Position numbers and translations under genes: made by a program. Below, piece after piece: positions 1 through 64,000 of a stretch of DNA of 64,000 nt; position 1 is the first letter of the stretch, and each line of letters opens with the position of its first letter. The notes beneath the pieces are model-generated. The model saw nothing but the letters and a program-made list of their open reading frames with translations, had not been told where the DNA came from and did not search any database. The stretch comes from Megalonaias nervosa (lineage: Eukaryota > Mollusca > Bivalvia > Unionida > Unionidae), in the NCBI GenBank assembly GCA_016617855.1, contig JAECUM010004992.1, positions 28,337 through 92,336 on the forward strand. Reading direction: 5' to 3'.

Positions 1-960
1 TGACAAGGGTGACCATGTACTAAACTTGCATCAAGAAAAGAGCACTGCAAGTGGAATTGTCACAATATAGGGTAGTTTGAATTTGTTTATCAATATGCGT
101 AGCTTTCTTTGTGACATCACAGTGTGTGACATTCAATCCCGATTGTGCTGAATCACACATTTAGGTTCATTTCGTCCAAATATGTCTACCAGGGATTGTG
201 CTGGGCTTCACCAATGTTGCAAATTGTGATTTTTTTTCTTATTGGCGACAAAATATACCATCTGGCAATCTTTTTAGCAACAACATTTTTGGTTGTTAAT
301 TATTGTATATACAGTCTTGCGTTTGGAGTTGAGAAATTCAAAGGCACCATGACAGGAAGCTGCAAACTTGGATATAAAATTGCACTGGAATCTATTGTTA
401 CATAAACAAATCCTTTGTTCATACTGACAAACCACCCTAACATGGTATTGTTATATCATAATCCGCTTATGCTGATGTCTGGCTTTAGTACTCTGTGCTG
501 TAATATAACCCAAATAGTCGTGCTATCTGACTAACTACAACTGACCACCTCTGAAATCAGGAACAGGAGTGACTACAATCTACCAGATGATGGCAGCTTT
601 TTCCTTTTTGAAAAATGTACCAGAAAAAATAGTTTTGCTGAAACTTCAAAGAAAACTGAGTACCAATGAAGCATTGATCATTCTGTATATATACTAAGCA
701 AATGAAAAACAAGTCTCTCTCTGTCAGTGTTTTACAATTATTTGATTTTGCCACAGCAGTAACAAACTGGCATTTGTTTGGTCCTTCAAAAAGTGCCTTT
801 AGTGGTGCCTTCAATAACACATGAACTGTCATCAAAGCAAACCGAAGACCTTTGATCAAAGAAAGTCGGCAACAAACTTAAAGCATTGCTTCATTCTTCA
901 TAGTGATTGGTACATATTTATTGTTTCGTGAAAGTTTCCCATTTGCAACTAAAAAGTTTA
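1..960. repeat. Dispersed repeat, copy 1 (unclassified, about 0.8-0.9 kb)
   Basis: From about 150 to 960 this stretch is colinear, with many mismatches, with 28,030-29,060. Shared landmarks include a 'gcaaattgtgatttttttt' run, 'gagaaattcaaaggc' versus 'gagaaattcagaggc', 'acaattatttgat' and 'ggcatttgtttggt'. Copy 2 carries about 200 extra bases in its middle. A related short piece recurs near 1,710-1,810. No coding frame is preserved, so I cannot assign the family; a non-autonomous DNA transposon or a fragment of a larger element are both possible. Confidence 0.6.
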
Positions 961-1921
961 TACTTATGATCACTACCAATGGCAGTTTAAAACCCAAATT
1001 AAAGTTCCAATATTTTGAAACAATAGATATCTGGCCATCGAGTTAGATGAAGGTAGGACATCTTGTAAGAATGTCAAACTTTTTAATTTGTTCACATGTT
1101 TTCATTTCCCTATGAATAGCCTCATCCCCTTGGTAGCCTCAGCATCATGGTAGTTGTCATCTCTGGCTGACCAAAATCTAGACCAATTTAAGTACATGGA
1201 CAGCCATGTTGGACTAAGATAATAAATATCAGAGTTAATTGTTTCGGGAAATGTGTTTGTTGACAATGGGATATAGATCAAACAAGGACTACTTTTTTTT
1301 ATATATATATGTTTTAGTTGTGTTTTCTAATGGGATTTGACTGATACATTAATTTTCTAACATATGATTGAATACTCGAATTCATGGATTTTTCATATGC
1401 ATGTATACATGTATTATTTAACACATTGTGAGTGTACTACACAAATGTAAGTTGTCAATGTACAAGTGTAGTTCAGACTAGTTGTCTTCATTTAATCAAA
1501 TTTCCATTTTTTTTTCTGCGTAAATCCTAGTCACTAAGGACAGGTCATCTCATAAAAATTTCACATGTATGCGAAATTTCAATTTATTTTCAGCCCCACC
1601 CCCTTACTTATCTAAACATCTGCTTATGTCAACAATATTACCTTGGTCCTGAGGATGTTGAAATAAATGGATAGTACTGTATTATGAAAATGGTGACATT
1701 TTTTGAAACTTGGTGACAATATTGTGGTTGGCGATTTTTTGGGCAACAACTTTTGTAAATCCAACGCCATCCCTGGCCTGCATACTTGAACATTGATTTT
1801 GCTGTATGCACTCCTCAGGGTGTCTAAATAATGACCTTCCAAAGGAATGTGGATGCATAAGAATCCAAATGAAGTGAATACTTGCCACTTAAAGATTGTA
1901 GAATCAAATTCTAAAAAATTG

Positions 1922-2039
1922 ACACTCATTACTGAAATAGTCGGTGTTGAATGCCTACATGACCTGTGTGATTTTTACTATAATAAAGGTCATACTGGTC
2001 ATGTAGGCATTCAGAACCTACTATTTCAGTCATGAGTGT
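1922..2039. repeat. Near-perfect 43-bp inverted repeat (foldback)
   Basis: The left arm (1,922-1,964) and right arm (1,997-2,039) are reverse complements except for four mismatches, with a 32-nt spacer. Both arms carry 'gaatgcctacatgacc' or its complement. As RNA it would form a long hairpin. It could be a small MITE, a recent snap-back duplication or a small-RNA precursor; the sequence alone does not decide. Confidence 0.8.
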
Positions 2040-4466
2040 ATTATTTTAGGATTGGATCACACATACATTTAAATGGCAATTATTCACTTTATTTGGATCC
2101 ACATATATCCATATTCCTTTTTTGGAAAGTCATTATTTACATGCCTTGAGAAAATACAAATGGCAGTTCAATGTTAAATTACATAGACATATTTTGACAA
2201 GATCAACCTAAAGGTGTGATCCACTACAAACCATATTGAATGTCATATGCTGTGATGTCACAATGAAAGCATGTGTTAAAAACAAACTCGAACTACACTG
2301 TTATATGTTATGGTAGGTCAGATGTCCTATTTTCTTGAGCCAGATTAATACCTGGCTACCACTGTAAAAGTCCATAGCAATCAATAATTTTCGCTGAAAG
2401 TTTTTTTAAGGACATTTAAAGTGCAGAGCATTCAACAATCAGGATTGAATAGTCATTTGTTAAACTATTTAGTTTCAGTTTTAGAAAAACAATATATATT
2501 TAATTTGAATAAATGTACTTGGATAACCACATTGACATACACTTTAGATGATGGTGGGCATCAAACTAGAACCAGAGTTTGAGGTATAGCTCCAGCTCGG
2601 TAGGGTGAATTTGATGCATTGATGCTAACAAATGGTTGATGGGTTCCACTGGAGGTTTTGGACCCTACCTAATTTCTGATTGTTGCCACCTGTTTTATCT
2701 AATTTTATTGCTTCTGATGGATATATTGCCTCAATTTATGAGGCAAAAAGAAATTCCACTCTCTGCCATGGCTAATGTTAGCATGTGTTATACACTGAAA
2801 AAATAAACTCTGTCCAGCAGTTTTGTTGGAAAAAAATACAATCAAGTTTCAAACAGGCCCTGAACACCAATCCCACCATGCCCCGCCCCAATTCCATTGA
2901 CCACTGTCAGCTTTAAAATAGAACATGAACATGTGAAGATGCAGCTGAATTACTTTATTTCCATCATCATATCAAAAGTGTGACTTGGAGAAAAGAACAC
3001 CAGTTAAGCAGGATATATATTGTAATGAAAGAGATTTTTAGTTTTTGTACCATATTGAGAGTTACTATAACTGTAATGGGTTTCATAGTGAAGATATCCA
3101 CCTTAAGTACTTCTAGCAATGTAATTAAACGAACGAGCCATTGTTTCAATCCTTATTGCAATGTTAACAAATGTATCAGTTTGTCTAGTACGATGGAAAT
3201 CATCAGATGTATACTGACTGGCAGTGGTGAAAATGGTGACCATTTTTATTGATAGCTTGGGTCCAAATATTTTCAGAGCAATACTGTATGCCAAAGATAT
3301 ATGTAGGATATGAGAAAGCTAGACCTTTATAATATGATTTCTTTTTGTATTATCATTTTTCTTGATTCATTATGCATCACTAACACTAGTGAAACATCAT
3401 CTAGTTTCATCCCAGATTTAAAACACCTTTGCAAGATTTTGATAAGTAATAGTAAGCTTGGTTGTGTATGCTTTATCTCAGTTGGGATAAAAATGGGAAT
3501 AAAGGTGACGCCCGCTATTAGTCAATTCGATTTAAGCGTTTTCATCTTAACACCATTTATTACAAAGAAATAACATTCAATTCATGCTACTGTGTTAATT
3601 TTTACTCCATTGCTGGTGCCATATACTATAACTTGCACTCAGCTCACAAACTTATTTTATGTATTTATTTCTTTGAAAATTGTGCATAAATAATCATTAG
3701 TTGAAAATAGATGTATAATTTGTCCAAGAACTTCCTTAATTTAAAAGTATCCTATGGGATAATTACTTTCGATTTAAGCCATAACCTCAGGAATGCATCT
3801 GTGTTGCAAATCAAGTGTCACCTGTATGATGAGAATACTTCATTTTTACATTTAAATTAAGCCAAAGAATGATTCAATGAAAGTTGACTTTCATATGTTT
3901 TGGACAATTTTAGAAATTAGGTAGAAGCATTTGATCCACCTATCCATTATATTTTTCTTCAGGTTTTCAAAATAAACACCTGTACCATTGTCTATTCTCA
4001 TTATTAATGTATGCCAGGTTGGAGTATTTTTTAACAGCTTTAACCCAGTTTTGTAAATACAGTACAATAATATTGATTGTCAAAATTGTTTTGAAGTGTA
4101 CAGTTTGTCTATGTTTATAGCAACAGCTGTCACATTTGTGAACTTTCACTTACATAATTTTGTTTTCAGCCTGTTTAAATAAACAGGCATAATTTTAGTT
4201 AAATGGATCCATTTTCATTCATTTCCATGCATGGGAAGGAAATGAGAATGGCTAAAATTTCATACCCGCAAACAGGAGTTTATTACAGTCCATTTTATGT
4301 AAAACAATATGTCCATTTAAATGAAAGATGGATGGTATAGTTGTTTGCACTTAAATTTTTGCACAATGATGCAGATTACTTTTGTATATGAAGATTTTTG
4401 TTGAAATTGTGGTGAATATGAAAAAACAAATCCATAAAATGCGTTTATTTCAATTTTACTTTGTCA

Positions 4467-4469
<3 letters not shown>
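2040..4469. other. AT-rich non-coding stretch
   Basis: I see no sustained coding frame, splice-flanked exon or recognisable repeat here. Open frames are short and have no coding character. The (TA)n tract starts at the right edge. Confidence 0.5.

Positions 4470-4526
<57 letters not shown>
4470..4526. repeat. (TA)n microsatellite
   Basis: About 28 uninterrupted TA units directly abut the left end of the candidate LTR at 4,527. Confidence 0.97.
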
Positions 4527-4530
<4 letters not shown>

Positions 4531-5470
4531 ATGTATTGTTAATTAATTGTTTATTTATTAGTTTAAAAATTTTTTTTTATTTCATTACATGCTATTGTAA
4601 TGTAACATTGTATGCTGGACTTGACCTTGTCCAAAACTGAGTTCATTTCTGCTTGACCTGATTGACTTTTTAAAAAAAAAATTTATTTCATTTAAGTTAA
4701 CATCTAATACATAGCTAAATTATTCTCTATGTTTATGAGCTTAATATCAGGATTATTATTCAGGTAAACAAGAAGGAGTAAATATGTTGATTTGGGTCAG
4801 GGTTTTGGAGATTCCTAAGTGAATTTTACAGGTTATTGTGTTGTAAGTAAACAAGGCTCATTAGATCATTCTAGAAGGTTATTTTCTATTAGATAATGTT
4901 TTTTTTTTATTATAGAAAATGCTAATTGTTACCTGAGGTCAAGTAGAGAACTATATAATCTTGAGATTGTGAGGAACTGGTCAGTCATGCTATAACATCT
5001 AGCACCTTAAAGTTGTATTATGTTTTGTGACCAGTTTGGGCTGAATTTTATTTTCCTCAAATTATTGAATTCAAGTGATTATTTTCTCTGGAAATACAAT
5101 AGGGCTCTGATAAAATTCTTGGATAAAGACTTTCACTGGAATTTATAATATATTCAATCCTGGAATTATATTACTGTGATTCAACAAAAGACTGTTGACA
5201 CATCAGTACTCCATAAACTTTAACAGACACGTCATCGACTTCAGTTTTGGATCTCTTCTGGACTGTTACTGAATTTTATTCAGGACTTTAAATTACTAGG
5301 ACTTGTGTCTTTAATTCTTGGATTATTTTGGGATTTAATTCACAATACCGTAGTTGTTTTTTCTATTTTCACTTCGTATTCTAGGGAAATAAATTATTTA
5401 TTAAATTTTACAAAACTAGTTGTCTTTCACCCTTTTCTGTTACTTATTTTAAGAGCATAGACTCATAACA
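4527..5470. mobile_element. Candidate solo LTR (944 bp)
   Basis: The segment begins TGTTATG and ends CATAACA, a perfect 7-bp terminal inverted repeat with the TG...CA ends typical of LTRs. It is flanked on both sides by ATATAT, consistent with a target duplication in a TA-rich site but not proof of one. An AATAAA-like signal lies near the 3' end (about 5,390). The last 200 bp resemble 22,050-22,233, which also ends in 'ttataaca' after a 'ttctgttactta' motif, so this is a dispersed family. No internal retroviral region is seen. TA-rich surroundings could mimic the flanking duplication. Confidence 0.45.
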
Positions 5471-5833
5471 ATATATATATTGTTATATTGGGTTCAAAGG
5501 ACATACAAACACCGAGTAAGGGTCCTCCAACTTTATGTAAAATAAAGCTAAAATCATCACAAGAACCAAAACCAGTGTTGCTTATAATACCAAGCCCAGC
5601 TACATAACTGCCTTGTTTTAGTAGGGGTTAGAGATAATAGATTTTAATTAATTTAACACTTGTGCCTAATCAAAGGCATGAACTGGTCCAGGCTCAGTTA
5701 GCCATGGGAAGATAAACAAGAGAACTAGAATCTGTTGACAGTCTTGGATATCAAATATCCAGAATGCTGGAATTAATGTTCTGGCCAACTGTCACTACAA
5801 ACAGCTAGAATCTGATACAGGCACTAAGAGTGA

Positions 5834-5837
<4 letters not shown>

Positions 5838-5899
<62 letters not shown>
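5838..5899. repeat. (TA)n microsatellite
   Basis: About 30 TA units, uninterrupted. Confidence 0.97.
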
Positions 5900-5902
<3 letters not shown>

Positions 5903-7870
5903 AGGCAATCTTATTAAAATCAGATATTCACTGTACTGTCTGAAGATCTGACAGCCACTGCTTAGGGGTCATGTTTTGGTGACTTATGGTTTTTACCATC
6001 GTCACTAATTTTATCAGCCAATCAGATGAAGTTTTATATTGTCACATTTGGGAGACTGAAGAGTGTGGTTGAAGAGCATCAATGTATGCTGAATGATATG
6101 ATTCACTTTCAGATTTTTGAAAGCTACATTTCCATTGGCTAATTTCAAAGGTCAACAGAACATGTCCTCTGAGTGATTGCTGTCAGACCTAGGACATTGG
6201 AGATATGATTTTAATCAAATTGATATATTGGGATACTACACATTTGAAAGAACTATGATGCATACAGATGATTATGATGTCAATTAGGCTGGCTTGTGGA
6301 AATGTTAAAATGTTGGGTGTTATAAATCCATGGTAACAAGAGGTCAGTGCATTTTAAAACACAGGATGCGGGCAATATGCATATAATTTTTAGCAAGTTT
6401 AATATGTGTATGATTTGATCAGCAATTTTACACAAGCAGCATCAAGAAAGAGATTTTAAAAAATATATTGCTAATATTGGTATAAAATTATGAATAAAAT
6501 ATTTTTGCTTTTTACATGATAGTTCAGAATTTATATTGATTGATAATTTTTGATATATACAACTGTGATGAACCCCACCCATAAAAGAATCTGTTTTTTG
6601 TAAGCTTTCCTAAAGAAATTCACATTACTGTGATGCCCACATTTTATTAACTATTTTAAATGTCAAGTTTGGTGTTTCATGGCACAGTAGCACAGGTAGG
6701 TTATTTTGTGGCAAGAAAAATTAACAAAGTGTCTTACCCAAAAACATACAATGGTACCTGACTGGGCTGATTCAATGGTAGGATTTGAAACTGCACCCTT
6801 TTAGTCACAAGTCTGACACTAACCAATACACCACTATGGCTCCTGCCTCCATTAGTCACATGCAGGAGAGCTCATTGGGCATACTTTACATGAGTGCCAA
6901 TTGGACTATTAGGTCCACATCCTTCACTTATCATAAATAAATCTCTTCATCATTCAAACTGTACCCTCCATCTTTAAAAAGGTACATGTTTTTGTATTCT
7001 TTTCTCATAATTTATTACATTTTAAATTGTTAAGCCTTAAAGTGATAACTGGTTTTAGATTTTAAGAATGTGCATATCACCGCTTGTATGCAATGTGTCT
7101 TATTGAAATTCCTTTTGTACCAGATATCCCCAAGTGATTAGTTTGTATTACCTGACAATTGTTATTAGACAATTCGAAGGAAAGTCTATGACAAAAAGCC
7201 AACTTCTAAGTTAATTTGATAGGTGTAGAGACCAGGGGTTAAATCAATGTACAAAACGATTTATATGCCAAGCCTTAATGCAAGACATTAATGCATGGCA
7301 GCAGACAGAAAATTAGTTACCAGGCAGGTCTGACTAATGGATTGTTTTTATAGATAAGAATGAGTAATATTAATAGAAAGACATTTTGATTTCAACTACA
7401 AAATGAAGGAAGCCTTTACACATTTAATTCAGTATTGTCTTTTTTATTGTTCATTTGGTTACTGGGGTTTCTTTTGGCCCTTCATCCAATTGAAATTCAA
7501 ATCCTTTATTGCCACGATACATACAGTGTTCAGTAATGACATGAAAATAAATAAATATGGTAATTTATAATACACGTTATTTATCTTATGCACTGTAGAT
7601 TAGGTATTTTGTAGGCTGAAAAAAACAAAATGTTCAGCATGTGTATGAGTTCTCCCAGTACAGGGTCTATGTAACCTGGACAATCAATGAAAGAAAAATA
7701 TTTTCTCTAAATTATTGAGAGCATATATATATTCTATGCTATGATGGCCAATCAATAATCTCCATTTTATCAAGACTAATCAAGCAAATTTGAAGCAAGA
7801 ATGACTTTGTTCATGGTCTGACTTTAAGAATCAGAATATTTGTTTGTCTCATTTCACCTCCAAATAACCA
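5900..7870. other. AT-rich non-coding stretch
   Basis: No exon-like frame or tandem array is seen. Short open frames are interrupted and unremarkable. Confidence 0.5.
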
Positions 7871-7871
7871 T

Positions 7872-8345
7872 ACTATATTAACTCAAGTGTTCTATGGAAC
7901 ACAATATCAGACTATATTAACTCAAGTGTTCTATGGAACACAATATCAAACTATATTAACTCAAGTGTTCTATGGAACACAATATCAAACTATATTAACA
8001 CAAGTATTCTATGGAACACAATATCAGACTTTATTAACACAAGTATTCTATGGAACACAATATCAGACTATATTAACACAAGTATTCTATGGAACACAAT
8101 ATCAGACTATATTAACACAAGTGTTCTATGGAACACAATATCAGACTATATTAACACAAGTGTTCTATGGAACACAATATCAGACTATATTAACTCAAGT
8201 GTTCTATGGAACACAATATCAGACTATATTAACACAAGTGGTCTATGGAACACAATATCAGACTATATTAACACAAGTATTCTATGGAACACAATATCAG
8301 ACTTTATTAATACAAGTGTTCTGTGGAACTGTCAGACTTTATTAA
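7872..8345. repeat. Minisatellite, 39-bp unit, about 12 copies
   Basis: Tandem 39-bp units read roughly 'ttctatggaacacaatat' + 'cagactatattaac(t/a)caag' and are more than 90% alike. Because 39 is divisible by 3, one frame stays open for 152 codons as a 13-residue repeat (FYGTQYQTILTQV). I regard this as a by-product of unit length: there is no start context, splice site or non-repeat flank that looks coding. Confidence 0.95.
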
Positions 8346-8800
8346 CAAAAGGGTTCAATAGAACACAATGTCATACTGTATTAATGCAAGGGGTCCATGG
8401 AACATTATATTACACTGTATTAACATAAGGGCTGAGTAGCATACTAATGGGTGGGGGTGGCAGACAGCTTATAATAATTAAATTGCAGGAAAATTGTTTG
8501 TGGGGCCATCATCGTTACCCCAGGTGCCATTAACCCTTAGTACACCACTGCAAGGGTTCCATGGAACACAATTTCATGCTATATAAACACAAGGGTTCCA
8601 TGGAACACTATTTCATACTGTATTTTCACAAGGATTCCATGGAACACAGTTTCATGCTATATAAAAACAAGGGTTCCATGGAACACTATTTCATACTGTA
8701 TTTTCACAAGGGTTCCATGGAACCATATGTCATGCTGTATTAAGGTCAAGGACTCCATGGAATACAGTTTCATGCTGTATTAACACAATGGTCTGTCCCT
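8346..8800. repeat. Diverged continuation of the 39-bp minisatellite
   Basis: Units of 39 bp with 'ggttccatggaacac' and 'catgctatataaacacaag' occur at 8,346-8,410 and 8,550-8,800. They are separated by about 140 bp of unrelated sequence. This second subfamily alternates two unit types (aaacacaag and tttcacaag ends), indicating a two-unit higher-order repeat. Confidence 0.85.
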
Positions 8801-9019
8801 TATGCAGTCAGCATTATTTCTTGGCTTTATCCCTGGGTCCATGCCTTTGGTTCATAAATTGGACACTTTTGAGATGCCCCACTTGATAACCATACATATG
8901 CTTACTACAGGAAAAAAGCAAAGTCATTTTATGTAGCCAGCATATGCTCCTAGGCCTTACATATATACCTTCTGTACCTCATGCACATTGATTTTTAATT
9001 TGAAAACTTTAAGAACCAC

Positions 9020-9270
9020 ACCCTACAAATTCTCTCCACTGTGCATGTTTTTAATGCAAACAACTTCACCTTACATACGTCACTCTCTCAAAAGTACATA
9101 ATAACTGGTGAGCGCCCCCATATGTACTGGCAGATCAGGGTCTGTGTTGTTGTTCTACTTATTACTGCTAACAAACTACATAGATTCAGATCTGCTGGCA
9201 CAGTTTGTGACAGAAGATTTGGGTCTATGCAGTTTAGCAGTTTGACCTGACTTGTGAGCAAGTATATATG
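9020..9270. mobile_element. Foldback MITE family, copy 1 (diverged)
   Basis: From about 9,115 to 9,268 the sequence has the family's core, 'ggcagatcagggtctgtg', a later 'agatctgctggcac', and a right end resembling 'gtttgacctgacttgtgag'. It matches 17,333-17,545 in order. The 9,020-9,110 part also matches 11,355-11,445 ('gtgcatgtt...aacaacttcac...ctctctcaaa'), so it belongs to a second short dispersed repeat. Confidence 0.6.
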
Positions 9271-11459
9271 ACATATTTATCTTAACTTGTCCAAATGATA
9301 CTGGCACAAGTAATTCTCTGTGCTCTTTGTGTGCAAAGTATAAGTCATTTTGGACAATGTCTAATTAAGATCTCATCATGGACACATATACCTAAATGTT
9401 GTTGACTGGTATTCATTTTTCACAATGAATATTCTGGAAATTACAGGGTCTATAGGGCCAAGGTCAAGATTTCATTAAAATTCACAAACTTTCTCCTCAA
9501 CTTTAAATTTTACATTGTTTTGTTTATATCATAGTTCAGATAGTATGTTTTTTTTCAAAGGTAGAGATAGTAGAAAGAACATGAAATCACTGTTTAATTT
9601 TAAAATTTAACACATGGAAACTTTTTGAAAGAAAGAGATGAGAAATTCCTCAAGATGATTTTCTCAAAATTACCTCTGAGAAAAAGCATGACTTCCTTAC
9701 AGAAAATTCAAGATTTTATGACTGTATTTTAATCCAATTTTGAGATGTTTAGTACAGCTGTGTCCAGATCCCATTCTATAGCTAAAGTTGCAGAAATAAT
9801 ATAACCAGCTACATGCTTGTATCACTTTCATAGCAACAACATTTAAGAAAAATGGTGGACCGATATTTTATTATATTTCAGTTCCTTCCAGGAACAAAAT
9901 GACACTGTCTTTATGCACATATCTGCTTGTCTCACACCTTGCTTTTCAAAAGAATGTCACAAGAAAAGGCAGATACATGTGAAGTACTGGCATACAGATT
10001 TCTCTGAGATCTTTGACACTCTTTTGTCACATATTGCATCAACACCTAGAATAGTTTTAACATTGTTACCTTTTTGCCATAATGAGTGGTGTATATAATG
10101 GTAAAACAAGAAAATTTAAACTTGTCATTGCAACTTCATGAGCGTATTATGCATCAAATGTTGTACAAAGACTGTTTTTTATGACAATTTCAATTACCAC
10201 AAACATGAATAGTCGGAGTGGTTTTAATACATGTAGTTATAATATATGTGGATGAAGTCTGGTTTTTGCCAACAGAGCTTAAGTCTTAACTGAAACTGAA
10301 GTCATGAATCCAGTCATTAAGCTGGCCTGATTTTCAACAACATTATTTAAATCTTGGCCTGCCCCTACTTGTCTGTCATTTTTCATACCATCTCATATTT
10401 TGCAAAACTTCACTCACCAGTTTTCATGTGTTACCAATTTTTGTGGGTTATCAATTTTCATGATGCTTTAACCATGAATTTAAAGACTCAATGATCCTTG
10501 TGTGTAAACAATAAGATCCCATCTACAATCAACAAATCCAAACACAGACCAAAATTGATACCCACAAAATTAAATTAATTCAAAGTATTCTTTTGTATTT
10601 AATTTAATTTATTGTTCAAAGAACCTTTTTTTTTATAAAATTAGAAAATATTTATTCTTGAGAATGAGCTGAAAATTACAATGATTGTTCACACGTGAGA
10701 ACAAAATAATGAATAGAAAATACCTAGGACATTACAAACAACACAGTTTGATTAAATTACATCAAGCGATCGTGTTGGAGGAAATTATAGGTAATACAGC
10801 CTCATAATGTATAACACCTAGAATCAGGCAATCAAATCAGATAAGGTGCTCAACATTTTCGTATTTTGCATAGGATTAGATTTTTAAAGAAAAAGAATTT
10901 TCCAAGATTTCCTCACTGGTTATCCTGGTTGTTAAAAGAAATTTTGATATATGATTGATGGTGTAATTGGGTTCTAGAGCTTACAGCTTGGCCTCACTTC
11001 AAATGTGCACCTATCAAAAACCTGCAAGCTCCACTTGATGATTTTCACTTTCTATAGTTAAAAGGTAAATTGTAAAAAAAACAAGCTGATAATATTTTAA
11101 ACTTTTTATATATTTTTGTAATTCATTCATTGCACTTTCAGAAGCTGGTGTTGTATAGTCAGGCAAAATTGTTTTTCTCTTATTTTGGTCACTGCTAAAG
11201 ATAGTGTACTTTACACTAATTCAGGCTGATTTTTTGAGCACATGGAAGCAGCCATATTGGTTAGCTGTGTGCTTAGATCATGTACAGTTTCCACAAGTAC
11301 ATTATCCAAGGAAATTTCAGCCACAGTATTTAAAAGAAACATTGAGGTATGGCAACATTCTGTCCATTGTGCATGTTGCAAATGTAAACAACTTCACTGT
11401 ACACCTGTCAATTTCTCAAGTATGTAATACCTACAGAGCACCCCCAGATTTATAGACAA
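9271..11459. other. AT-rich non-coding stretch
   Basis: I find no convincing exon, RNA gene or tandem array. The segment 11,355-11,445 is a second copy of the short repeat at 9,020-9,110. Confidence 0.5.
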
Positions 11460-12255
11460 TGCAATCCCATTAGGTTACATCTAGAGTCAAGCAATCATAA
11501 GAGAGGAAATTAAAGCCATTAAAGTCCCATTAGATTATGTCTAGAATTAAGACAAGACAATTGCAGACAATACAGTCCAATTACATTACATCTAGAATTA
11601 AGCAATGTTTAGAATTGGATTCAATTGCAGACACTTTAGTCCAATACAGTCCCATTAGATTACATCTAGAATCAAGCAATCCTAATAGAGAAAAATACAG
11701 TCCATTAGATTACATCTAGAATCAAGCAATCCTAATAGAGAAAAATACAATCCATTAGATTATGTCTATAATAAAGCAATCCTAATAAAGAAAAATACAG
11801 TCCATTAGATTATGTCTATAATAAAGCAATCCTAATAGAGAAAAATACAATCCATTAGATTATGTCTATAATCAAGCAATCCTAATAGAGAAAAATACAA
11901 TCCATTAGATTATGTCTAGAATCGAGCAATCCTAATAGAGAAAAATACAGTCCATTAGATTACGTCTAGAATCGAGCAATCCTAATAGAGAAGAACACAA
12001 TCCATTAGATTACGTCTAGAATCGAGCAATCCTAATAGAGAAAAACACAATCCATTAGATTACGTCTAGAATCGAGCAATCCTAATAGAGAAAAATACAA
12101 TCCATTAGATTATGTCTATAATCAAGCAATCCTAATAGAGAAAAATACAGTCTCATTAGATTACATTTAGAATCAAGCAATAATATGGATGAAATGACAG
12201 ACAATACAGTCTGATTAGATTACATCTACAATCAAGTAATCCTATTTTAGGAAAT
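11460..12255. repeat. Minisatellite, 50-bp unit, about 15 copies
   Basis: The unit contains 'ccattagattacatctaga' followed by 'atcaagcaatcctaatagag' and a short A-rich linker. Units are most regular between 11,690 and 12,150 and decay towards both ends. Variants (acatctaga, atgtctata, acgtctaga) cluster in runs of neighbours, the pattern expected from local unit duplication. Confidence 0.93.
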
Positions 12256-12900
12256 TTAAGTCTGTTTAATAAATCCAGTGCTCAGACTGAAGCTGTTGGA
12301 AATATTGGAGAAATCAGAGACTGATCAGACAAAACTTGTGGTTGGCTTAAGTTTGAGCAGTCAAATATATTAGTTTTTGGATCATAAATGTGAGCCACCA
12401 ACAGGGTAGAACTTGTATATTTGTTTTATTTTTCTTCAGAATATTTGTAATATAATTGTCACATAAATATGTACCTAAAAGCAAGGAACATTATTTGATA
12501 TTACATTTTACAATATCTGTAAAAGCCATTTGGCTTTTGATATTTTTTGACAATGTTTTCACATATAGTACCATTTGCTTTAAAGAATTATATTGCACTA
12601 TAAATTTCTTATCAGCAAATAACCATAATGATCTCATTCAAAATGTGTACAATAGATGAATCATTAAAAGCAGAAAACTTTAGCTGGTGGAGGTTTTAAT
12701 TTTCATGCTTCAATGAGGGAAGTAAATTTAGATTTGCATTTAGAAATGGAGTGGATTAATTTAAAATAGGTAATTTTGACATATGAATCTCACCTGCCAA
12801 TTCATCTGATTTTTATTTTTCTTTAAATGGTTATGGAAGCCCACTTAATTATTTAAATAAGTACACAAGTAATGAAAAGAACTGATTGAAGTCATATAAA
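12256..12900. other. AT-rich non-coding stretch
   Basis: Nothing recognisable; no coding character. Confidence 0.5.
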
Positions 12901-12902
12901 TG

Positions 12903-13098
12903 CACCTGTATGCCATGAACACATATATTGAACTGTATGCGATAAACACATATATTGAACTATATGCCATGAACACATATACTGAACTGTTTGCCATAAA
13001 CACATATATTGAACTGTATGCCATAAACACATATATGGAACTCTATGCCATGAGGACACATTCTGAACTATATGCCATGAACACATATATTGAACTAC
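12903..13098. repeat. Minisatellite, 27-bp unit, about 7 copies
   Basis: Units of 'tatgccatgaacacatat' + 'attgaactg' repeat about seven times. Both strands hold long open frames only because 27 is divisible by 3. The 'tatgccatga' portion is shared with the next array. Confidence 0.93.
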
Positions 13099-13104
13099 AT
13101 TCTT

Positions 13105-13815
13105 CTGGCTATGTATGATCTGTATGCCATGATTAGGACATTACTTTGTATGTATATAATCTGCATGCCATGATTAGGACATTAATTTGTATGTATATAA
13201 TCTATATGCCATGATTAGGACATTCCTATATATGTATATAATCTATATGCCATGATTAGGACATTACTTTTTATGTGTATAATCTGTATGCCATAATTAG
13301 GATATTGTATATATGTATATAATCTATATGTCATGATTAGGACAGTACTTGGTATGTATATGATCTATATGCCATGATTAGGACATTACTTTGTATGTGT
13401 ATAATCTGTATGCCATAATTAGGACATTGCTTTGTATGTATATAATCCATATGCCATGATTAGCACATCCTTCTTTGTGTATTATCTGTATGCCATGATT
13501 AGCACATACTTCTGCCTGTGTATTATCTGTAGGCCATGATTAGCACATACTTCTCTCTCTGTATTACCTGTATGCCATGACTAGCACATCCTTCTGTCTG
13601 TGCATAATCTGTATGCCATGATTAGTAGATACTTCTCTCTGTGTATTATCTGTATGCCATGATTAGCACATCCTTCTCTCTCTGTATTACCTGTATGCCA
13701 TGATTAGCACATCCTTTTCTCTGTGTATTATCTGTAGGCCATGATTAGCACATACTTCTCTCTGTAGGCCATGATTAGCACATACTTCTCTCTGTGTATT
13801 ATCTGTATGCCATGA
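13105..13815. repeat. Minisatellite, 41-bp unit, about 16 copies
   Basis: Units share 'tgccatgattag(g/c)acat'. The left half uses 'tttgtatgtatataatctg' tails; the right half uses 'cttctctctgtgtattatctg' tails. The two halves are thus two homogenised subfamilies. The common 'atgccatga' with the neighbouring 27-bp array suggests one array seeded the other. Confidence 0.92.
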
Positions 13816-14840
13816 GGCTAAGTAAAATGGACACAATGTTTTATGATAGCAGCAAACTAGACTGGTCTACACTAAATTTGCATGCTTCATTGGGCATACT
13901 TCTGCAAGCTTAATATGGGAACCAATTCCAAAAATGTTTTTCATAAAACATTGTGTTACATTAAGTATTTATTGTGAAGTTTTTTGTTGCAGATATGGAT
14001 TATTTACTTTTCTTGCCAAAATGTGATGTCATTAATATATGATGATTTACAGTACCAAATGGCAAATTATCAGAGTAGTTTCCTGAGAAGTAGGGTCCTT
14101 TAATAGATATTGTCCTTTTGAGTAACATGCAATTTAAAAAGCTTTTCTCAACACTTTATTAAAAGCCATTCATATTTCACAAGTGTTGATCAGGTTCTCC
14201 ATTGAAAAGTTATCCTATTAAGAAAATTATATATTCAAATGGTAAACTTCTTTACCTTTTAATTTTTGGTGCAGGAAGTTTTTAAGGCAAGTTACTATAT
14301 GTAGCAGCCTTGATTGGTATTTGTCAATATCAGTTTGAAACCGTGTCAGAGAATAATATTGCAACCATTCTTTTTAATACTAAAAGTAAGATAACCATGT
14401 ACAGTTCTAGAGATGTTCTATACACAGCTGTGTCATAATAATGCAATAAAACACCAAAATGGAATAGGTAATGATCTGAACCACAGTCTAAATGGTTTTC
14501 ATTAGCGAAGGACCAAAATGAATAATTCAAGTAGTAATGTTTAACACAAAACTGAAGTTAATGGGATCAATGACCATAACCTTCTTGTTAAAGGGTAGCA
14601 GTATTTTAAGGGACTTTATATTGAGGGGCCATTATTTGATATGCTTAGTGATACAGAGCCTTGAAAATACATGTTGACCAACACATGTCAAGCTCAAAGA
14701 AAACTAGCCATTGCCCATCCTAGGATGGGAGTAATAAATTTTGAAGATAAAAATGTTTTAAATTTTTTTTTTAATTAAAAAATTGGGATGAGAAAGTTTG
14801 AAGATAAAAATACATGTATATTAAAAGTTTTGAAATGTTG
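13816..14840. other. Non-coding stretch
   Basis: No feature that I can support. The frame open on the minus strand at 14,330-14,530 has no splice signals or conserved look. Confidence 0.5.
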
Positions 14841-14844
14841 AGAT

Positions 14845-15089
14845 GCCACAGCAAATTTTTATCTTGCAACCTCTTTTTTGGCTGCCTGGACACACAGACA
14901 AATGTGGGTGTTTATATATAGGATGTTGGTTAAAGGTACTTTCAACACATTTCTTTTCACACCATGCCAAGGAAATGGGAACTGTTTCCAAGGACACACT
15001 GATATGCAGTCAATCAAGCCTGTATCAAATTTTAACCCTGGATCACAGTTCCTATGCTCTACCAACTGAGCTACCATGGTTCCCTAAAC
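14845..15089 (-). mobile_element. tRNA-derived SINE (tRNA head at the right end)
   Basis: Read on the minus strand the element starts at about 15,089 with an A-box region, 'TAGCTCAGTTGGTAGAGC', typical of many tRNAs. About 25 nt later comes a degenerate B box, 'agggttaaaatttga'. A tRNA-unrelated body of about 170 bp follows, ending at an A-rich tract near 14,850. The T-arm has decayed, so this is not a functional tRNA. The head differs from the Leu/Ser-like SINEs at 24.4 and 35.1 kb, so it is a separate family. Confidence 0.7.
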
Positions 15090-15099
15090 TTTACGAAGA

Positions 15100-16039
15100 A
15101 TAAATATATGTATAGGTTGCCAAGTATGCAATAAATTTTGTAAATTGAGCCATAATAAGCCTTATAATGATATGTGTATAGGTTGTAAACAGTGCAACAG
15201 ATTGTGTCAATAATACTATTATGAGCCTTATAATGACAGTACTCAACATTTTCAACACTTTCTCTTTGTGTTCAGCCTGTTGTCTTGGTTAAACTATGAG
15301 TAACTTGGTACAGTGCCATTAATTACAGTAGCATACACCTCACCAACCAGCCAAGGTAAACAAATAAAATCTACCTTCATGCCTGATTAGTAGTTTGTTG
15401 TTTTTTTTTTTTTAAAATAATTACTAGTACTAACATAGACCTCATGATGTCTGTGCAGTTTGTCAGATATGTTTGACTCCTCTGTGGAGATATGTGGAAA
15501 TGAGACATGAAAAGAGGTTTATTGATAATTCTATGTAAGCATATACCTAGGCCGGTTGACATAAATGTCAATATCGAAACAGTGTATCAATGTGGAAAAT
15601 GTCTGTCGATTGCAATAAATAAGCCCCACAATATATTTCCTGCCACTCTAACTGGCATTTCAAGTACTTAACAAGAATTTAATGACATGTGGTGATGTAG
15701 CAAAACTGTAGTATGACTATCTTACAAGAGTACAGACATACAAATCTATTACTCATCACTGTGTACAATTTTACTTTAAAGTCTTGACTAATTTCAGTCC
15801 AATAATGGTTGGCAGCATTTTGATTCTTGTCAGATAAATTGTGTACATCTTCACAACATGCATAAAATATATACTCAGAATATTACACATGTTACCGATG
15901 AATATTTGAAAATGGAGGAATTAATAATGAATTTAAAATTTAATCATATTGTATACAGTTTCTTATTCCATTTTCAACTAGCCCAATTAAAAAATACGTT
16001 GTTTGCTCTATGTTCACTATGCAGAATAAGTAACTAAAA
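15100..16039. other. Non-coding stretch
   Basis: A local duplication is visible near 15,110-15,240 ('gtataggttg...gagccttataatga', two copies); nothing else is supportable. Confidence 0.5.
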
Positions 16040-16200
16040 CATTTGATTTGTCTCAATGTAGAAGTATATTCACTACCTAGAGTCAGTAACTAAAACACTT
16101 GTTTTGGCAATGTGTGGTACCATGTTCACTATCCAAGTCAGTAACTAAGACACTTAGTCTGTCTCTAGTTACTACCACATTCATTACCCAGAATCATTAA
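16040..16200. repeat. Short degenerate tandem repeat, about 58-bp unit, 3 copies
   Basis: Three units share 'agtaactaaaacactt' and 'ttcactacc(t/c)ag' at regular spacing. Confidence 0.7.
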
Positions 16201-17332
16201 ACTGGTCATGAATGGCTGGTATAGTCATCTTTGCCTGCCTCATGGATCATCTCATACAACTACTCCAGTCATGGAGAGTACTGTAAAAAACTGTTGTATC
16301 TTGATGAACAGTTGGTGTAAATTAGTAATATCAAGTACTAGTAACAAAAAATGCATGACAGGATTGGAAAATATTTAAATGGACTTTTTACCCAGAAATT
16401 TCACAGAATTCTACAATAAAAATCTGGAATTTTTTCATAATATTCTGATTTTTTTGGCTTGCTTGGCAAAATTTCCAGCTTGTCCAGGACTGCTGATCAG
16501 TGGATTTTACCATCAGTGCATAAATTTCTTGACCAGTGCAAGTCATCATAAGCTCATCTGAGCTACTCGTATACTAAAATGGCTTGATAACAAAGTGGTT
16601 TTTAAAAAAAATGAATTACACATATGATTAAAAAGTTTAAATTTAGAACACACTTTTCAAAAAGAAAGTAAGCAAATATGAGAAAAAGGATTCATTTCCT
16701 TGTACAGGGGAACTCCATCATAATGAGCTTTGTAATAACATGGTCATGTCATGACTCCCATTTTTTCTTTTTTGTCACTAATGTCCCTAATTCCCTCACA
16801 AGAATCTAAACATTGCCCAGGCTGAAAAGAAGATCAAATTAATTCAAGTTGTAGCTCACAAATCATAATTCATGTTTTTGCACAGCATGGATTAATTTCG
16901 TCAAGCATGGGTCTGTTTTAATCCTGACTTATATAAATTATTGGGTTGTAAGATTATTACCATACATTTCACTGGTGCTTTGTTTTATTCTTGTCCCCAA
17001 CCCCCCAACACTCATCCATACATTAATTGAATTTTTGATCAATTTCATCATACTGTGGTTCACTACATAATGCAGTGGCAGTAGCTACCATGCCATATGG
17101 ATTTCATATTTTAAGGATTATACCCTTTTTTTGACCTTTTTCTGAGCCTTTTCTTTGGGATACATAAATTTACTTCTCACTGTATAACCAGGATTGTGCT
17201 GATGTGCAATTAAATCTTGTAAATTCATATGTACAAGTACTGTATTGGGTATACTGTACATGATGTACAAATGCTGCATAAGTGTAACGTGTTTTCCCAC
17301 CAGGATCACTGTACCTGTTTTATATTCACTTG
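16201..17332. other. Non-coding stretch
   Basis: No gene or array. A phrase near 16,705-16,740 ('gaactccatcataatgag') resembles ends of the Tigger-like MITE at 25,334. Confidence 0.45.
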
Positions 17333-17545
17333 TATACTCACTTATAAGTCAAGTCCAACTGCAAATACAATAGACCCCAACCCGCTGTTGCATAATGCAC
17401 TGCCTGATCAGGGTCTGTGTTATCTGTTATACTAATTACTCCAAACAAACTGCATAGATCTAGATCTGCCAACACATTATGTGATGGCAAATCTGGGTTT
17501 ATGCAGATTGCTGTTAGTTGAATTAAACTTTTAAGTGAGTATATA
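17333..17545. mobile_element. Foldback MITE, best-preserved copy (213 bp)
   Basis: The ends are inverted repeats: 'tatactcacttataagtc' + 'aagtccaactg' at the left, and its imperfect complement 'agttgaattaaacttttaag' + 'tgagtata' at the right. Internally 'gcctgatcagggtctgtg' and 'agatctgccaacacattatg' form a second set of complementary segments. No transposase is encoded. Related copies lie near 9.1, 18.5, 22.6 and 24.1 kb. I cannot assign a superfamily because no clear target duplication is visible. Confidence 0.75.
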
Positions 17546-18493
17546 TGCTAGTTGAAGTGCATGTTGGCACAAATTGCTATATTTTCCTCAGATTAATGGG
17601 TATTCTCTCCATTGTATTGATCAGGTCTTAAATATCAAGTGTATGCATATAAAAAAAGGGCCATTGCTAGTTAAATCTTAAGTAATCTAAAACCTTGTTT
17701 CTGTCAATGTATAATTAGATACCAAGGTAACACAGCCCTGCTTAATGGTATTCTTTGATTTAAAGCACAAATAACTATGGGAAATCAATTTATTAGTATC
17801 ATATCTATGTACACATGCATGGTGACTTTGCAAAGTAAATTAGGCTACTATCTTCTAACATTGATATTTTAGATTTTCATTGCAATATTCTTTAATTTAA
17901 ATGGCATTCTTAATACAACATTGTCATTGTAATTGTTATTGAATGCAGATACTGTGTTAGGCATGGGGTCATCTAATGGTATTTTAAATCATTCTTCGGG
18001 TGAGTTTCTATATGATTTCTACTTGAATGCTTGACTACAATTCACATGAAATACAGTTACAGATATATGGGGCTAGTAACTAATAATTATTTCAGATCAT
18101 CTGTTCAGGCACCTTTCAGAACAAGCAACCGATCAACAAAGTTTTTATAATACCAGATCGATAAACAGCTAAATTCCATTCTGTTGAGTGCCGTCTTTTG
18201 TCTGCAGCCGTTGGGGGTTTAGCCATAGACGTGCCCTAGTAAATTCATAATCCCAGTACATCAAGCTTAACCTCTTGTTGTAATGTCGATTTATTTCAAA
18301 ACTTTGTAATGCAGAACTTTTGTGAACTATATGGTAAACCATTAATAACTCTTCAATCTTCATGAAAATAAAAAAACATTAATTGCATGACCTTGATTAA
18401 GTGTAAAAATTAATGGGCTTAATGTCTTCTTTAAGATTTTACAAAAGTAATTATGCCATATCCTTGAGATGGCTCACAGGTTTTATAATTATT
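17546..18493. other. Non-coding stretch
   Basis: No supportable feature. Confidence 0.45.
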
Positions 18494-18670
18494 ACCATAT
18501 ATACTTCTTTTAAGTTGACTCCAACTGCAAGCTGCATATACCCTGATCTGCCATCTGTTGATTACTCCTAATAAGATGACTAGACCCTGATCTGCCAGCA
18601 CATTATGCAGTGGCAGATCTAGGCCTGTGCAATTTTCAGTTGGACTGACTTATAAGTGAATGTATATGGT
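18494..18670. mobile_element. Foldback MITE family, copy 3 (177 bp)
   Basis: The left end 'accatatatacttcttttaa' and right end 'taagtgaatgtatatggt' are inverted repeats extending inward through 'ccaactgca' and 'cagttgga'. The core carries the palindrome-like pair 'gatctgccagcacattatgc' and 'agtggcagatc'. Confidence 0.75.
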
Positions 18671-20525
18671 ATGTTTTACCTTTAACCATACAGGCATACT
18701 TCAGACACATGTAGTTACACTGCCATTTTATGGATGTGAAATACTTGTATCTGAAAAGTGAGGAATGAGCTTATATCAATGAACTACTCTATCAAATTCA
18801 TGTCATTCATGTTTCTATTGTGAATATTCAACAAACCTTAAAAGCACTTAAGTGATCAAGATTGATCACATACAGTTTGCAAAGTAATATTCTATTTCAG
18901 AAATTATTAACAGGTGGAAGGGTGTCAAAAGGTTGTGATGTTTATCAGTTGGGAGCTTTTTTATTCAGTTTTGGATTACCATATCGTTTAGTCTTTGACT
19001 GTGCAGAACTCCTACAAATATTTGAAAATCAGGTTCTGATATTAAGTTGTGTGTTGAAATGGAAAGCAAGGTTTGTATTAGTTTTGGGTTGTTCTTTTCA
19101 TGGCCTGTAAAAATTAAATAATTTATAGGGATTCAAATTATGTTTTTCTTTATATCAGCTTTTAATTACATTTGTAAAGATGTAAAATTTAACTAATCAT
19201 CACGTCTCAGTTACCATCTTGAGACTTGCATTAGAAAGAGTGAGTTTTTTAAAATACATTTTCCAGCATTTTGTAACTTTTTAATTGAATTTGTTGAGCA
19301 TGATTTGTTACAATAGTCAGTTTTGTGTTGATATTTATACACATGGACTTCTAGACCTCTGTAAAGTTGATGTCTTTTTAACCATGACCATTGTACACTG
19401 TAACAATCTAGACCTCTATACAAATAGGCCTTCAAGAAATTAATATCAGCTAATATTAGTTTGACTACTGTATTGTACACTGTGACCTTCTTTGATCTGT
19501 GTACATTGAGGCCTCCAAGAATTTAAAGTCAGTTTGATCTTTGTATACTTTATAAAACATACTGTGGTTATTACAGTTCATATTATTGCAGAAATGTATA
19601 CAATGTTGGTTTTAGGACCTTGCAAGATATTTTGTCCTTCCACATTTCCCATGTCACAAACTTCGCCAGATGTAACAAATTTGAACCTGAGAACTTTTAA
19701 GACAGTTTTGTGCTGCAGCCTTATTGTTTGTATCACATATAAATTTGTTGTGCATTGCCAAGGTTATTTTTTGTCATATATTTTTCAAATATATCTTGCA
19801 TTACCTATTTGTTAGTCACTTCTCCTGGAGCCCAGTTTCTCGGTGTGTGTTGTCCTTTAAGTGTATTGACGTGTTTTCTTTGTTTTACTTATTAAGTCTG
19901 ATCTAATGGTTACTGTGTTTTATCTTGTATGTCTTAAACCAGTTTTGAGGTTAAAGCCATGGTTTGAGGCTGGTGGTGTGGGTAGATATTATCTTCCATG
20001 TTGACACAATCTTATATCTCTCTCAAACTGAATAGATTTTGTCCATTTTGTTCAGATGGTGACATCGCTAGGAGTTATGAATTGGAAATTTTCTATATTC
20101 AAAATGCTTTGAGGGATTGACTGGAAAATTGGCATAGCTTCTATACCCATTGAGATACAAAACTTAAATTTAGAACACAAACAGAATCTGTAATTTTGTA
20201 CAACTTTGATTTTGATATATGACCTAGTTTTCTCCTCCTCATGCTAGAATTTTCAGCTGGAGGATGAGAAATGAATTTTCACACAGTTGTATCTTCTGGA
20301 ACAAAGTTAAGGTATGTTAAAATGCCGAATTAGGTTGCTGGAGTCAATGTCCTTATACACTTCCCTTGTCACAAACATTACTATAATTAACTAAGTTGAA
20401 CCTGAGAACGTTGAAAAAGTTCTGAACCATAGCTGCTGTTGCTCCTTTAAAAAATTGCTCATAACAGCATGTATATGATCTGATGTATTGCAAAAAGTTA
20501 CTGTTTGTCATAGTCATAATTTTTT

Positions 20526-20527
<2 letters not shown>
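18671..20527. other. Intronic or intergenic stretch
   Basis: No exon recognised. The frame at 18,862-19,110 follows a 'tatttcag' acceptor-like string, but its translation has no conserved look and no donor at its end. Confidence 0.4.
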
Positions 20528-20610
<83 letters not shown>

Positions 20611-20612
20611 TT
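20528..20612. repeat. (TA)n(TG)n compound microsatellite
   Basis: About 31 TA units are followed by about 10 GT units. Confidence 0.97.
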
Positions 20613-20902
20613 GTATGCAATAGTTGTGACTTTAGGAACCAAAATATTTGAGTTCAGTATGCATGAGATAATCTTTGTTCCATAAATGAGTCAGATATAT
20701 TTTTCTTGTGTGTTTTTTTTAACTCATTATGTTCAGTTGTACTTGTTTTCATTTATTCATGCAGAAATATATGTTGCTGAAACCTTTATCTTTTTACATT
20801 TCTACTTGTGAAAATAGGTTGCAGACTGAGGATGTTTAATGAGAAAAGGAATAAAACAAGTTAAAATAAATCTTCAGTAATGTTTTTTTCTTCAATTTGC
20901 AG

Positions 20903-21058
20903 TATTTTAGTGGCAGTAAATTATTAAGTCCAGTGCGGCGTCCACCCTTGTGTCCATCAATGCATGTATCACAGATCCGGTTTGGGTCAAACCATGAGGA
21001 AGATTCCAAGTGGAATACAAACTACACCGAAACATATGTAGAGAAAGAAATTATCCCT
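20903..21058 (+). CDS. Exon A of an unidentified conserved-looking gene
   Basis: This 156-bp exon (52 codons) is preceded by a T-rich tract ending in 'caatttgcag' and followed by the strong donor 'gtaagtat'. It has both phases 0. The translation contains RRPPLCPSMHVSQIRFGSNH and SKWNTNYTETYVEKEI, with higher GC and CpG than its surroundings. Exon B starts in phase 0, so the two join in frame, although another exon between them cannot be excluded. I do not recognise the protein. Recurrent aromatic-Asn short motifs resemble small axonemal microtubule-binding proteins, but that is only an impression. Upstream exons and the start codon are not identified here. Confidence 0.75.
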
Positions 21059-21130
21059 GTAAGTATTAAGCTTATAAGGACAAAATAGAGAAAGAAATTA
21101 TCCCTGTAAGAATTGAGCTTATAAGGACAA
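21041..21130. repeat. 47-bp tandem duplication covering the splice donor of exon A
   Basis: The end of exon A, its donor and about 25 bp of intron are repeated once: 'gagaaagaaattatccctg' begins at 21,041 and again at 21,088. The second donor reads 'gtaagaattg'. Reading through to it would add 47 nt and hit an in-frame TAG, so the first donor should be the productive one. Confidence 0.9.
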
Positions 21131-21149
21131 AATTCACAAAGATGGTCAA

Positions 21150-21250
21150 GTTTTATGTATGTTGTTGGTATGAAAAATGTGATATCATTATGTCTAGCTG
21201 TTTTATGTATGTTGTTGGTATGAAAAATGTGATATCATTATGTCTAGCTG
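21150..21250. repeat. 50-bp tandem duplication
   Basis: The segment beginning 'gttttatgtatgttgttgg' and ending 'atgtctagctg' appears twice in tandem, nearly identical. It is a recent local duplication in the intron. Confidence 0.9.
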
Positions 21251-22049
21251 TTTCATGACTTAGGGTTTCATTGGGTGGTTGTCAATAAAGAGGTGATTTG
21301 CCACTTACAAAAGTTATGGTTCTTATGAATATTTTATCCAGAGTTATCATTCTTTAAGTAGAACAAAGTCTGCCATTTCTTTGTCTGAGTCAGATGAATA
21401 GCTTCAAGAGTTATCTCACCTTTTATCTGACATTAGCAAAGTTCAAAGACAGTTTCATGATATCTTCTGAATATCTTATATTGCAAAAAAATTACTTTCT
21501 AAAACTTTTAACACAAAATTCAAAGAATAGATTTTTTTGTGTTATTCCTTTTATGTATATCTATATTGTGTGCTTAACTTTTATCCATGATGCAAGATTG
21601 TAATTTAAGATAATGGTTATTTGAAAACAACATGTTTACATAACTAACTTTTGTCCATGATTGTAAGTTGTAAGTAAGATATTGACATAGGTTTTTGAGT
21701 AAAGAACGAACCTGCTAACAGTTTGATGGTATTTTCCAATTAGAAATAAGTCATACCTTGGGAATTCCAGAACAGTCTGTTACATCATAGGTCAGGTGAC
21801 AGTCAATGTACAAATAGAAGTTTTCTAAGCAAATGTATTCATTTTTGTGTCATATCAGTCTTTGGGAATCAATGATCAGAGTTTGCAGTTGTATTCAGAC
21901 ATAATTTGAGAGAAATTATTTAAATCATTCATTGGAATTACTAAAGTTCTCATTGACTGGATTAACACATTATTTTGGGATTATTGAGAATTCATTCAGA
22001 GATGTTCTGGATTACATTGTGATACATCAGGATATTCAAGACTGTTGGA

Positions 22050-22235
22050 ATTCATTCAGAACATTCAATTCTTCTGGACTTGTGATAAGACATTGATTCT
22101 TTAGGATTTAATTCAGAATACTGTAAATGTCTTTGAATTTTCAGTTAGTGTTCTAGGAAAATAAATTGCTGAATTTTACTTAAATTGTAGGTTTTACTTC
22201 CTTCTGTTACTTAGTTTAAGACCTTAGGAGTTATA
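22050..22235. repeat. Fragment related to the candidate LTR at 4.5-5.5 kb
   Basis: Shares, in order with 5,270-5,470, 'ctggacttgtg', 'ggatttaattca(g/c)aata', 'gttctaggaaaataaatt' and 'ttctgttactta', ending 'ttataaca'. The left boundary is not clear. Confidence 0.5.
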
Positions 22236-22239
22236 ACAT

Positions 22240-24110
22240 TCCCTTATCATTCATAAAAAAAGGGTAACTGGAAAAAAAACATTAATGCTTCCAGTTGGTA
22301 ACTGGCATATATTATATTGTTGCCATGCATATCTTAAAACAGTAATTGGATAATTCAAACTTTGATTGATGATGCTAAACTGCAAATATTATGTAGAAAT
22401 TGATCTCTTTGTTTCATAACCTTGCTTCTTTTGTCCACTATGTTGATAGTAAACTAACATAAAACAAGCCAAAAGTTGTCAGTGTACATTGATCCTCACA
22501 ACCTAATGTGACTGTATTTTAGAATAATGTTTCAATGCACCCCAAAAAAACAAGGGCATGGCCAAATCAACTTTACATGACACAACACAAAATTTAAAGA
22601 TAATATGCATGTTATATATACTCCAATACAGGTCAAGTCCAACTGCAAACTGCACAGACCCAGTGTGGTATAGTTTTTGCACTCAGTGGTTAAACTATCC
22701 CTGGGTAACTTTATTATATTGTAAAAGTACCCAGGGGTAGTTTGGCTATTATAGTATTTCTATCTACCCGGTGGAATTTCTACCCCCACCCTTTAAACCA
22801 ACATGATATTTAGATTACAGCATTTAGTATTAATCTAACATTATGTAGCCATTATTTATAACTAAAATGATTAAAAAAAATTGCAAAATGTTATAAATAG
22901 ATGACAATATAATAGATTATAAAAAGAACAAATATTAACTATGAAAGTTACAAATGTACAATTTTTAATATAACATGATAATATATTTTCACAATGTGTT
23001 CTGAAGATAGTTATTTTTTTATTCAGGAAAATAATTTTAGAATAACAAGTTGTAATTAGCAAGAAGTTATATTATTTAATCTTTAATTATCAAAATAGAT
23101 AATTCAATTGCATTGAGCATATGAGAAGTTCCTAATTACCCTTTTGACAAGTTTCTAATTATGTAATTTGTGCATTTATAATCTAAATTATATTGAATGC
23201 TACTTCAAAGAACTTGGAATGATTTTCTGAAATGTTCATTGTTATAAGAAGTACCTCCAAAGGTACTGGAGATGGTTTCCTGAGCAGTTTGAGAAGCATA
23301 TATTCCCCTGATGACAAATCACATTTCAATTCAATAATTTCTCTGCTTGTAACAAGTATATGTAAATGGTGTGTCTGCTATGTTAAAATAGCTGGAATAT
23401 ATAAATATTTGTTGGAATACCATCATGGAAGAGGATCAGTTCCAACAGATCCAAGCTTTCCTTGGTTCACCCATGATAACAGGTATGTACTTTTTAGTCA
23501 TAATATATGAAAATAGGGTGTATTATTATTCAAGATTTAGGCTGGGGTTACTTTTACCATTGTCATAATATAAGTACACAAATATTCAATAAATTTATAA
23601 AAGTATCTTGATATGACTCAATATTTATATTGTATATATTTTATATATTGTGTGTATTTTAAAATACAATGGATATTAATACTAATAATTCTGAAAAACA
23701 CAAGGATTCAGGTATGTTATAATCTTGATATTTGCATTTTATGTATTTTGAAATAAAATTAATAAAATTTTAATGTGGTTGTCTCTCGTCATCAACCGTC
23801 ACAAAGACCTTGGCTATAAATCCTATGGCCATTGTAAACATACTCCACAACCAATTTTTTTCACAATGAACACAGTCACCATGAACCTACAGACATTAAA
23901 ATATAGCATAACTTCAAATTTCATAAAATTACCATTCTGCACTGAAAAGAATGTAAAAATTGATTACTAACAATCTAATTCTTATAATAAGATTTCCAAG
24001 GAAACAAAATAATTGAGTTAACTATCCCTCAGTACAAATTCCACAGGGTAAGCACTTGTACTATTATAGCATTTCTATCCCTGGGCATTTTTACTATGGA
24101 GGTACAAATA
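22240..24110. other. Intronic stretch with a small MITE fragment
   Basis: A 50-bp fragment of the foldback MITE family lies at about 22,613-22,663 ('caggtcaagtccaactgc'). The segment 23,400-23,485 ends at a donor-like 'aacag|gtatgt' and has a short open frame, but I could not place it in the gene. No other feature seen. Confidence 0.4.
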
Positions 24111-24114
24111 CTAT

Positions 24115-24287
24115 CTCACACAAGATCTACCATCACATAATGCACCATCAGATCTTGGTCTCTGCAGTTTGTTAGGAGTAATCTGTGGAACAAACAACAT
24201 AGACCCTGATTTGCTGGTGCAGCATACAATGGCAGGCAAGGCTAGATGTTGGTTGCAGTTAGACTCGACTTATATGCAAGTACATTC
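24115..24287. mobile_element. Foldback MITE family, copy 5 (left end lost)
   Basis: The core 'gatcttggtctctgcagttt' and the right end 'gcagttagactcgacttata' match the family. The left terminal repeat is missing or replaced. Confidence 0.6.
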
Positions 24288-24362
24288 AACACTAAACAGT
24301 TGTGATTCTACAATACACATATCATGCAAACACACAGTACAATAAAAATGTGTATGATTGTT

Positions 24363-24625
24363 AAATGTTGTTTTGTGTTTAATGCCATACCTCAGCTCAA
24401 GATGGGCTATGCATAGCAGCCAGTATAATTCATGGAAGAAGGACCTGGGAAAATCCTGGTAAGATCCACTGTCCCACAGGAAGCTACTGTCAAGCTTTCT
24501 CAGATACCCACACTGGCCAAGCCTGAGACTCAAGCCAATGTGAACAGAGGTGAGATGGTAGTGATCGGTAAATGCAAGCACTTTAGATGACTCTGCCACC
24601 CATGCCCCTATGATTGTTACATGAG
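24363..24625 (-). mobile_element. tRNA-derived SINE, Leu/Ser-like head, copy 1
   Basis: On the minus strand the element begins near 24,625 with 'gggtggcagagtcatctaaag', a decayed A box. A B-box-like 'ggcttgagtctcagg' follows, then a body shared with 35,116-35,354 and a tail matching '...ggcattaaac' before a short (aac)-like end at 24,365. The frame open across it on the minus strand (24,270-24,650) is fortuitous. Confidence 0.75.
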
Positions 24626-24839
24626 TGCCTGCCAGACTGTATATGATCATATAATGTTATGTATTTGATCAACATTTTATGCAATAACATTTCTAGCTAA
24701 AGGGGGAAACTAGAAAAAGTTTTCTTTAGGGTATGAGAGAACTAATTTGTTTTTACTGCTGTCCTTTAGAAAACTGACTGTAAATGAAATATGAAACTAA
24801 CCTATTGATATCCATTCTGTTATTGTTAGTGAGTATCTT

Positions 24840-25090
24840 TGATATTTAGCTCTTATGGCTGGAATCAAGAAGAGCTTGTGCAATGGTAGTAGTGTATGTT
24901 GGCCATTAGCAGTTTCTTCTTGTCACAACTCTTTCTAAACTACTTAAAGTCATGAAACACAATACACAGTTTCATCCTGAGATCTAGTTGATTCTAAATG
25001 AAAATGACGATGGTTGGACATTCTGTATGGCTACCATTGATACTGGGTTTTCACTAAAAGACTATTTAGGGACACTTTTTTTTTCTACTT
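24840..25090. repeat. Degenerate member of the ~145-bp repeat family of 31.7-33 kb
   Basis: Phrases such as 'ctaaatgaaaatgacgatgg', 'atggctaccattgatac' and 'gggttttcactaaaagact' correspond in order to units of the array at 31,700-32,975. It appears to be one or two isolated units. Confidence 0.55.
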
Positions 25091-25333
25091 TGGTATGATT
25101 CTGAATTTGCAAGTTACAGACAACTAGAGCTAAAAAGGTGGGTTTCACTGATTTTCTTTTATTGAATGACTTTGATTTTCATTTGCTAATTCATAAAATT
25201 CATTTCTTTGGTATAATTTTCATTTGTTTAAGTTATTTTATATTTTATTATATTAATGTACATGCATGCTGAGGTAAGTTTTATGTTTATTTATTTTTAT
25301 TTCCTCATACTTACAAAGAGGAATTCTTATATA

Positions 25334-25460
25334 CAGTACTTTCTCATTCGAATGCTGTCCATGAGGACATTATGCCTATCAATTTCACTGCTACATTACC
25401 AAACACACCTTATAACAGAAAGGGTGTTATAATGAAGGGCATTATAATGATGGAGTACTA
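25334..25460. mobile_element. Tigger/pogo-like MITE (about 127 bp)
   Basis: It begins 'CAGTACTTTCTCATTCGAAT' after TA and ends with the imperfect complement 'cattataatgatggagtact' followed by TA. A TA target site, CAG start and ATAAC-rich ends fit short non-autonomous Tc1/mariner (pogo) elements. Non-coding. Confidence 0.55.
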
Positions 25461-25599
25461 TAAATCACAAAATACAAGTGAGCATAAGCTTTTATCAAAT
25501 TTAGCAAGTGTAAGGCCAGGTGAGTTTATGGTATATGTATAGCCTTGTGTCAATCTTGTATCCATCAACATTTTGCTAGTTTTAGCTTCTTCTCAGACC

Positions 25600-26480
25600 C
25601 AGTGAACCAATTCCAGTGGGTTTTACCAAATTTAACAGTAAGCATCCTGGTAAGAAGGCTTTTCAGTTTTATGAAAATTTTGCCAATCTGCTGTTAATAC
25701 TAAAATTAGAGAAATCTTCTATGAAAATTTTGCCAATCTGCTGTTAATACTAAAATTAGAGAACTCTTCAAACAAATCACTGAACATACTCTTATCAAAT
25801 TTGACAGTAATCATCCTTCTTGATTGAAGGCCTTTCCAAGTTTTAAAAATGAAACCTATAATGCCATTAATATGATTGCTGTTACTAAAATAGAATAGAA
25901 AAACTTCCAATGACTTATCAAAAACTGCTTTTCAACATTTTACCAAATTTGACAAAAAACATTTTACATTATTCTTTTCAATTTTGTTCAAATGATGCTA
26001 ATTAGCTGTCAGATTTTGGTCATCATTACTGAAAATGGATAACCTTTTAAAAACTTCTTCTCAAACTCTCTGTTCAGAATTTAACTAAATTTGACAGATA
26101 GTGTATTTTGGTCTTTCAAGTCTGTTTGAAGGATGCTGATCTGTTTTCAAATATAGCCTCCATTTAAAATAAAATTAAAACCTTGAAACAATATAACAGA
26201 ATTTGATGAAATTTAATTAAAAGCATCCTGGCAAATGACGCTGATGGGCCTTCATATTTGGCCACAGTTACAAATAAAAAAATAAACCCTTACAGTGACT
26301 TTCTGCGTAGCTAAATTAAACACATTTGACACAGTATCTTAGAATCAGAAAATTCTCTGCACAACAAGAGCTGATGCAATATGGCCGTTGTTACTAAAAT
26401 AAGAAATAACTGGCATAAGTTCTTTTAAGTTTGCATAACTGATGCTGATCTGCCACTCGGTGTAGCTTCCATTACAAACT
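25600..26480. repeat. Degenerate tandem array, about 130-150 bp unit, 6 copies
   Basis: 'accaaatttgacagtaa' or close variants recur near 25,623, 25,793, 25,942, 26,082, 26,205 and 26,312. Each is preceded by 'ctgttaatactaaaat'-like and followed by 'catcct...gaaggc'-like phrases. Inside, 25,662-25,760 is a recent near-exact duplication of about 60 bp. Confidence 0.75.
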
Positions 26481-27740
26481 AACCCCCCAACCCCCCATAA
26501 AAACTGGTAAATATCAGAATGTTTTGCAACCCAGATTTTTTGGGGTTAAGTGCTGTTGCAGTTGTTTGTTAGGTAGAAGTCAGCTAGAAGAGTGATCTCT
26601 GGTGATTTGTGCCTCTTGTTACAATTTTGGATGAATATACAGTGCTTTAAATGCTGACATATATCCCGATGGATGTCTTTGCAACCAAGTTTTGATATTA
26701 GTTAGGTAATTTCATTTATATTAATAGTGTGTAGCATGTAAACACACATGTTTTTCAGGATATAAAATGATTATCACTGAAACTTTAATTTCTGCACTTT
26801 GTAGTTAAAAAAATTGAATGTTGCTAATATGCTGAAATAAAAGATTCACTAAAATTTAATGCCACTCAAATAATGTGATTTACAGTGTAATTAACATCTT
26901 CATGAACATGGGCAAGTTCATTTCCATTGGAAGAGGGAATTCCAACTTATTTTGCTTGAGGAATAAAAGAATACACTTGTATAGATGAAATTTATTGAAT
27001 ACTAGTTTATCACCACTGTGAATATCAGATGCTAGATTGTGAATTTTGCAGGGGTTTTTTTTATTTGTTTCAAGAACACTGAATTCTGTTCAATGTATAT
27101 ATTGTTTTAACAAGTGTTTTATTTTTGCTAATGGCACATTGACCATATGTTTCATCAAATAATTTTTTTATATTTTTTTATATAAGTAGTGATATATTTG
27201 AACCCATCTAGGTTTTTTTTGCCACAGTTATGAAAATTGAAATAAATATTTAAAAATATATTTCATCTGCATGCTAAATGATGAGCAGTTTTAAATAAAA
27301 TCCAAGAAATTATAAATAACCATGTCACTTTTTCCTGCAATTATATCTCTTCACATGTTTGGTACTTAGTTTTCTTTTTTAAAATTTCCATTTATCTCCC
27401 TTGATGCACACGTAGTATAGTTTAGAACCAGTGGAGGCTTTGGGACACATTTACAAACTTATGATTTTATGATCAATAAAAAGCATTACTGACACCAGTT
27501 TCCATGGAAATTATTGCAAAAGAATGTTAATATGCTTTTTTTATGAATTATTTTTTATTTGGTTACAATGTGTTGATTTTGAAATCGTAGTTTTTAACCA
27601 GTGTTGCAGGAAGAATTGGTAATGGGACTTAACTCCTTATATTTCTCAGATTCTAATTTGGCATTATGTTTACCCGAATTGGTTCAAGTATAATGATATA
27701 TTATAAATCATTAGTATAAACCTTATGCACTTTTGTGAGA
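26481..27740. other. AT-rich non-coding stretch
   Basis: No supportable feature. Confidence 0.45.
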
Positions 27741-27746
27741 CAACTA

Positions 27747-27840
27747 CAGTGTGACCCACACGCTCCGTTATAACACAAATTCGGATATAACACAGTCATG
27801 GTGTGGCTCCTGAAATTTCATATACTTGTATTTTTCTCAT
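27747..27840. mobile_element. Pogo/Tigger-like terminus (left-facing end)
   Basis: After a TA dinucleotide the sequence reads 'CAGTGTGACCC', then 'ccgttataacac', 'ttcggatataacac' and 'ggtgtggctcc'. This CAGTG start with ATAAC-rich subterminal repeats is typical of Tigger/pogo-type ends. Its inverted counterpart lies at 31,130-31,212, so both could bound one 3.47-kb composite element. Confidence 0.55.
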
Positions 27841-28029
27841 ACATGAAAAAAATTCTTTCTTAAAAGTATGAGAAAGACATAAAAAGTTTGTTATCATTTT
27901 TGGGAAGAGATCACGTATGAATAATACAAGACAATTGTGGAGTGGCTCCTGAAATTTTATATGTATTTTTCTCGTACACGAAAATATTTTTTTTTTCATT
28001 AAAAGTAAGAAAAATAACGAGTAAAAAGT

Positions 28030-29060
28030 TTATTCAGGGATCACACAGGGCTTTGCCAATGTCGCAAATTGTGATTTTTTTTCCTTATTGGTGGCAAAAT
28101 ATACTATCTGGCGATTTTTTTATTTATTGGCAACATTGTTAGCTGTTTAAACTTGTATGTACAACCATTGGTTTGGAGTGGAGAAATTCAGAGGCCCCAT
28201 GAAAGGAAGCCATAAACTTGATATAAAATACACTGAAATTTATCTATTGTTACATAAACAAATTCTTTGTCCATATTGACAAACCATCTTATCAGTGCAT
28301 TATTATATCATAATTCGCTTATGTTGACATCTAGCATGAGTACTGTTTACAGACTGACATTTGTATGTGGATGGTAAGTAAAATTCCTCTTCTTTTCACT
28401 CAGAATTAAATCCTTCAGAACACCCACATTTTCTATAGTAATCCCTGTCATCAGACTAGAACACCTGCGTCTCTATTGCTCGTTTACACCTTTTAAATTT
28501 CTGACGCATGCGTGGAAGGCAGCATCACTCCGCCACCACAAGTGTTAAAAAAACCCAAAAAACAATAAAAAACAAAAACAAGATCTTACTTGTTGGTCTA
28601 TTCAAAAGGCAGAGAGGAACAACTACAGTAACCAAATGACAACCAATTCCTTTTTTTAAAATGTACCCAGATAAAATAGTTTACTGAAAATTTGAAGAAA
28701 ACTGCTTACCTGTGAAGCATTGATTGTTATGAAAACATACTAAGCAAATGGAAAAAAAGTCAGTCTCAAACATGCAATACAATTATTTGATGTTGCCGCC
28801 ACAATAAGAAACAGGCATTTGTTTGGTTCTCCAAAGGCAGTCCTTTAGTGGTGACTTCAATAACTCATGCACACTTCATCAAAGAAAGCCAACTTCAGTC
28901 TTCAATAAAAGCAAAGAACCTTTTTTCAAAGGAAGTCAGTACCAAACTTAAATAAAACCAATGGAATCTGATAAATTGTTTCATTTTCCAACGTGACTGG
29001 AACATGTTTACTGTGCCATGAAAGTTTCCTTTTTGCAGGAAAAAAGTCCACAGCAGAAAG
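28030..29060. repeat. Dispersed repeat, copy 2
   Basis: Colinear with about 150-960 near the window start; see there for shared landmarks. It contains about 200 extra bases near 28,370-28,600 that are absent from copy 1, including a CpG-rich 'ttctgacgcatgcgtgg' segment that may be a small insertion. Confidence 0.65.
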
Positions 29061-29199
29061 TTTCCACAGCTTAGCTAGGAAAAAAATGGTTAGATAAATA
29101 TACAGAAATATACAAAACATGTAACAATACAATTGAACTTTTCAAAAATCTGAAACAAACTCAGTCCAAGAGACACATGAGCAAACCAAGATGGCAAGA

Positions 29200-30540
29200 A
29201 ACAAGGAATTGACAGAATTAGAAAAATATTTTGACAGAGAAAGGATTGATTCAGAGGATCTTTCCTAAAATGCTCATACAAAAAAGGATCCCAAGAGATA
29301 GACACATCAAGAATACCAGAATAATAAAGACACGTTGTGGGATACATTCTGAGACCAAAAGGGATGGAACCTATTATACCATACAGGGAAATAGACATTG
29401 TAGGAGGAACAATGATTGTGAAAGAACCAGAGCCCTTTTTGAGGAAAATAAAAAAGAAAACAGCAAAACTTCACATAGTGGATATACCCATGGAAATTAC
29501 ACTGGAAGCTACTGTAGAGCGATTAGAACAAAAATTTCAAACCAAAGTAACTAGCGTGTGAATAGACACCCACCTGGGATACACAATAAAGAATGGCACA
29601 AGAATACTAGAGATAGAAAGAGAAACAAAAATATTCAGTAAAGAAGGTATTCTTTCTACACTGCTTTTTAGCAAAAATATGTTATAAAGGATGTATCTTC
29701 CACAGGAAATGCCACAAATGTGGGAAAGTGGGGCACATGCCTAAGAGGTGCCAAATACAACAAGAAATAACAAAACAACAACAACAACAGACTCACCACA
29801 TTAGCAAGATAATAGTATTTCCAAAACAGAATAGACAGCAACAACCAATAGAAAAGAAAAAGAGAAGCAAGATCATAGACAGCAATTGACCCAACAACAC
29901 AAGGACAAACAACAACAACAACAACAACCAATAGAAAAAGAAGAGAAGCAAGAACATGGACAGCAGTTGACCCAACAACACAAGGGTAAACAACAACAAC
30001 AAGAAGAACTGAAAGAGAAACAAAAAGAAACACAAGAAAAACCACAGAACCAACAACAAAAGCAAACAAAAACAACAATAAAGGAAATAAGTGAATAACA
30101 GCATCAACAATTAAAAAAGCAACAAGAAGTAATAAAAGATGAAGAAGAACAACAACAAAAAGAAAAAGAAAACCCCCAAGGAAAACTAATGGATAACAGA
30201 GAAAAGAACAGAGAAGAAGGAAAAAGAAAGCCAGAATATCAACAAGTCAAGAGTATAAAAAGGACCAATCAACAACAACATTGGAAGAAAGCAAAAGAAA
30301 AAGAAAATAAGATTTTTACAAGCTAACTTTGGATGAGGAACTAGAGGAAACAAAGTATTACATCGGAGAGATGGAAATTTTATCCAAAATTGTAAAATTG
30401 TGGAAAAAAATAATAAAACAAAATATAACAAGGTCCGTTACAAAAAGGACAAAACCCTATACCATCAATCATACAATCCATACAAGTTCCCAAAATATTG
30501 CAATTAAAAGGTTAATTATACAAAAACCATAAATGTAAAG
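29200..30540 (+). pseudogene. Retroelement gag/ORF1-like remnant with a CCHC zinc knuckle
   Basis: Bases 29,710-29,751 encode CHKCGKVGHMPKRC, a classical CX2CX4HX4C zinc knuckle of retrotransposon gag or LINE ORF1 proteins. Upstream, 29,337-29,561 is open and rich in charged residues (KLHIVDIPMEITLEATVERL), as in the RNA-binding part of such proteins, but it is in another frame and is interrupted. Downstream, 29,760-30,330 is A-rich with CAA runs and encodes Gln/Lys-rich low-complexity sequence, including an internal duplication (QQHKxKQQQQ twice). Frames change several times, so the copy is dead. No reverse transcriptase follows. The long minus-strand frames here (29,668-30,110) are just complements of the A-rich tract. 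Confidence 0.6.
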
Positions 30541-31115
30541 AATATAGCACTCATTTTTTGACAAATACACTAGGCCTTCGGGTAAAATTACAGTTAGGGA
30601 GGAGGACTACCTTGAATGGTCTGAAAAGATCAGACAAGGGACATCGCAAAAATAACTTTTACTGACTTGGGACGTACTGAAAAGTAAATGTGCTTCATCA
30701 TTCATTACGTGATTGTGCTATTTTTTTCCACTGAATTCAGACCTATATGACCTGTGACAAATTACTGAATATTTTAAATGTGTGTGTGCATATTTTCGAT
30801 TGAATTACTTGTATTGTGGATTCAATGTATGTGATGAGATTTGCAGGTGAGTACACGGTGTTGATACTCTATTCATGCTATACATTAGACATGTATGTAT
30901 AAACAGTATACACGTATATGTACCAATGCTTGGTTCTCTGAAGAAAGTAAAATATTATATATGCCTTCTCTGTTTTCACTACAGGTGTATTTCTCATTTA
31001 ATATGCATCGATTTAAGATGGTAACTGTGCCAATGATGCATGTATTTTACGCCCGCATTTATTACCTACCCCACCTCCCCCCCCGCAAATTTTTTAGGGT
31101 ACGTGCATCATTTTC

Positions 31116-31212
31116 TTGAGCCTACTGACCTAGTTGCTTATAACACAGTTCGGTCTATAACATGGTCCAGTTCTATGGCTCCCAACTAACGTGTTATAGC
31201 AGGGTCACACTG
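31116..31212. mobile_element. Pogo/Tigger-like terminus or short MITE (right-facing end)
   Basis: It ends 'gtgttatagcagggtcacactg' followed by TA, complementary to 'CAGTGTGACCC' at 27,747. It also contains 'ttataacacagttcggtcta', similar in direct orientation to the left copy, so it may itself be an internally deleted element rather than the partner end. Confidence 0.5.
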
Positions 31213-31265
31213 TAATTATATGAAAATGTCATTAATTTTACTAGCATCATTGTATTTGTTTGCAG

Positions 31266-31467
31266 GCCAATCGTCTTCATCTCACCTCTTTTGTCCATCG
31301 TATTGACCAGACAGAAGGAGCAGACATGAAGAAAGTGGTAAAGATGGATGACAAGAGCCCTAGCTACTGGTCTCAATACAACCGCATACACAGTAAACTA
31401 GGATTCATGCTGGGGCAAGGGCTCCCTAGGGAGCCACCAGTCAGGCAAAGCTATAATGTACTAACAG
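31266..31467 (+). CDS. Exon B of the unidentified gene
   Basis: A 202-bp exon is bounded by the acceptor 'tgtttgcag' and the donor 'gtaagtta'. It enters in phase 0 (matching exon A) and leaves in phase 1 (matching exon C). The translation includes NRLHLTSFVHRID, SPSYWSQYNRIHSKLGFMLG and REPPVRQSYNVLTG. It is clearly richer in GC and CpG than the flanking intron. The function is unknown to me. Confidence 0.82.
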
Positions 31468-31659
31468 GTAAGTTACTTGTCCCAGAACAACAGCATACAC
31501 AACAAACTAAACTTGATGCTGGGGCGAGAGGGCACTAAGGCACCACCAACCAGGAAAATGGTTTTCCTTGCAGCCCTTGAATGCATACTATGACAAGTTA
31601 GTTTTTAGCTCTAGCCTCTACTGGTCATAGACCAGAAGAACTTATGAGATGGTCTGTTG

Positions 31660-32975
31660 TCTGTCATCCATTGTCTGTTGCCTGTCATCTCTCTGTCCAT
31701 TAGCACCAGTTTGTTGTTGCTATTCCTCCTAAACTACTTGGAGGGTTGCTATGAAACTGTACACACACTTTCATCCCTTGGTCTAGTTGGATCTCAATGA
31801 AAATAGTGACACTTGGAAATCAAATATGACCTGATGTTCAATATGGCTGCCACAGTGGCCATCTTGAAAATTTTGCTTCACTACTCCTGAATGTAAATTT
31901 GTATTGTTATGGGTTTTCACCGAAAGACTTTTTGTGATGTCTAGTTGGTCCTAAATTAAAATTATACCAATCTGGTGTCAAATATGGTTGCCACAGGGGC
32001 CATCTTGAAAATCTTGTTATTGCTACTCCTCCTGACTGGATGATCATATCAACGTAGAGTTTTCGCCAGAAAACATTTTATGATGTCTAGTAGGTCATAA
32101 ATGATAATGGGGCTGATCTGATTTTCCAATATGGCCAATACAGTGGACATCTTTAAAATCTTGTCATGACTTCCCCAGAATGGCTGGTCATGCAGTTTTC
32201 ACTGAAAGACTTCTTATGATGTCTACATGTAGTTGGTCCTAAATGAAAATGGGCACAATCTGAGGTCAAATACTGCCACCACAGTGGCCATGATGAAAAT
32301 CTTGTTATCACAACTCATCCTGAACAAAAAATAATACTGCCATGGGATTTTCACCCGAAGACTTTTTATGATGTGTAGTTGGTCCAAAATAAAAATGATG
32401 TTAATCTGATGCCCAACATGGCCACCATAGTGGTCATCTTCAAAATACTGTTATCATTACATATCATGAATGGTTGCTAGTATCAGCACTGGGTTTTTAT
32501 TAAACAAGTTCTTATTTTGTCAGTCATTCCAGTCTTGTTACCAGCATTTCTCCTGAATGAATGGTCATATCAGCATGGGGTGTTTGCTGAGAGACTTCTT
32601 ACGATGTTTAGTAAATTGTACATGAAAATGGTGCTGATCTGACTTCAAATATGACTGCCACAATGGCCATCTTGAAAATCTTGTTATCACTGCTTCTATT
32701 AGAAAGCTGGTCATAATGACATTGTTCTTCAGCCAAAAGACTTATAATGATGTCCAGTTGGCACTTAATAGAAACAGTGCCAATCTGATATCAAATATGA
32801 CCACCATGGCATCCATCTCGAAAATCTGTTCTGCTCTAAAATCGAAAGTCAAAATCAACATGGGGTTTCCACCAGAAGACTTTTTATAATGCCTTGTTGG
32901 TCCTAAATGAAAACAGTGCCAAGCTGCCACCCAATATGTCCAGCACAGCATCTAATTCAAAAATCTTGTTATCAC
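31660..32975. repeat. Degenerate tandem array, about 145-bp unit, 8 copies
   Basis: 'caatatggctgccacagtgg' + 'ccatcttgaaaatc' recurs at about 31,840, 31,979, 32,131, 32,267, 32,416, 32,646, 32,791 and 32,932. Each is followed by 'ttgttatcac..ctcctgaa' and 'gggttttcaccgaaagact'. One spacing is enlarged to about 230 bp. Units are strongly diverged, so the array is old. It is intronic. Confidence 0.85.
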
Positions 32976-33204
32976 TGAAGAATATCAGAGATGGTTTCAA
33001 CACTTAGCAATGGTCTTTTCTTAGATCCCTAGAAATTATTTTTAGTCAGTAGAGTGTCAGTCCCTTCAAGGGGCTGTTGTTAATAGTTTAAAGTTTCTCA
33101 AGAAATGCTAGTGGCTCACAGTGACACCTTTCATGACAGAGATGATTGAGCATGCATGTCTTCCATTTTCCAGTCAATGGGGCACCAGTCCATTGCAAGT
33201 TAAG

Positions 33205-33505
33205 TTTATGGTACCCCAAGTGGTTGCTGTGCTCAGTTACAGCTGGCTTGAGTGGGGCAAGTAGGTTTAGGTGCCTTGCTTATGACACCCCTAGTGGTTG
33301 CTGTGCTAAGTTACAGGCTGGGTAACTGGTGCAAGTAAGTTTAGGTGCCTTGCTTATGACACACCTAGCAGTTGCTGTGCTAAGTTACAGGCTGGGTAAC
33401 TGGTGCAAGTAAGGTTAGGTGCCTTGTTTATGACATCCCTAGTGGTTGCTATGCTAAGTTACAGCTGGGTAACTGGGGCATGTAAGGTTAGGTGCCTTGT
33501 TTATG
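33205..33505. repeat. Tandem repeat, about 78-bp unit, 4 copies
   Basis: Units contain 'gtggttgctgtgctaagtta' and 'taggtgccttgcttatgaca'. Confidence 0.88.
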
Positions 33506-34950
33506 ACACAACAGCAAATCTCACATAAAATACATGTAGAGCACTGTTTCTTGAGTTGTATTATTGTGGCCATATCTGTGTATCAATATCATATTTCAAG
33601 TGGCATTGATGCCCTGCTATGTTGTTATACTTATCCTTTTTCTGGGCAACATACAGGGTCATAGAGAGCGATCACGGATCCTGGGGTAATAAACACCTAG
33701 GCCTCTCATAGTTCTTGTTCAAACAAAATTTTTCTTCCATAAAATTAAAAAGTGTATTGTATATTGAATGAAAACATCCAGCCCTGTTTGGTGCTCCAGT
33801 TGAACAAAAAGAAAAATTTTCATAGTAGTAAAATAAGATGTGCTTTCATTCCCCAATAAATCTTATTCATTCAGAGAGATAGATTTAATGATACATGTTA
33901 AATGAATTTTGGAGCTGTCTGCTCCTTGGTAACCAGAGTGTGTTCTCAGTTCCCCATAAATCAAAACACAGTTCAAAATCTGTGAAGTTTCATGTAATTA
34001 CCTGCCAACCATCTGGTAGTTGCTTTACTCCTCACAAGTGACAGATATTATACTGAATAATTTGCTAAACTTGTTATTTTTCAAAAGATCTTTGAAGCTG
34101 ACTCTCCTGTGGAATGTTCATCTGCTTTACATCAACTGATGAGAAGCATGCTACCCTGGAAAAGTATTAAGTAAAGCCAACATACTGGATCAATGTCTTC
34201 ACTAGAAACAGTTTAAACTGCATCTTAAAATTTCAAAGTGGGGTTATTTTTGCTGGTAAGAACAGCTATCAAACATGTTTGTTTTGGTATCAATGTTTAT
34301 CAGATGGCTTGGGCAAATGTATCAAGAATTAAGATTTGTCATGTGATTAAAACCACAGTGGATTTCTTGCAAAATTGGACATGTCAGAAGACAGGGTGTA
34401 TTTATATTTAATGCATCAAAATGTATATAACTTATTAGCATGCCCTTAGTATCAGTAAATATTGCAGATCATTGGTGTTATGAGCAGAAATTGGTATCTA
34501 AATGAATCGGTTATTGTTCTGGGATGGTTGTGTTCACTTTTCATTAGCTGCTTCCTAAAATAAAATCTTACTTGATTGTACTAAGAAATCGAAATCAATT
34601 GGTAATGAGTAGCTTTTAATTTAAAAACTCAAGATTTTATCTGTTTATGTCTATTTATTGACAACCTCATATTACATATAAAGTCATGGGTAGAGGAGAG
34701 AAATTTTTATTTATTTTTATACCCTATCCATGAATTCCCTTGCTGTTATGTTGTATATTTATGGCATGTGCTATGTGTAGGATCTTTTTAATACAATTCC
34801 TCTCACAGGCATCAGTGGATAGAGTTGAGACTTTATGATCGTGACCTAGAAATGTGCATGCATTTCGCTTGTCATGATCTGATTAATTATTGCAGAGTTA
34901 TGCCCCTTTTTAACCAACCATTAGCAGTGGCATTTGTGTGCAGTGCATCT
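33506..34950. other. Intronic non-coding stretch
   Basis: No supportable feature. Confidence 0.45.
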
Positions 34951-35115
34951 ATACAGTGAAACCTGTATACAAAGGACAGTCAAGGGATATAAAAACATTG
35001 TCCTTTATAGACAGGTGTACTTTATACACAAGGTCATACTCTCAATGTGCTTTACATCTCATACAGTTATGAGTCAAAGTGTTTTGTATAATACAAAAAA
35101 GTAGAGTTTAGTTGG

Positions 35116-35354
35116 TTATTATTGTTATGGGTTTTTAATGCCATTTTTCAGCACATGATAGGCAATATGGTGGCCAGTATTTTTAATGAAGGAAGAACCC
35201 AAGAAAAACTACTGACCCACAGGAAGCTACTGGCAAGCTTTTTCACATACACATGCTGGCTAAGCCTGAGACTCAAACCTACATAGACAGAGGTGAAATG
35301 TCACTGATCTGTGAAGGCAAGCACCCTAGACCACTCAGCCACCCAGGGACCCCC
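35116..35354 (-). mobile_element. tRNA-derived SINE, Leu/Ser-like head, best copy
   Basis: On the minus strand it starts near 35,354 with 'TGGCTGAGTGGTCTAGG', a clear tRNA A box, and has a B-box-like 'ggtttgagtctcagg' 50 nt later. The body is shared with 24,363-24,625. The 3' end 'gctgaaaaatggcattaaa' leads into a short ATAAC-type tail. This tail, ending in a gttaa(a)ccc-(aac)n motif, is common in mollusc SINEs (from general knowledge). Confidence 0.8.
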
Positions 35355-35661
35355 AAAATGTATTAGTTATTGGGGATAATAGGATTGCTTTTGAAAAACA
35401 TTACTGCACTATTATATTCAGTAAGAATGAAAATCCAGCTCAGAAAATATCAAAATCCAGTAGCAGCGCAGCTAAGCAATGAAATGCATAATGAGTTAAA
35501 ATTAAATAAGAATTGTATTGGACATATTATTGCACTAACATGCACTTGAACTTTTAATCCTGGTCATCAACAAATGATTTTAAAATAAAAATAACCAAAG
35601 ATTCATTTAAACAGTTAGCCTCATCTAAATGTCAAAGAGCGAAATGATATTCCTTTCTTCC

Positions 35662-36058
35662 AACGCTTGTTAGTGTTGTCATTAGTGACTTGGGGTAAAC
35701 GCTTGTTAGTGTTGGCAGTAGTGACTTGGGGTAAATGCTTGTTAGTGTTGGCTGTAGTGACTTGGGGTAAACGCTTGTTAGTGTTGGCAGTAGTGATTTG
35801 GGGTAAACGTTTGTTAGTGTTGTCAGTAGTGATCTGGGGTAAACGCTTGTTAGTGTTGTCAGCAGTGATTTGGGGTAAATGCTTGTTAGTGTTGTCAGCA
35901 GTGATTTTGGGGTAAACGCTTGTTAGTGTTGTCAGCAGTGATTTGGGGTAAACGCTTGTTAGAGTTGTCAGCAGTGATTTGGGGTAAACGCTTGTTAGTG
36001 TTGTCAGTAGTGATTTGGGGTAAACGCTTGTTAGTGTTGTCAGTAGCGATTTGGGGTG
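35662..36058. repeat. Minisatellite, 36-bp unit, about 11 copies
   Basis: Units are 'cttgttagtgttgtcagtag' + 'tgatttggggtaaacg'. A 12-residue repeat frame stays open for part of it because 36 is divisible by 3; one extra T near 35,908 breaks it. Confidence 0.95.
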
Positions 36059-36230
36059 AAATCTAAATGTAAAATTGTAATTTATTTAATCTGCTCATAT
36101 TTGTAACCTTCAATATTCCTTTATAAAGCAAATAACATAAAAAACATGGGTCTTGTAATACAACTTGATCCAAATCAGAAGTAGACAAGTTTGTGTGCAT
36201 TATTGACATTTAAATAAATTCTGTTCTTTA

Positions 36231-37642
36231 AAATTAGTGTTATACATCATACCTTGATACTTAGGATTAAAGTCAATGTTAAACATCATACCTTGATACG
36301 TAAAGATTAAAGTTAATGTTAAACATCATACCTTGATATGTAAGGATTAAAGTTAATGTTAAACATCATACCTTGATATGTAAGGATTAAAATAAGTGTT
36401 AAACATCATGCATTGTACCTTGATACGTAAAAAGGATTAAAGTCAATGTTAAACATCATACCTTGATACATAAGGATTAAAGTCAATGTTAAACGTCATA
36501 CCTTGATATGTAAGGATTAAAGTCAGTGTTAAACATAATACATTGTACCTTGATACGTAAGAAGGATTAAAGTCAATGTTAAACATCATACCTTGATACA
36601 TAAGGATTAAAGTCAATGTTAAATATCTTACCTTGATATGTAAGGATTAAAGTCAGTGTTAAACATCATACCTTGATACATAATGATTAAAATCAATGTT
36701 AAACATCATACCTTGATACATAAGGATTAAAGTCAATGTTAAACATCATACCTTGATACATAAGGATTAAAGTCAGTGTTAAACATCATACCTTGATACG
36801 TAAGGATTAAAGTCAATATTAAACATCATACTTTGATACATAAGGATTAAAGTCAGTGTTAAACATCATTCCTTGATACTTAGAATTAAAGTCAGTGTTA
36901 AACATCATACCTTGATACATAAGGATTAAAGTCAATGTTAAACATCATACCTTGATATGAAAGGATTAAAGTCAATGTTAAACATCATACCTTGATACTT
37001 AGGATTAAAGTCAATGTTAAACATCATACCTTGATACATAAAGATTAAAGTCAATGTTAAACATCATACCTTGTTATGTAAGGATTAAAGTCAATGTTAA
37101 ACATCATACCTTGATATGTAAGGATTAAAGTTAGTGTTAAACATCATACCTTGATACGTAAGGATTAAAGTCAATGTTAAACATCATACCTTGATACATA
37201 AGGATTAAAATCAGTGTTAAACATCATACCTTGATACGTAAGGATTAAAGTCAATATTAAACATCATACTTTGATACATAAGGATTAAAGTGTGTGTTAA
37301 ACATCATACCTTGATACTTAGGATTAAAGTCAGTGTTAAACATCATACCTTGATACATAAGGATTAAAGTCAATGTTAAACATCATACCTTGATATGTAA
37401 GGATTAAAGTCAGTGTTAAACATCATACCTTAATACATAAGGATTAAAGTCAATGTTAAACATCATACCTTGATACATAAGGATTAAAGTCAGTGTTAAA
37501 CATCATACCTTGATATGTAAGGATTAAAATCAGTGTTAAACATCATACCTTGATATGTAACGATTAAAGTCAGTGTTAAACATCATACCTTGATATGTAA
37601 GGATTAAAATCAGTGTTAAACATCATACCTTGATATGTTAGG
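36231..37642. repeat. Long minisatellite, 40-bp unit, about 35 copies, with higher-order structure
   Basis: Units are about 'aaagtcaatgttaaacatca' + 'taccttgatacataaggatt'. Diagnostic variants recur in the same order: 'catactttgatacataagg' near 36,828 and 37,265, each followed by a shortened 'gatacttag' unit near 36,877 and 37,314. This implies a higher-order unit of about 437 bp (11 monomers). Confidence 0.95.
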
Positions 37643-38234
37643 ATATGAACTGAAAGCACTATTAACATTATCCAAAATTTGAGCCAGATCTTTTCAGTTA
37701 CACTCACTTGTGAACCATTTTATTTTGCAAGATATTCTGAGTGCCATTTTGTTTATCAGAATATTTAATGTCACTGTACTCATTTTGGTCTGATTGTAAC
37801 AAGATTATATCATTTATGAAATCTGTGTTAAGTAAATGCATGTGTAATGAGACCTAGTGGAAACTAGTCATTGTCCACTGTGTTGTTAACTATGAAAACA
37901 AGCTGGGCTTTGCAAAACTGGGTACATTTAATAGTGCCTGTTCTGAGTTACAAGAGAGGTAAATCTGTGGATGTGTTAGGTTACAATGTCTGTTATATGT
38001 AACTTTGTTGACCAAAAAACACTGTCAGCTGTCCATACATAACAGGTGTCTGCTATATAAAAGACATTTATAGAAGGGTGTTCTTTTGAAATCTTTGAAA
38101 TTGTCCATTATAACAGGTGTCAACTATGAGGAGCTGCCTTAAGGCAGTTTACACTGTATATTTCAAGCAACCAGTTTTCATCTTTTCTGAGTGATACATT
38201 CATTTTTATGCATCTGTATTTCATTTTTCCAAAT

Positions 38235-38857
38235 GCAGTGTGCAGTCAACATCAGCACCATGTAATGATAATATGTGACATATTACTGGCTGTGTATGTC
38301 AAATCGATACAGTCGACATGAGTACCATGTACTTATTGTCTGTGTATATCAAATTGATACAGTCAACATCAGCACCATGTAATTATTGTCTGATTATGTC
38401 AAATGGATACAGTCAACATCAGAACCATGTAATGATACCATGTGGTACATTATTTGCTGTGTATATCAAATTGATACAGTCAACATCAGCACCATGTACT
38501 TATTGTCTGTGTATATCAAATTGATGCAGTCAACATCAGCGCCATGTAATTATTGGCTGTTTACGTTAGATGGATGCAGTACCATAAAATGATAATATGT
38601 GATATATTATTGGTTGTTATGCCAGATGGATGCAATCAACATCAGCTCCTTGTAATTGTTAGCTGTGCATATCAAGCTGATACAGTCAACACTAGTACCA
38701 TGTAATTCATTGTTGTGTATGTCAGACTGATAGAGTCAACATCAGTATCATGTCATTATTGATTTTGTATGTCAAATTGATAAGTCAACATCAGTACCAT
38801 GTAAGTATTGATATTGTATGTCAAATTAATGTACCGGTAGTCAACATCAGCACCATG
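38235..38857. repeat. Minisatellite (50-75 bp units), left part
   Basis: Units share 'gatacagtcaacatcagcac' + 'catgtaa' and 'tgtgtatgtcaaattgatac'. Unit length varies through an optional 'gataatatgtgatatattat' segment. The array is split by the LINE insertion and resumes at 40,133. Confidence 0.9.
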
Positions 38858-40132
38858 AGGGATAGCTCAAGCAAAAGAAGGTATGGTTTTTCGAAGAAAG
38901 TTGCACTGAGTGTCAGCCTTATTACAAGTACATCGGCCTATTTTTCACCCCAAAGTTGGTTCGGACAAAAGCTAAGCAGATACTAGCATCTCTGGCAAAA
39001 AAAGCAACTTCAAAAAGATTTTGAATTATCAAAAATAATTTGCCAGTTTTAGTGTAGAGGATGCCTTTAAAAGTTTTGATTCTTTAATAAAACCAATTGC
39101 TTGCAATGGGTCAGTAATTTGGGGATCTGAATTTAGTAGAGATATTGAAATAGTGCAATACAACTTTTGCAAACAGTATTTAGGTGTTCCTAAAACTATC
39201 AAAAATATAATTTTGTTAGGGAGAGCAGAAGATACCCACTTTGTACCTTATATTTTTCACGATGTACTTAAATACTGGTTGAAGGTTGTGGGAATGCCTT
39301 CAACTCATTACCAAACCAATGTTATTTAATGTGGAAAAGATTAGATGAAACTAACCATGTCTCCTGGGCTACCAAAGTTAAAGACATGTTATTTCGCTTT
39401 GGTTTTGAGTATGTCTGGCTAAATCAAGATGATCGAGACGTAAAACAATTTTTCTCACTATTTTTGCAAAGTATTATGGATTTGACATTCCAAAACTGGC
39501 AAAGTGATGTTAACAATTTATATAAATGAAATGTGTGTATTATAGCATGTATGAAACTAAGTTAAAACTGGAAAAATACCTCTCATGTGGATTATCATAT
39601 TTTCTTAGGAAGTTACTTGCTAAATAGGGGCTTAGTGCATACACTGAAAATAGAGGCAGGTAGACATAGCAGGATTGAGAGTAATGATAGATAATGTGAA
39701 TTATGCCAGAAAAATAATGTTTTTTTGGTAGAAGATGAATTCCATTTTGTTTGTATTTGTCCAGTTTATGACCATTTAAGAAAGAAATACTTTAATGAAA
39801 TTTATTATCTCTATCCATTTGTAGAAAACTTTGTATCCTACATGAGTCATAGTAATATATTAATTATAAGAAATCTTTCTTACAATATAAATTCAGCATT
39901 TGTTTTAGATGATCTTTGATAACTCAAATGAATGGTGACTAATGTACTTAGAGGTAGTAACATCTTTATAGTATTATACACCGATTACAGGAAATTATGT
40001 ATGTATACTCATAATGAACACCATATTTAATTTCTTTACACAATGGTGCACATTTTATTTACTTGTATTTTGTAACATGGGCTGGTGGCCTAAATTACTG
40101 AGTAAAGTATTATTATTATTATTATTATTATT
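38858..40132 (+). mobile_element. 5'-truncated non-LTR retrotransposon (LINE) with target-site duplication
   Basis: The insertion interrupts the minisatellite and is flanked by a 12-bp direct repeat, 'atcagcaccatg' (38,846-38,857 and 40,133-40,144). It encodes broken pieces of the C-terminal end of a LINE ORF2: the segment around 39,050-39,290 (SVEDAFKSFDSLIKPIACNG, VIWGSEFSRDIE), 39,329-39,529, and 39,725-39,919 (VEDEFHFVCICPVYDHLRKK), the usual Cys/His-rich tail. The 3' end is (TTA)n at about 40,109-40,132, as in CR1/L2-type elements. Frameshifts and stops show it is dead. Confidence 0.85.
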
Positions 40133-40415
40133 ATCAGCACCATGTAACTATTAGCCGTTTATGTCAGATGGATACAGTAAAGATCAGCATTATGTCATGA
40201 TAATATGTGGTACATTATTGGCTGTGTATGTCAGATGGATACAGTCAACATAGCACTATGTCATGATAATATGTGGTACATTATTGACTGTAATTCAAAT
40301 TGATACAATCAACATCAGCACCATGTAATTATAGACAGTGTATGGATACAGTCAATATCAGCATAGGGAATGATAATATGTGGTAAATTTTGGCTGTGTA
40401 TGTCAGATGGATAAA
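40133..40415. repeat. Minisatellite, right part, after the LINE
   Basis: Resumes with 'cagcaccatgtaactattag' and continues the 'tgtcagatggatacagtcaa' units of 38,235-38,857. Confidence 0.88.
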
Positions 40416-40823
40416 CACATATCATTCAGAATTTTACATTAATACATCTGTCAAAGTGACAAACCATCTTTGTTGCAAAAATATTTTATTTCTCGGAACA
40501 ATATATGAGCAAAATAGGAATTCTAAGCAGGAAGATGTTGGAGTTTCTAGGAATGCTTTTGTTTTCACATTCTTAGCTTTGAACATAGAAATTAATAAGA
40601 GCAACAGTTATCATAAATCTAATGTTAAATATAATGCTTCATATGTCAGTAATAATTAGTAAGTGAAAATTCATCACTGATATAGAGAGTATAGAAGCAA
40701 TAGTCTGTTTATATGCATATTCATATGCAAGTGGTGGATCACAATTTGATATACCAACAGTATTTGCATATCAAATTGCTTTGTACAAACACCAATAAAG
40801 CCATGTTCTTTTTAATGTAAGCA

Positions 40824-40825
<2 letters not shown>

Positions 40826-40861
<36 letters not shown>
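40826..40861. repeat. (TA)n tract beside the exon C acceptor
   Basis: About 18 TA units end only 12 bp before the 3' splice site at 40,874; length changes here would alter the branch-site distance. Confidence 0.95.
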
Positions 40862-40865
<4 letters not shown>

Positions 40866-40873
40866 CTTTTTAG

Positions 40874-40974
40874 GTGAACCAATGGGTCCAGCTTGGAGGG
40901 AGGACAACAGGCGGATATCTGGAAATAGAGTACTACATGGAATACGAAGGGAGGTGACCAGCATACTTGGATGA
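40874..40974 (+). CDS. Terminal coding exon C of the unidentified gene
   Basis: The acceptor is 'ctctctttttag'. The first two bases complete a Gly codon split by the phase-1 intron after exon B. The frame then reads EPMGPAWREDNRRISGNRVL and ends at TGA (40,972-40,974). Phase agreement across all three exons and the basic, Arg-rich C-terminus support a real gene end. The 3' UTR presumably follows, but I did not find a convincing poly(A) signal nearby. Confidence 0.8.
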
Positions 40975-43270
40975 AGGAACTGATCAGATCTACCATATTT
41001 GACCTATTAAGCACATGTGCCTTCATAGGTTCCCCACTCCCTTTTTCCATTTTATATCATTCTTCAGGCCATTTCCAAAATTTCTATTCAAGGATTTTTA
41101 TATATTATTGAATAATGCTGGTGAGAATTGGATATTATTTTTAAGTTTTTCATGTAGCACAAATTTTGCCCATATGTGATAAAGGAGGCAGTTCCATAGT
41201 GTTTTTAATTGAAACTGGAGATAGCATCCTAGAAGTAACAGATAAAAGCCAACTATAGAAAATGTAAACCCAATGATTGACTGGTCCGACTTCTTCAGAG
41301 ACTCGTGATACTATTCAAGTTGTGTGTAGTGGACACACTGTTCCCACCATAGTAGCATTAGTTGAAAAGATTGAATCCATTATGTTTGTCCATTATCAAC
41401 TCTTGGATTCAAATTACTAACATAAATGTTAAACATATGTGCACAAATGTAAACACTCATCTCAAACAAATAAGATATTTAATGAAGATTTGGTATGTAC
41501 ATTATAGTACTCCATCCATTCACATTTCACAGTGCATATGTGCATATGGAACTTTGTAGACTTTTCCATAATACTGTCGTATTTTAGGGTTCCTTCTTTT
41601 GTTTTTTTTAATTGTCTTTACTTACACTCATTATAATGTCCCTATCCAGTGTGAATGAGCCATGTTTGAAAACATTTAATTTTATTTTTCCACAAAATAA
41701 TCATGTGACTGAAGATCTAAGTATGATTTGATCCACAGCCTAAAATCAAACATTAGTCTCAAGGTAATCATTAAAGAGGACAAAGTTGGAGAACCAACAC
41801 AAATTCAATATACAATTAGTTCTGCATCAAATGTTTTTTTATGATTACAATATAGAGCATTTATCAATGCATCTGAAATGGGGAGAAGGGGCACATATAA
41901 TGATGAACATTTTACATTTTAGCTTGAGTATGTACTAAGTGTAGGTTAAATATGGTAGTTTCTTGTGACTGTAAAACAGGAATTGAATCTTATAATATGC
42001 ATTTATGCAATTCTAAATTGGATAATATTTGGTGGACATGTTCTGTAAAAATCAGTTCTTTTCTTAGAACATTTGATGAGAATAACCATAGAAGATGAAT
42101 GTAGCACTTTATTTTGAGAGAAAACCACTTGTTCATTATTGGTTTACTTTTATTTATGTATTAAAATTGGAAAAGGTTTACTGTTGAACTAACTTAAATT
42201 TATACACCATCAATACTCTTAGTATTCTAATACATGTAGTTTGAATTTTTTAATTATTTTATTTAACTTATAGTAGTATTCCTTTGTATTATTTCTGTGT
42301 TCATGCACAGTCCAGGACTTTGTATGAAATGTGTTTCATATTTTTCTTTGACCAAATGTTTTAGTGCATTATATTGTGATAGCCTTCATCAGTTTCACTG
42401 TCCATCTTTCTGCCTGTCCATTACCACAACTTCTGAACTGACGGAAGGAAATTCTTTAAACTTTATAGTTATATTGCCCTTTGGGAAACCAGCTGCCAGA
42501 AGGGAGTCATCCTTGGCTCCCACAACTGGAGTTCCTGAGAAGAGGTCAAAGGTCTGAGTGCAAATATTTTAATATTTTTAATTACAATGGAATTTCAAAT
42601 ATTTCTGACCATATTTTATATATGCAGTCATACAAGGAAGACAAATCATATATCTAATTAATTTTTGTACCATGTCTGCCAGGTTACTGTCTAAGAGGTG
42701 GGGGTAAGTTCTGATAAGGTTTGAGGTGGGGCTTACAAACATGCAATAAAAAAACACAGATCGAGATGTTGGGAACAAAGTCTTCCTCATTCCCTGAGTG
42801 GGACTAGGGTGCAGCATGTTAGGGAAATAAATTGGGTTGACATCCTCTCTTTCCCAGTGTTCTTGTTCAGTCCCCATGGGGCTATGGGACTTCAGCTATC
42901 TGATAGTGATTCTGGAATGTCTCTTTTTTTCCCCATTGCACCATGGATGAGTTTCCCATGGCTCCATTGATTGGCAGACCAGGCAGGCTGTAGGCCCTCC
43001 CCATCCCTTCCTCTGCAGTCAGGGAAAAGGAGGGTGGGACCACTCTTTTTCTTTACTGAGACGAGATTGCCAATCCATCTTGCCAAGGAGAGGGAAGGAA
43101 GAGATTGTCATGTCTCACTTAGCAGAGGATGAACATGAATGAGTGCAATGAGACCTCATTTATGCCTGTCTGTTCTCATCTTCTAGTGTCTCCATCTTCT
43201 ATCAGACTGTTCAGGTGACAGATGATGAATCAAAGGAGGGAGCCAATAAATCCTAATGAAATGCACCCTC
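40975..43270. other. 3' UTR/intergenic stretch
   Basis: No further exon or repeat that I can support. From about 42,650 the base composition becomes richer in G and C, probably because older transposon sequence begins. Confidence 0.45.
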
Positions 43271-43272
43271 TC

Positions 43273-43410
43273 CTTTGTTGTTGTTGTTGTTGTTGTTGTG
43301 GGGCTTAACGCCATTTTTCAGCACACGATATGCTATACATGGCAGCCAGTATTAATGGTGGAGGAAGAAACCGGGAAATCCCCAGAAAGAACCACCAACC
43401 CATGAGAACC
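43273..43410 (-). mobile_element. SINE fragment (3' end only)
   Basis: On the minus strand the last part of the SINE family is present: 'gctgaaaaatggcgttaag' + 'cccc' followed by (aac)n about 8 units long. The tRNA head is missing, i.e. the copy is 5'-truncated. Confidence 0.75.
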
Positions 43411-43439
43411 CTCTCCTTTGAAATCATCCTCTTTCCCCA

Positions 43440-46390
43440 GATCTGTGTGTGAAGCTCTCTGGTTTAGGATACCAGAATCCTCTCCAATTTAGAAAAGAGT
43501 TCAGGTGCACAGAGTAAATCTGATCTTCTGCTCCTTCCCCACCCAGCTATAGTGAAGGGCATTGAGACAGAAGTTAACACAGGGCCAAGAAGAAGCAACC
43601 AGACAACAGATGGGTTCATCTGTCCCCTCTTCCATGTTGCAGTCCCTTGACTTAGTATCTAGCTACAAGGTGCATTCACCTGCTTGATGACACTGGATTT
43701 GGGAGTGTCCCAGGTGGGGTTTGTGATGTTGACTTAGAATCACATCTCAATAAAATTGCTTTAAGCTATGGAGCTTAAATCTCGGACCTTGGCCACCATA
43801 CATGTACTGAGCTTTAAACAGTAGCCTGACATTTGAGGCAGGAATCTGTTAGTGACCATCTTGTAGAAACTTCTGGAGGCTGTCACCAAGAAAATGAGGC
43901 ACTCTCAATGTCAATGGCACTTTCAGCAAAACTTCACCTCTGTATGGATGATGTATTAGATACTATACAGGTTTTGCCTGAAACTGAAGAAGAATCTATT
44001 GAGGGCAGCTCTGCTTGATGTAGAATCCTTATTCAGTGGCTTAATCTACACATCAGCCTCAAAAGATCTTATGAATCAACAGTAACATTTATTGGTTGCA
44101 ATGCTAGGCCTGGCTAAACTGGCTAAGAAGCATTCACAACCCGTGAGGTTGATGGGGTCTGAACAGAAACATCATATCCCCTTTAAAAACCCTTTTTGCT
44201 CTTCATTCATTATACAGGGAGGCTGGAATGACCAGGGCAGGAAGTCTTCAGACTCTTCCCCCTTCTAAAGAGGGAGGTAGTCAACCTTAGGGAGTCAAAC
44301 CTTCTCCGGCCAAGGCTGGAAGGGCCAAAGCAGGAAGTTGATGAAATCCCCCTCCCCCATAAGCAGTCAGCAACCCTAGGGAGGCTGATGCATTCTACCA
44401 TCAAGCACCTCTCTTTTCATTATCCCAGTAGGTGCCAGGCTAAGCTACTTTTCAGAGGCTCCATCAAACCAAACAGAAGATGCATAGACCATCTCAACAA
44501 TAAGAGAGAGTTACTGGCTTTGCTTCCTGGACCCTCCACTTCTATAAAGGACCTCCATTTGGCTTTAAATCCCCCATCTTTCTGTCCTGCAGGAAATGCA
44601 TGTACTTTTGTCTGGGCAAAGAGATGTTCCTGGACGCTTTCCTGTATCCTATTTTTCCTACAAAGCTTTTGCCAGGATGTTGGGAATAATAACTACTCAC
44701 TTAAGATTGTTATGGTTTCCCACTATTCAGTATTTAGTTCACTGTTATACAGCCTTGTCAGACGTGCCTTACTAAGTAACATTTCACTCTGTTGGAAGAC
44801 AGTGACTTGTCTGAGGTAATCCCCAACCAGAAGACAGATCTGACTCCTTCTGAGGTTTCACTTACTGGGGATGAATTTTTTCCTCACAAGTCAAGTGACA
44901 GTTTGTGTTCTGCCCATCATGATCGAAGAGATATTGTCAGGAGTGTTAGAGAAGGCTTCTGTCTGATTGCCACTAACTTTCTCTTGTGGACACTAAACAT
45001 GGTATTGGATCTAGTTCACCAGGAAGGCTTCATATGAGGTCACATGGATCCCCTTTCAGCTCAAATTCCTTTGGGGTCCAAGTTTGTTTCACTACCTGTG
45101 TTGGTGGCTGATTCAGGACTGGTTTCCAATACTCACTCCAGAACCTCACTCTTTTAGATATTCCAAGGCCTCAAATTCAGACTGGGGTGCTTTCCTAGAG
45201 CTTGATGGCATGGTCCTTCTGGGTTTTAGTGTCATATGAATGGCCTGGAAATATAGGCCATTTTCCTGGTACTGTAACAGTGTTAGCCTAATAAGCTGTG
45301 TTTTGCTTGCCAAGGAGAACGTGTTCGTCATGGCATACCTCAGACATCAAGGAGACTGTCATGCCCATTCTCTTTGCTGGAAACAGATGGACAGCTTTGG
45401 AGTGTATCACTGTCAGAGTCTGCCATATTTCAGGCAAGAGAAATATCCTGTCAATCTCTCCAGAAAGGGATGGACATTCCTCATAGAATGGTCTCTGCAC
45501 CAGTTGGTTGGTTGTTTTATGTCTCTCTAATTTCAGACCAAAGTGATGAGCAGTGGATGCCTTCAGTCTGAAGCAGGATTGACTGTACCTTCCCACCTGT
45601 CAGAATAATCCCTTGAGTTCTTCATCCATATTATGACTCATCCTGATAGTCCTCAAGTGGCCCCAATAGTCATGGTTCATTCATCTCCTTGACCTATCAG
45701 TAGATTTCCCCAGGGATATACTACTCAGGAGAGATCTGCTGATGTGGCACAGAAGGACTCTTTTGTACAACAATCCACAGATGCTCCATCTGCATGCCTG
45801 CTCATATCAAATAATCTATTACCAAGATCATTTTTTGAGCAGGGTTGCATACTGCTTCACCCAGGCTAGAAGGTAGTCAACCTGTATGGGCTTATGATAC
45901 CATTTTGGAGAGTACTTTGTTACTGGTAAAGTCAACACATTGATCCAATCTGTCCCTTTTTGACAGCAGTTGTGGATTTTCTTCTGATTCTTTTTAAAGG
46001 TCATGGAGCAGCTCTCTCTAATATCCCTAAGTTTTCTAAGGGAGCCACCACAGGGTCAGACCCTCATATTTTAAAACTGATCAAATACTTTGAGTTTCAA
46101 AGACCAGTCTGTCATACTTTATTGCTTTGATGGAAACTTTTTGTGTTCTTTGGTCATTATCTAAACTACCTTATGAAAAAATGAGTGAAACTCCTTCAAG
46201 AACTTTACCCTAAAATGGTCTTCCTTCTCTCTCTCTATCATCAACAAGAAGTACTAAATTTATGTCCTATATGTGAAAAGGTTTGATTACAATTCTGTGT
46301 AAAAATTGATTCAGTCTCCCTTCTTTGCCAGTCTGGCAAGTGCTTCTTTTAGGAAGGAAATCACTTTGGACAGGGTCTAGAACTAGGGAA
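43440..46390 (+). mobile_element. Decayed DIRS-like (tyrosine-recombinase) retrotransposon
   Basis: Three decayed segments lie in DIRS order. Bases 44,800-45,050 look like the end of a reverse transcriptase ('PNQKTDLTP'-like string). Bases 45,120-45,520 look like RNase H and its tail, with CHISGKRNIL and a following WSLHQ. Bases 45,690-46,380 look like a tyrosine recombinase N-terminal/core region (KLIKYFEFQRPVCH). An acidic segment at 43,850-44,015 may be from the gag side. Frameshifts and stops are frequent. Terminal repeats were not found. The base composition (GC higher than its surroundings) supports one coherent insertion. Confidence 0.65.
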
Positions 46391-46489
46391 AGTGAAAGCA
46401 GTATAATAATAACAGGTAAGTATCATACAGTTAAAATTAGTTTTATCCCCACCACCACATTTTCAACTCCTTGTCCAGGTCAGCTTTGC

Positions 46490-47650
46490 TAATTTTGATA
46501 AAATTAATAGGAGTACTTCTTAAAACATGCTCCATCAAAGTTTTGTCTAGGGTGGTTCCCTAGTAACAGTATGGCTTAATTTATCAAGAGTTTCAAAACT
46601 TAGTTTTGACTTCCTCTCTATAACAGCTGAACCTGTTTCAATCAAACTATGTGGAATGTTTTTAGGATATGCTTTATCAAAATTGTGTGCAGGTTGGCTG
46701 CCCTAGTAATGGTGTGACTTCTACAGCACCCATATGGAGAACACATTTCCAACTTTTTTTTCCAGAACAGCTAAACCAATTTCTATCAAACTTGGTAGGA
46801 ATGTTTCAAAGACAGGCTCTATACAAATTTTGTATGGGGTGGCTCTCCTTGCTTTGGCATGTCTTCCATCTTATCTATATGGAGATTTTTATCTTTCAGT
46901 TATCTGGAATAGCTGATCCAAATTCAAAACTTGGAGTGTTTGTAGCACATGTTTCATCAAGATTGTGTCGAGGTTGGTTCTGCTAGCAATGGTTTGGTTC
47001 CATAACAAGTATATGGAAAACCCATTTCTCAGCTTGGTTGGGCCAATTTTGATTGTACTTGGCAGTAATGTTTCATAGGACACACTTTATAAAAATTATG
47101 TTTGGAGTGGTTCCCCTGGTAACATTTGTATTCGCAACCATATGGGAAACCTATTTTGACTTCTTCTGAATTGATGAGCCAGATTTTATCAGTCATAGTA
47201 AGGATTTGTAGTGTATTCTGTATAAAACTAAATTTTATCTAGAGTGGCACACATAGCAATGGTGTGGATTACTTGCTGTCAGGGTGGAAGAGTGTATCCA
47301 ATATTGCTATCCAGGCATTAGTTCGGTTTCCATAGTAACCATATGGAAAACCTATTTTCAGCTTCTTCTCCAGAACAGTCAAGTTAGTTTGATCAAACTT
47401 GGCAGGAATGTTTCTCATTACTTGTTCTATCTAACATTTTGTCCAGGACTCCTTCCCTCACTAACCTAGCTGCCATGTGGAAAACTTATTTTCAACTTCT
47501 CTAGATTGGCTGAGCCTGTTTCGATAAAACTTGGTTGGAATGTTTCTTAGAACATGCTGTATCAAAATTATGTTTGATACGTAGTTCTCCTAGCAACAAT
47601 GTGGTTTCCATATCATCTGGGTGCAAAACCTACAAATGATACTTATCTTC
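46490..47650. repeat. Degenerate tandem array, about 140-bp unit, 8 copies
   Basis: 'caaacttggtaggaatgttt' variants recur near 46,645, 46,788, 46,925, 47,057, 47,393 and 47,527. Between them lie 'ggttgctctcctagcaatgg'-like and 'catatggaaaaccta'-like phrases. Old and strongly diverged. Confidence 0.8.
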
Positions 47651-47691
47651 TATCAGGTACTGTTGTATTAATATTTAAAAACTATGATACA

Positions 47692-48335
47692 CCTTTCATA
47701 TTCATACCAAATAAAATGTGATAGGTAGAATCCTAGCATATACACCTTTCATATTCATATCAACTGAAATGTGATAGGTAGAATCCTAGCATATACACCT
47801 TTCATATTCATATCAGATGAAATATGATAAGTAGAATCTAGAATATACACCTTTTATATTCTTATTAGATGAAATGTGATAGGTAGAATCCTAGCATATA
47901 CACCTTTCACATTCATATCAGATGAAATATGATAGGTAGAATCCTAGCATATACACCTTTCATATTCATATCAAATGAAATGTGATAGGTAGAATCCTAG
48001 CATATACACCTTTCATATTCATATCAAATGAAATGTGATAGGTAGAATCCTAGCATATACACCTTTCATATTCATATCAAATGAAATATGATAGGTAGAA
48101 TCCTAGAATATACACCTTTTATATTCTTATTAGATGAAATGTGATAGGTAGAATCCTAGCATATACACCTTTCATATTCATATCAGATGAAATATGATAG
48201 GTAGAATCCTAGAATATACACCTTTTATATTCTTATTAGATGAAATGTGATAGGTAGAATCCTAGCATACACACCTTTCATATTCTTATCAAATGAACTG
48301 TGATAGGTAGAATCTAGCATATACACGTTTCATAT
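47692..48335. repeat. Minisatellite, 53-bp unit, 12 copies
   Basis: Unit 'tacacctttcatattcatat' + 'caaatgaaatgtgataggta' + 'gaatcctagcata'. Two unit types, 'attcatatca' and 'attcttatta', form a repeated block, pointing to multi-unit duplications. Confidence 0.95.
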
Positions 48336-48514
48336 TCATATGCAATGATGCTAGTGCACCATCTCATCAGCTGAAGTTACTCAGAATATAAACACAGTTA
48401 AACAACATATCAAATAGCACCAGTTCTACCAAATAGATGGAAAATTTCCTGACATGGGTGTCTTTTAACCCAAGACACCTGCCTTATTACTACCAATGTA
48501 TGCAATGTGAGTAA

Positions 48515-48625
48515 TATCAGGTCCACTAGGACTTCTTGTTACCAATACAGTTGTATAATCAGGTCCACTAGGACTTCTTGTTACCAATACAGTTGTATAA
48601 TCAGGTCCACTAGGACTTCTTATTA
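48515..48625. repeat. Tandem repeat, 42-bp unit, 2.6 copies
   Basis: 'atcaggtccactaggacttc' + 'ttgttaccaatacagttgta' repeats almost exactly. Confidence 0.95.
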
Positions 48626-49960
48626 CGTATAAATTTGTATAATTTTTTAAAAATATAATCTGAATCTAACAGTATTACAAAACATAGCACAGTATTATAG
48701 TTTTATGTCAAATGAAATTGTATGTATTGAAATTCTTTTGTCCACTATATGATGGAATCCTGTCATAGTAAACTTCTAGGCACTAGTGAAATTTCTTAAA
48801 GTACTCTTTTCAAGAACTAAATTTTAAAATTGGAAACTGTTTATAAATATAATAAAGGAAGATAAACTATTTAAAGTAAATATTATTACATTTATTGACT
48901 GCTTTCATTGATGATATTAAGATATGCGTCTGTGCCAAGTGGTTTACATTTGCTAATGAATCTGTAGAGCTTTATCTTTGGATGTATTAGGAATTGTCAT
49001 GCTGTGTGACTGCTGATTGGACTATTCTTGTTTAGATGCAATAAATATATACATTGGACATGCTGATTCATTGTTTCTTTGAGGAAGGAATGTCCATTAC
49101 AAATCAGTTGAAAACTTGAATACATTAAAATGATAACTAAAAGATCCAGCTTTTTTGTTTTCATTTCCAAGCTGATATAAATCAATGATCATTGATGGAC
49201 CAGCCATTTAATTCTCTGGGTGAGGGACAGTGATTTGTTTATTACAAAGAATATTCTTGCTCTGGTTTGTATGATCAAAAAATAATTATGTCCATTATGT
49301 TAGTTTTTCAAATATATATGTAAATTAGGTACAATAAAATACATGTATCTAGGTTCTTAAGAAAATCCCAGGCTACCCTCCTCCCAATTAAATAGTTGGT
49401 CCCTTATCAATCAATCATTTGCACATGCTGGTATAGACCACATTACCTCTGGATCTGTAATTCTCTTGCATTGTCCATAATCCATCCTAGAACATCCTGC
49501 TATTTTCAACTTCTTCTCAAAACATCCCTGACCAGTTTAAACAAAAAGTCTAACACAAAATGTTTAGCATCAAGACAATTTAAATTCATGGCTCACTGTT
49601 GCTCTTGTTAGAAACTGTATTCAATGATGATCTGAAGAAAGACAGTGAAAATGTTGTATATTAGTGCCTTGTCTTGTTAAATTACCACAAGTGTATTATT
49701 TTCAAGTAAACAAAGTAGCACAAAGTCATAAGACAATGACCATAAATATACTACACAAGAAGATTACACAAGTTATCTGTATTAGATTGTACATATAAAG
49801 CAGAAAATGATTGAGATCATCTACTAAATTGTTAAAATGGACTAAATATACTCATAAACTTTAAAATTGTGTGCAGGAGTGATCAGACTAATTGCCATTA
49901 GCACAGTTGTGTTCTCAAAGTATGTAATTATGAACATGCTATACAACCACCATAAGACAG
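48626..49960. other. Intergenic stretch
   Basis: No supportable feature. Confidence 0.45.
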
Positions 49961-49989
49961 CCATTTGTCTATCCATCCAGTTTTGTTAC

Positions 49990-50430
49990 TTCCACACAAT
50001 AACTTTAGTTGTCCACCATCTATGATTACTGAACTTTGTGACTGTCTTGCACTTGGGGTAAGGAAGAACCCTGTTGATTTAAGGCAGAAAAGCTAAAGGT
50101 TGAAAGTCACTGTGGAACAAGGAAAGTGGTTCCTGCTCAAAAGCATAAGCTCTCCACCATCTACAGTTACCAAACTAAGTGGAAAGCTTGCATTTGGGGG
50201 TAAAGGAAAATAAAAATTTCAGGGTCAAAAGGACAAAATTTAAGGTCACTATGACTGAAAGAAGAAAATTGGTTTCTGCTCAATAAAATGGGTTCTCCAC
50301 CATCTACTGTTATGAGACTTTGTTGGTGGCTTGAAGTATAAATTAGAACTACATTGATCTTGGACTTAAAATGTCTACGGTCAAGGTCACTCTGAAAGTA
50401 GAAAAATGATTTCTGCTTACTAACTTCAAA
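49990..50430. repeat. Degenerate tandem array, about 143-bp unit, 3 copies
   Basis: 'tccaccatctacagttacc' variants recur near 50,010, 50,154 and 50,296, followed by 'aag...aaggtcactgtg...ggtt(c/t)ctgctcaa'. Confidence 0.75.
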
Positions 50431-50439
50431 TGATACTAC

Positions 50440-51715
50440 AATGACATCATTTATAGATTTTATTTAGGATCAGAGATAAACAGCAGATGCACTGCCTATT
50501 GAATGAATCTGAAAAATGGAATCAAGTTGTCATTTTCATTTGAAAGAATGAATACTGTGCTATCTTAAACACTAAAATATTTTAAATTTTGGTTCACTAT
50601 TAAAAGATTCTACAAAACATTCCAATTAGAATGTTCTGAATGAATTATGGGTCTTGAATGTGCTATGTACCTATAATCTTGAATATGATGATATGCAAAT
50701 GGTCTTGATGTATTACAATGGCATAATCCAGACTGCTTTTGAATGAATTCATAATAATCCCAAACTTGTCCAAAATGTCAGTGAGCACTATATAATTCCA
50801 ATTAATAACTTAAATAAATAATTCCACTCAAATTATATCTGAGCACAACTAAACATGATTCCACAAAGACTGATATTACAATAGGAATGAATAATTATTT
50901 ACTTGGTCTTCTTTGTATATGGACTTTCAACTGGCTTATGACACAACAAAATGCCCTGGACTTAGATCATTTCCAATGGAAATTTCCATCAAATTTGTGA
51001 ACAAAGTCAGATATGTTTACGTAAATTTTGGCAAACAAGCTGACAAAAATCTGATAGACCCATAGACTTTCCAAGGGAAAAACCAATGTCCTGACCTCGG
51101 ATGCAAGTAAACATATTTTTAAAAGATGGTATTAGTAAGGTAGGCCCAAACTCCTACCCTCAATTGCAGTCAAAATTCAAGCACACAATATAAAGTGTGT
51201 GTGTGTTTTAAAGAAATATATAACACGATAGTGTGTGAGTCACTAATTGCAATAAATGTGATAACACTGAATACAAAAGTTCTTTTTTCAATTACATTGT
51301 TATCATCTGTACAAATGTAACTGTGGAACAAAATACTTATGACAGAAAGTGGTTCCTGAAAGAGGAAAGAGCAATGGTGATAAAACCTAAGATAAAATAT
51401 ATAAATGGTTAGGGTTACAGTTTGATATATACAAAGGAACCAATACTTTCTTCCGAACTAATGACTGCACGGTTCTTAATGATGTAAAAAAAAGAGAGCA
51501 ACTAAACTTTAGTGGCAGACATCTGCAAATAACAGTATGGGTAATCGTAGTCAGACTGTAATAAAATATTGTAGAGATTCTACGTGTATTTTAATCTTCT
51601 TCACAATGGTAAAAGGACAATGAAGACTGAAAGCGATACTATCACAGATAAATCACAGAGATATTTTAAACCAATGGGATAATGAAAAATTTTAATGAGA
51701 CTGGAGTTACATTTT
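50440..51715. other. Intergenic stretch
   Basis: No supportable feature. The decayed polymerase fragment begins beyond its right edge. Confidence 0.45.
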
Positions 51716-51719
51716 CAAT

Positions 51720-52300
51720 ACAAGTTCCTGACGTCTCCGTAAGGTAATGTATTTATTTTGTCAACCCAAAAATGTTGGTTGTCATACATAAAAATTGCTA
51801 AATTGCTCATTTTGACGCTATGCATCTGATGTTTATACAATCACAGTACTGTCATTTCTTTGTTATTTTCTGTGAGAATCAAATTATTTATCAGCTACAG
51901 CGTTGTTCATAAATTTGAAGAAGTCTTTCTCATATTCATTTGTTGCTCTTTATTTTTTGTCTCACATTTTTTGCATAACGTAATTATTCTTGGATATGTT
52001 TGAATTGGTAAGTGAAGGTAACACCTTAGATGGTGTAACTGTTTTTATTACATTTTTCAAAGCTATCATTGCATTCATATGGATAAATGTCTTTTCAAAG
52101 GAATCTAGGTTTCATCTGCTCAAATTGTTTTATGTCATCTAAATTCTCAGGTAACTACTCTTGATATCGACCATTTACCGAAAGCTATCTACAAATCTAA
52201 TTGTTCTTTTTAGCTTTTCTTTTTATAATCATCCTTTAAGTATGAATGGCTTAATAATGCAATATATCTCAGGTCATTATATGGTACTATTTCTATCTCT
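51720..52300 (-). pseudogene. Decayed fragment of a Polinton-type family B DNA polymerase
   Basis: Read on the minus strand, conserved-looking pieces of a protein-primed family B polymerase occur in order but in different frames: IVPYNDLRYIA (about 52,285), IRFVDSF (about 52,190), NLDDIKQFEQMKPRF then KDIYPYE (about 52,145-52,065), NDSFEKC, LTNSNIS, FFKFMNNAV (about 51,915) and PYGDVRNL (about 51,735). These mark the exonuclease-to-palm transition of Polinton/Maverick-like polymerases. At least four stops or frameshifts are present, and part of the palm region is deleted. It differs in sequence and strand from the polymerase at 62-64 kb, so it is an older, separate element. Confidence 0.65.
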
Positions 52301-52388
52301 CCATCTAAATATTTTTACAAGCAAGCTCCTGTGTAACTAGGTGCTTTTCATGCCCAGACAAAATGTGAATCATCAAAGTGATGCATTT

Positions 52389-52563
52389 TAGCAGCAGAGA
52401 GGGTGAACCCTACAACTTTGTAGAGACCTTATTTTTGAAAATTAAAGGTTCCTACGAAGGCTGAAAAAAGAAGTTTTTGTCTTAATAATGAAAACTTCTT
52501 TAATTGACCAGATTTTTTCACAATCTGGTCACATACGTATGTCATTCACCCTCTCTGCTGCTA
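52389..52563. promoter_or_regulatory. Compound inverted repeat with nested hairpins at the left edge of the element
   Basis: Two arms of 'TAGCAGCAGAGAGGGTGAA' (52,389-52,407) and its exact complement (52,545-52,563) enclose further structures: CTACA/TGTAG (52,410-52,423), an 11-bp stem AAAGAAGTTTT/AAAACTTCTTT (52,467-52,477 with 52,491-52,501), a 9-bp stem GACCAGATT/AATCTGGTC (52,506-52,514 with 52,522-52,530), and the palindrome CATACGTATG (52,532-52,541). The right arm runs into 'ctataaatta', a TATA-box-like string 30 bp before the first ATG. Possible roles are origin, terminal hairpin, recombination site or promoter; the sequence does not decide. Confidence 0.8.
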
Positions 52564-52595
52564 TAAATTAAACAGCCATATAGATATTATCAATA

Positions 52596-53830
52596 ATGAG
52601 TACTGGAGAACCACACTCAGCTAAATTAGCTCGAGAGCGACTAGAGGCAATTAAAAAATATCTACCCGTTCGTGATTCTGTTAAGCAACAACTACAATCG
52701 CGTCAGGAATCTCAAGTTGAATTTGAAGAGGATACAAAAAAATTATTTAAACCTATCACTGAGACCACTAAAGGTATTCAACCTGTGTTAGAGAAAACCG
52801 CTGAAGCTACAACTGCAACACAGAAGGTTATTGGAGCATTACCAAACCAAATTAAGGAAGCTATGGAGTCTGCCGATAAAACACGTGCTGAAATTCAAGA
52901 TGTTAAAAATATTGTCGAGGATCTCTCTAAACCAGAATTAAAAACTCGGTATTTTAATAAACAAGGTTATGAAGCAATTATAACTGATCCTATTAGAGTT
53001 GCTGCGGCGGGATATCAGATTCGGAGTAATCTTCTAAAGCCAGAATTTTATAACACTCTAGAAGACGAGTGGAATGCTAGGGTATTTCGGGAGCACAAGG
53101 GTATTTCACAAATCAGTAAAAAATATAAAGAAGAATATGATGATTTTGTTAATAAAGTTAATGAAGTGAAAAAACAATTTGGAATACCAGTTACATCATC
53201 AAAAAAGCAGAAATCTCGAAGGCGGAGACAACCATCACCACCACAATTTGAATTACCACCACCACAATTTGAACCATCACCACAACGATCACCAAAACAC
53301 CATCGAAACCAAGTAAAAAAGCATCACGACAAAAAACACCAAAACCATTTGAGCAATCACAAAGTGATTATCCACAACAATCTGAACCACCATCACCACA
53401 ACGATCACAACAATTACAACAAAAGCTACAACGAGAACAAGAACGACAAAAAATAATAGAACAACAACAACAAAAAGAACTAAAATTATTTAAAGAATCA
53501 TTTGGTGATTACTCAGAATTAACACCATCACCACAAATCAGATTACCATCATCACAACAACCAAGAGAAGAGGAAGAAGAATTTCAAGACGCTCCCGGCG
53601 CAACTGGAAGTGGTCTAGGAAGTGGTCTTATTATTTGCCCCAATAACGTCCTTGCTGATGTCGATCGACTAGAAATTCTCATCGGAGGAAAACGAGCTGG
53701 TAATAATTCCCCAGAAATCATTAATGAAGTAGCTGATATTTGTAAACGATTATTTACAGGTGGTATCATGGATATTAATGTATATCGATCTCTCATTAAT
53801 GAAATCGCCGACGATTATTACAGTGATTAG
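52596..53830 (+). pseudogene. Coiled-coil/Gln-Pro-rich structural-type protein, split by a frameshift
   Basis: The first 230 codons (from ATG 52,596) encode a soluble, helical, charged protein: a Glu/Lys/Gln-rich likely coiled coil (residues 1-110), then a segment with YFNKQGYEAI and EFYNTLEDEWNARVF, then a Pro/Arg-rich linker (KKQKSRRRRQPSPPQFELPP). At a CCAAAAC run (53,292-53,298) the sensible frame moves by -1. Without the shift the frame runs through His/Asn-rich nonsense to 53,456. With it, the frame continues Gln-rich, then acidic, then a compact C-terminal domain (LIICPNNVLADVDRLEILIG; stop at 53,828). The lesion could be a one-base deletion or a programmed shift. It is the first gene of the rightward block; the function is unknown, but its position suggests a virion or assembly role. 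Confidence 0.65.
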
Positions 53831-53837
53831 AACAATT

Positions 53838-53852
53838 AGTGATAAAATCACT
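53838..53852. terminator. Hairpin just after the first gene
   Basis: AGTGAT-aaa-ATCACT is a perfect 6-bp stem 8 nt after the TAG stop. It is one of several such palindromes placed behind stop codons in this element. Confidence 0.5.
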
Positions 53853-53916
53853 TAATAATAAAATGATCATACACAATACTCGGGAACCTACCATGGTCAG
53901 GGTAATAAACTCTTGA

Positions 53917-54312
53917 TTACCTGTATACAGAGCAACCTACGGAGATGGACTAGGTGATGTTATTCAGGGTCTGTTTAGAAGGATAGCCCCAAAAGCAATA
54001 CCGATTGCAAAGCAGCTGGGAATGAAAGCTATTGATGTTGTTCGTGAAAAGGGTATAGGCGCTGTTGGTAATCTCGCTAGCAAAGCATTCTCTGCAATTA
54101 AAGATAGACTATCACGATTAATACGCAGACCGACCCGACCTGTGAAATTACCCAGCACTGAAGTGATGCCAGCAAATGTCAGTAAAATAATAAATCAAGC
54201 AGCTAATCAAAAACTAGCGGAGTTAGCTGATATCCCGATGTCGGAAAAGGAAAAAAATATAACCGCTAGTCTGATAGCAGGAAGTGGTCTTCGAGTTAGA
54301 CGAAGACAATAA
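53917..54312 (+). CDS. Small basic protein, possible virion core/minor capsid protein
   Basis: From ATG 54,022 the frame gives 96 residues: amphipathic, Arg/Lys-rich (KDRLSRLIRRPTRPVKL) and ending in GSGLRVRRRQ. The same frame is open and coding-like upstream back to TGA at 53,914 (GDGLGDVIQGLFRRIAPKAI), so the natural start is probably further left and was lost to that stop or to a frameshift near 53,900. It lies 8 bp before the capsid gene. Size, basic charge and location suit a pVI/pX/pVII-like DNA- or membrane-associated capsid component (inference only). Confidence 0.6.
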   Translation, partial: LPVYRATYGDGLGDVIQGLFRRIAPKAIPIAKQLGMKAIDVVREKGIGAVGNLASKAFSAIKDRLSRLIRRPTRPVKLPSTEVMPANVSKIINQAANQKLAELADIPMSEKEKNITASLIAGSGLRVRRRQ

Positions 54313-54320
54313 TAATAAAG

Positions 54321-55718
54321 ATGTTTAAGCGCGTATCTGACCCCGCGTTTGACATGGACGTACCAGTTCTCAAAGATGAGTCTGTGCGCGATTATCAGTA
54401 TTATTCTTATGACGCCCAAATTCCAAATCAGCGTGGAAGAATCGAACTACAGGTTCAGGATACAAGTAGGTATTTCTTACCCGCTGAAGCATTTATTGAA
54501 GTAGAAGGTAAAATTTATAAACATGATGATACCGAATACGATAATAATGATGGTTTTGGTTTTGTTAATAATGGTATAATGGCGTTATTTGATAGCGCTA
54601 CGTACATGATTGACGGAAAAAATATTGAATCAATTCAGAAAGACGTCGACGTTGCTACAACAATACTTGGCCTTGCAAGATATAGCGACGATTGCTCAAG
54701 ATCAGCTGGTCCATCAATGATGTTCTCAAAAGATACTTCTAATTCTTCAAAACACAAACAATATAATATAAGACGACCTAGAAACTTCGCCGGCGCCGCC
54801 GATGTGGATGTAGAAAGTATGATTATTAATGTAGATCCAGAATTTAATTTAGGATTTACAACACGTAAATCAATGTTGAAAGATAGAAGGTTTTCATGTG
54901 CAATTCCACTGTCACACATATTTGGATTCTGCAGAAATGTCAGAAAAGTCATTTTTGGAGCCAAACACACAGTTGTACTTGTGCGAAAAAGCGATGATAA
55001 TGATGCAATGTGGCACGTTGAAGGAGTTGATGCTGCTGCAACTGAGGCACTTCATGGTAAAGTAGTACTAACAAAACTTTCCCTGTGGATGCCAGTGATG
55101 ACTCCAACAATATCCGAAGATCAGTTACTATCTTTTATGAGTCAAGGCGGTAAATCAATGTTGTCATGGTTAACAATGACCACAGATGTTGTTCAGAGTG
55201 CAATTAATGGTTTATTCACATGGCAAATAGCTTCTCAGCAAGGTGTTTCTGCACCAAGACATATATTTATTGCGCTTCAGGATAATACACGTGTAAAAAA
55301 AAAAAAAAAAAGTTTAATGATATTTGACAAACTCGGTGTTTCTGAAGTTTCATTAAGGATAAATGGACATCAAGAACCATCCGAGGATATATTACTGAAT
55401 TTTGAAAATAATCATGTAGCACGTGCATATCATCGATTAATGACATTCATGGGTCGTGATCAAAATATTGATACTGGTTTACAAATATCGCAGCTAGATT
55501 TTACATTGTTGTATCCGATTTATTATTTTTCGTTAGAACATTTAGATTTAACCAGACAATCTGTTGTAGATATTCATTTTCGAGCTCGTGTTGATAGAAA
55601 CATTGTAAATATCCCTAATTACAGAGCAATAGCCGTTATACTCAGCGATAAATCGATGTTACTCGAAGGTGTTGGTGGACGAATGAGAGTTATTGATGCT
55701 CCAGTGGAAAACATGTAA
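54321..55718 (+). CDS. Major capsid-like protein (double jelly-roll type, presumed)
   Basis: An uninterrupted 465-residue protein starts at ATG 54,321 after 'aataataaag' and stops at TAA 55,716. Predicted content is mainly beta-strand without signal peptide or membrane helices. Recognisable stretches include YYSYDAQIPNQRGRIELQVQ near the N-terminus and SEVSLRINGHQ later. Length, central position in the block, and neighbours (protease, penton-like, basic proteins) match the hexon-like capsid proteins of Polintons and adintoviruses. The jelly-roll fold is not demonstrable by eye. A run of 16 A (about 55,293-55,308) encodes five lysines and is a likely slippage site; the frame nevertheless stays open. 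It is the best-preserved gene of the element. Confidence 0.7.
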   Translation: MFKRVSDPAFDMDVPVLKDESVRDYQYYSYDAQIPNQRGRIELQVQDTSRYFLPAEAFIEVEGKIYKHDDTEYDNNDGFGFVNNGIMALFDSATYMIDGKNIESIQKDVDVATTILGLARYSDDCSRSAGPSMMFSKDTSNSSKHKQYNIRRPRNFAGAADVDVESMIINVDPEFNLGFTTRKSMLKDRRFSCAIPLSHIFGFCRNVRKVIFGAKHTVVLVRKSDDNDAMWHVEGVDAAATEALHGKVVLTKLSLWMPVMTPTISEDQLLSFMSQGGKSMLSWLTMTTDVVQSAINGLFTWQIASQQGVSAPRHIFIALQDNTRVKKKKKSLMIFDKLGVSEVSLRINGHQEPSEDILLNFENNHVARAYHRLMTFMGRDQNIDTGLQISQLDFTLLYPIYYFSLEHLDLTRQSVVDIHFRARVDRNIVNIPNYRAIAVILSDKSMLLEGVGGRMRVIDAPVENM

Positions 55719-55741
55719 TTAGATCGTTCATAATAATTATA

Positions 55742-56239
55742 ATGTCATATCATCACGTTAGTGTGAGCCTGACTCCTGGTCAGATTAAAAGGCTGCAATC
55801 AGCATCAAAAAATAACTGTGGAATAAAAATATCGCTAAAACGAGAACAGATGACCGGTGCAAATAAACTGTCGTTGACCGAGCGTCAGTTTAAAAACTTC
55901 AACGACGCTAAAAAATCAAATAAAGGTGTTAAACTTAATCTTTCTGCGGGCGCCATCAAAGATATTGCTAAAACGGGTGGTATATTTCCACTTCTTGCAG
56001 CAATACCAGCATTAATAGCAGCTGCAGCCCCAGCTGTTGCAAAGGCAGCTGCGCTAGGTGCCGTTGGAACAGCTGCTGGAATGGCGTTAAAGAAAGCAAC
56101 CGGACAAGGAATCAAAAAAAAGGGAAGAGGTTTAAGATTACCAGGAACCCCGCCTTCGTGGTACGGAAAAGGCCTAAGATTGCCAGGGACCCCACACTGG
56201 TACGGAAAAGGTCTAAGACTTCCCGGGACAGTTTACTAA
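55742..56239 (+). CDS. Small Ala-rich protein with C-terminal GLRLPGTP repeats
   Basis: 165 residues from ATG 55,742 (context 'aattataATG'). The N-terminal third begins HVSVSLTPGQIKRLQSA and is polar and basic. Residues about 78-112 form a hydrophobic Ala-rich segment (IPALIAAAAPAVAKAAALGA) able to be a membrane or amphipathic helix. The C-terminus has three near-identical repeats of YGKGLRLPGTP. Such small 'Ala-helix plus Gly-Lys-Gly-Leu tail' proteins sit beside capsid genes in related elements and are compared with adenovirus pX/pVI-type core proteins (family knowledge, moderate). It ends 8 bp before the protease start. Confidence 0.65.
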   Translation: MSYHHVSVSLTPGQIKRLQSASKNNCGIKISLKREQMTGANKLSLTERQFKNFNDAKKSNKGVKLNLSAGAIKDIAKTGGIFPLLAAIPALIAAAAPAVAKAAALGAVGTAAGMALKKATGQGIKKKGRGLRLPGTPPSWYGKGLRLPGTPHWYGKGLRLPGTVY

Positions 56240-56247
56240 TAACACCC

Positions 56248-56648
56248 ATGTCCAATTTTGATTTACTTAATGCTGCTAAGCAATTAAAAATAAAAATTTC
56301 AGAGGTGTTTTTATGCGCGATCAATTACCTACCGTTGCAATGCAACATGAAACCGGTATTATTAATCTCGATAAAAATTCTGGCCCAGGCACGCACTGGG
56401 TCGCATATGCAATTGATCCACGTGGAATTATTTATTTCGACTCGTATGGATTAGCACCACCAAAAGAATTTTTAAAGTACGTTACCGGCGATATTCCAAT
56501 CTGGTATTCAACGCTACCGACACAAAAAATAACTGATCCTCCAATATGTGGCCGTGAAACCCTCGCTATGCTTGATGCTGTATCAAAATCAACAACACCG
56601 CCTCATAAAGTCGTGCACGCGTTCACTACGTTACGTCATAGTACTTAA
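56248..56648 (+). pseudogene. Adenain-type cysteine protease (capsid maturation), N-terminal frameshift
   Basis: The catalytic part is open from 56,313: His28 in GPGTHWVAY, Asp43 in IIYFDSYG, a Gln at 71 and Cys79 in PPICG, the order of the adenovirus/Ulp1-like protease triad. This enzyme normally cleaves capsid precursors late in assembly. The natural start is probably ATG 56,248 (MSNFDLLNAAKQLKI), which lies in a different frame; a one-base change in an A-rich run at about 56,288-56,302 separates the two. Past the Cys the sequence (RETLAMLDAVSKS) is less typical, so a second small frame error is possible. The stop is TAA 56,646, followed at once by a palindrome. Confidence 0.75.
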
Positions 56649-56660
56649 ACTGATATCAGT
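56649..56660. terminator. Perfect 12-bp palindrome after the protease stop
   Basis: ACTGATATCAGT begins at the base after the stop codon and lies 7 bp before the next ATG. Confidence 0.5.
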
Positions 56661-56667
56661 AAATATA

Positions 56668-57765
56668 ATGGTAGATATTTACGGAAGATCCTCAGGTAGA
56701 GCTCAGAAGGTCGATTTATCTAAATATGCAACCACTGATCAGCTCAGAAATGAAATCGATGATTTATTAAATATCACGAGTGTGGATCAAAATGAAGTCG
56801 TCGTTTTTCAGGACAAACAAGGACGATTAAAAACGAGTAATATACAACTACCAGATGTTCTTGTACGAATTCCCAACGCGGTTGTTAATAATGTCATTAC
56901 TTTCACTGATCAGGGTAAAATACAGGATTCCAGTAAGTCGGTTAACGATTATGTTAAGAAAACTGGTGATGTATTTACCGGTGATATTATTATGTCAGGA
57001 AGAAAAATTACGCATCTTGGAGATCCAATCGCAGATACAGACGCAGCAACAAAAAAATACGTCGATGATCAAGAATCCAAATACGTGTCAGTGCGCGGTG
57101 GTATAATGCGTGCATTTCTCGACATGAATAGTAATGGTATTAATAATCTCAGAACACCAGAAACAGATTTTGACGCTGCAACGAAGAAATACGTTGACGA
57201 TAAGGAAATTCCAATAACGACTTCATTAACGACAATTAATGATGGAATTGCTGCATTTAGAACTGAATATTTTAATCATGTACAAACATTCCTAAATTTT
57301 CGTAGAAATATAAACAGAAATATTAAAGAATTTTTTGGAACTCCACCTACTGTTATTATTAATCTCGCTGACATTAACGCAAGACTCAACGATATCATTA
57401 GTGGTATTCCTAATATTATTCAAAAAACTAATCTCGTTAAAATTCCTCACAAGCAGATCATTAATATCGTGTACACAGTCGCATCAGGAAAGGCAACATG
57501 GTCGCAGGAAAATAACACTTTTAAACACACTGCAGAGGTTACTGGTGTATACAGATTATCTGTATTTAGTAGTGCAAAATTCAGTATATTTACCACATTT
57601 CCATGGCGTCATTCAACCGATGATTTTTCTGGAATTGTGTCTATAGCGTTAAATAAAGATGTCGAGGAAACGTTTATGCCAATAGCGAATGATAAAAAGT
57701 TAACCGCAGCGACTTATTGGTGGTGTATTGAGTTTGTAGCTGAAACTCCCGAATTAGTTACTTAA
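56668..57765 (+). CDS. Fibre-like protein with phage tail-fibre motifs
   Basis: 365 residues from ATG 56,668 (context 'aaatataATG'); an upstream in-frame ATG at 56,548 overlaps the protease and is less likely. The N-terminus (MVDIYGRSSGRAQKVDLSKY) may attach to the capsid. Residues 100-134 and 145-178 each contain a TG/G-rich strand followed by DAATKKYVDD, the repeat typical of phage tail-fibre and other trimeric receptor-binding shafts. Residues about 190-270 look helical. The rest (from HKQIINIVYTVASGKATWSQ on) is beta-rich and could be a receptor-binding head. Intact. Role inferred: host-cell attachment. Confidence 0.72.
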   Translation: MVDIYGRSSGRAQKVDLSKYATTDQLRNEIDDLLNITSVDQNEVVVFQDKQGRLKTSNIQLPDVLVRIPNAVVNNVITFTDQGKIQDSSKSVNDYVKKTGDVFTGDIIMSGRKITHLGDPIADTDAATKKYVDDQESKYVSVRGGIMRAFLDMNSNGINNLRTPETDFDAATKKYVDDKEIPITTSLTTINDGIAAFRTEYFNHVQTFLNFRRNINRNIKEFFGTPPTVIINLADINARLNDIISGIPNIIQKTNLVKIPHKQIINIVYTVASGKATWSQENNTFKHTAEVTGVYRLSVFSSAKFSIFTTFPWRHSTDDFSGIVSIALNKDVEETFMPIANDKKLTAATYWWCIEFVAETPELVT

Positions 57766-57771
57766 ATAAGT
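57760..57771. terminator. Small hairpin overlapping the fibre stop codon
   Basis: ACTT-AAAT-AAGT (extendable by AT pairs) spans the TAA stop and lies 3 bp before the next ATG. Confidence 0.35.
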
Positions 57772-57773
57772 AT

Positions 57774-58259
57774 AATGAATCAAGAATCATTTATCGACGT
57801 TCAACGTCACAGATACGCTCAAGTATGTGAGTGTCAAACTAAACTAAAAATATCATCGACGATTACACGATAAAGGTAAAAAAATATCGTCGTCGTATGG
57901 TCGTTATTGATATAATGGTATACTCGGTTTCTGCTGTTATTGCTTGAACTGGATTATTACTATCAACAATAACGATGACAGCGCCTGCAGTTGTAACAAT
58001 TATAGTTTCAACGGCAACAACATGCGCAGGTATTTTCAGTATTATCGCTAAGAAAATATCTACGTGTACGAATAATAAACTAAACGAGTACGTGATGAAA
58101 TTACACACAGCAACAGCCGCATACACTAAATTATGCTCGTATATTTCAGCGTATCTCAGTGATGGTAAAATATCCGATGAGGAGTTCGTAACGATAATGA
58201 AAACCTACGACGAAGCATTCATAATCGCTAGTGACAATAACGGAAAGATGGAGAATTAA
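57774..58259 (+). pseudogene. Small broken gene, possible membrane-associated virion protein
   Basis: ATG 57,774 (context 'agtataATG') starts 32 coherent codons (MNQESFIDVQRHRYAQVCEC) that stop at TAA near 57,871. Coding character resumes in another frame from about 57,960, with a hydrophobic segment (TAPAVVTIIVSTATTCAGIF) followed by a polar helix and SDGKISDEEFVTIMKTYDEA, to TAA 58,257. At least two frameshifts therefore lie between 57,870 and 57,975. Intact, it would be about 150 residues with one or two membrane helices. Function unknown; the location between fibre and penton genes suggests a virion component. Confidence 0.55.
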
Positions 58260-58277
58260 ATAATAACGATAATAATA

Positions 58278-59777
58278 ATGTCAGAGTCGCAATTACTTCA
58301 GCAGATCGTAGCTAATACAACGCCGTTAAAAACTACTATGATATCATTAAGTTCAACCAATCCTGAATTTAGCGTTAATTTTCCGACTGCAATTCCAGCG
58401 AGTGAAATTGCATTGGCTCAACTACGAGTTTATCATAGCAGGCCTAATATTAGATCAAAACTGTTTGGTGGACAACAGCCAAATAATTCACTGGTATTTG
58501 CGAATAAAAATAAACCAGATGGAACACCTGATTGGCAAGTTGTTGGAATTTCAACGGGCAGTTATCAAATAGAACAGATTAATGAAGAATTCCAGCGCAG
58601 AATCAAATCTATCACAGGCAAAGAATCTAAAATAGCTATTACTGTTTACGAACCAACACTATCCACGGTAATTGAAATAAATTCCCCTGATTACCTCATA
58701 GATATTTATCAGAGTTCGATCAGATCAGTGTTAGGGTGGCCTGAAGTTGCACCAGCTTATCAGGGACCACCAGAACCACAGCGATCCGACTTCATTACTG
58801 ATAAAAAGGTGTTTATAAATATTCCAGAATATCGAAAAGTAAAAGAGGCTTATCCATGGCAACGATATTTTGATAGTGCTGGAAGAATTCCACATTATAT
58901 AGATAGAATAGGAGACTATTTTACGAAACAAATTGATGGCAAGAAAAAAGGTTCGATAAGAACACTTGATATTGATTTAATAAATTCATATGCTAATACA
59001 ATTAAATCTGAGCATCAGCTTGTATTTAATAATCTACAAAATTTATTTTCAAGTATTAATGTTTTTTACAACGATGATTTAAAAAATCAGATAACTGAAA
59101 CGATACAGCATTTGAATCAAGTTGCTTCAGACCTAGAGTTCATGAATGATGTTTTTGTTAACAGAGAGAAAAGATTAGTACTCCCACCCAGAGTAATATA
59201 TTTTGAAGATTATATAGTTAATGAAGACGATCCAGAACAGCGTGTTCCAAACAATCACTTATTTACAACAGTTTTTCTTAAATATTTCGGAATTACACGA
59301 GAACAACTAGCAACATTTATAATTCCCGGATTTAACTAGTCCGAGTTAAAGAAATCAGTTAATGATCTTATTGATGAACATTTTAAAAGGATGTGTGATT
59401 CATGGAGAAAAATAGCCCCACCACCGGTTATACTAAAACACAATAACAATCCCTTTGGTGCCGGTAGACATATATCACCGGGCATTGTAAACATAACAAC
59501 AACAATTGCAGTCAATCTGGTATGTGATATTATTGAAGGTAGCTATCAGGTAGATCTTTCTAAATCTAGCCAAGCTCAGCAAGGGTACATATTATTCAGT
59601 TTTAGTCCGATTGTCCCTCCAGGCTCGTTAATTGTGTCAGAACCAATTAATCCCGTTTACCTGCGAGTTCATAATCCATTTCTGACAAGAATAAATTTCA
59701 AACTCACTGACCAGGCAGGAAACATTTTGGACACGAGGAACGAATCTCTAAATATAAACCTGTATGTACGCTCATAG
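58278..59777 (+). pseudogene. Penton-like minor capsid protein interrupted by one in-frame TAG
   Basis: ATG 58,278 (context 'aataataATG') opens 353 codons to TAG at 59,337-59,339. The same frame continues without another stop to 59,777, so the original gene had about 499 codons. The N-terminal part (SLSSTNPEFSVNFPTAIPAS, then an ISTGSYQIEQINEEFQ stretch) and the C-terminal beta-rich part (GYILFSFSPIVPPGSLIVSE, ESLNINLYVRS) look like the two ends of penton-type minor capsid proteins in adinto/Polinton-like elements. The middle is charged and helical (residues about 190-300). The TAG may be a disabling mutation or, less likely, a read-through site. A separate product could restart at ATG 59,391. 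Confidence 0.65.
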
Positions 59778-59782
59778 AATGT

Positions 59783-59798
59783 CTGATTATTTAATCAG
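59783..59798. terminator. Hairpin after the penton-like gene
   Basis: CTGATT-ATTT-AATCAG, a perfect 6-bp stem 5 nt after the TAG stop, at the end of the morphogenesis block. Confidence 0.55.
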
Positions 59799-59799
59799 G

Positions 59800-60139
59800 G
59801 GCATAATCTGATGAGTAAATACATGAATAATAATCAATTTTCTATGATTAAAGTAATTGTATATATAATAAAGCGAGATAACTCGGCTATCTCTCTGCAG
59901 TAAATTGAACGATTATTTCCCTTACTACGTTACCTGTACAAACCCAGTTGTATATACGTGTATAGCGTATATTAGTCCGTCTGTCTGTTACCTTAACGAA
60001 CTATAACTTTATGCGTGCAAAATTATTTTATGAATTTTGAAAAACTGAAGTACAATTCTACATTCTATTAGTAATACAAGTTCTGTGAGACAGCGTAAAT
60101 ATTATATATATACTTAAATTTAACTATATTATTGATAAG
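59800..60139. other. AT-rich non-coding spacer with hairpins
   Basis: Two stems stand out: GAGATA-actcggc-TATCTC (59,875-59,893) and ATATACG-tgtatag-CGTATAT (59,952-59,972). No coding frame. This is the left part of the noncoding hub between the capsid and replication blocks. Confidence 0.55.
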
Positions 60140-60222
60140 AGAACGATGGCCGAAATGGTAAGACGGTTTGACGTAGATCGAAGCTCTACAGACTCTCGCG
60201 TGTTCGAGTCTCAAAAAATGCT
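60140..60222 (+). ncRNA. tRNA-like sequence (degenerate)
   Basis: 'TGGCCGAAATGGTAAGACG' (60,147-60,165) closely resembles the A box/D-arm of Leu or Ser tRNAs. 'TGTTCGAGTC' (60,201-60,210) resembles a B box. A stem TTTGA/TCGAA lies where the anticodon arm should be, but its loop has six rather than seven bases. The D, T and acceptor stems do not pair well. It could be a decayed tRNA, a SINE head, or an internal pol III promoter for a noncoding RNA covering the structured region downstream. Confidence 0.35.
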
Positions 60223-60264
60223 AAAGATATTATCTTGCATTTGGCGACTGATGCTTATTTAATT

Positions 60265-60413
60265 GGGGGAACCCGGAGAATTTCCTCGATATCCACAACA
60301 GACAAAATACACTCTCCTATCATACACCCTTGAGGGGTGTACGTTTTACACTCCCGGGGTTTTGTATGGGGGGAGAGTGTACAAAATCTGTTGGACGTAG
60401 ACAAGATTCCCCC
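60265..60413. ncRNA. Nested 149-nt stem structure
   Basis: Four nested pairings: GGGGGAA/TTCCCCC (60,265-60,271 with 60,407-60,413), CAACAGA/TCTGTTG (60,296-60,302 with 60,387-60,393), TACACTCTCC/GGAGAGTGTA (60,308-60,317 with 60,372-60,381), and TACACCC/GGGTGTA (60,323-60,329 with 60,335-60,341). A second 'acactccc' (60,349-60,356) can compete for the same partner. It may act as DNA (cruciform, origin) or as a structured RNA. Confidence 0.6.
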
Positions 60414-60420
60414 GTCATCA

Positions 60421-60591
60421 CCATTTGTATATATTCATGTTCATACAATCATTAGGATAAGTTTATGTTTGTGCAGTCCAAAATCATAAACCATCTGTAT
60501 ATATTTCATAACCATATAATCATTAGGATAAGTTTATGTTTGTGCAGTCCAAAATCATAAACCATCTGTATATATTTCATAAAACCATATA
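60421..60591. repeat. 70-bp direct repeats, 2.4 copies
   Basis: Units start at 60,421, 60,491 and 60,562; copies 1 and 2 share an identical 'atcattaggataagtttatg' and 'tttgtgcagtccaaaatcat'. Direct repeats in the only large noncoding gap suggest regulatory or origin iterons. Confidence 0.9.
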
Positions 60592-60604
60592 TCACAAACA
60601 AAAC

Positions 60605-60641
60605 AGCTCCCTGACAAAACAAAAAAAAAGTCATGGGAGCT
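60605..60641. promoter_or_regulatory. Hairpin upstream of the 145-aa gene
   Basis: AGCTCCC-TGAC and GTCA-t-GGGAGCT pair over 11 bp with one bulge, loop of 14 A-rich bases. It ends 25 bp before ATG 60,667; a T-rich and TATA-rich tract (60,647-60,666) follows. Confidence 0.65.
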
Positions 60642-60666
60642 AATATTTTTTTATATTATATATATA

Positions 60667-61104
60667 ATGAACCATGAAAACATCAATGATATTATCTGTG
60701 CTATTAAAACACTAAAACATAACGGAATAAAAATATCTGATAATCTCGACCCTCAGAAAATCATGTGCGATTTTGAATTACTGCAACAGAGAAAATTTGA
60801 TAATAAATATACACTATCTTCAAACTACAGATTTATAAAATTAATTTATCAATCCATGCTTGAATCACTGGCTATGGTAAACGACAATCAGGTAAAGCTA
60901 TTTGCACATCTTGCACGTTCGATCGAAAATATTAAATCCGAACTGTCTCACGAGTACGAAAGAAAAAAGATTGTGGATAATCGTGTAATGCAATTAAGAA
61001 AGATTATGCTATCTGATTCTGTCAATGCTGAGAGCGGTGAAGATGAACCCCTGACAGAGTCAGTGACTGTAATTATGGCTAAACAAAACCCTTGGGAAAA
61101 TTAA
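60667..61104 (+). CDS. Uncharacterised 145-aa protein
   Basis: Starts at ATG 60,667 immediately after 'tatatatata'. The product is helical and charged, with a central region rich in Leu, Asn and Lys (FIKLIYQSMLESLAMVNDNQ) likely to be a coiled coil, and an acidic Ser/Glu-rich C-terminus (NAESGEDEPLTESV). No signal peptide, zinc site or catalytic motif is visible. It is intact. As the first gene to the right of the noncoding hub, it could be an early regulatory or replication accessory protein; that is only positional inference. Confidence 0.65.
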   Translation: MNHENINDIICAIKTLKHNGIKISDNLDPQKIMCDFELLQQRKFDNKYTLSSNYRFIKLIYQSMLESLAMVNDNQVKLFAHLARSIENIKSELSHEYERKKIVDNRVMQLRKIMLSDSVNAESGEDEPLTESVTVIMAKQNPWEN

Positions 61105-61107
61105 AGT

Positions 61108-61128
61108 AGGTGTCTCTCATGGATACCT
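61108..61128. terminator. Hairpin after the 145-aa gene
   Basis: AGGTGTC-tctcatg-GATACCT, 7 bp with one G-U pair, beginning 4 nt after TAA. Leftward transcription from the HNH gene ends in the same gap, so it could serve both strands. Confidence 0.5.
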
Positions 61129-61180
61129 CATATTATATCCCAACCATGTTTCAGTAGGTAATCATTAAAAATACGGTAGA

Positions 61181-61684
61181 CTAAACATATTGAAAATTTA
61201 TTTTTTGTGTAAATCTTTTGGAAAAGGAAGATTTTTGTATATTTTCTGCGACAAATTGTACCGATCGTGGTACTATGTCAAAATATTTGGCAGCAGAATT
61301 AATTGATTCAAAATTAATTTCTTCTCCAGTCTCTGTATTCACTGATTTAATAGCTCTCTTTCTGTATAATTTACACCTTCCTGTGTTTCCGGATTTACAA
61401 TTTTGACTCTGTGTAGTAACTCGTAAATTAGAAATCGAATTATCAAGCCTATTGCCGTTGATGTGATCCACCACATACCCATCCTTGATCATTCCAAAAT
61501 AACACTCGTAGGTAAATATATGAGATAAATATCCTTTTTTCTTGCCATTAGCAGTAAATCTAAGATAACCAGTATTATTAAGACTACCTACTGGTTTTTT
61601 CAATCTACAGTTTCTAATCACACCATCTCGGGATGATTCATAATTAGTAAGGATTGGATGTGACACAAACTCATTTTGTTCCAT
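61181..61684 (-). CDS. HNH endonuclease (homing-type, NUMOD-like)
   Basis: 167 residues on the minus strand, start ATG at 61,684, stop TAG at 61,181. The HNH core is clear: LSH at 53-55, VVDHINGNRLDNSISNLR at 71-88, with the metal-binding His74 and Asn86 in place. The N-terminal part (YESSRDGVIRNCRLKKPVGS) resembles a NUMOD4-like domain. The C-terminal part (INSAAKYFDIVPRSVQFVAE) is a NUMOD1-like helix-turn-helix that guides DNA binding. Such enzymes are free-standing homing nucleases in phages and large DNA viruses. It is intact, opposite in strand to its neighbours, and only 12 bp from the next leftward gene, suggesting a mobile two-gene cassette or simply a leftward operon. Confidence 0.88.
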   Translation of the reverse strand: MEQNEFVSHPILTNYESSRDGVIRNCRLKKPVGSLNNTGYLRFTANGKKKGYLSHIFTYECYFGMIKDGYVVDHINGNRLDNSISNLRVTTQSQNCKSGNTGRCKLYRKRAIKSVNTETGEEINFESINSAAKYFDIVPRSVQFVAENIQKSSFSKRFTQKINFQYV

Positions 61685-61696
61685 TTATATATAATA

Positions 61697-62014
61697 CTAT
61701 TTGTTTACATCATTATTTTTTTTTGAAAATCTAGCCAAATAATCTTCTTCGGTTTTTATAGGAGAGTCAGCGTTATTTTTTTTATCGTAATATCGTTTTA
61801 ACTCTCTGTATTTTTTACCACCGCATTGCGCGCACAGTTGAGTTCTTCCTCGCACTCCAGCACTACACACAATACACGCTTTTGGTCCTGTACTTCCATT
61901 TCTAACACATTGCATATGATAACTACAATATTCATTCACGCATGATTTATTACAAGTAGAAGTATATCCAATTTTGAGCCAAGCACATTTGTTTTGTGTT
62001 TCAATCATATACAA
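61697..62014 (-). CDS. Small Cys-rich, probably zinc-binding protein
   Basis: 105 residues on the minus strand, from ATG 62,014. Cysteines at 10, 21, 25, 30, 36, 47, 50, 61 and 64, with a His at 33, form several C-X2/4-C pairs (CNKSCVNEYCSYHMQC, CIVC, CAQC), suited to two or more zinc sites. The C-terminus is Lys-rich. Likely a nucleic-acid-binding or recombination-directing partner, unknown family. It shares a 43-bp divergent promoter gap with the rightward polymerase reading frame. Confidence 0.7.
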   Translation of the reverse strand: MYMIETQNKCAWLKIGYTSTCNKSCVNEYCSYHMQCVRNGSTGPKACIVCSAGVRGRTQLCAQCGGKKYRELKRYYDKKNNADSPIKTEEDYLARFSKKNNDVNK

Positions 62015-62057
62015 AAGATTAATGTTCAGTTAAATATATACTTGCCCTAATTATAAT
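62015..62057. promoter_or_regulatory. Divergent promoter gap
   Basis: A 43-bp AT-rich spacer separates the starts of a leftward and a rightward gene. It contains 'ttaaatatata' and, just before ATG 62,058, 'aattataat'. Confidence 0.5.
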
Positions 62058-62633
62058 ATGGAGGAATTATCCGTTATTGAACCTTCCCCTGCTAGATTTG
62101 ACCTTGACAGACTATCAGAATATAAACTCAGTACTTCGATGCAGGATCTGACATTAATGGATGAGGATGTAACTGAACGTATTCGTGAAGCAAAAAAGGA
62201 ATTTCGTGACGATGGTGCAGTTCATGCATGGTCAACATTCAGAGTTGGAAATGTTACTAATATGATGAATGATAAACGAGGAAAAGTAATTATTAATCAC
62301 CTTGATAATCAAAAATATTTTATTTTAATAAAATTTATTGTAAATACAGAAGAATATATTTGGATTATTCGTGATAAGCGTGATCCAGTCCGTGTGCAGT
62401 CCGGGGGTAATATTGTTCTTTTAAGTAATAAATCTAAGCCCGGAATACTTACTGGCATTGATAAACCCTACTATATACAGAGTTATCCAGCAACTGCAGT
62501 TGTATATGGAATATTTCCGCTAAATAATAAACCTAATGTTGCGGATCTGAAACCGATGAAAATATCAAGAATAAACTGCGTAGCTGAACGAGTTACAGAA
62601 CATTTACAAATGCGATACGTGGTAATGGCTTAA
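62058..62633 (+). CDS. N-terminal segment of the replication protein/polymerase reading unit
   Basis: 191 residues from ATG 62,058. It starts with a short acidic tail (MEELSVIEPSPARFDLDRLS), then a mixed alpha/beta region with YFILIKFIVNTEEYIWIIRD. It ends MKISRINCVAERVTEHLQMR, after which the frame stops at 62,631. Coding character continues immediately in the next frame (62,621 onwards), so I read this as the N-terminus of one large protein cut by a frameshift near 62,610-62,625 rather than a separate gene. The function of this domain is unknown to me; it precedes a family B polymerase. Confidence 0.5.
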   Translation: MEELSVIEPSPARFDLDRLSEYKLSTSMQDLTLMDEDVTERIREAKKEFRDDGAVHAWSTFRVGNVTNMMNDKRGKVIINHLDNQKYFILIKFIVNTEEYIWIIRDKRDPVRVQSGGNIVLLSNKSKPGILTGIDKPYYIQSYPATAVVYGIFPLNNKPNVADLKPMKISRINCVAERVTEHLQMRYVVMA

Positions 62634-64000
62634 CTGATTTAAGACGTAAAAAAATAAACACATGGGCAGAGTCCGTTAAAGATGCTGGTGCATCTATTAA
62701 GGATGTTGCTGAACTAGAAAAGTTATTAAGATTTCCAATAACAGTAAAAACACTAACCGGAGAGATATTATACGAACCAAAATATATAAAAATGGAAACC
62801 CTATAACAATCGTTGATCATAATGCACATGCATGGACTAATGCTGTAACGATATTTCCACGAGATAGAAAAGTTAAGTTTTATAACGGTGACATCTTTGA
62901 TTTTATCAGAAATATAAGTAAAAGCGACCCTGTGTCTGTTTGGTTATTTCAGAGTTCGGAATATAATCATTACGATCAGTTTGTACGGCCTAACGGTGAT
63001 ATTTATCGTACAGAATTTCTTCATGAAGAAATGGAACATCTTGCATTGAAATATACCTCTGATGATGTCATAGTTGGACAATTACTGAATAACTGCTTTA
63101 CCGTACCATCGGTTGCTGCCCATTTCGCTCAGGAGAAAAATTCATGGAAACCAACACGATCAGAATTCCTTGAAGATGTCAAGAAAAGCTGTTTAGAATA
63201 TGGTCACGGTGGATTATGGAACACCAAATACAACCATAGTGATGTTATCTCAGTTGATATGGCTGCATGTTATCCTGGGAGTTTTCTTGGATATGGAGTA
63301 TGTTCTAAATACTTTAAGAGATTCGGACATCCTACACATGACATGACCAGGGCTGCGATAAACGGACATTTACCAGATTTTGACTTAACCGGATTTGCTC
63401 ATGTAGAATTATTCGAATTTGCAGAAAATCTCCATCCGATTACTTATGCTTGGTTTGGAAGACATTTCTCAGAGCGATGTTGGGTTCCGATAGTACTATT
63501 GCGGTATATGCTTGATGCTGGATTTTTAATATCGTTGAGAGTAAATGAAGCGATTATATCGTATAATTCACAGAAACAAGTTTGGTTACCAGAACCGAAC
63601 AGATTTAATATCGATGATACCAGAAAAGAATTCCCTGATATTGATGAAGATCATATTATTAAAATAAATAAATGCAGGAATGAATACGATGAGAAATTTA
63701 CAAAAGATCTCGGTAGAAAGATAATCGGTAAATTTACTCAAGGTGGTTCATACGATTATAAATGAGCGTGTACAAGATTGATTATGGACGATGCTGAACT
63801 AGATTTTATAATCGCTGATACAACTGAAAAAAAATACGTTTATAAACCGATGTAATGCTTATTTATCAGATGGAACAAAACTAGGTACCATTGTGAGCTA
63901 CCTTGATGGCGACTCACCACAATTTACTCATTTAAGATCTTCGATGTTAGCTTATGTTTCGATAAACCTACTATCGATGATAAATAAATCTCCTCATCAC
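62621..64000 (+). pseudogene. Family B DNA polymerase (protein-primed type), broken and running off the window
   Basis: Coding character passes through several frames: 62,621-62,803, then about 62,740-63,762, then (after an in-frame TGA at 63,763) to about 63,840, then a third frame from 63,845 to the end. The largest piece contains VISVDMAACYPGSF (about 63,245-63,290), fitting polymerase motif A with its metal-binding Asp, and KIIGKFTQGG (about 63,720), placed like motif B. The last piece (SMLAYVSINLLSMI) reads like the palm helix that precedes motif C, which would lie beyond 64,000. This enzyme would copy the element's genome. With at least three frameshifts and one stop this copy cannot make it. 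Confidence 0.72.

Follow-up and report, generated by a model that had tools for sequence, protein, structure and literature searches.

A probable high-copy virus-like transposon with a polymerase-helicase replicase in the freshwater mussel Megalonaias nervosa

Gene content at the end of the window

The window analysed here comprises 64,000 nucleotides of Megalonaias nervosa contig JAECUM010004992.1, and its end holds roughly the left three quarters of a capsid-encoding mobile element of ~15.5 kb, running from 52,390 to the contig end at 64,000. A first-pass annotation of this DNA had placed an endogenous double-jelly-roll virus-like element within animal sequence at this location, and our analysis supports that identification; its left edge, given as 52,387, was measured at 52,390.

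The major capsid protein (MCP) gene (54321..55718, forward strand) matches the DJR-like Pfam family PF21738 over the cut-off (E 4.6e-18), and the AF2 model of its product (pLDDT 85.1) has a predicted double jelly-roll (DJR) fold that matches DJR capsids in the PDB, bearing out the MCP-like gene proposed earlier. By fold comparison only, an Adintovirus sp. capsid protein in BFVD also matches it (E 1.1e-15). A tblastn search of phage records with the MCP returned no relative, and PDB sequence searches with the MCP, polymerase and penton-like proteins gave nothing useful. The penton-like gene (58278..59777, forward strand) is interrupted in frame by a stop codon (59,337-59,339), which leaves two ORFs (58278-59339 and 59391-59777). 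It belongs to a conserved family without a noteworthy Pfam or PDB hit; among its 17 homologues, P0081 (496 aa) reads through the stop and covers both parts, and this full-length relative substantiates the gene, whose product is a putative penton by general resemblance. The fibre-like gene (56548..57765, forward strand), likewise upheld, carries two DAATKKYVD repeats; its PHROG matches are to families of tail and head-decoration proteins, the strongest at E 1.3e-10. For the adenain-type protease the support is weak: a fragment of a putative adenain/Ulp1-type cysteine protease (56313..56648, forward strand), whose gene appears to start in another frame, matches Peptidase_C5 below the cut-off (E 0.039), and so does the corresponding enzyme of the canonical Polinton in this genome (E 0.0038).

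Several smaller genes accompany this block. ORF1 (52596..53827, forward strand), a putative minor virion or regulatory protein with no Pfam family over the cut-off, is read from two ORFs in different frames (52596-53456 and 53273-53827) and is probably frameshifted. A small basic protein (54022..54312, forward strand), 96% identical in a sister copy of the element (L050), is possibly a core or minor capsid protein. The 165-aa basic protein with a hydrophobic centre (55742..56239, forward strand; 98% identical in L050) is possibly protein VI-like, judging by general resemblance. Another small protein, hydrophobic over a stretch near its N-terminus (57975..58259, forward strand), is identical to its L050 counterpart at 39 of 39 aligned residues, up to the end of the L050 piece. 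Further right lie a 145-aa ORF (60667..61104, forward strand; 97% identical in another sister copy, L048), a free-standing HNH homing-endonuclease-like gene (61181..61684, reverse strand; HNH_3 E 5.2e-14) and a small zinc-ribbon protein gene (61697..62014, reverse strand; DZR_2 E 0.007, below the cut-off) that recurs in L048, L051 and, in part, L045. The HNH nuclease had been recognised in the first pass, and L048 holds a 67% identical relative in the same gene order. For a tRNA-like stretch near 60,140-60,210, Rfam and ARAGORN returned nothing trustworthy.

The replicase gene (62058..64000, forward strand) comprises a vOTU-like region and a family B polymerase (PolB) palm. Motif A at 63,256 substantiates the proposed family B polymerase; the reading is broken over several frames, and the contig ends before motif C and the helicase. 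With this and the stop in the penton-like gene, not every gene of the cassette is intact. A decayed Polinton polymerase claimed next door was not found within 1-52,500: the PolB motif scan yielded one motif A, the element's own, while hits to motifs B and C were no better than chance would give, and a Pfam scan found no polymerase in 95 of the 110 stop-to-stop ORFs of at least 68 aa, the other 15 being low-complexity or repeat ORFs. Other parts of the assembly contain canonical Polinton polymerases in abundance.

Termini, copy number and completeness of the element

The left terminus (52390..52566, forward strand) is a terminal inverted repeat of ~160-180 bp, which forms the common start of the copies and recurs inverted at the right end of other copies. 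It contains 18-nt inverted arms of its own (52390-52407 and 52545-52562), which had first suggested a MITE, a small nested repeat with TA flanks. This candidate was rejected because the outer edge is exact in 26 of 26 copies with unrelated flanks, and because the matches continue as far as the beginning of ORF1 and the right end is formed by the same repeat in inverted orientation.

Across the assembly, the exact 31-nt terminus occurs 681 times in forward and 680 times in reverse orientation (control: 0 and 0). By our own count among the first 100 places listed, at least 17 inward-facing terminus pairs lie 14.9-16.8 kb apart; one pair in the same set is separated by just 6.6 kb, and some termini may be end fragments or non-autonomous derivatives. 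The MCP recurs at 87-96% identity in 90 other scored places and the replicase at 95-98% in 139. Left-end identity averages 98.2% over 325 pairs, a mean biased upward because the scored set consists of the best 40 of 2,383 candidates. A 5-bp target duplication flanks 3 of the 12 copies having both ends and is absent from the other 9; the right end was not seen within the fetched piece for three copies of the duplication check, nor for C255 and C356. Together, copy number, common exact ends and long open frames point to recent activity.

Sister copies supply the part of the element that is missing from the window. The first pass saw no integrase or packaging ATPase there, which reflects the end of the contig at 64,000; both are present in these copies. 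The packaging ATPase matches Pox_A32 over the cut-off (E 3.5e-12), and its P-loop motif was found in five of the six replicase-bearing pieces. The integrase matches rve under the Pfam cut-off (E 2.5e-6; 28.1 of 32.6 bits), and its three acidic motifs occur in all six right-hand pieces with the replicase. A phospholipase A2 protein was also identified (PLA2 E 5.7e-12). At sequence level, the element is bounded by inverted termini at both ends and encodes a capsid block with MCP, penton-like and fibre-like proteins, a replicase joining polymerase and helicase, an A32-type packaging ATPase, a phospholipase A2 protein and, on the opposite strand, an rve-type integrase.

The capsid half and the replicase half were examined in separate pieces, and they could in principle be two elements adjoining by chance. 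A gap of ~0.9 kb without ORFs of at least 90 aa separates the penton-like gene from the next ORF, and elements are nested in one another in this genome (L013, L048). Against such a coincidence, six of eight right-hand pieces, which cover the DNA 10-20 kb inside a left terminus, contain the replicase (of the other two, L046 shows nothing and L050 the left half of another copy), the termini pair at the spacing given above, and L050 carries the capsid genes in the window's gene order. We consider a chance juxtaposition very improbable. Still less credible, to the point of being nearly negligible, is the view that the assembly took in an exogenous virus or a contaminant: the contig does end inside the element, but copies are found on many contigs, some longer than 200 kb, with unrelated flanking sequence, and Wnt genes are present in the assembly as exon-sized matches. 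The locus is best read, with high confidence, as one copy of an endogenous virus present in high copy number, a self-synthesising virus-like transposon of ~15.5 kb; this copy is decayed and truncated by the end of the contig.

The replicase and its relationship to known lineages

The replicase palm has no Pfam or PDB match and was recognised by its motifs. In the six right-hand pieces with the replicase, all motifs found, those of the neighbouring genes included, occur in a single order; motif A was not found in L045, nor the ATPase motif in L048. NCVAERV followed by HNAHAW, the candidate vOTU Cys and His, is present in all six pieces and in the window, with no OTU profile match. At motif level, motif C lacks its first Asp, reading ATDS in all six pieces (the window copy ends before it); a recognisable motif C was found in 17 of 50 replicase homologues, and the first Asp is absent from all 17 (16 ATDS, 1 TTDS). 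C-terminal to the palm lies an SF1 helicase (AAA_19 E 9e-10 and AAA_30 E 1.5e-7 in L052, both over the cut-off), and helicase motifs I, II, III, V and VI follow motif C in six of six pieces; L048 contains two replicases, of which one has these motifs and the other is truncated where the piece ends. A putative C-terminal HNH domain scores below the cut-off (E 0.047), with its TVDRINS motif in all six pieces. An AlphaFold model of a polymerase homologue was unusable (pLDDT 38).

Could the element be a canonical Polinton/Maverick (Polintoviricetes) or an adintovirus (Eupolintoviridae) whose polymerase looks odd through decay? The common plan speaks for this: like Polintons, the element has a DJR MCP, a penton-like protein, a probable adenain-type protease with a weak match, an A32-type ATPase, an rve integrase and inverted termini within ~15.5 kb. 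The MCP of the element and that of the genome's canonical Polinton are homologous at profile level (hhalign probability 97.8), but the relation is remote (BLASTP E 0.078). Yet PF21738 matches the MCP of the element and not the canonical one, and PF03175 matches the canonical pPolB at 1.8e-44 whereas the replicase pieces give no match; hhalign of the replicase against the same-genome pPolB returned a probability of 0.3 with a shallow profile (Neff 1.7). Within the reach of that profile, this agrees with the earlier view that the polymerase is unlike the common Polinton type. Decay is further countered by the sister copies, which encode this same polymerase-helicase and in some cases keep it in a long open frame: by our own count, 13 of 140 scored places have the palm match in a frame of 1,146-1,215 aa uninterrupted by stops. 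Adintoviruses share animal hosts, hexon, penton and integrase with the element, but, in the available portion of the source, are defined by an OTU-PolB and by hexons mutually recognisable by BLASTP (PMC11071296); by description, the polymerase of the element looks a different type. We regard assignment to either group as unlikely.

The supposition that the polymerase is wholly undescribed is not supported either, since its motif order fits the Tlr1-like pPolB-S1H replicase as described in the available part of PMC11071308. As far as the accessible text of the sources goes (PMC4642659, PMC11071308, PMC12721341), Tlr1 of Tetrahymena and Tlr1-type polinton-like viruses (PLVs) share with the element an rve integrase, a DNA-packaging ATPase, two capsid proteins and a replicase in which the palm, its motif C degenerate, is fused to an SF1 helicase and followed by a homing-endonuclease domain at the C-terminus. 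The likeness is one of published description; the element resides in an animal and its replicase tail is HNH-like, whereas that of Tlr1 is GIY-YIG, and the element has an additional phage-like fibre and a PLA2 protein. OmPLV of Oxyrrhis marina also fuses an SF1 helicase to pPolB in a Polinton-like virus, but its helicase is N-terminal, its exonuclease is kept and it uses a tyrosine recombinase, according to the accessible part of PMC12721341; in every piece of our element with both sets, helicase motifs follow palm motifs. Endogenous PLVs of stony corals are, by the description available in part (PMC12220804), likewise resident in an animal genome. Within the portions available of the open-licence literature surveyed, no Tlr1-type replicase was found in a mollusc or other animal genome. 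Scans of IMG/VR with the polymerase gave no relatives, and searches of IMG/VR and prokaryote contigs for relatives of the element yielded pattern stretches, none confirmed.

Predicted life cycle and significance

From gene content alone, a virion and infection steps can be predicted. The integrase would insert the linear DNA, generating the 5-bp target duplication, and the replicase would start at the inverted termini via protein priming and unwind DNA with its own SF1 helicase, substituting for the canonical Polinton polymerase; the vOTU-like region may cleave the replicase. MCP, penton and fibre would assemble into an icosahedral virion that the cysteine protease matures and the ATPase packs with DNA, with PLA2 helping endosome escape. 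Spread through the germ line would proceed by insertion and perhaps by infection from animal to animal.

We tentatively suggest, at somewhat less than even odds, that the element represents a separate animal-resident polinton-like branch, which has kept all of the Polinton equipment for virion formation and integration but replicates by a Tlr1-type vOTU-palm-SF1 helicase-HNH enzyme, has reached hundreds of copies through recent amplification and may be forming virions in freshwater mussels even now, its replicase being common to bivalves and arbuscular mycorrhizal fungi via horizontal exchange. Tlr1-type replicases are known from transpovirons and from polinton-like viruses of ciliates and algae, and the polymerase-helicase has so far come mainly from viruses of microbes. 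An animal element with such a replicase and a Polinton-type kit would join both groups in a single genome that also houses a canonical Polinton in high copy number, so that the exchange proposed between replication modules and capsid modules becomes testable within one host; given the signs of recent activity, virion formation may be approachable in living animals.

Termini, length and copy number

The window occupies bases 28,337-92,336 of contig C4180 in the assembly searched here (2.19 Gb, 54,709 contigs), and the contig itself stops at 92,336, the window end. A query spanning the left end of the element (52,340-52,600) returned at least 41 matches, the best 40 of 2,383 candidates being scored; with the window's own match and a short secondary one set aside, all begin between query bases 25 and 51, mostly at 48-51, and reach the query end. 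The element starts with AGCAGCAGAGAGGGTGAA or a one-base variant of it in all 26 copies compared (the window and 25 others), and is preceded by unrelated sequence in every one; its 31-nt left end is free of mismatches in 22 of these copies and carries one mismatch in the other four. The exact 31-nt terminus occurs 681 times in forward and 680 times in reverse orientation in the assembly, whereas the reversed control occurs in neither orientation. Several hundred copies are represented by these termini, fragments and non-autonomous derivatives possibly among them. A hand count over the first 100 places listed gave 17 inward-facing terminus pairs spaced 14.9-16.8 kb apart, which puts the length of the element at about 15.5 kb. 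Two other pairs among these places are 6.6 kb and 23.6 kb apart; the latter, on contig C78, probably reflects nested copies, since the fetched piece L048 shows a second replicase there.

When the left terminus of a copy is compared with its own right terminus, the two agree at 83-100% in 12 copies, counted over the first 89 to 173 bp; a second arm pair on contig C624 reaches only 53%. An exact 5-bp target duplication flanks three of the 12 copies with both ends and is absent from nine, which may have been recombined, nested or misassembled. The right end was not seen in the fetched pieces of three further copies, nor in those of C255 and C356. The element has also inserted into copies of itself, as observed in L013 (around 1501) and L048 (around 4493-4643). 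In L049 (C624) and L067 (C643) the same 10 bases follow the right end and the left flanks differ, as if recombination had joined them or one repeat held both.

Gene content of the window and sister copies

Downstream of its MCP gene, the window copy carries a basic protein gene and then the protease, fibre-like and penton-like genes. The fibre-like and HNH nuclease genes proposed in the first-pass annotation were borne out: the fibre-like protein, with DAATKKYVD repeats, matches PHROG families of tail and head-decoration proteins (best E 1.3e-10), and the HNH gene, on the minus strand together with a zinc-ribbon ORF, matches HNH_3 in Pfam (E 5.2e-14). For the adenain-type protease also proposed there, a Pfam match is present, but it is weak and below the cut-off (E 0.039). 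The penton-like gene, which we so name by resemblance, is interrupted by a stop at 59,337-59,339 that its homologue P0081 (496 aa) reads through, and the replicase begins at 62,058 and is spread over several frames; the window copy is therefore decayed in at least these two genes. Overlapping frames point to probable frameshifts in ORF1 and the protease too. Between penton and replicase, a tRNA-like stretch noted by eye (60,144-60,210), which neither ARAGORN nor Rfam called, could be the head of a SINE or what is left of a viral tRNA, and a 71-bp unit stands in two tandem copies, 94% alike, at 60,434-60,575, between capsid block and replicase.

The right half was read from 10-kb right-hand pieces of eight copies. 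Six contain the replicase (L045, L047, L048 with two, L049, L051 and L052); the L050 piece holds the left half of another element copy, and nothing of the element was found in L046. A six-frame motif scan, in which frames may be broken, recovered motifs I, II, III, V and VI of an SF1 helicase after the palm in all six, together with a tail that is HNH-like, and did not find palm motif A in L045. The helicase in L052 exceeds the Pfam cut-off for AAA_19 (E 9e-10) and AAA_30 (E 1.5e-7). Next, on the opposite strand, come an integrase of the rve type (28.1 bits versus a cut-off of 32.6, best E 2.5e-6), with its three acidic motifs found in all six pieces, and a protein whose DUF5679 (E 9e-12) and phospholipase A2 (E 5.7e-12) matches are over cut-off. 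The sense strand then carries a packaging ATPase whose A32 match exceeds the cut-off (E 3.5e-12); its P-loop was found in five of the six pieces and not in L048, and the right terminus comes after it. The apparent lack of ATPase and integrase thus does not hold for the sister copies, in which the suggested extension past the window end recovered both genes and the terminus.

Replicase identity and the canonical Polinton

The palm and N-terminal pieces of the replicase gave no Pfam match of note. Among its 50 homologues, motif C is recognisable in 17, all lacking the first Asp (16 ATDS, one TTDS), and Walker A in four, one of them degenerate; ATDS also appears in all six replicase-bearing pieces. 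Upstream of the palm, NCVAERV and HNAHAW, present in six of six pieces and without profile support, agree with the Cys and His residues of a putative vOTU protease. Named sources among the homologues are the fungi Diversispora, Racocetra and Rhizophagus (seven rows) and 'Candidatus Thiodiazotropha' bins (P0046, P0049, P0057, P0059 and P0064). The latter rows are probably host contamination: we presume that DNA of the lucinid clam hosts was binned with the symbiont.

According to PMC11071308, 'Tlr1-like helicases' occur in polinton-like viruses and transpovirons, with a middle (TP-like) domain, vOTU, palm, SF1 helicase and C-terminal GIY-YIG or HNH in that order, together with a motif C whose first Asp is altered. 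Replicase order and motif C fit this description, and the gene content appears to match the Tlr1 type. Conversely, OmPLV, as presented in PMC12721341, has the helicase first and keeps an exonuclease, the opposite order to that of the element.

The same genome houses a high-copy canonical Polinton family (L073 915-1553, L001-L008, L072 and L074). Scoring of the best 75 among 12,983 candidates gave at least 150 PF03175 matches in the assembly, and many of these lie in open frames 1,366-1,367 aa long; the polymerase frame of one canonical copy scores 1.8e-44. A piece of another copy encodes A32, rve with a chromodomain and a BIR-domain protein; the latter (inhibitor-of-apoptosis) is seen between polymerase and ATPase. 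A third encodes a 439-aa protein, with no Pfam match over cut-off, that we assign as the canonical MCP because it lies next to the protease, resembles such proteins and shows a profile match to the element MCP. On sequence comparison, the element MCP is related to it at the profile level only (BLASTP E 0.078; hhalign probability 97.8, E 6.7e-13). The replicase profile found no match to the canonical polymerase (hhalign probability 0.3, with a shallow profile of Neff 1.7), in agreement with the initial impression that the two differ.

The decayed Polinton polymerase thought to lie next door was not found in window 1-52,500 by PolB motif scan or by Pfam scan of 95 of the 110 ORFs of at least 68 aa, 15 low-complexity or repeat ORFs being dropped. 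The sole motif A was the element's own, motifs B and C gave three chance-like matches, and the Pfam scan returned a single member each for zf-CHCC, zf-CCHC and a 7TM family. By eye, apparent decayed LINE fragments and one ORF showing a zinc-knuckle pattern lie at 39,039-39,916 and 29,617-29,886. Long tandem repeats at 7,794-8,883 and 35,619-36,085 yield spurious ORFs.

Spread, host and proposed mechanism

The MCP recurs at 87-96% identity in at least 90 further places (best 91 of 41,050 candidates scored) and the replicase at 95-98% in at least 139 (best 140 of 18,031). By hand count, 69 of the 91 scored MCP frames have no inner stop and 13 of the 140 replicase places lie in a stop-free frame of 1,146-1,215 aa, so apparently intact genes exist in the genome. 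The spread of the element looks recent, in the sense of past spread rather than present-day activity. Judging from Wnt genes, the host is an animal, since the assembly contains 27 exon-sized Wnt matches (none in 14 control genomes, which may all be prokaryotes). Capsid and penton matches make a unionid mussel the likely host.

Gene content, ends, copy number and, in some copies, 5-bp duplications form the observed basis of the mechanism we propose. The palm-helicase enzyme would replicate DNA from the inverted ends by protein priming, with the putative vOTU making the cleavage, and the rve integrase would carry out insertion. MCP, penton and fibre would build a capsid matured by the protease, into which the A32 ATPase would package DNA, and phospholipase A2 may help entry.

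Polinton-like viruses are already known in animals, being endogenous in stony corals according to PMC12220804, and Bellas et al. (PMC10120064) report that, among metazoan MCPs, only those of cnidarians fell outside the main Maverick-Polinton cluster. No animal with a Tlr1-type replicase was found described in the literature searched, part of it covered as listings and passages.
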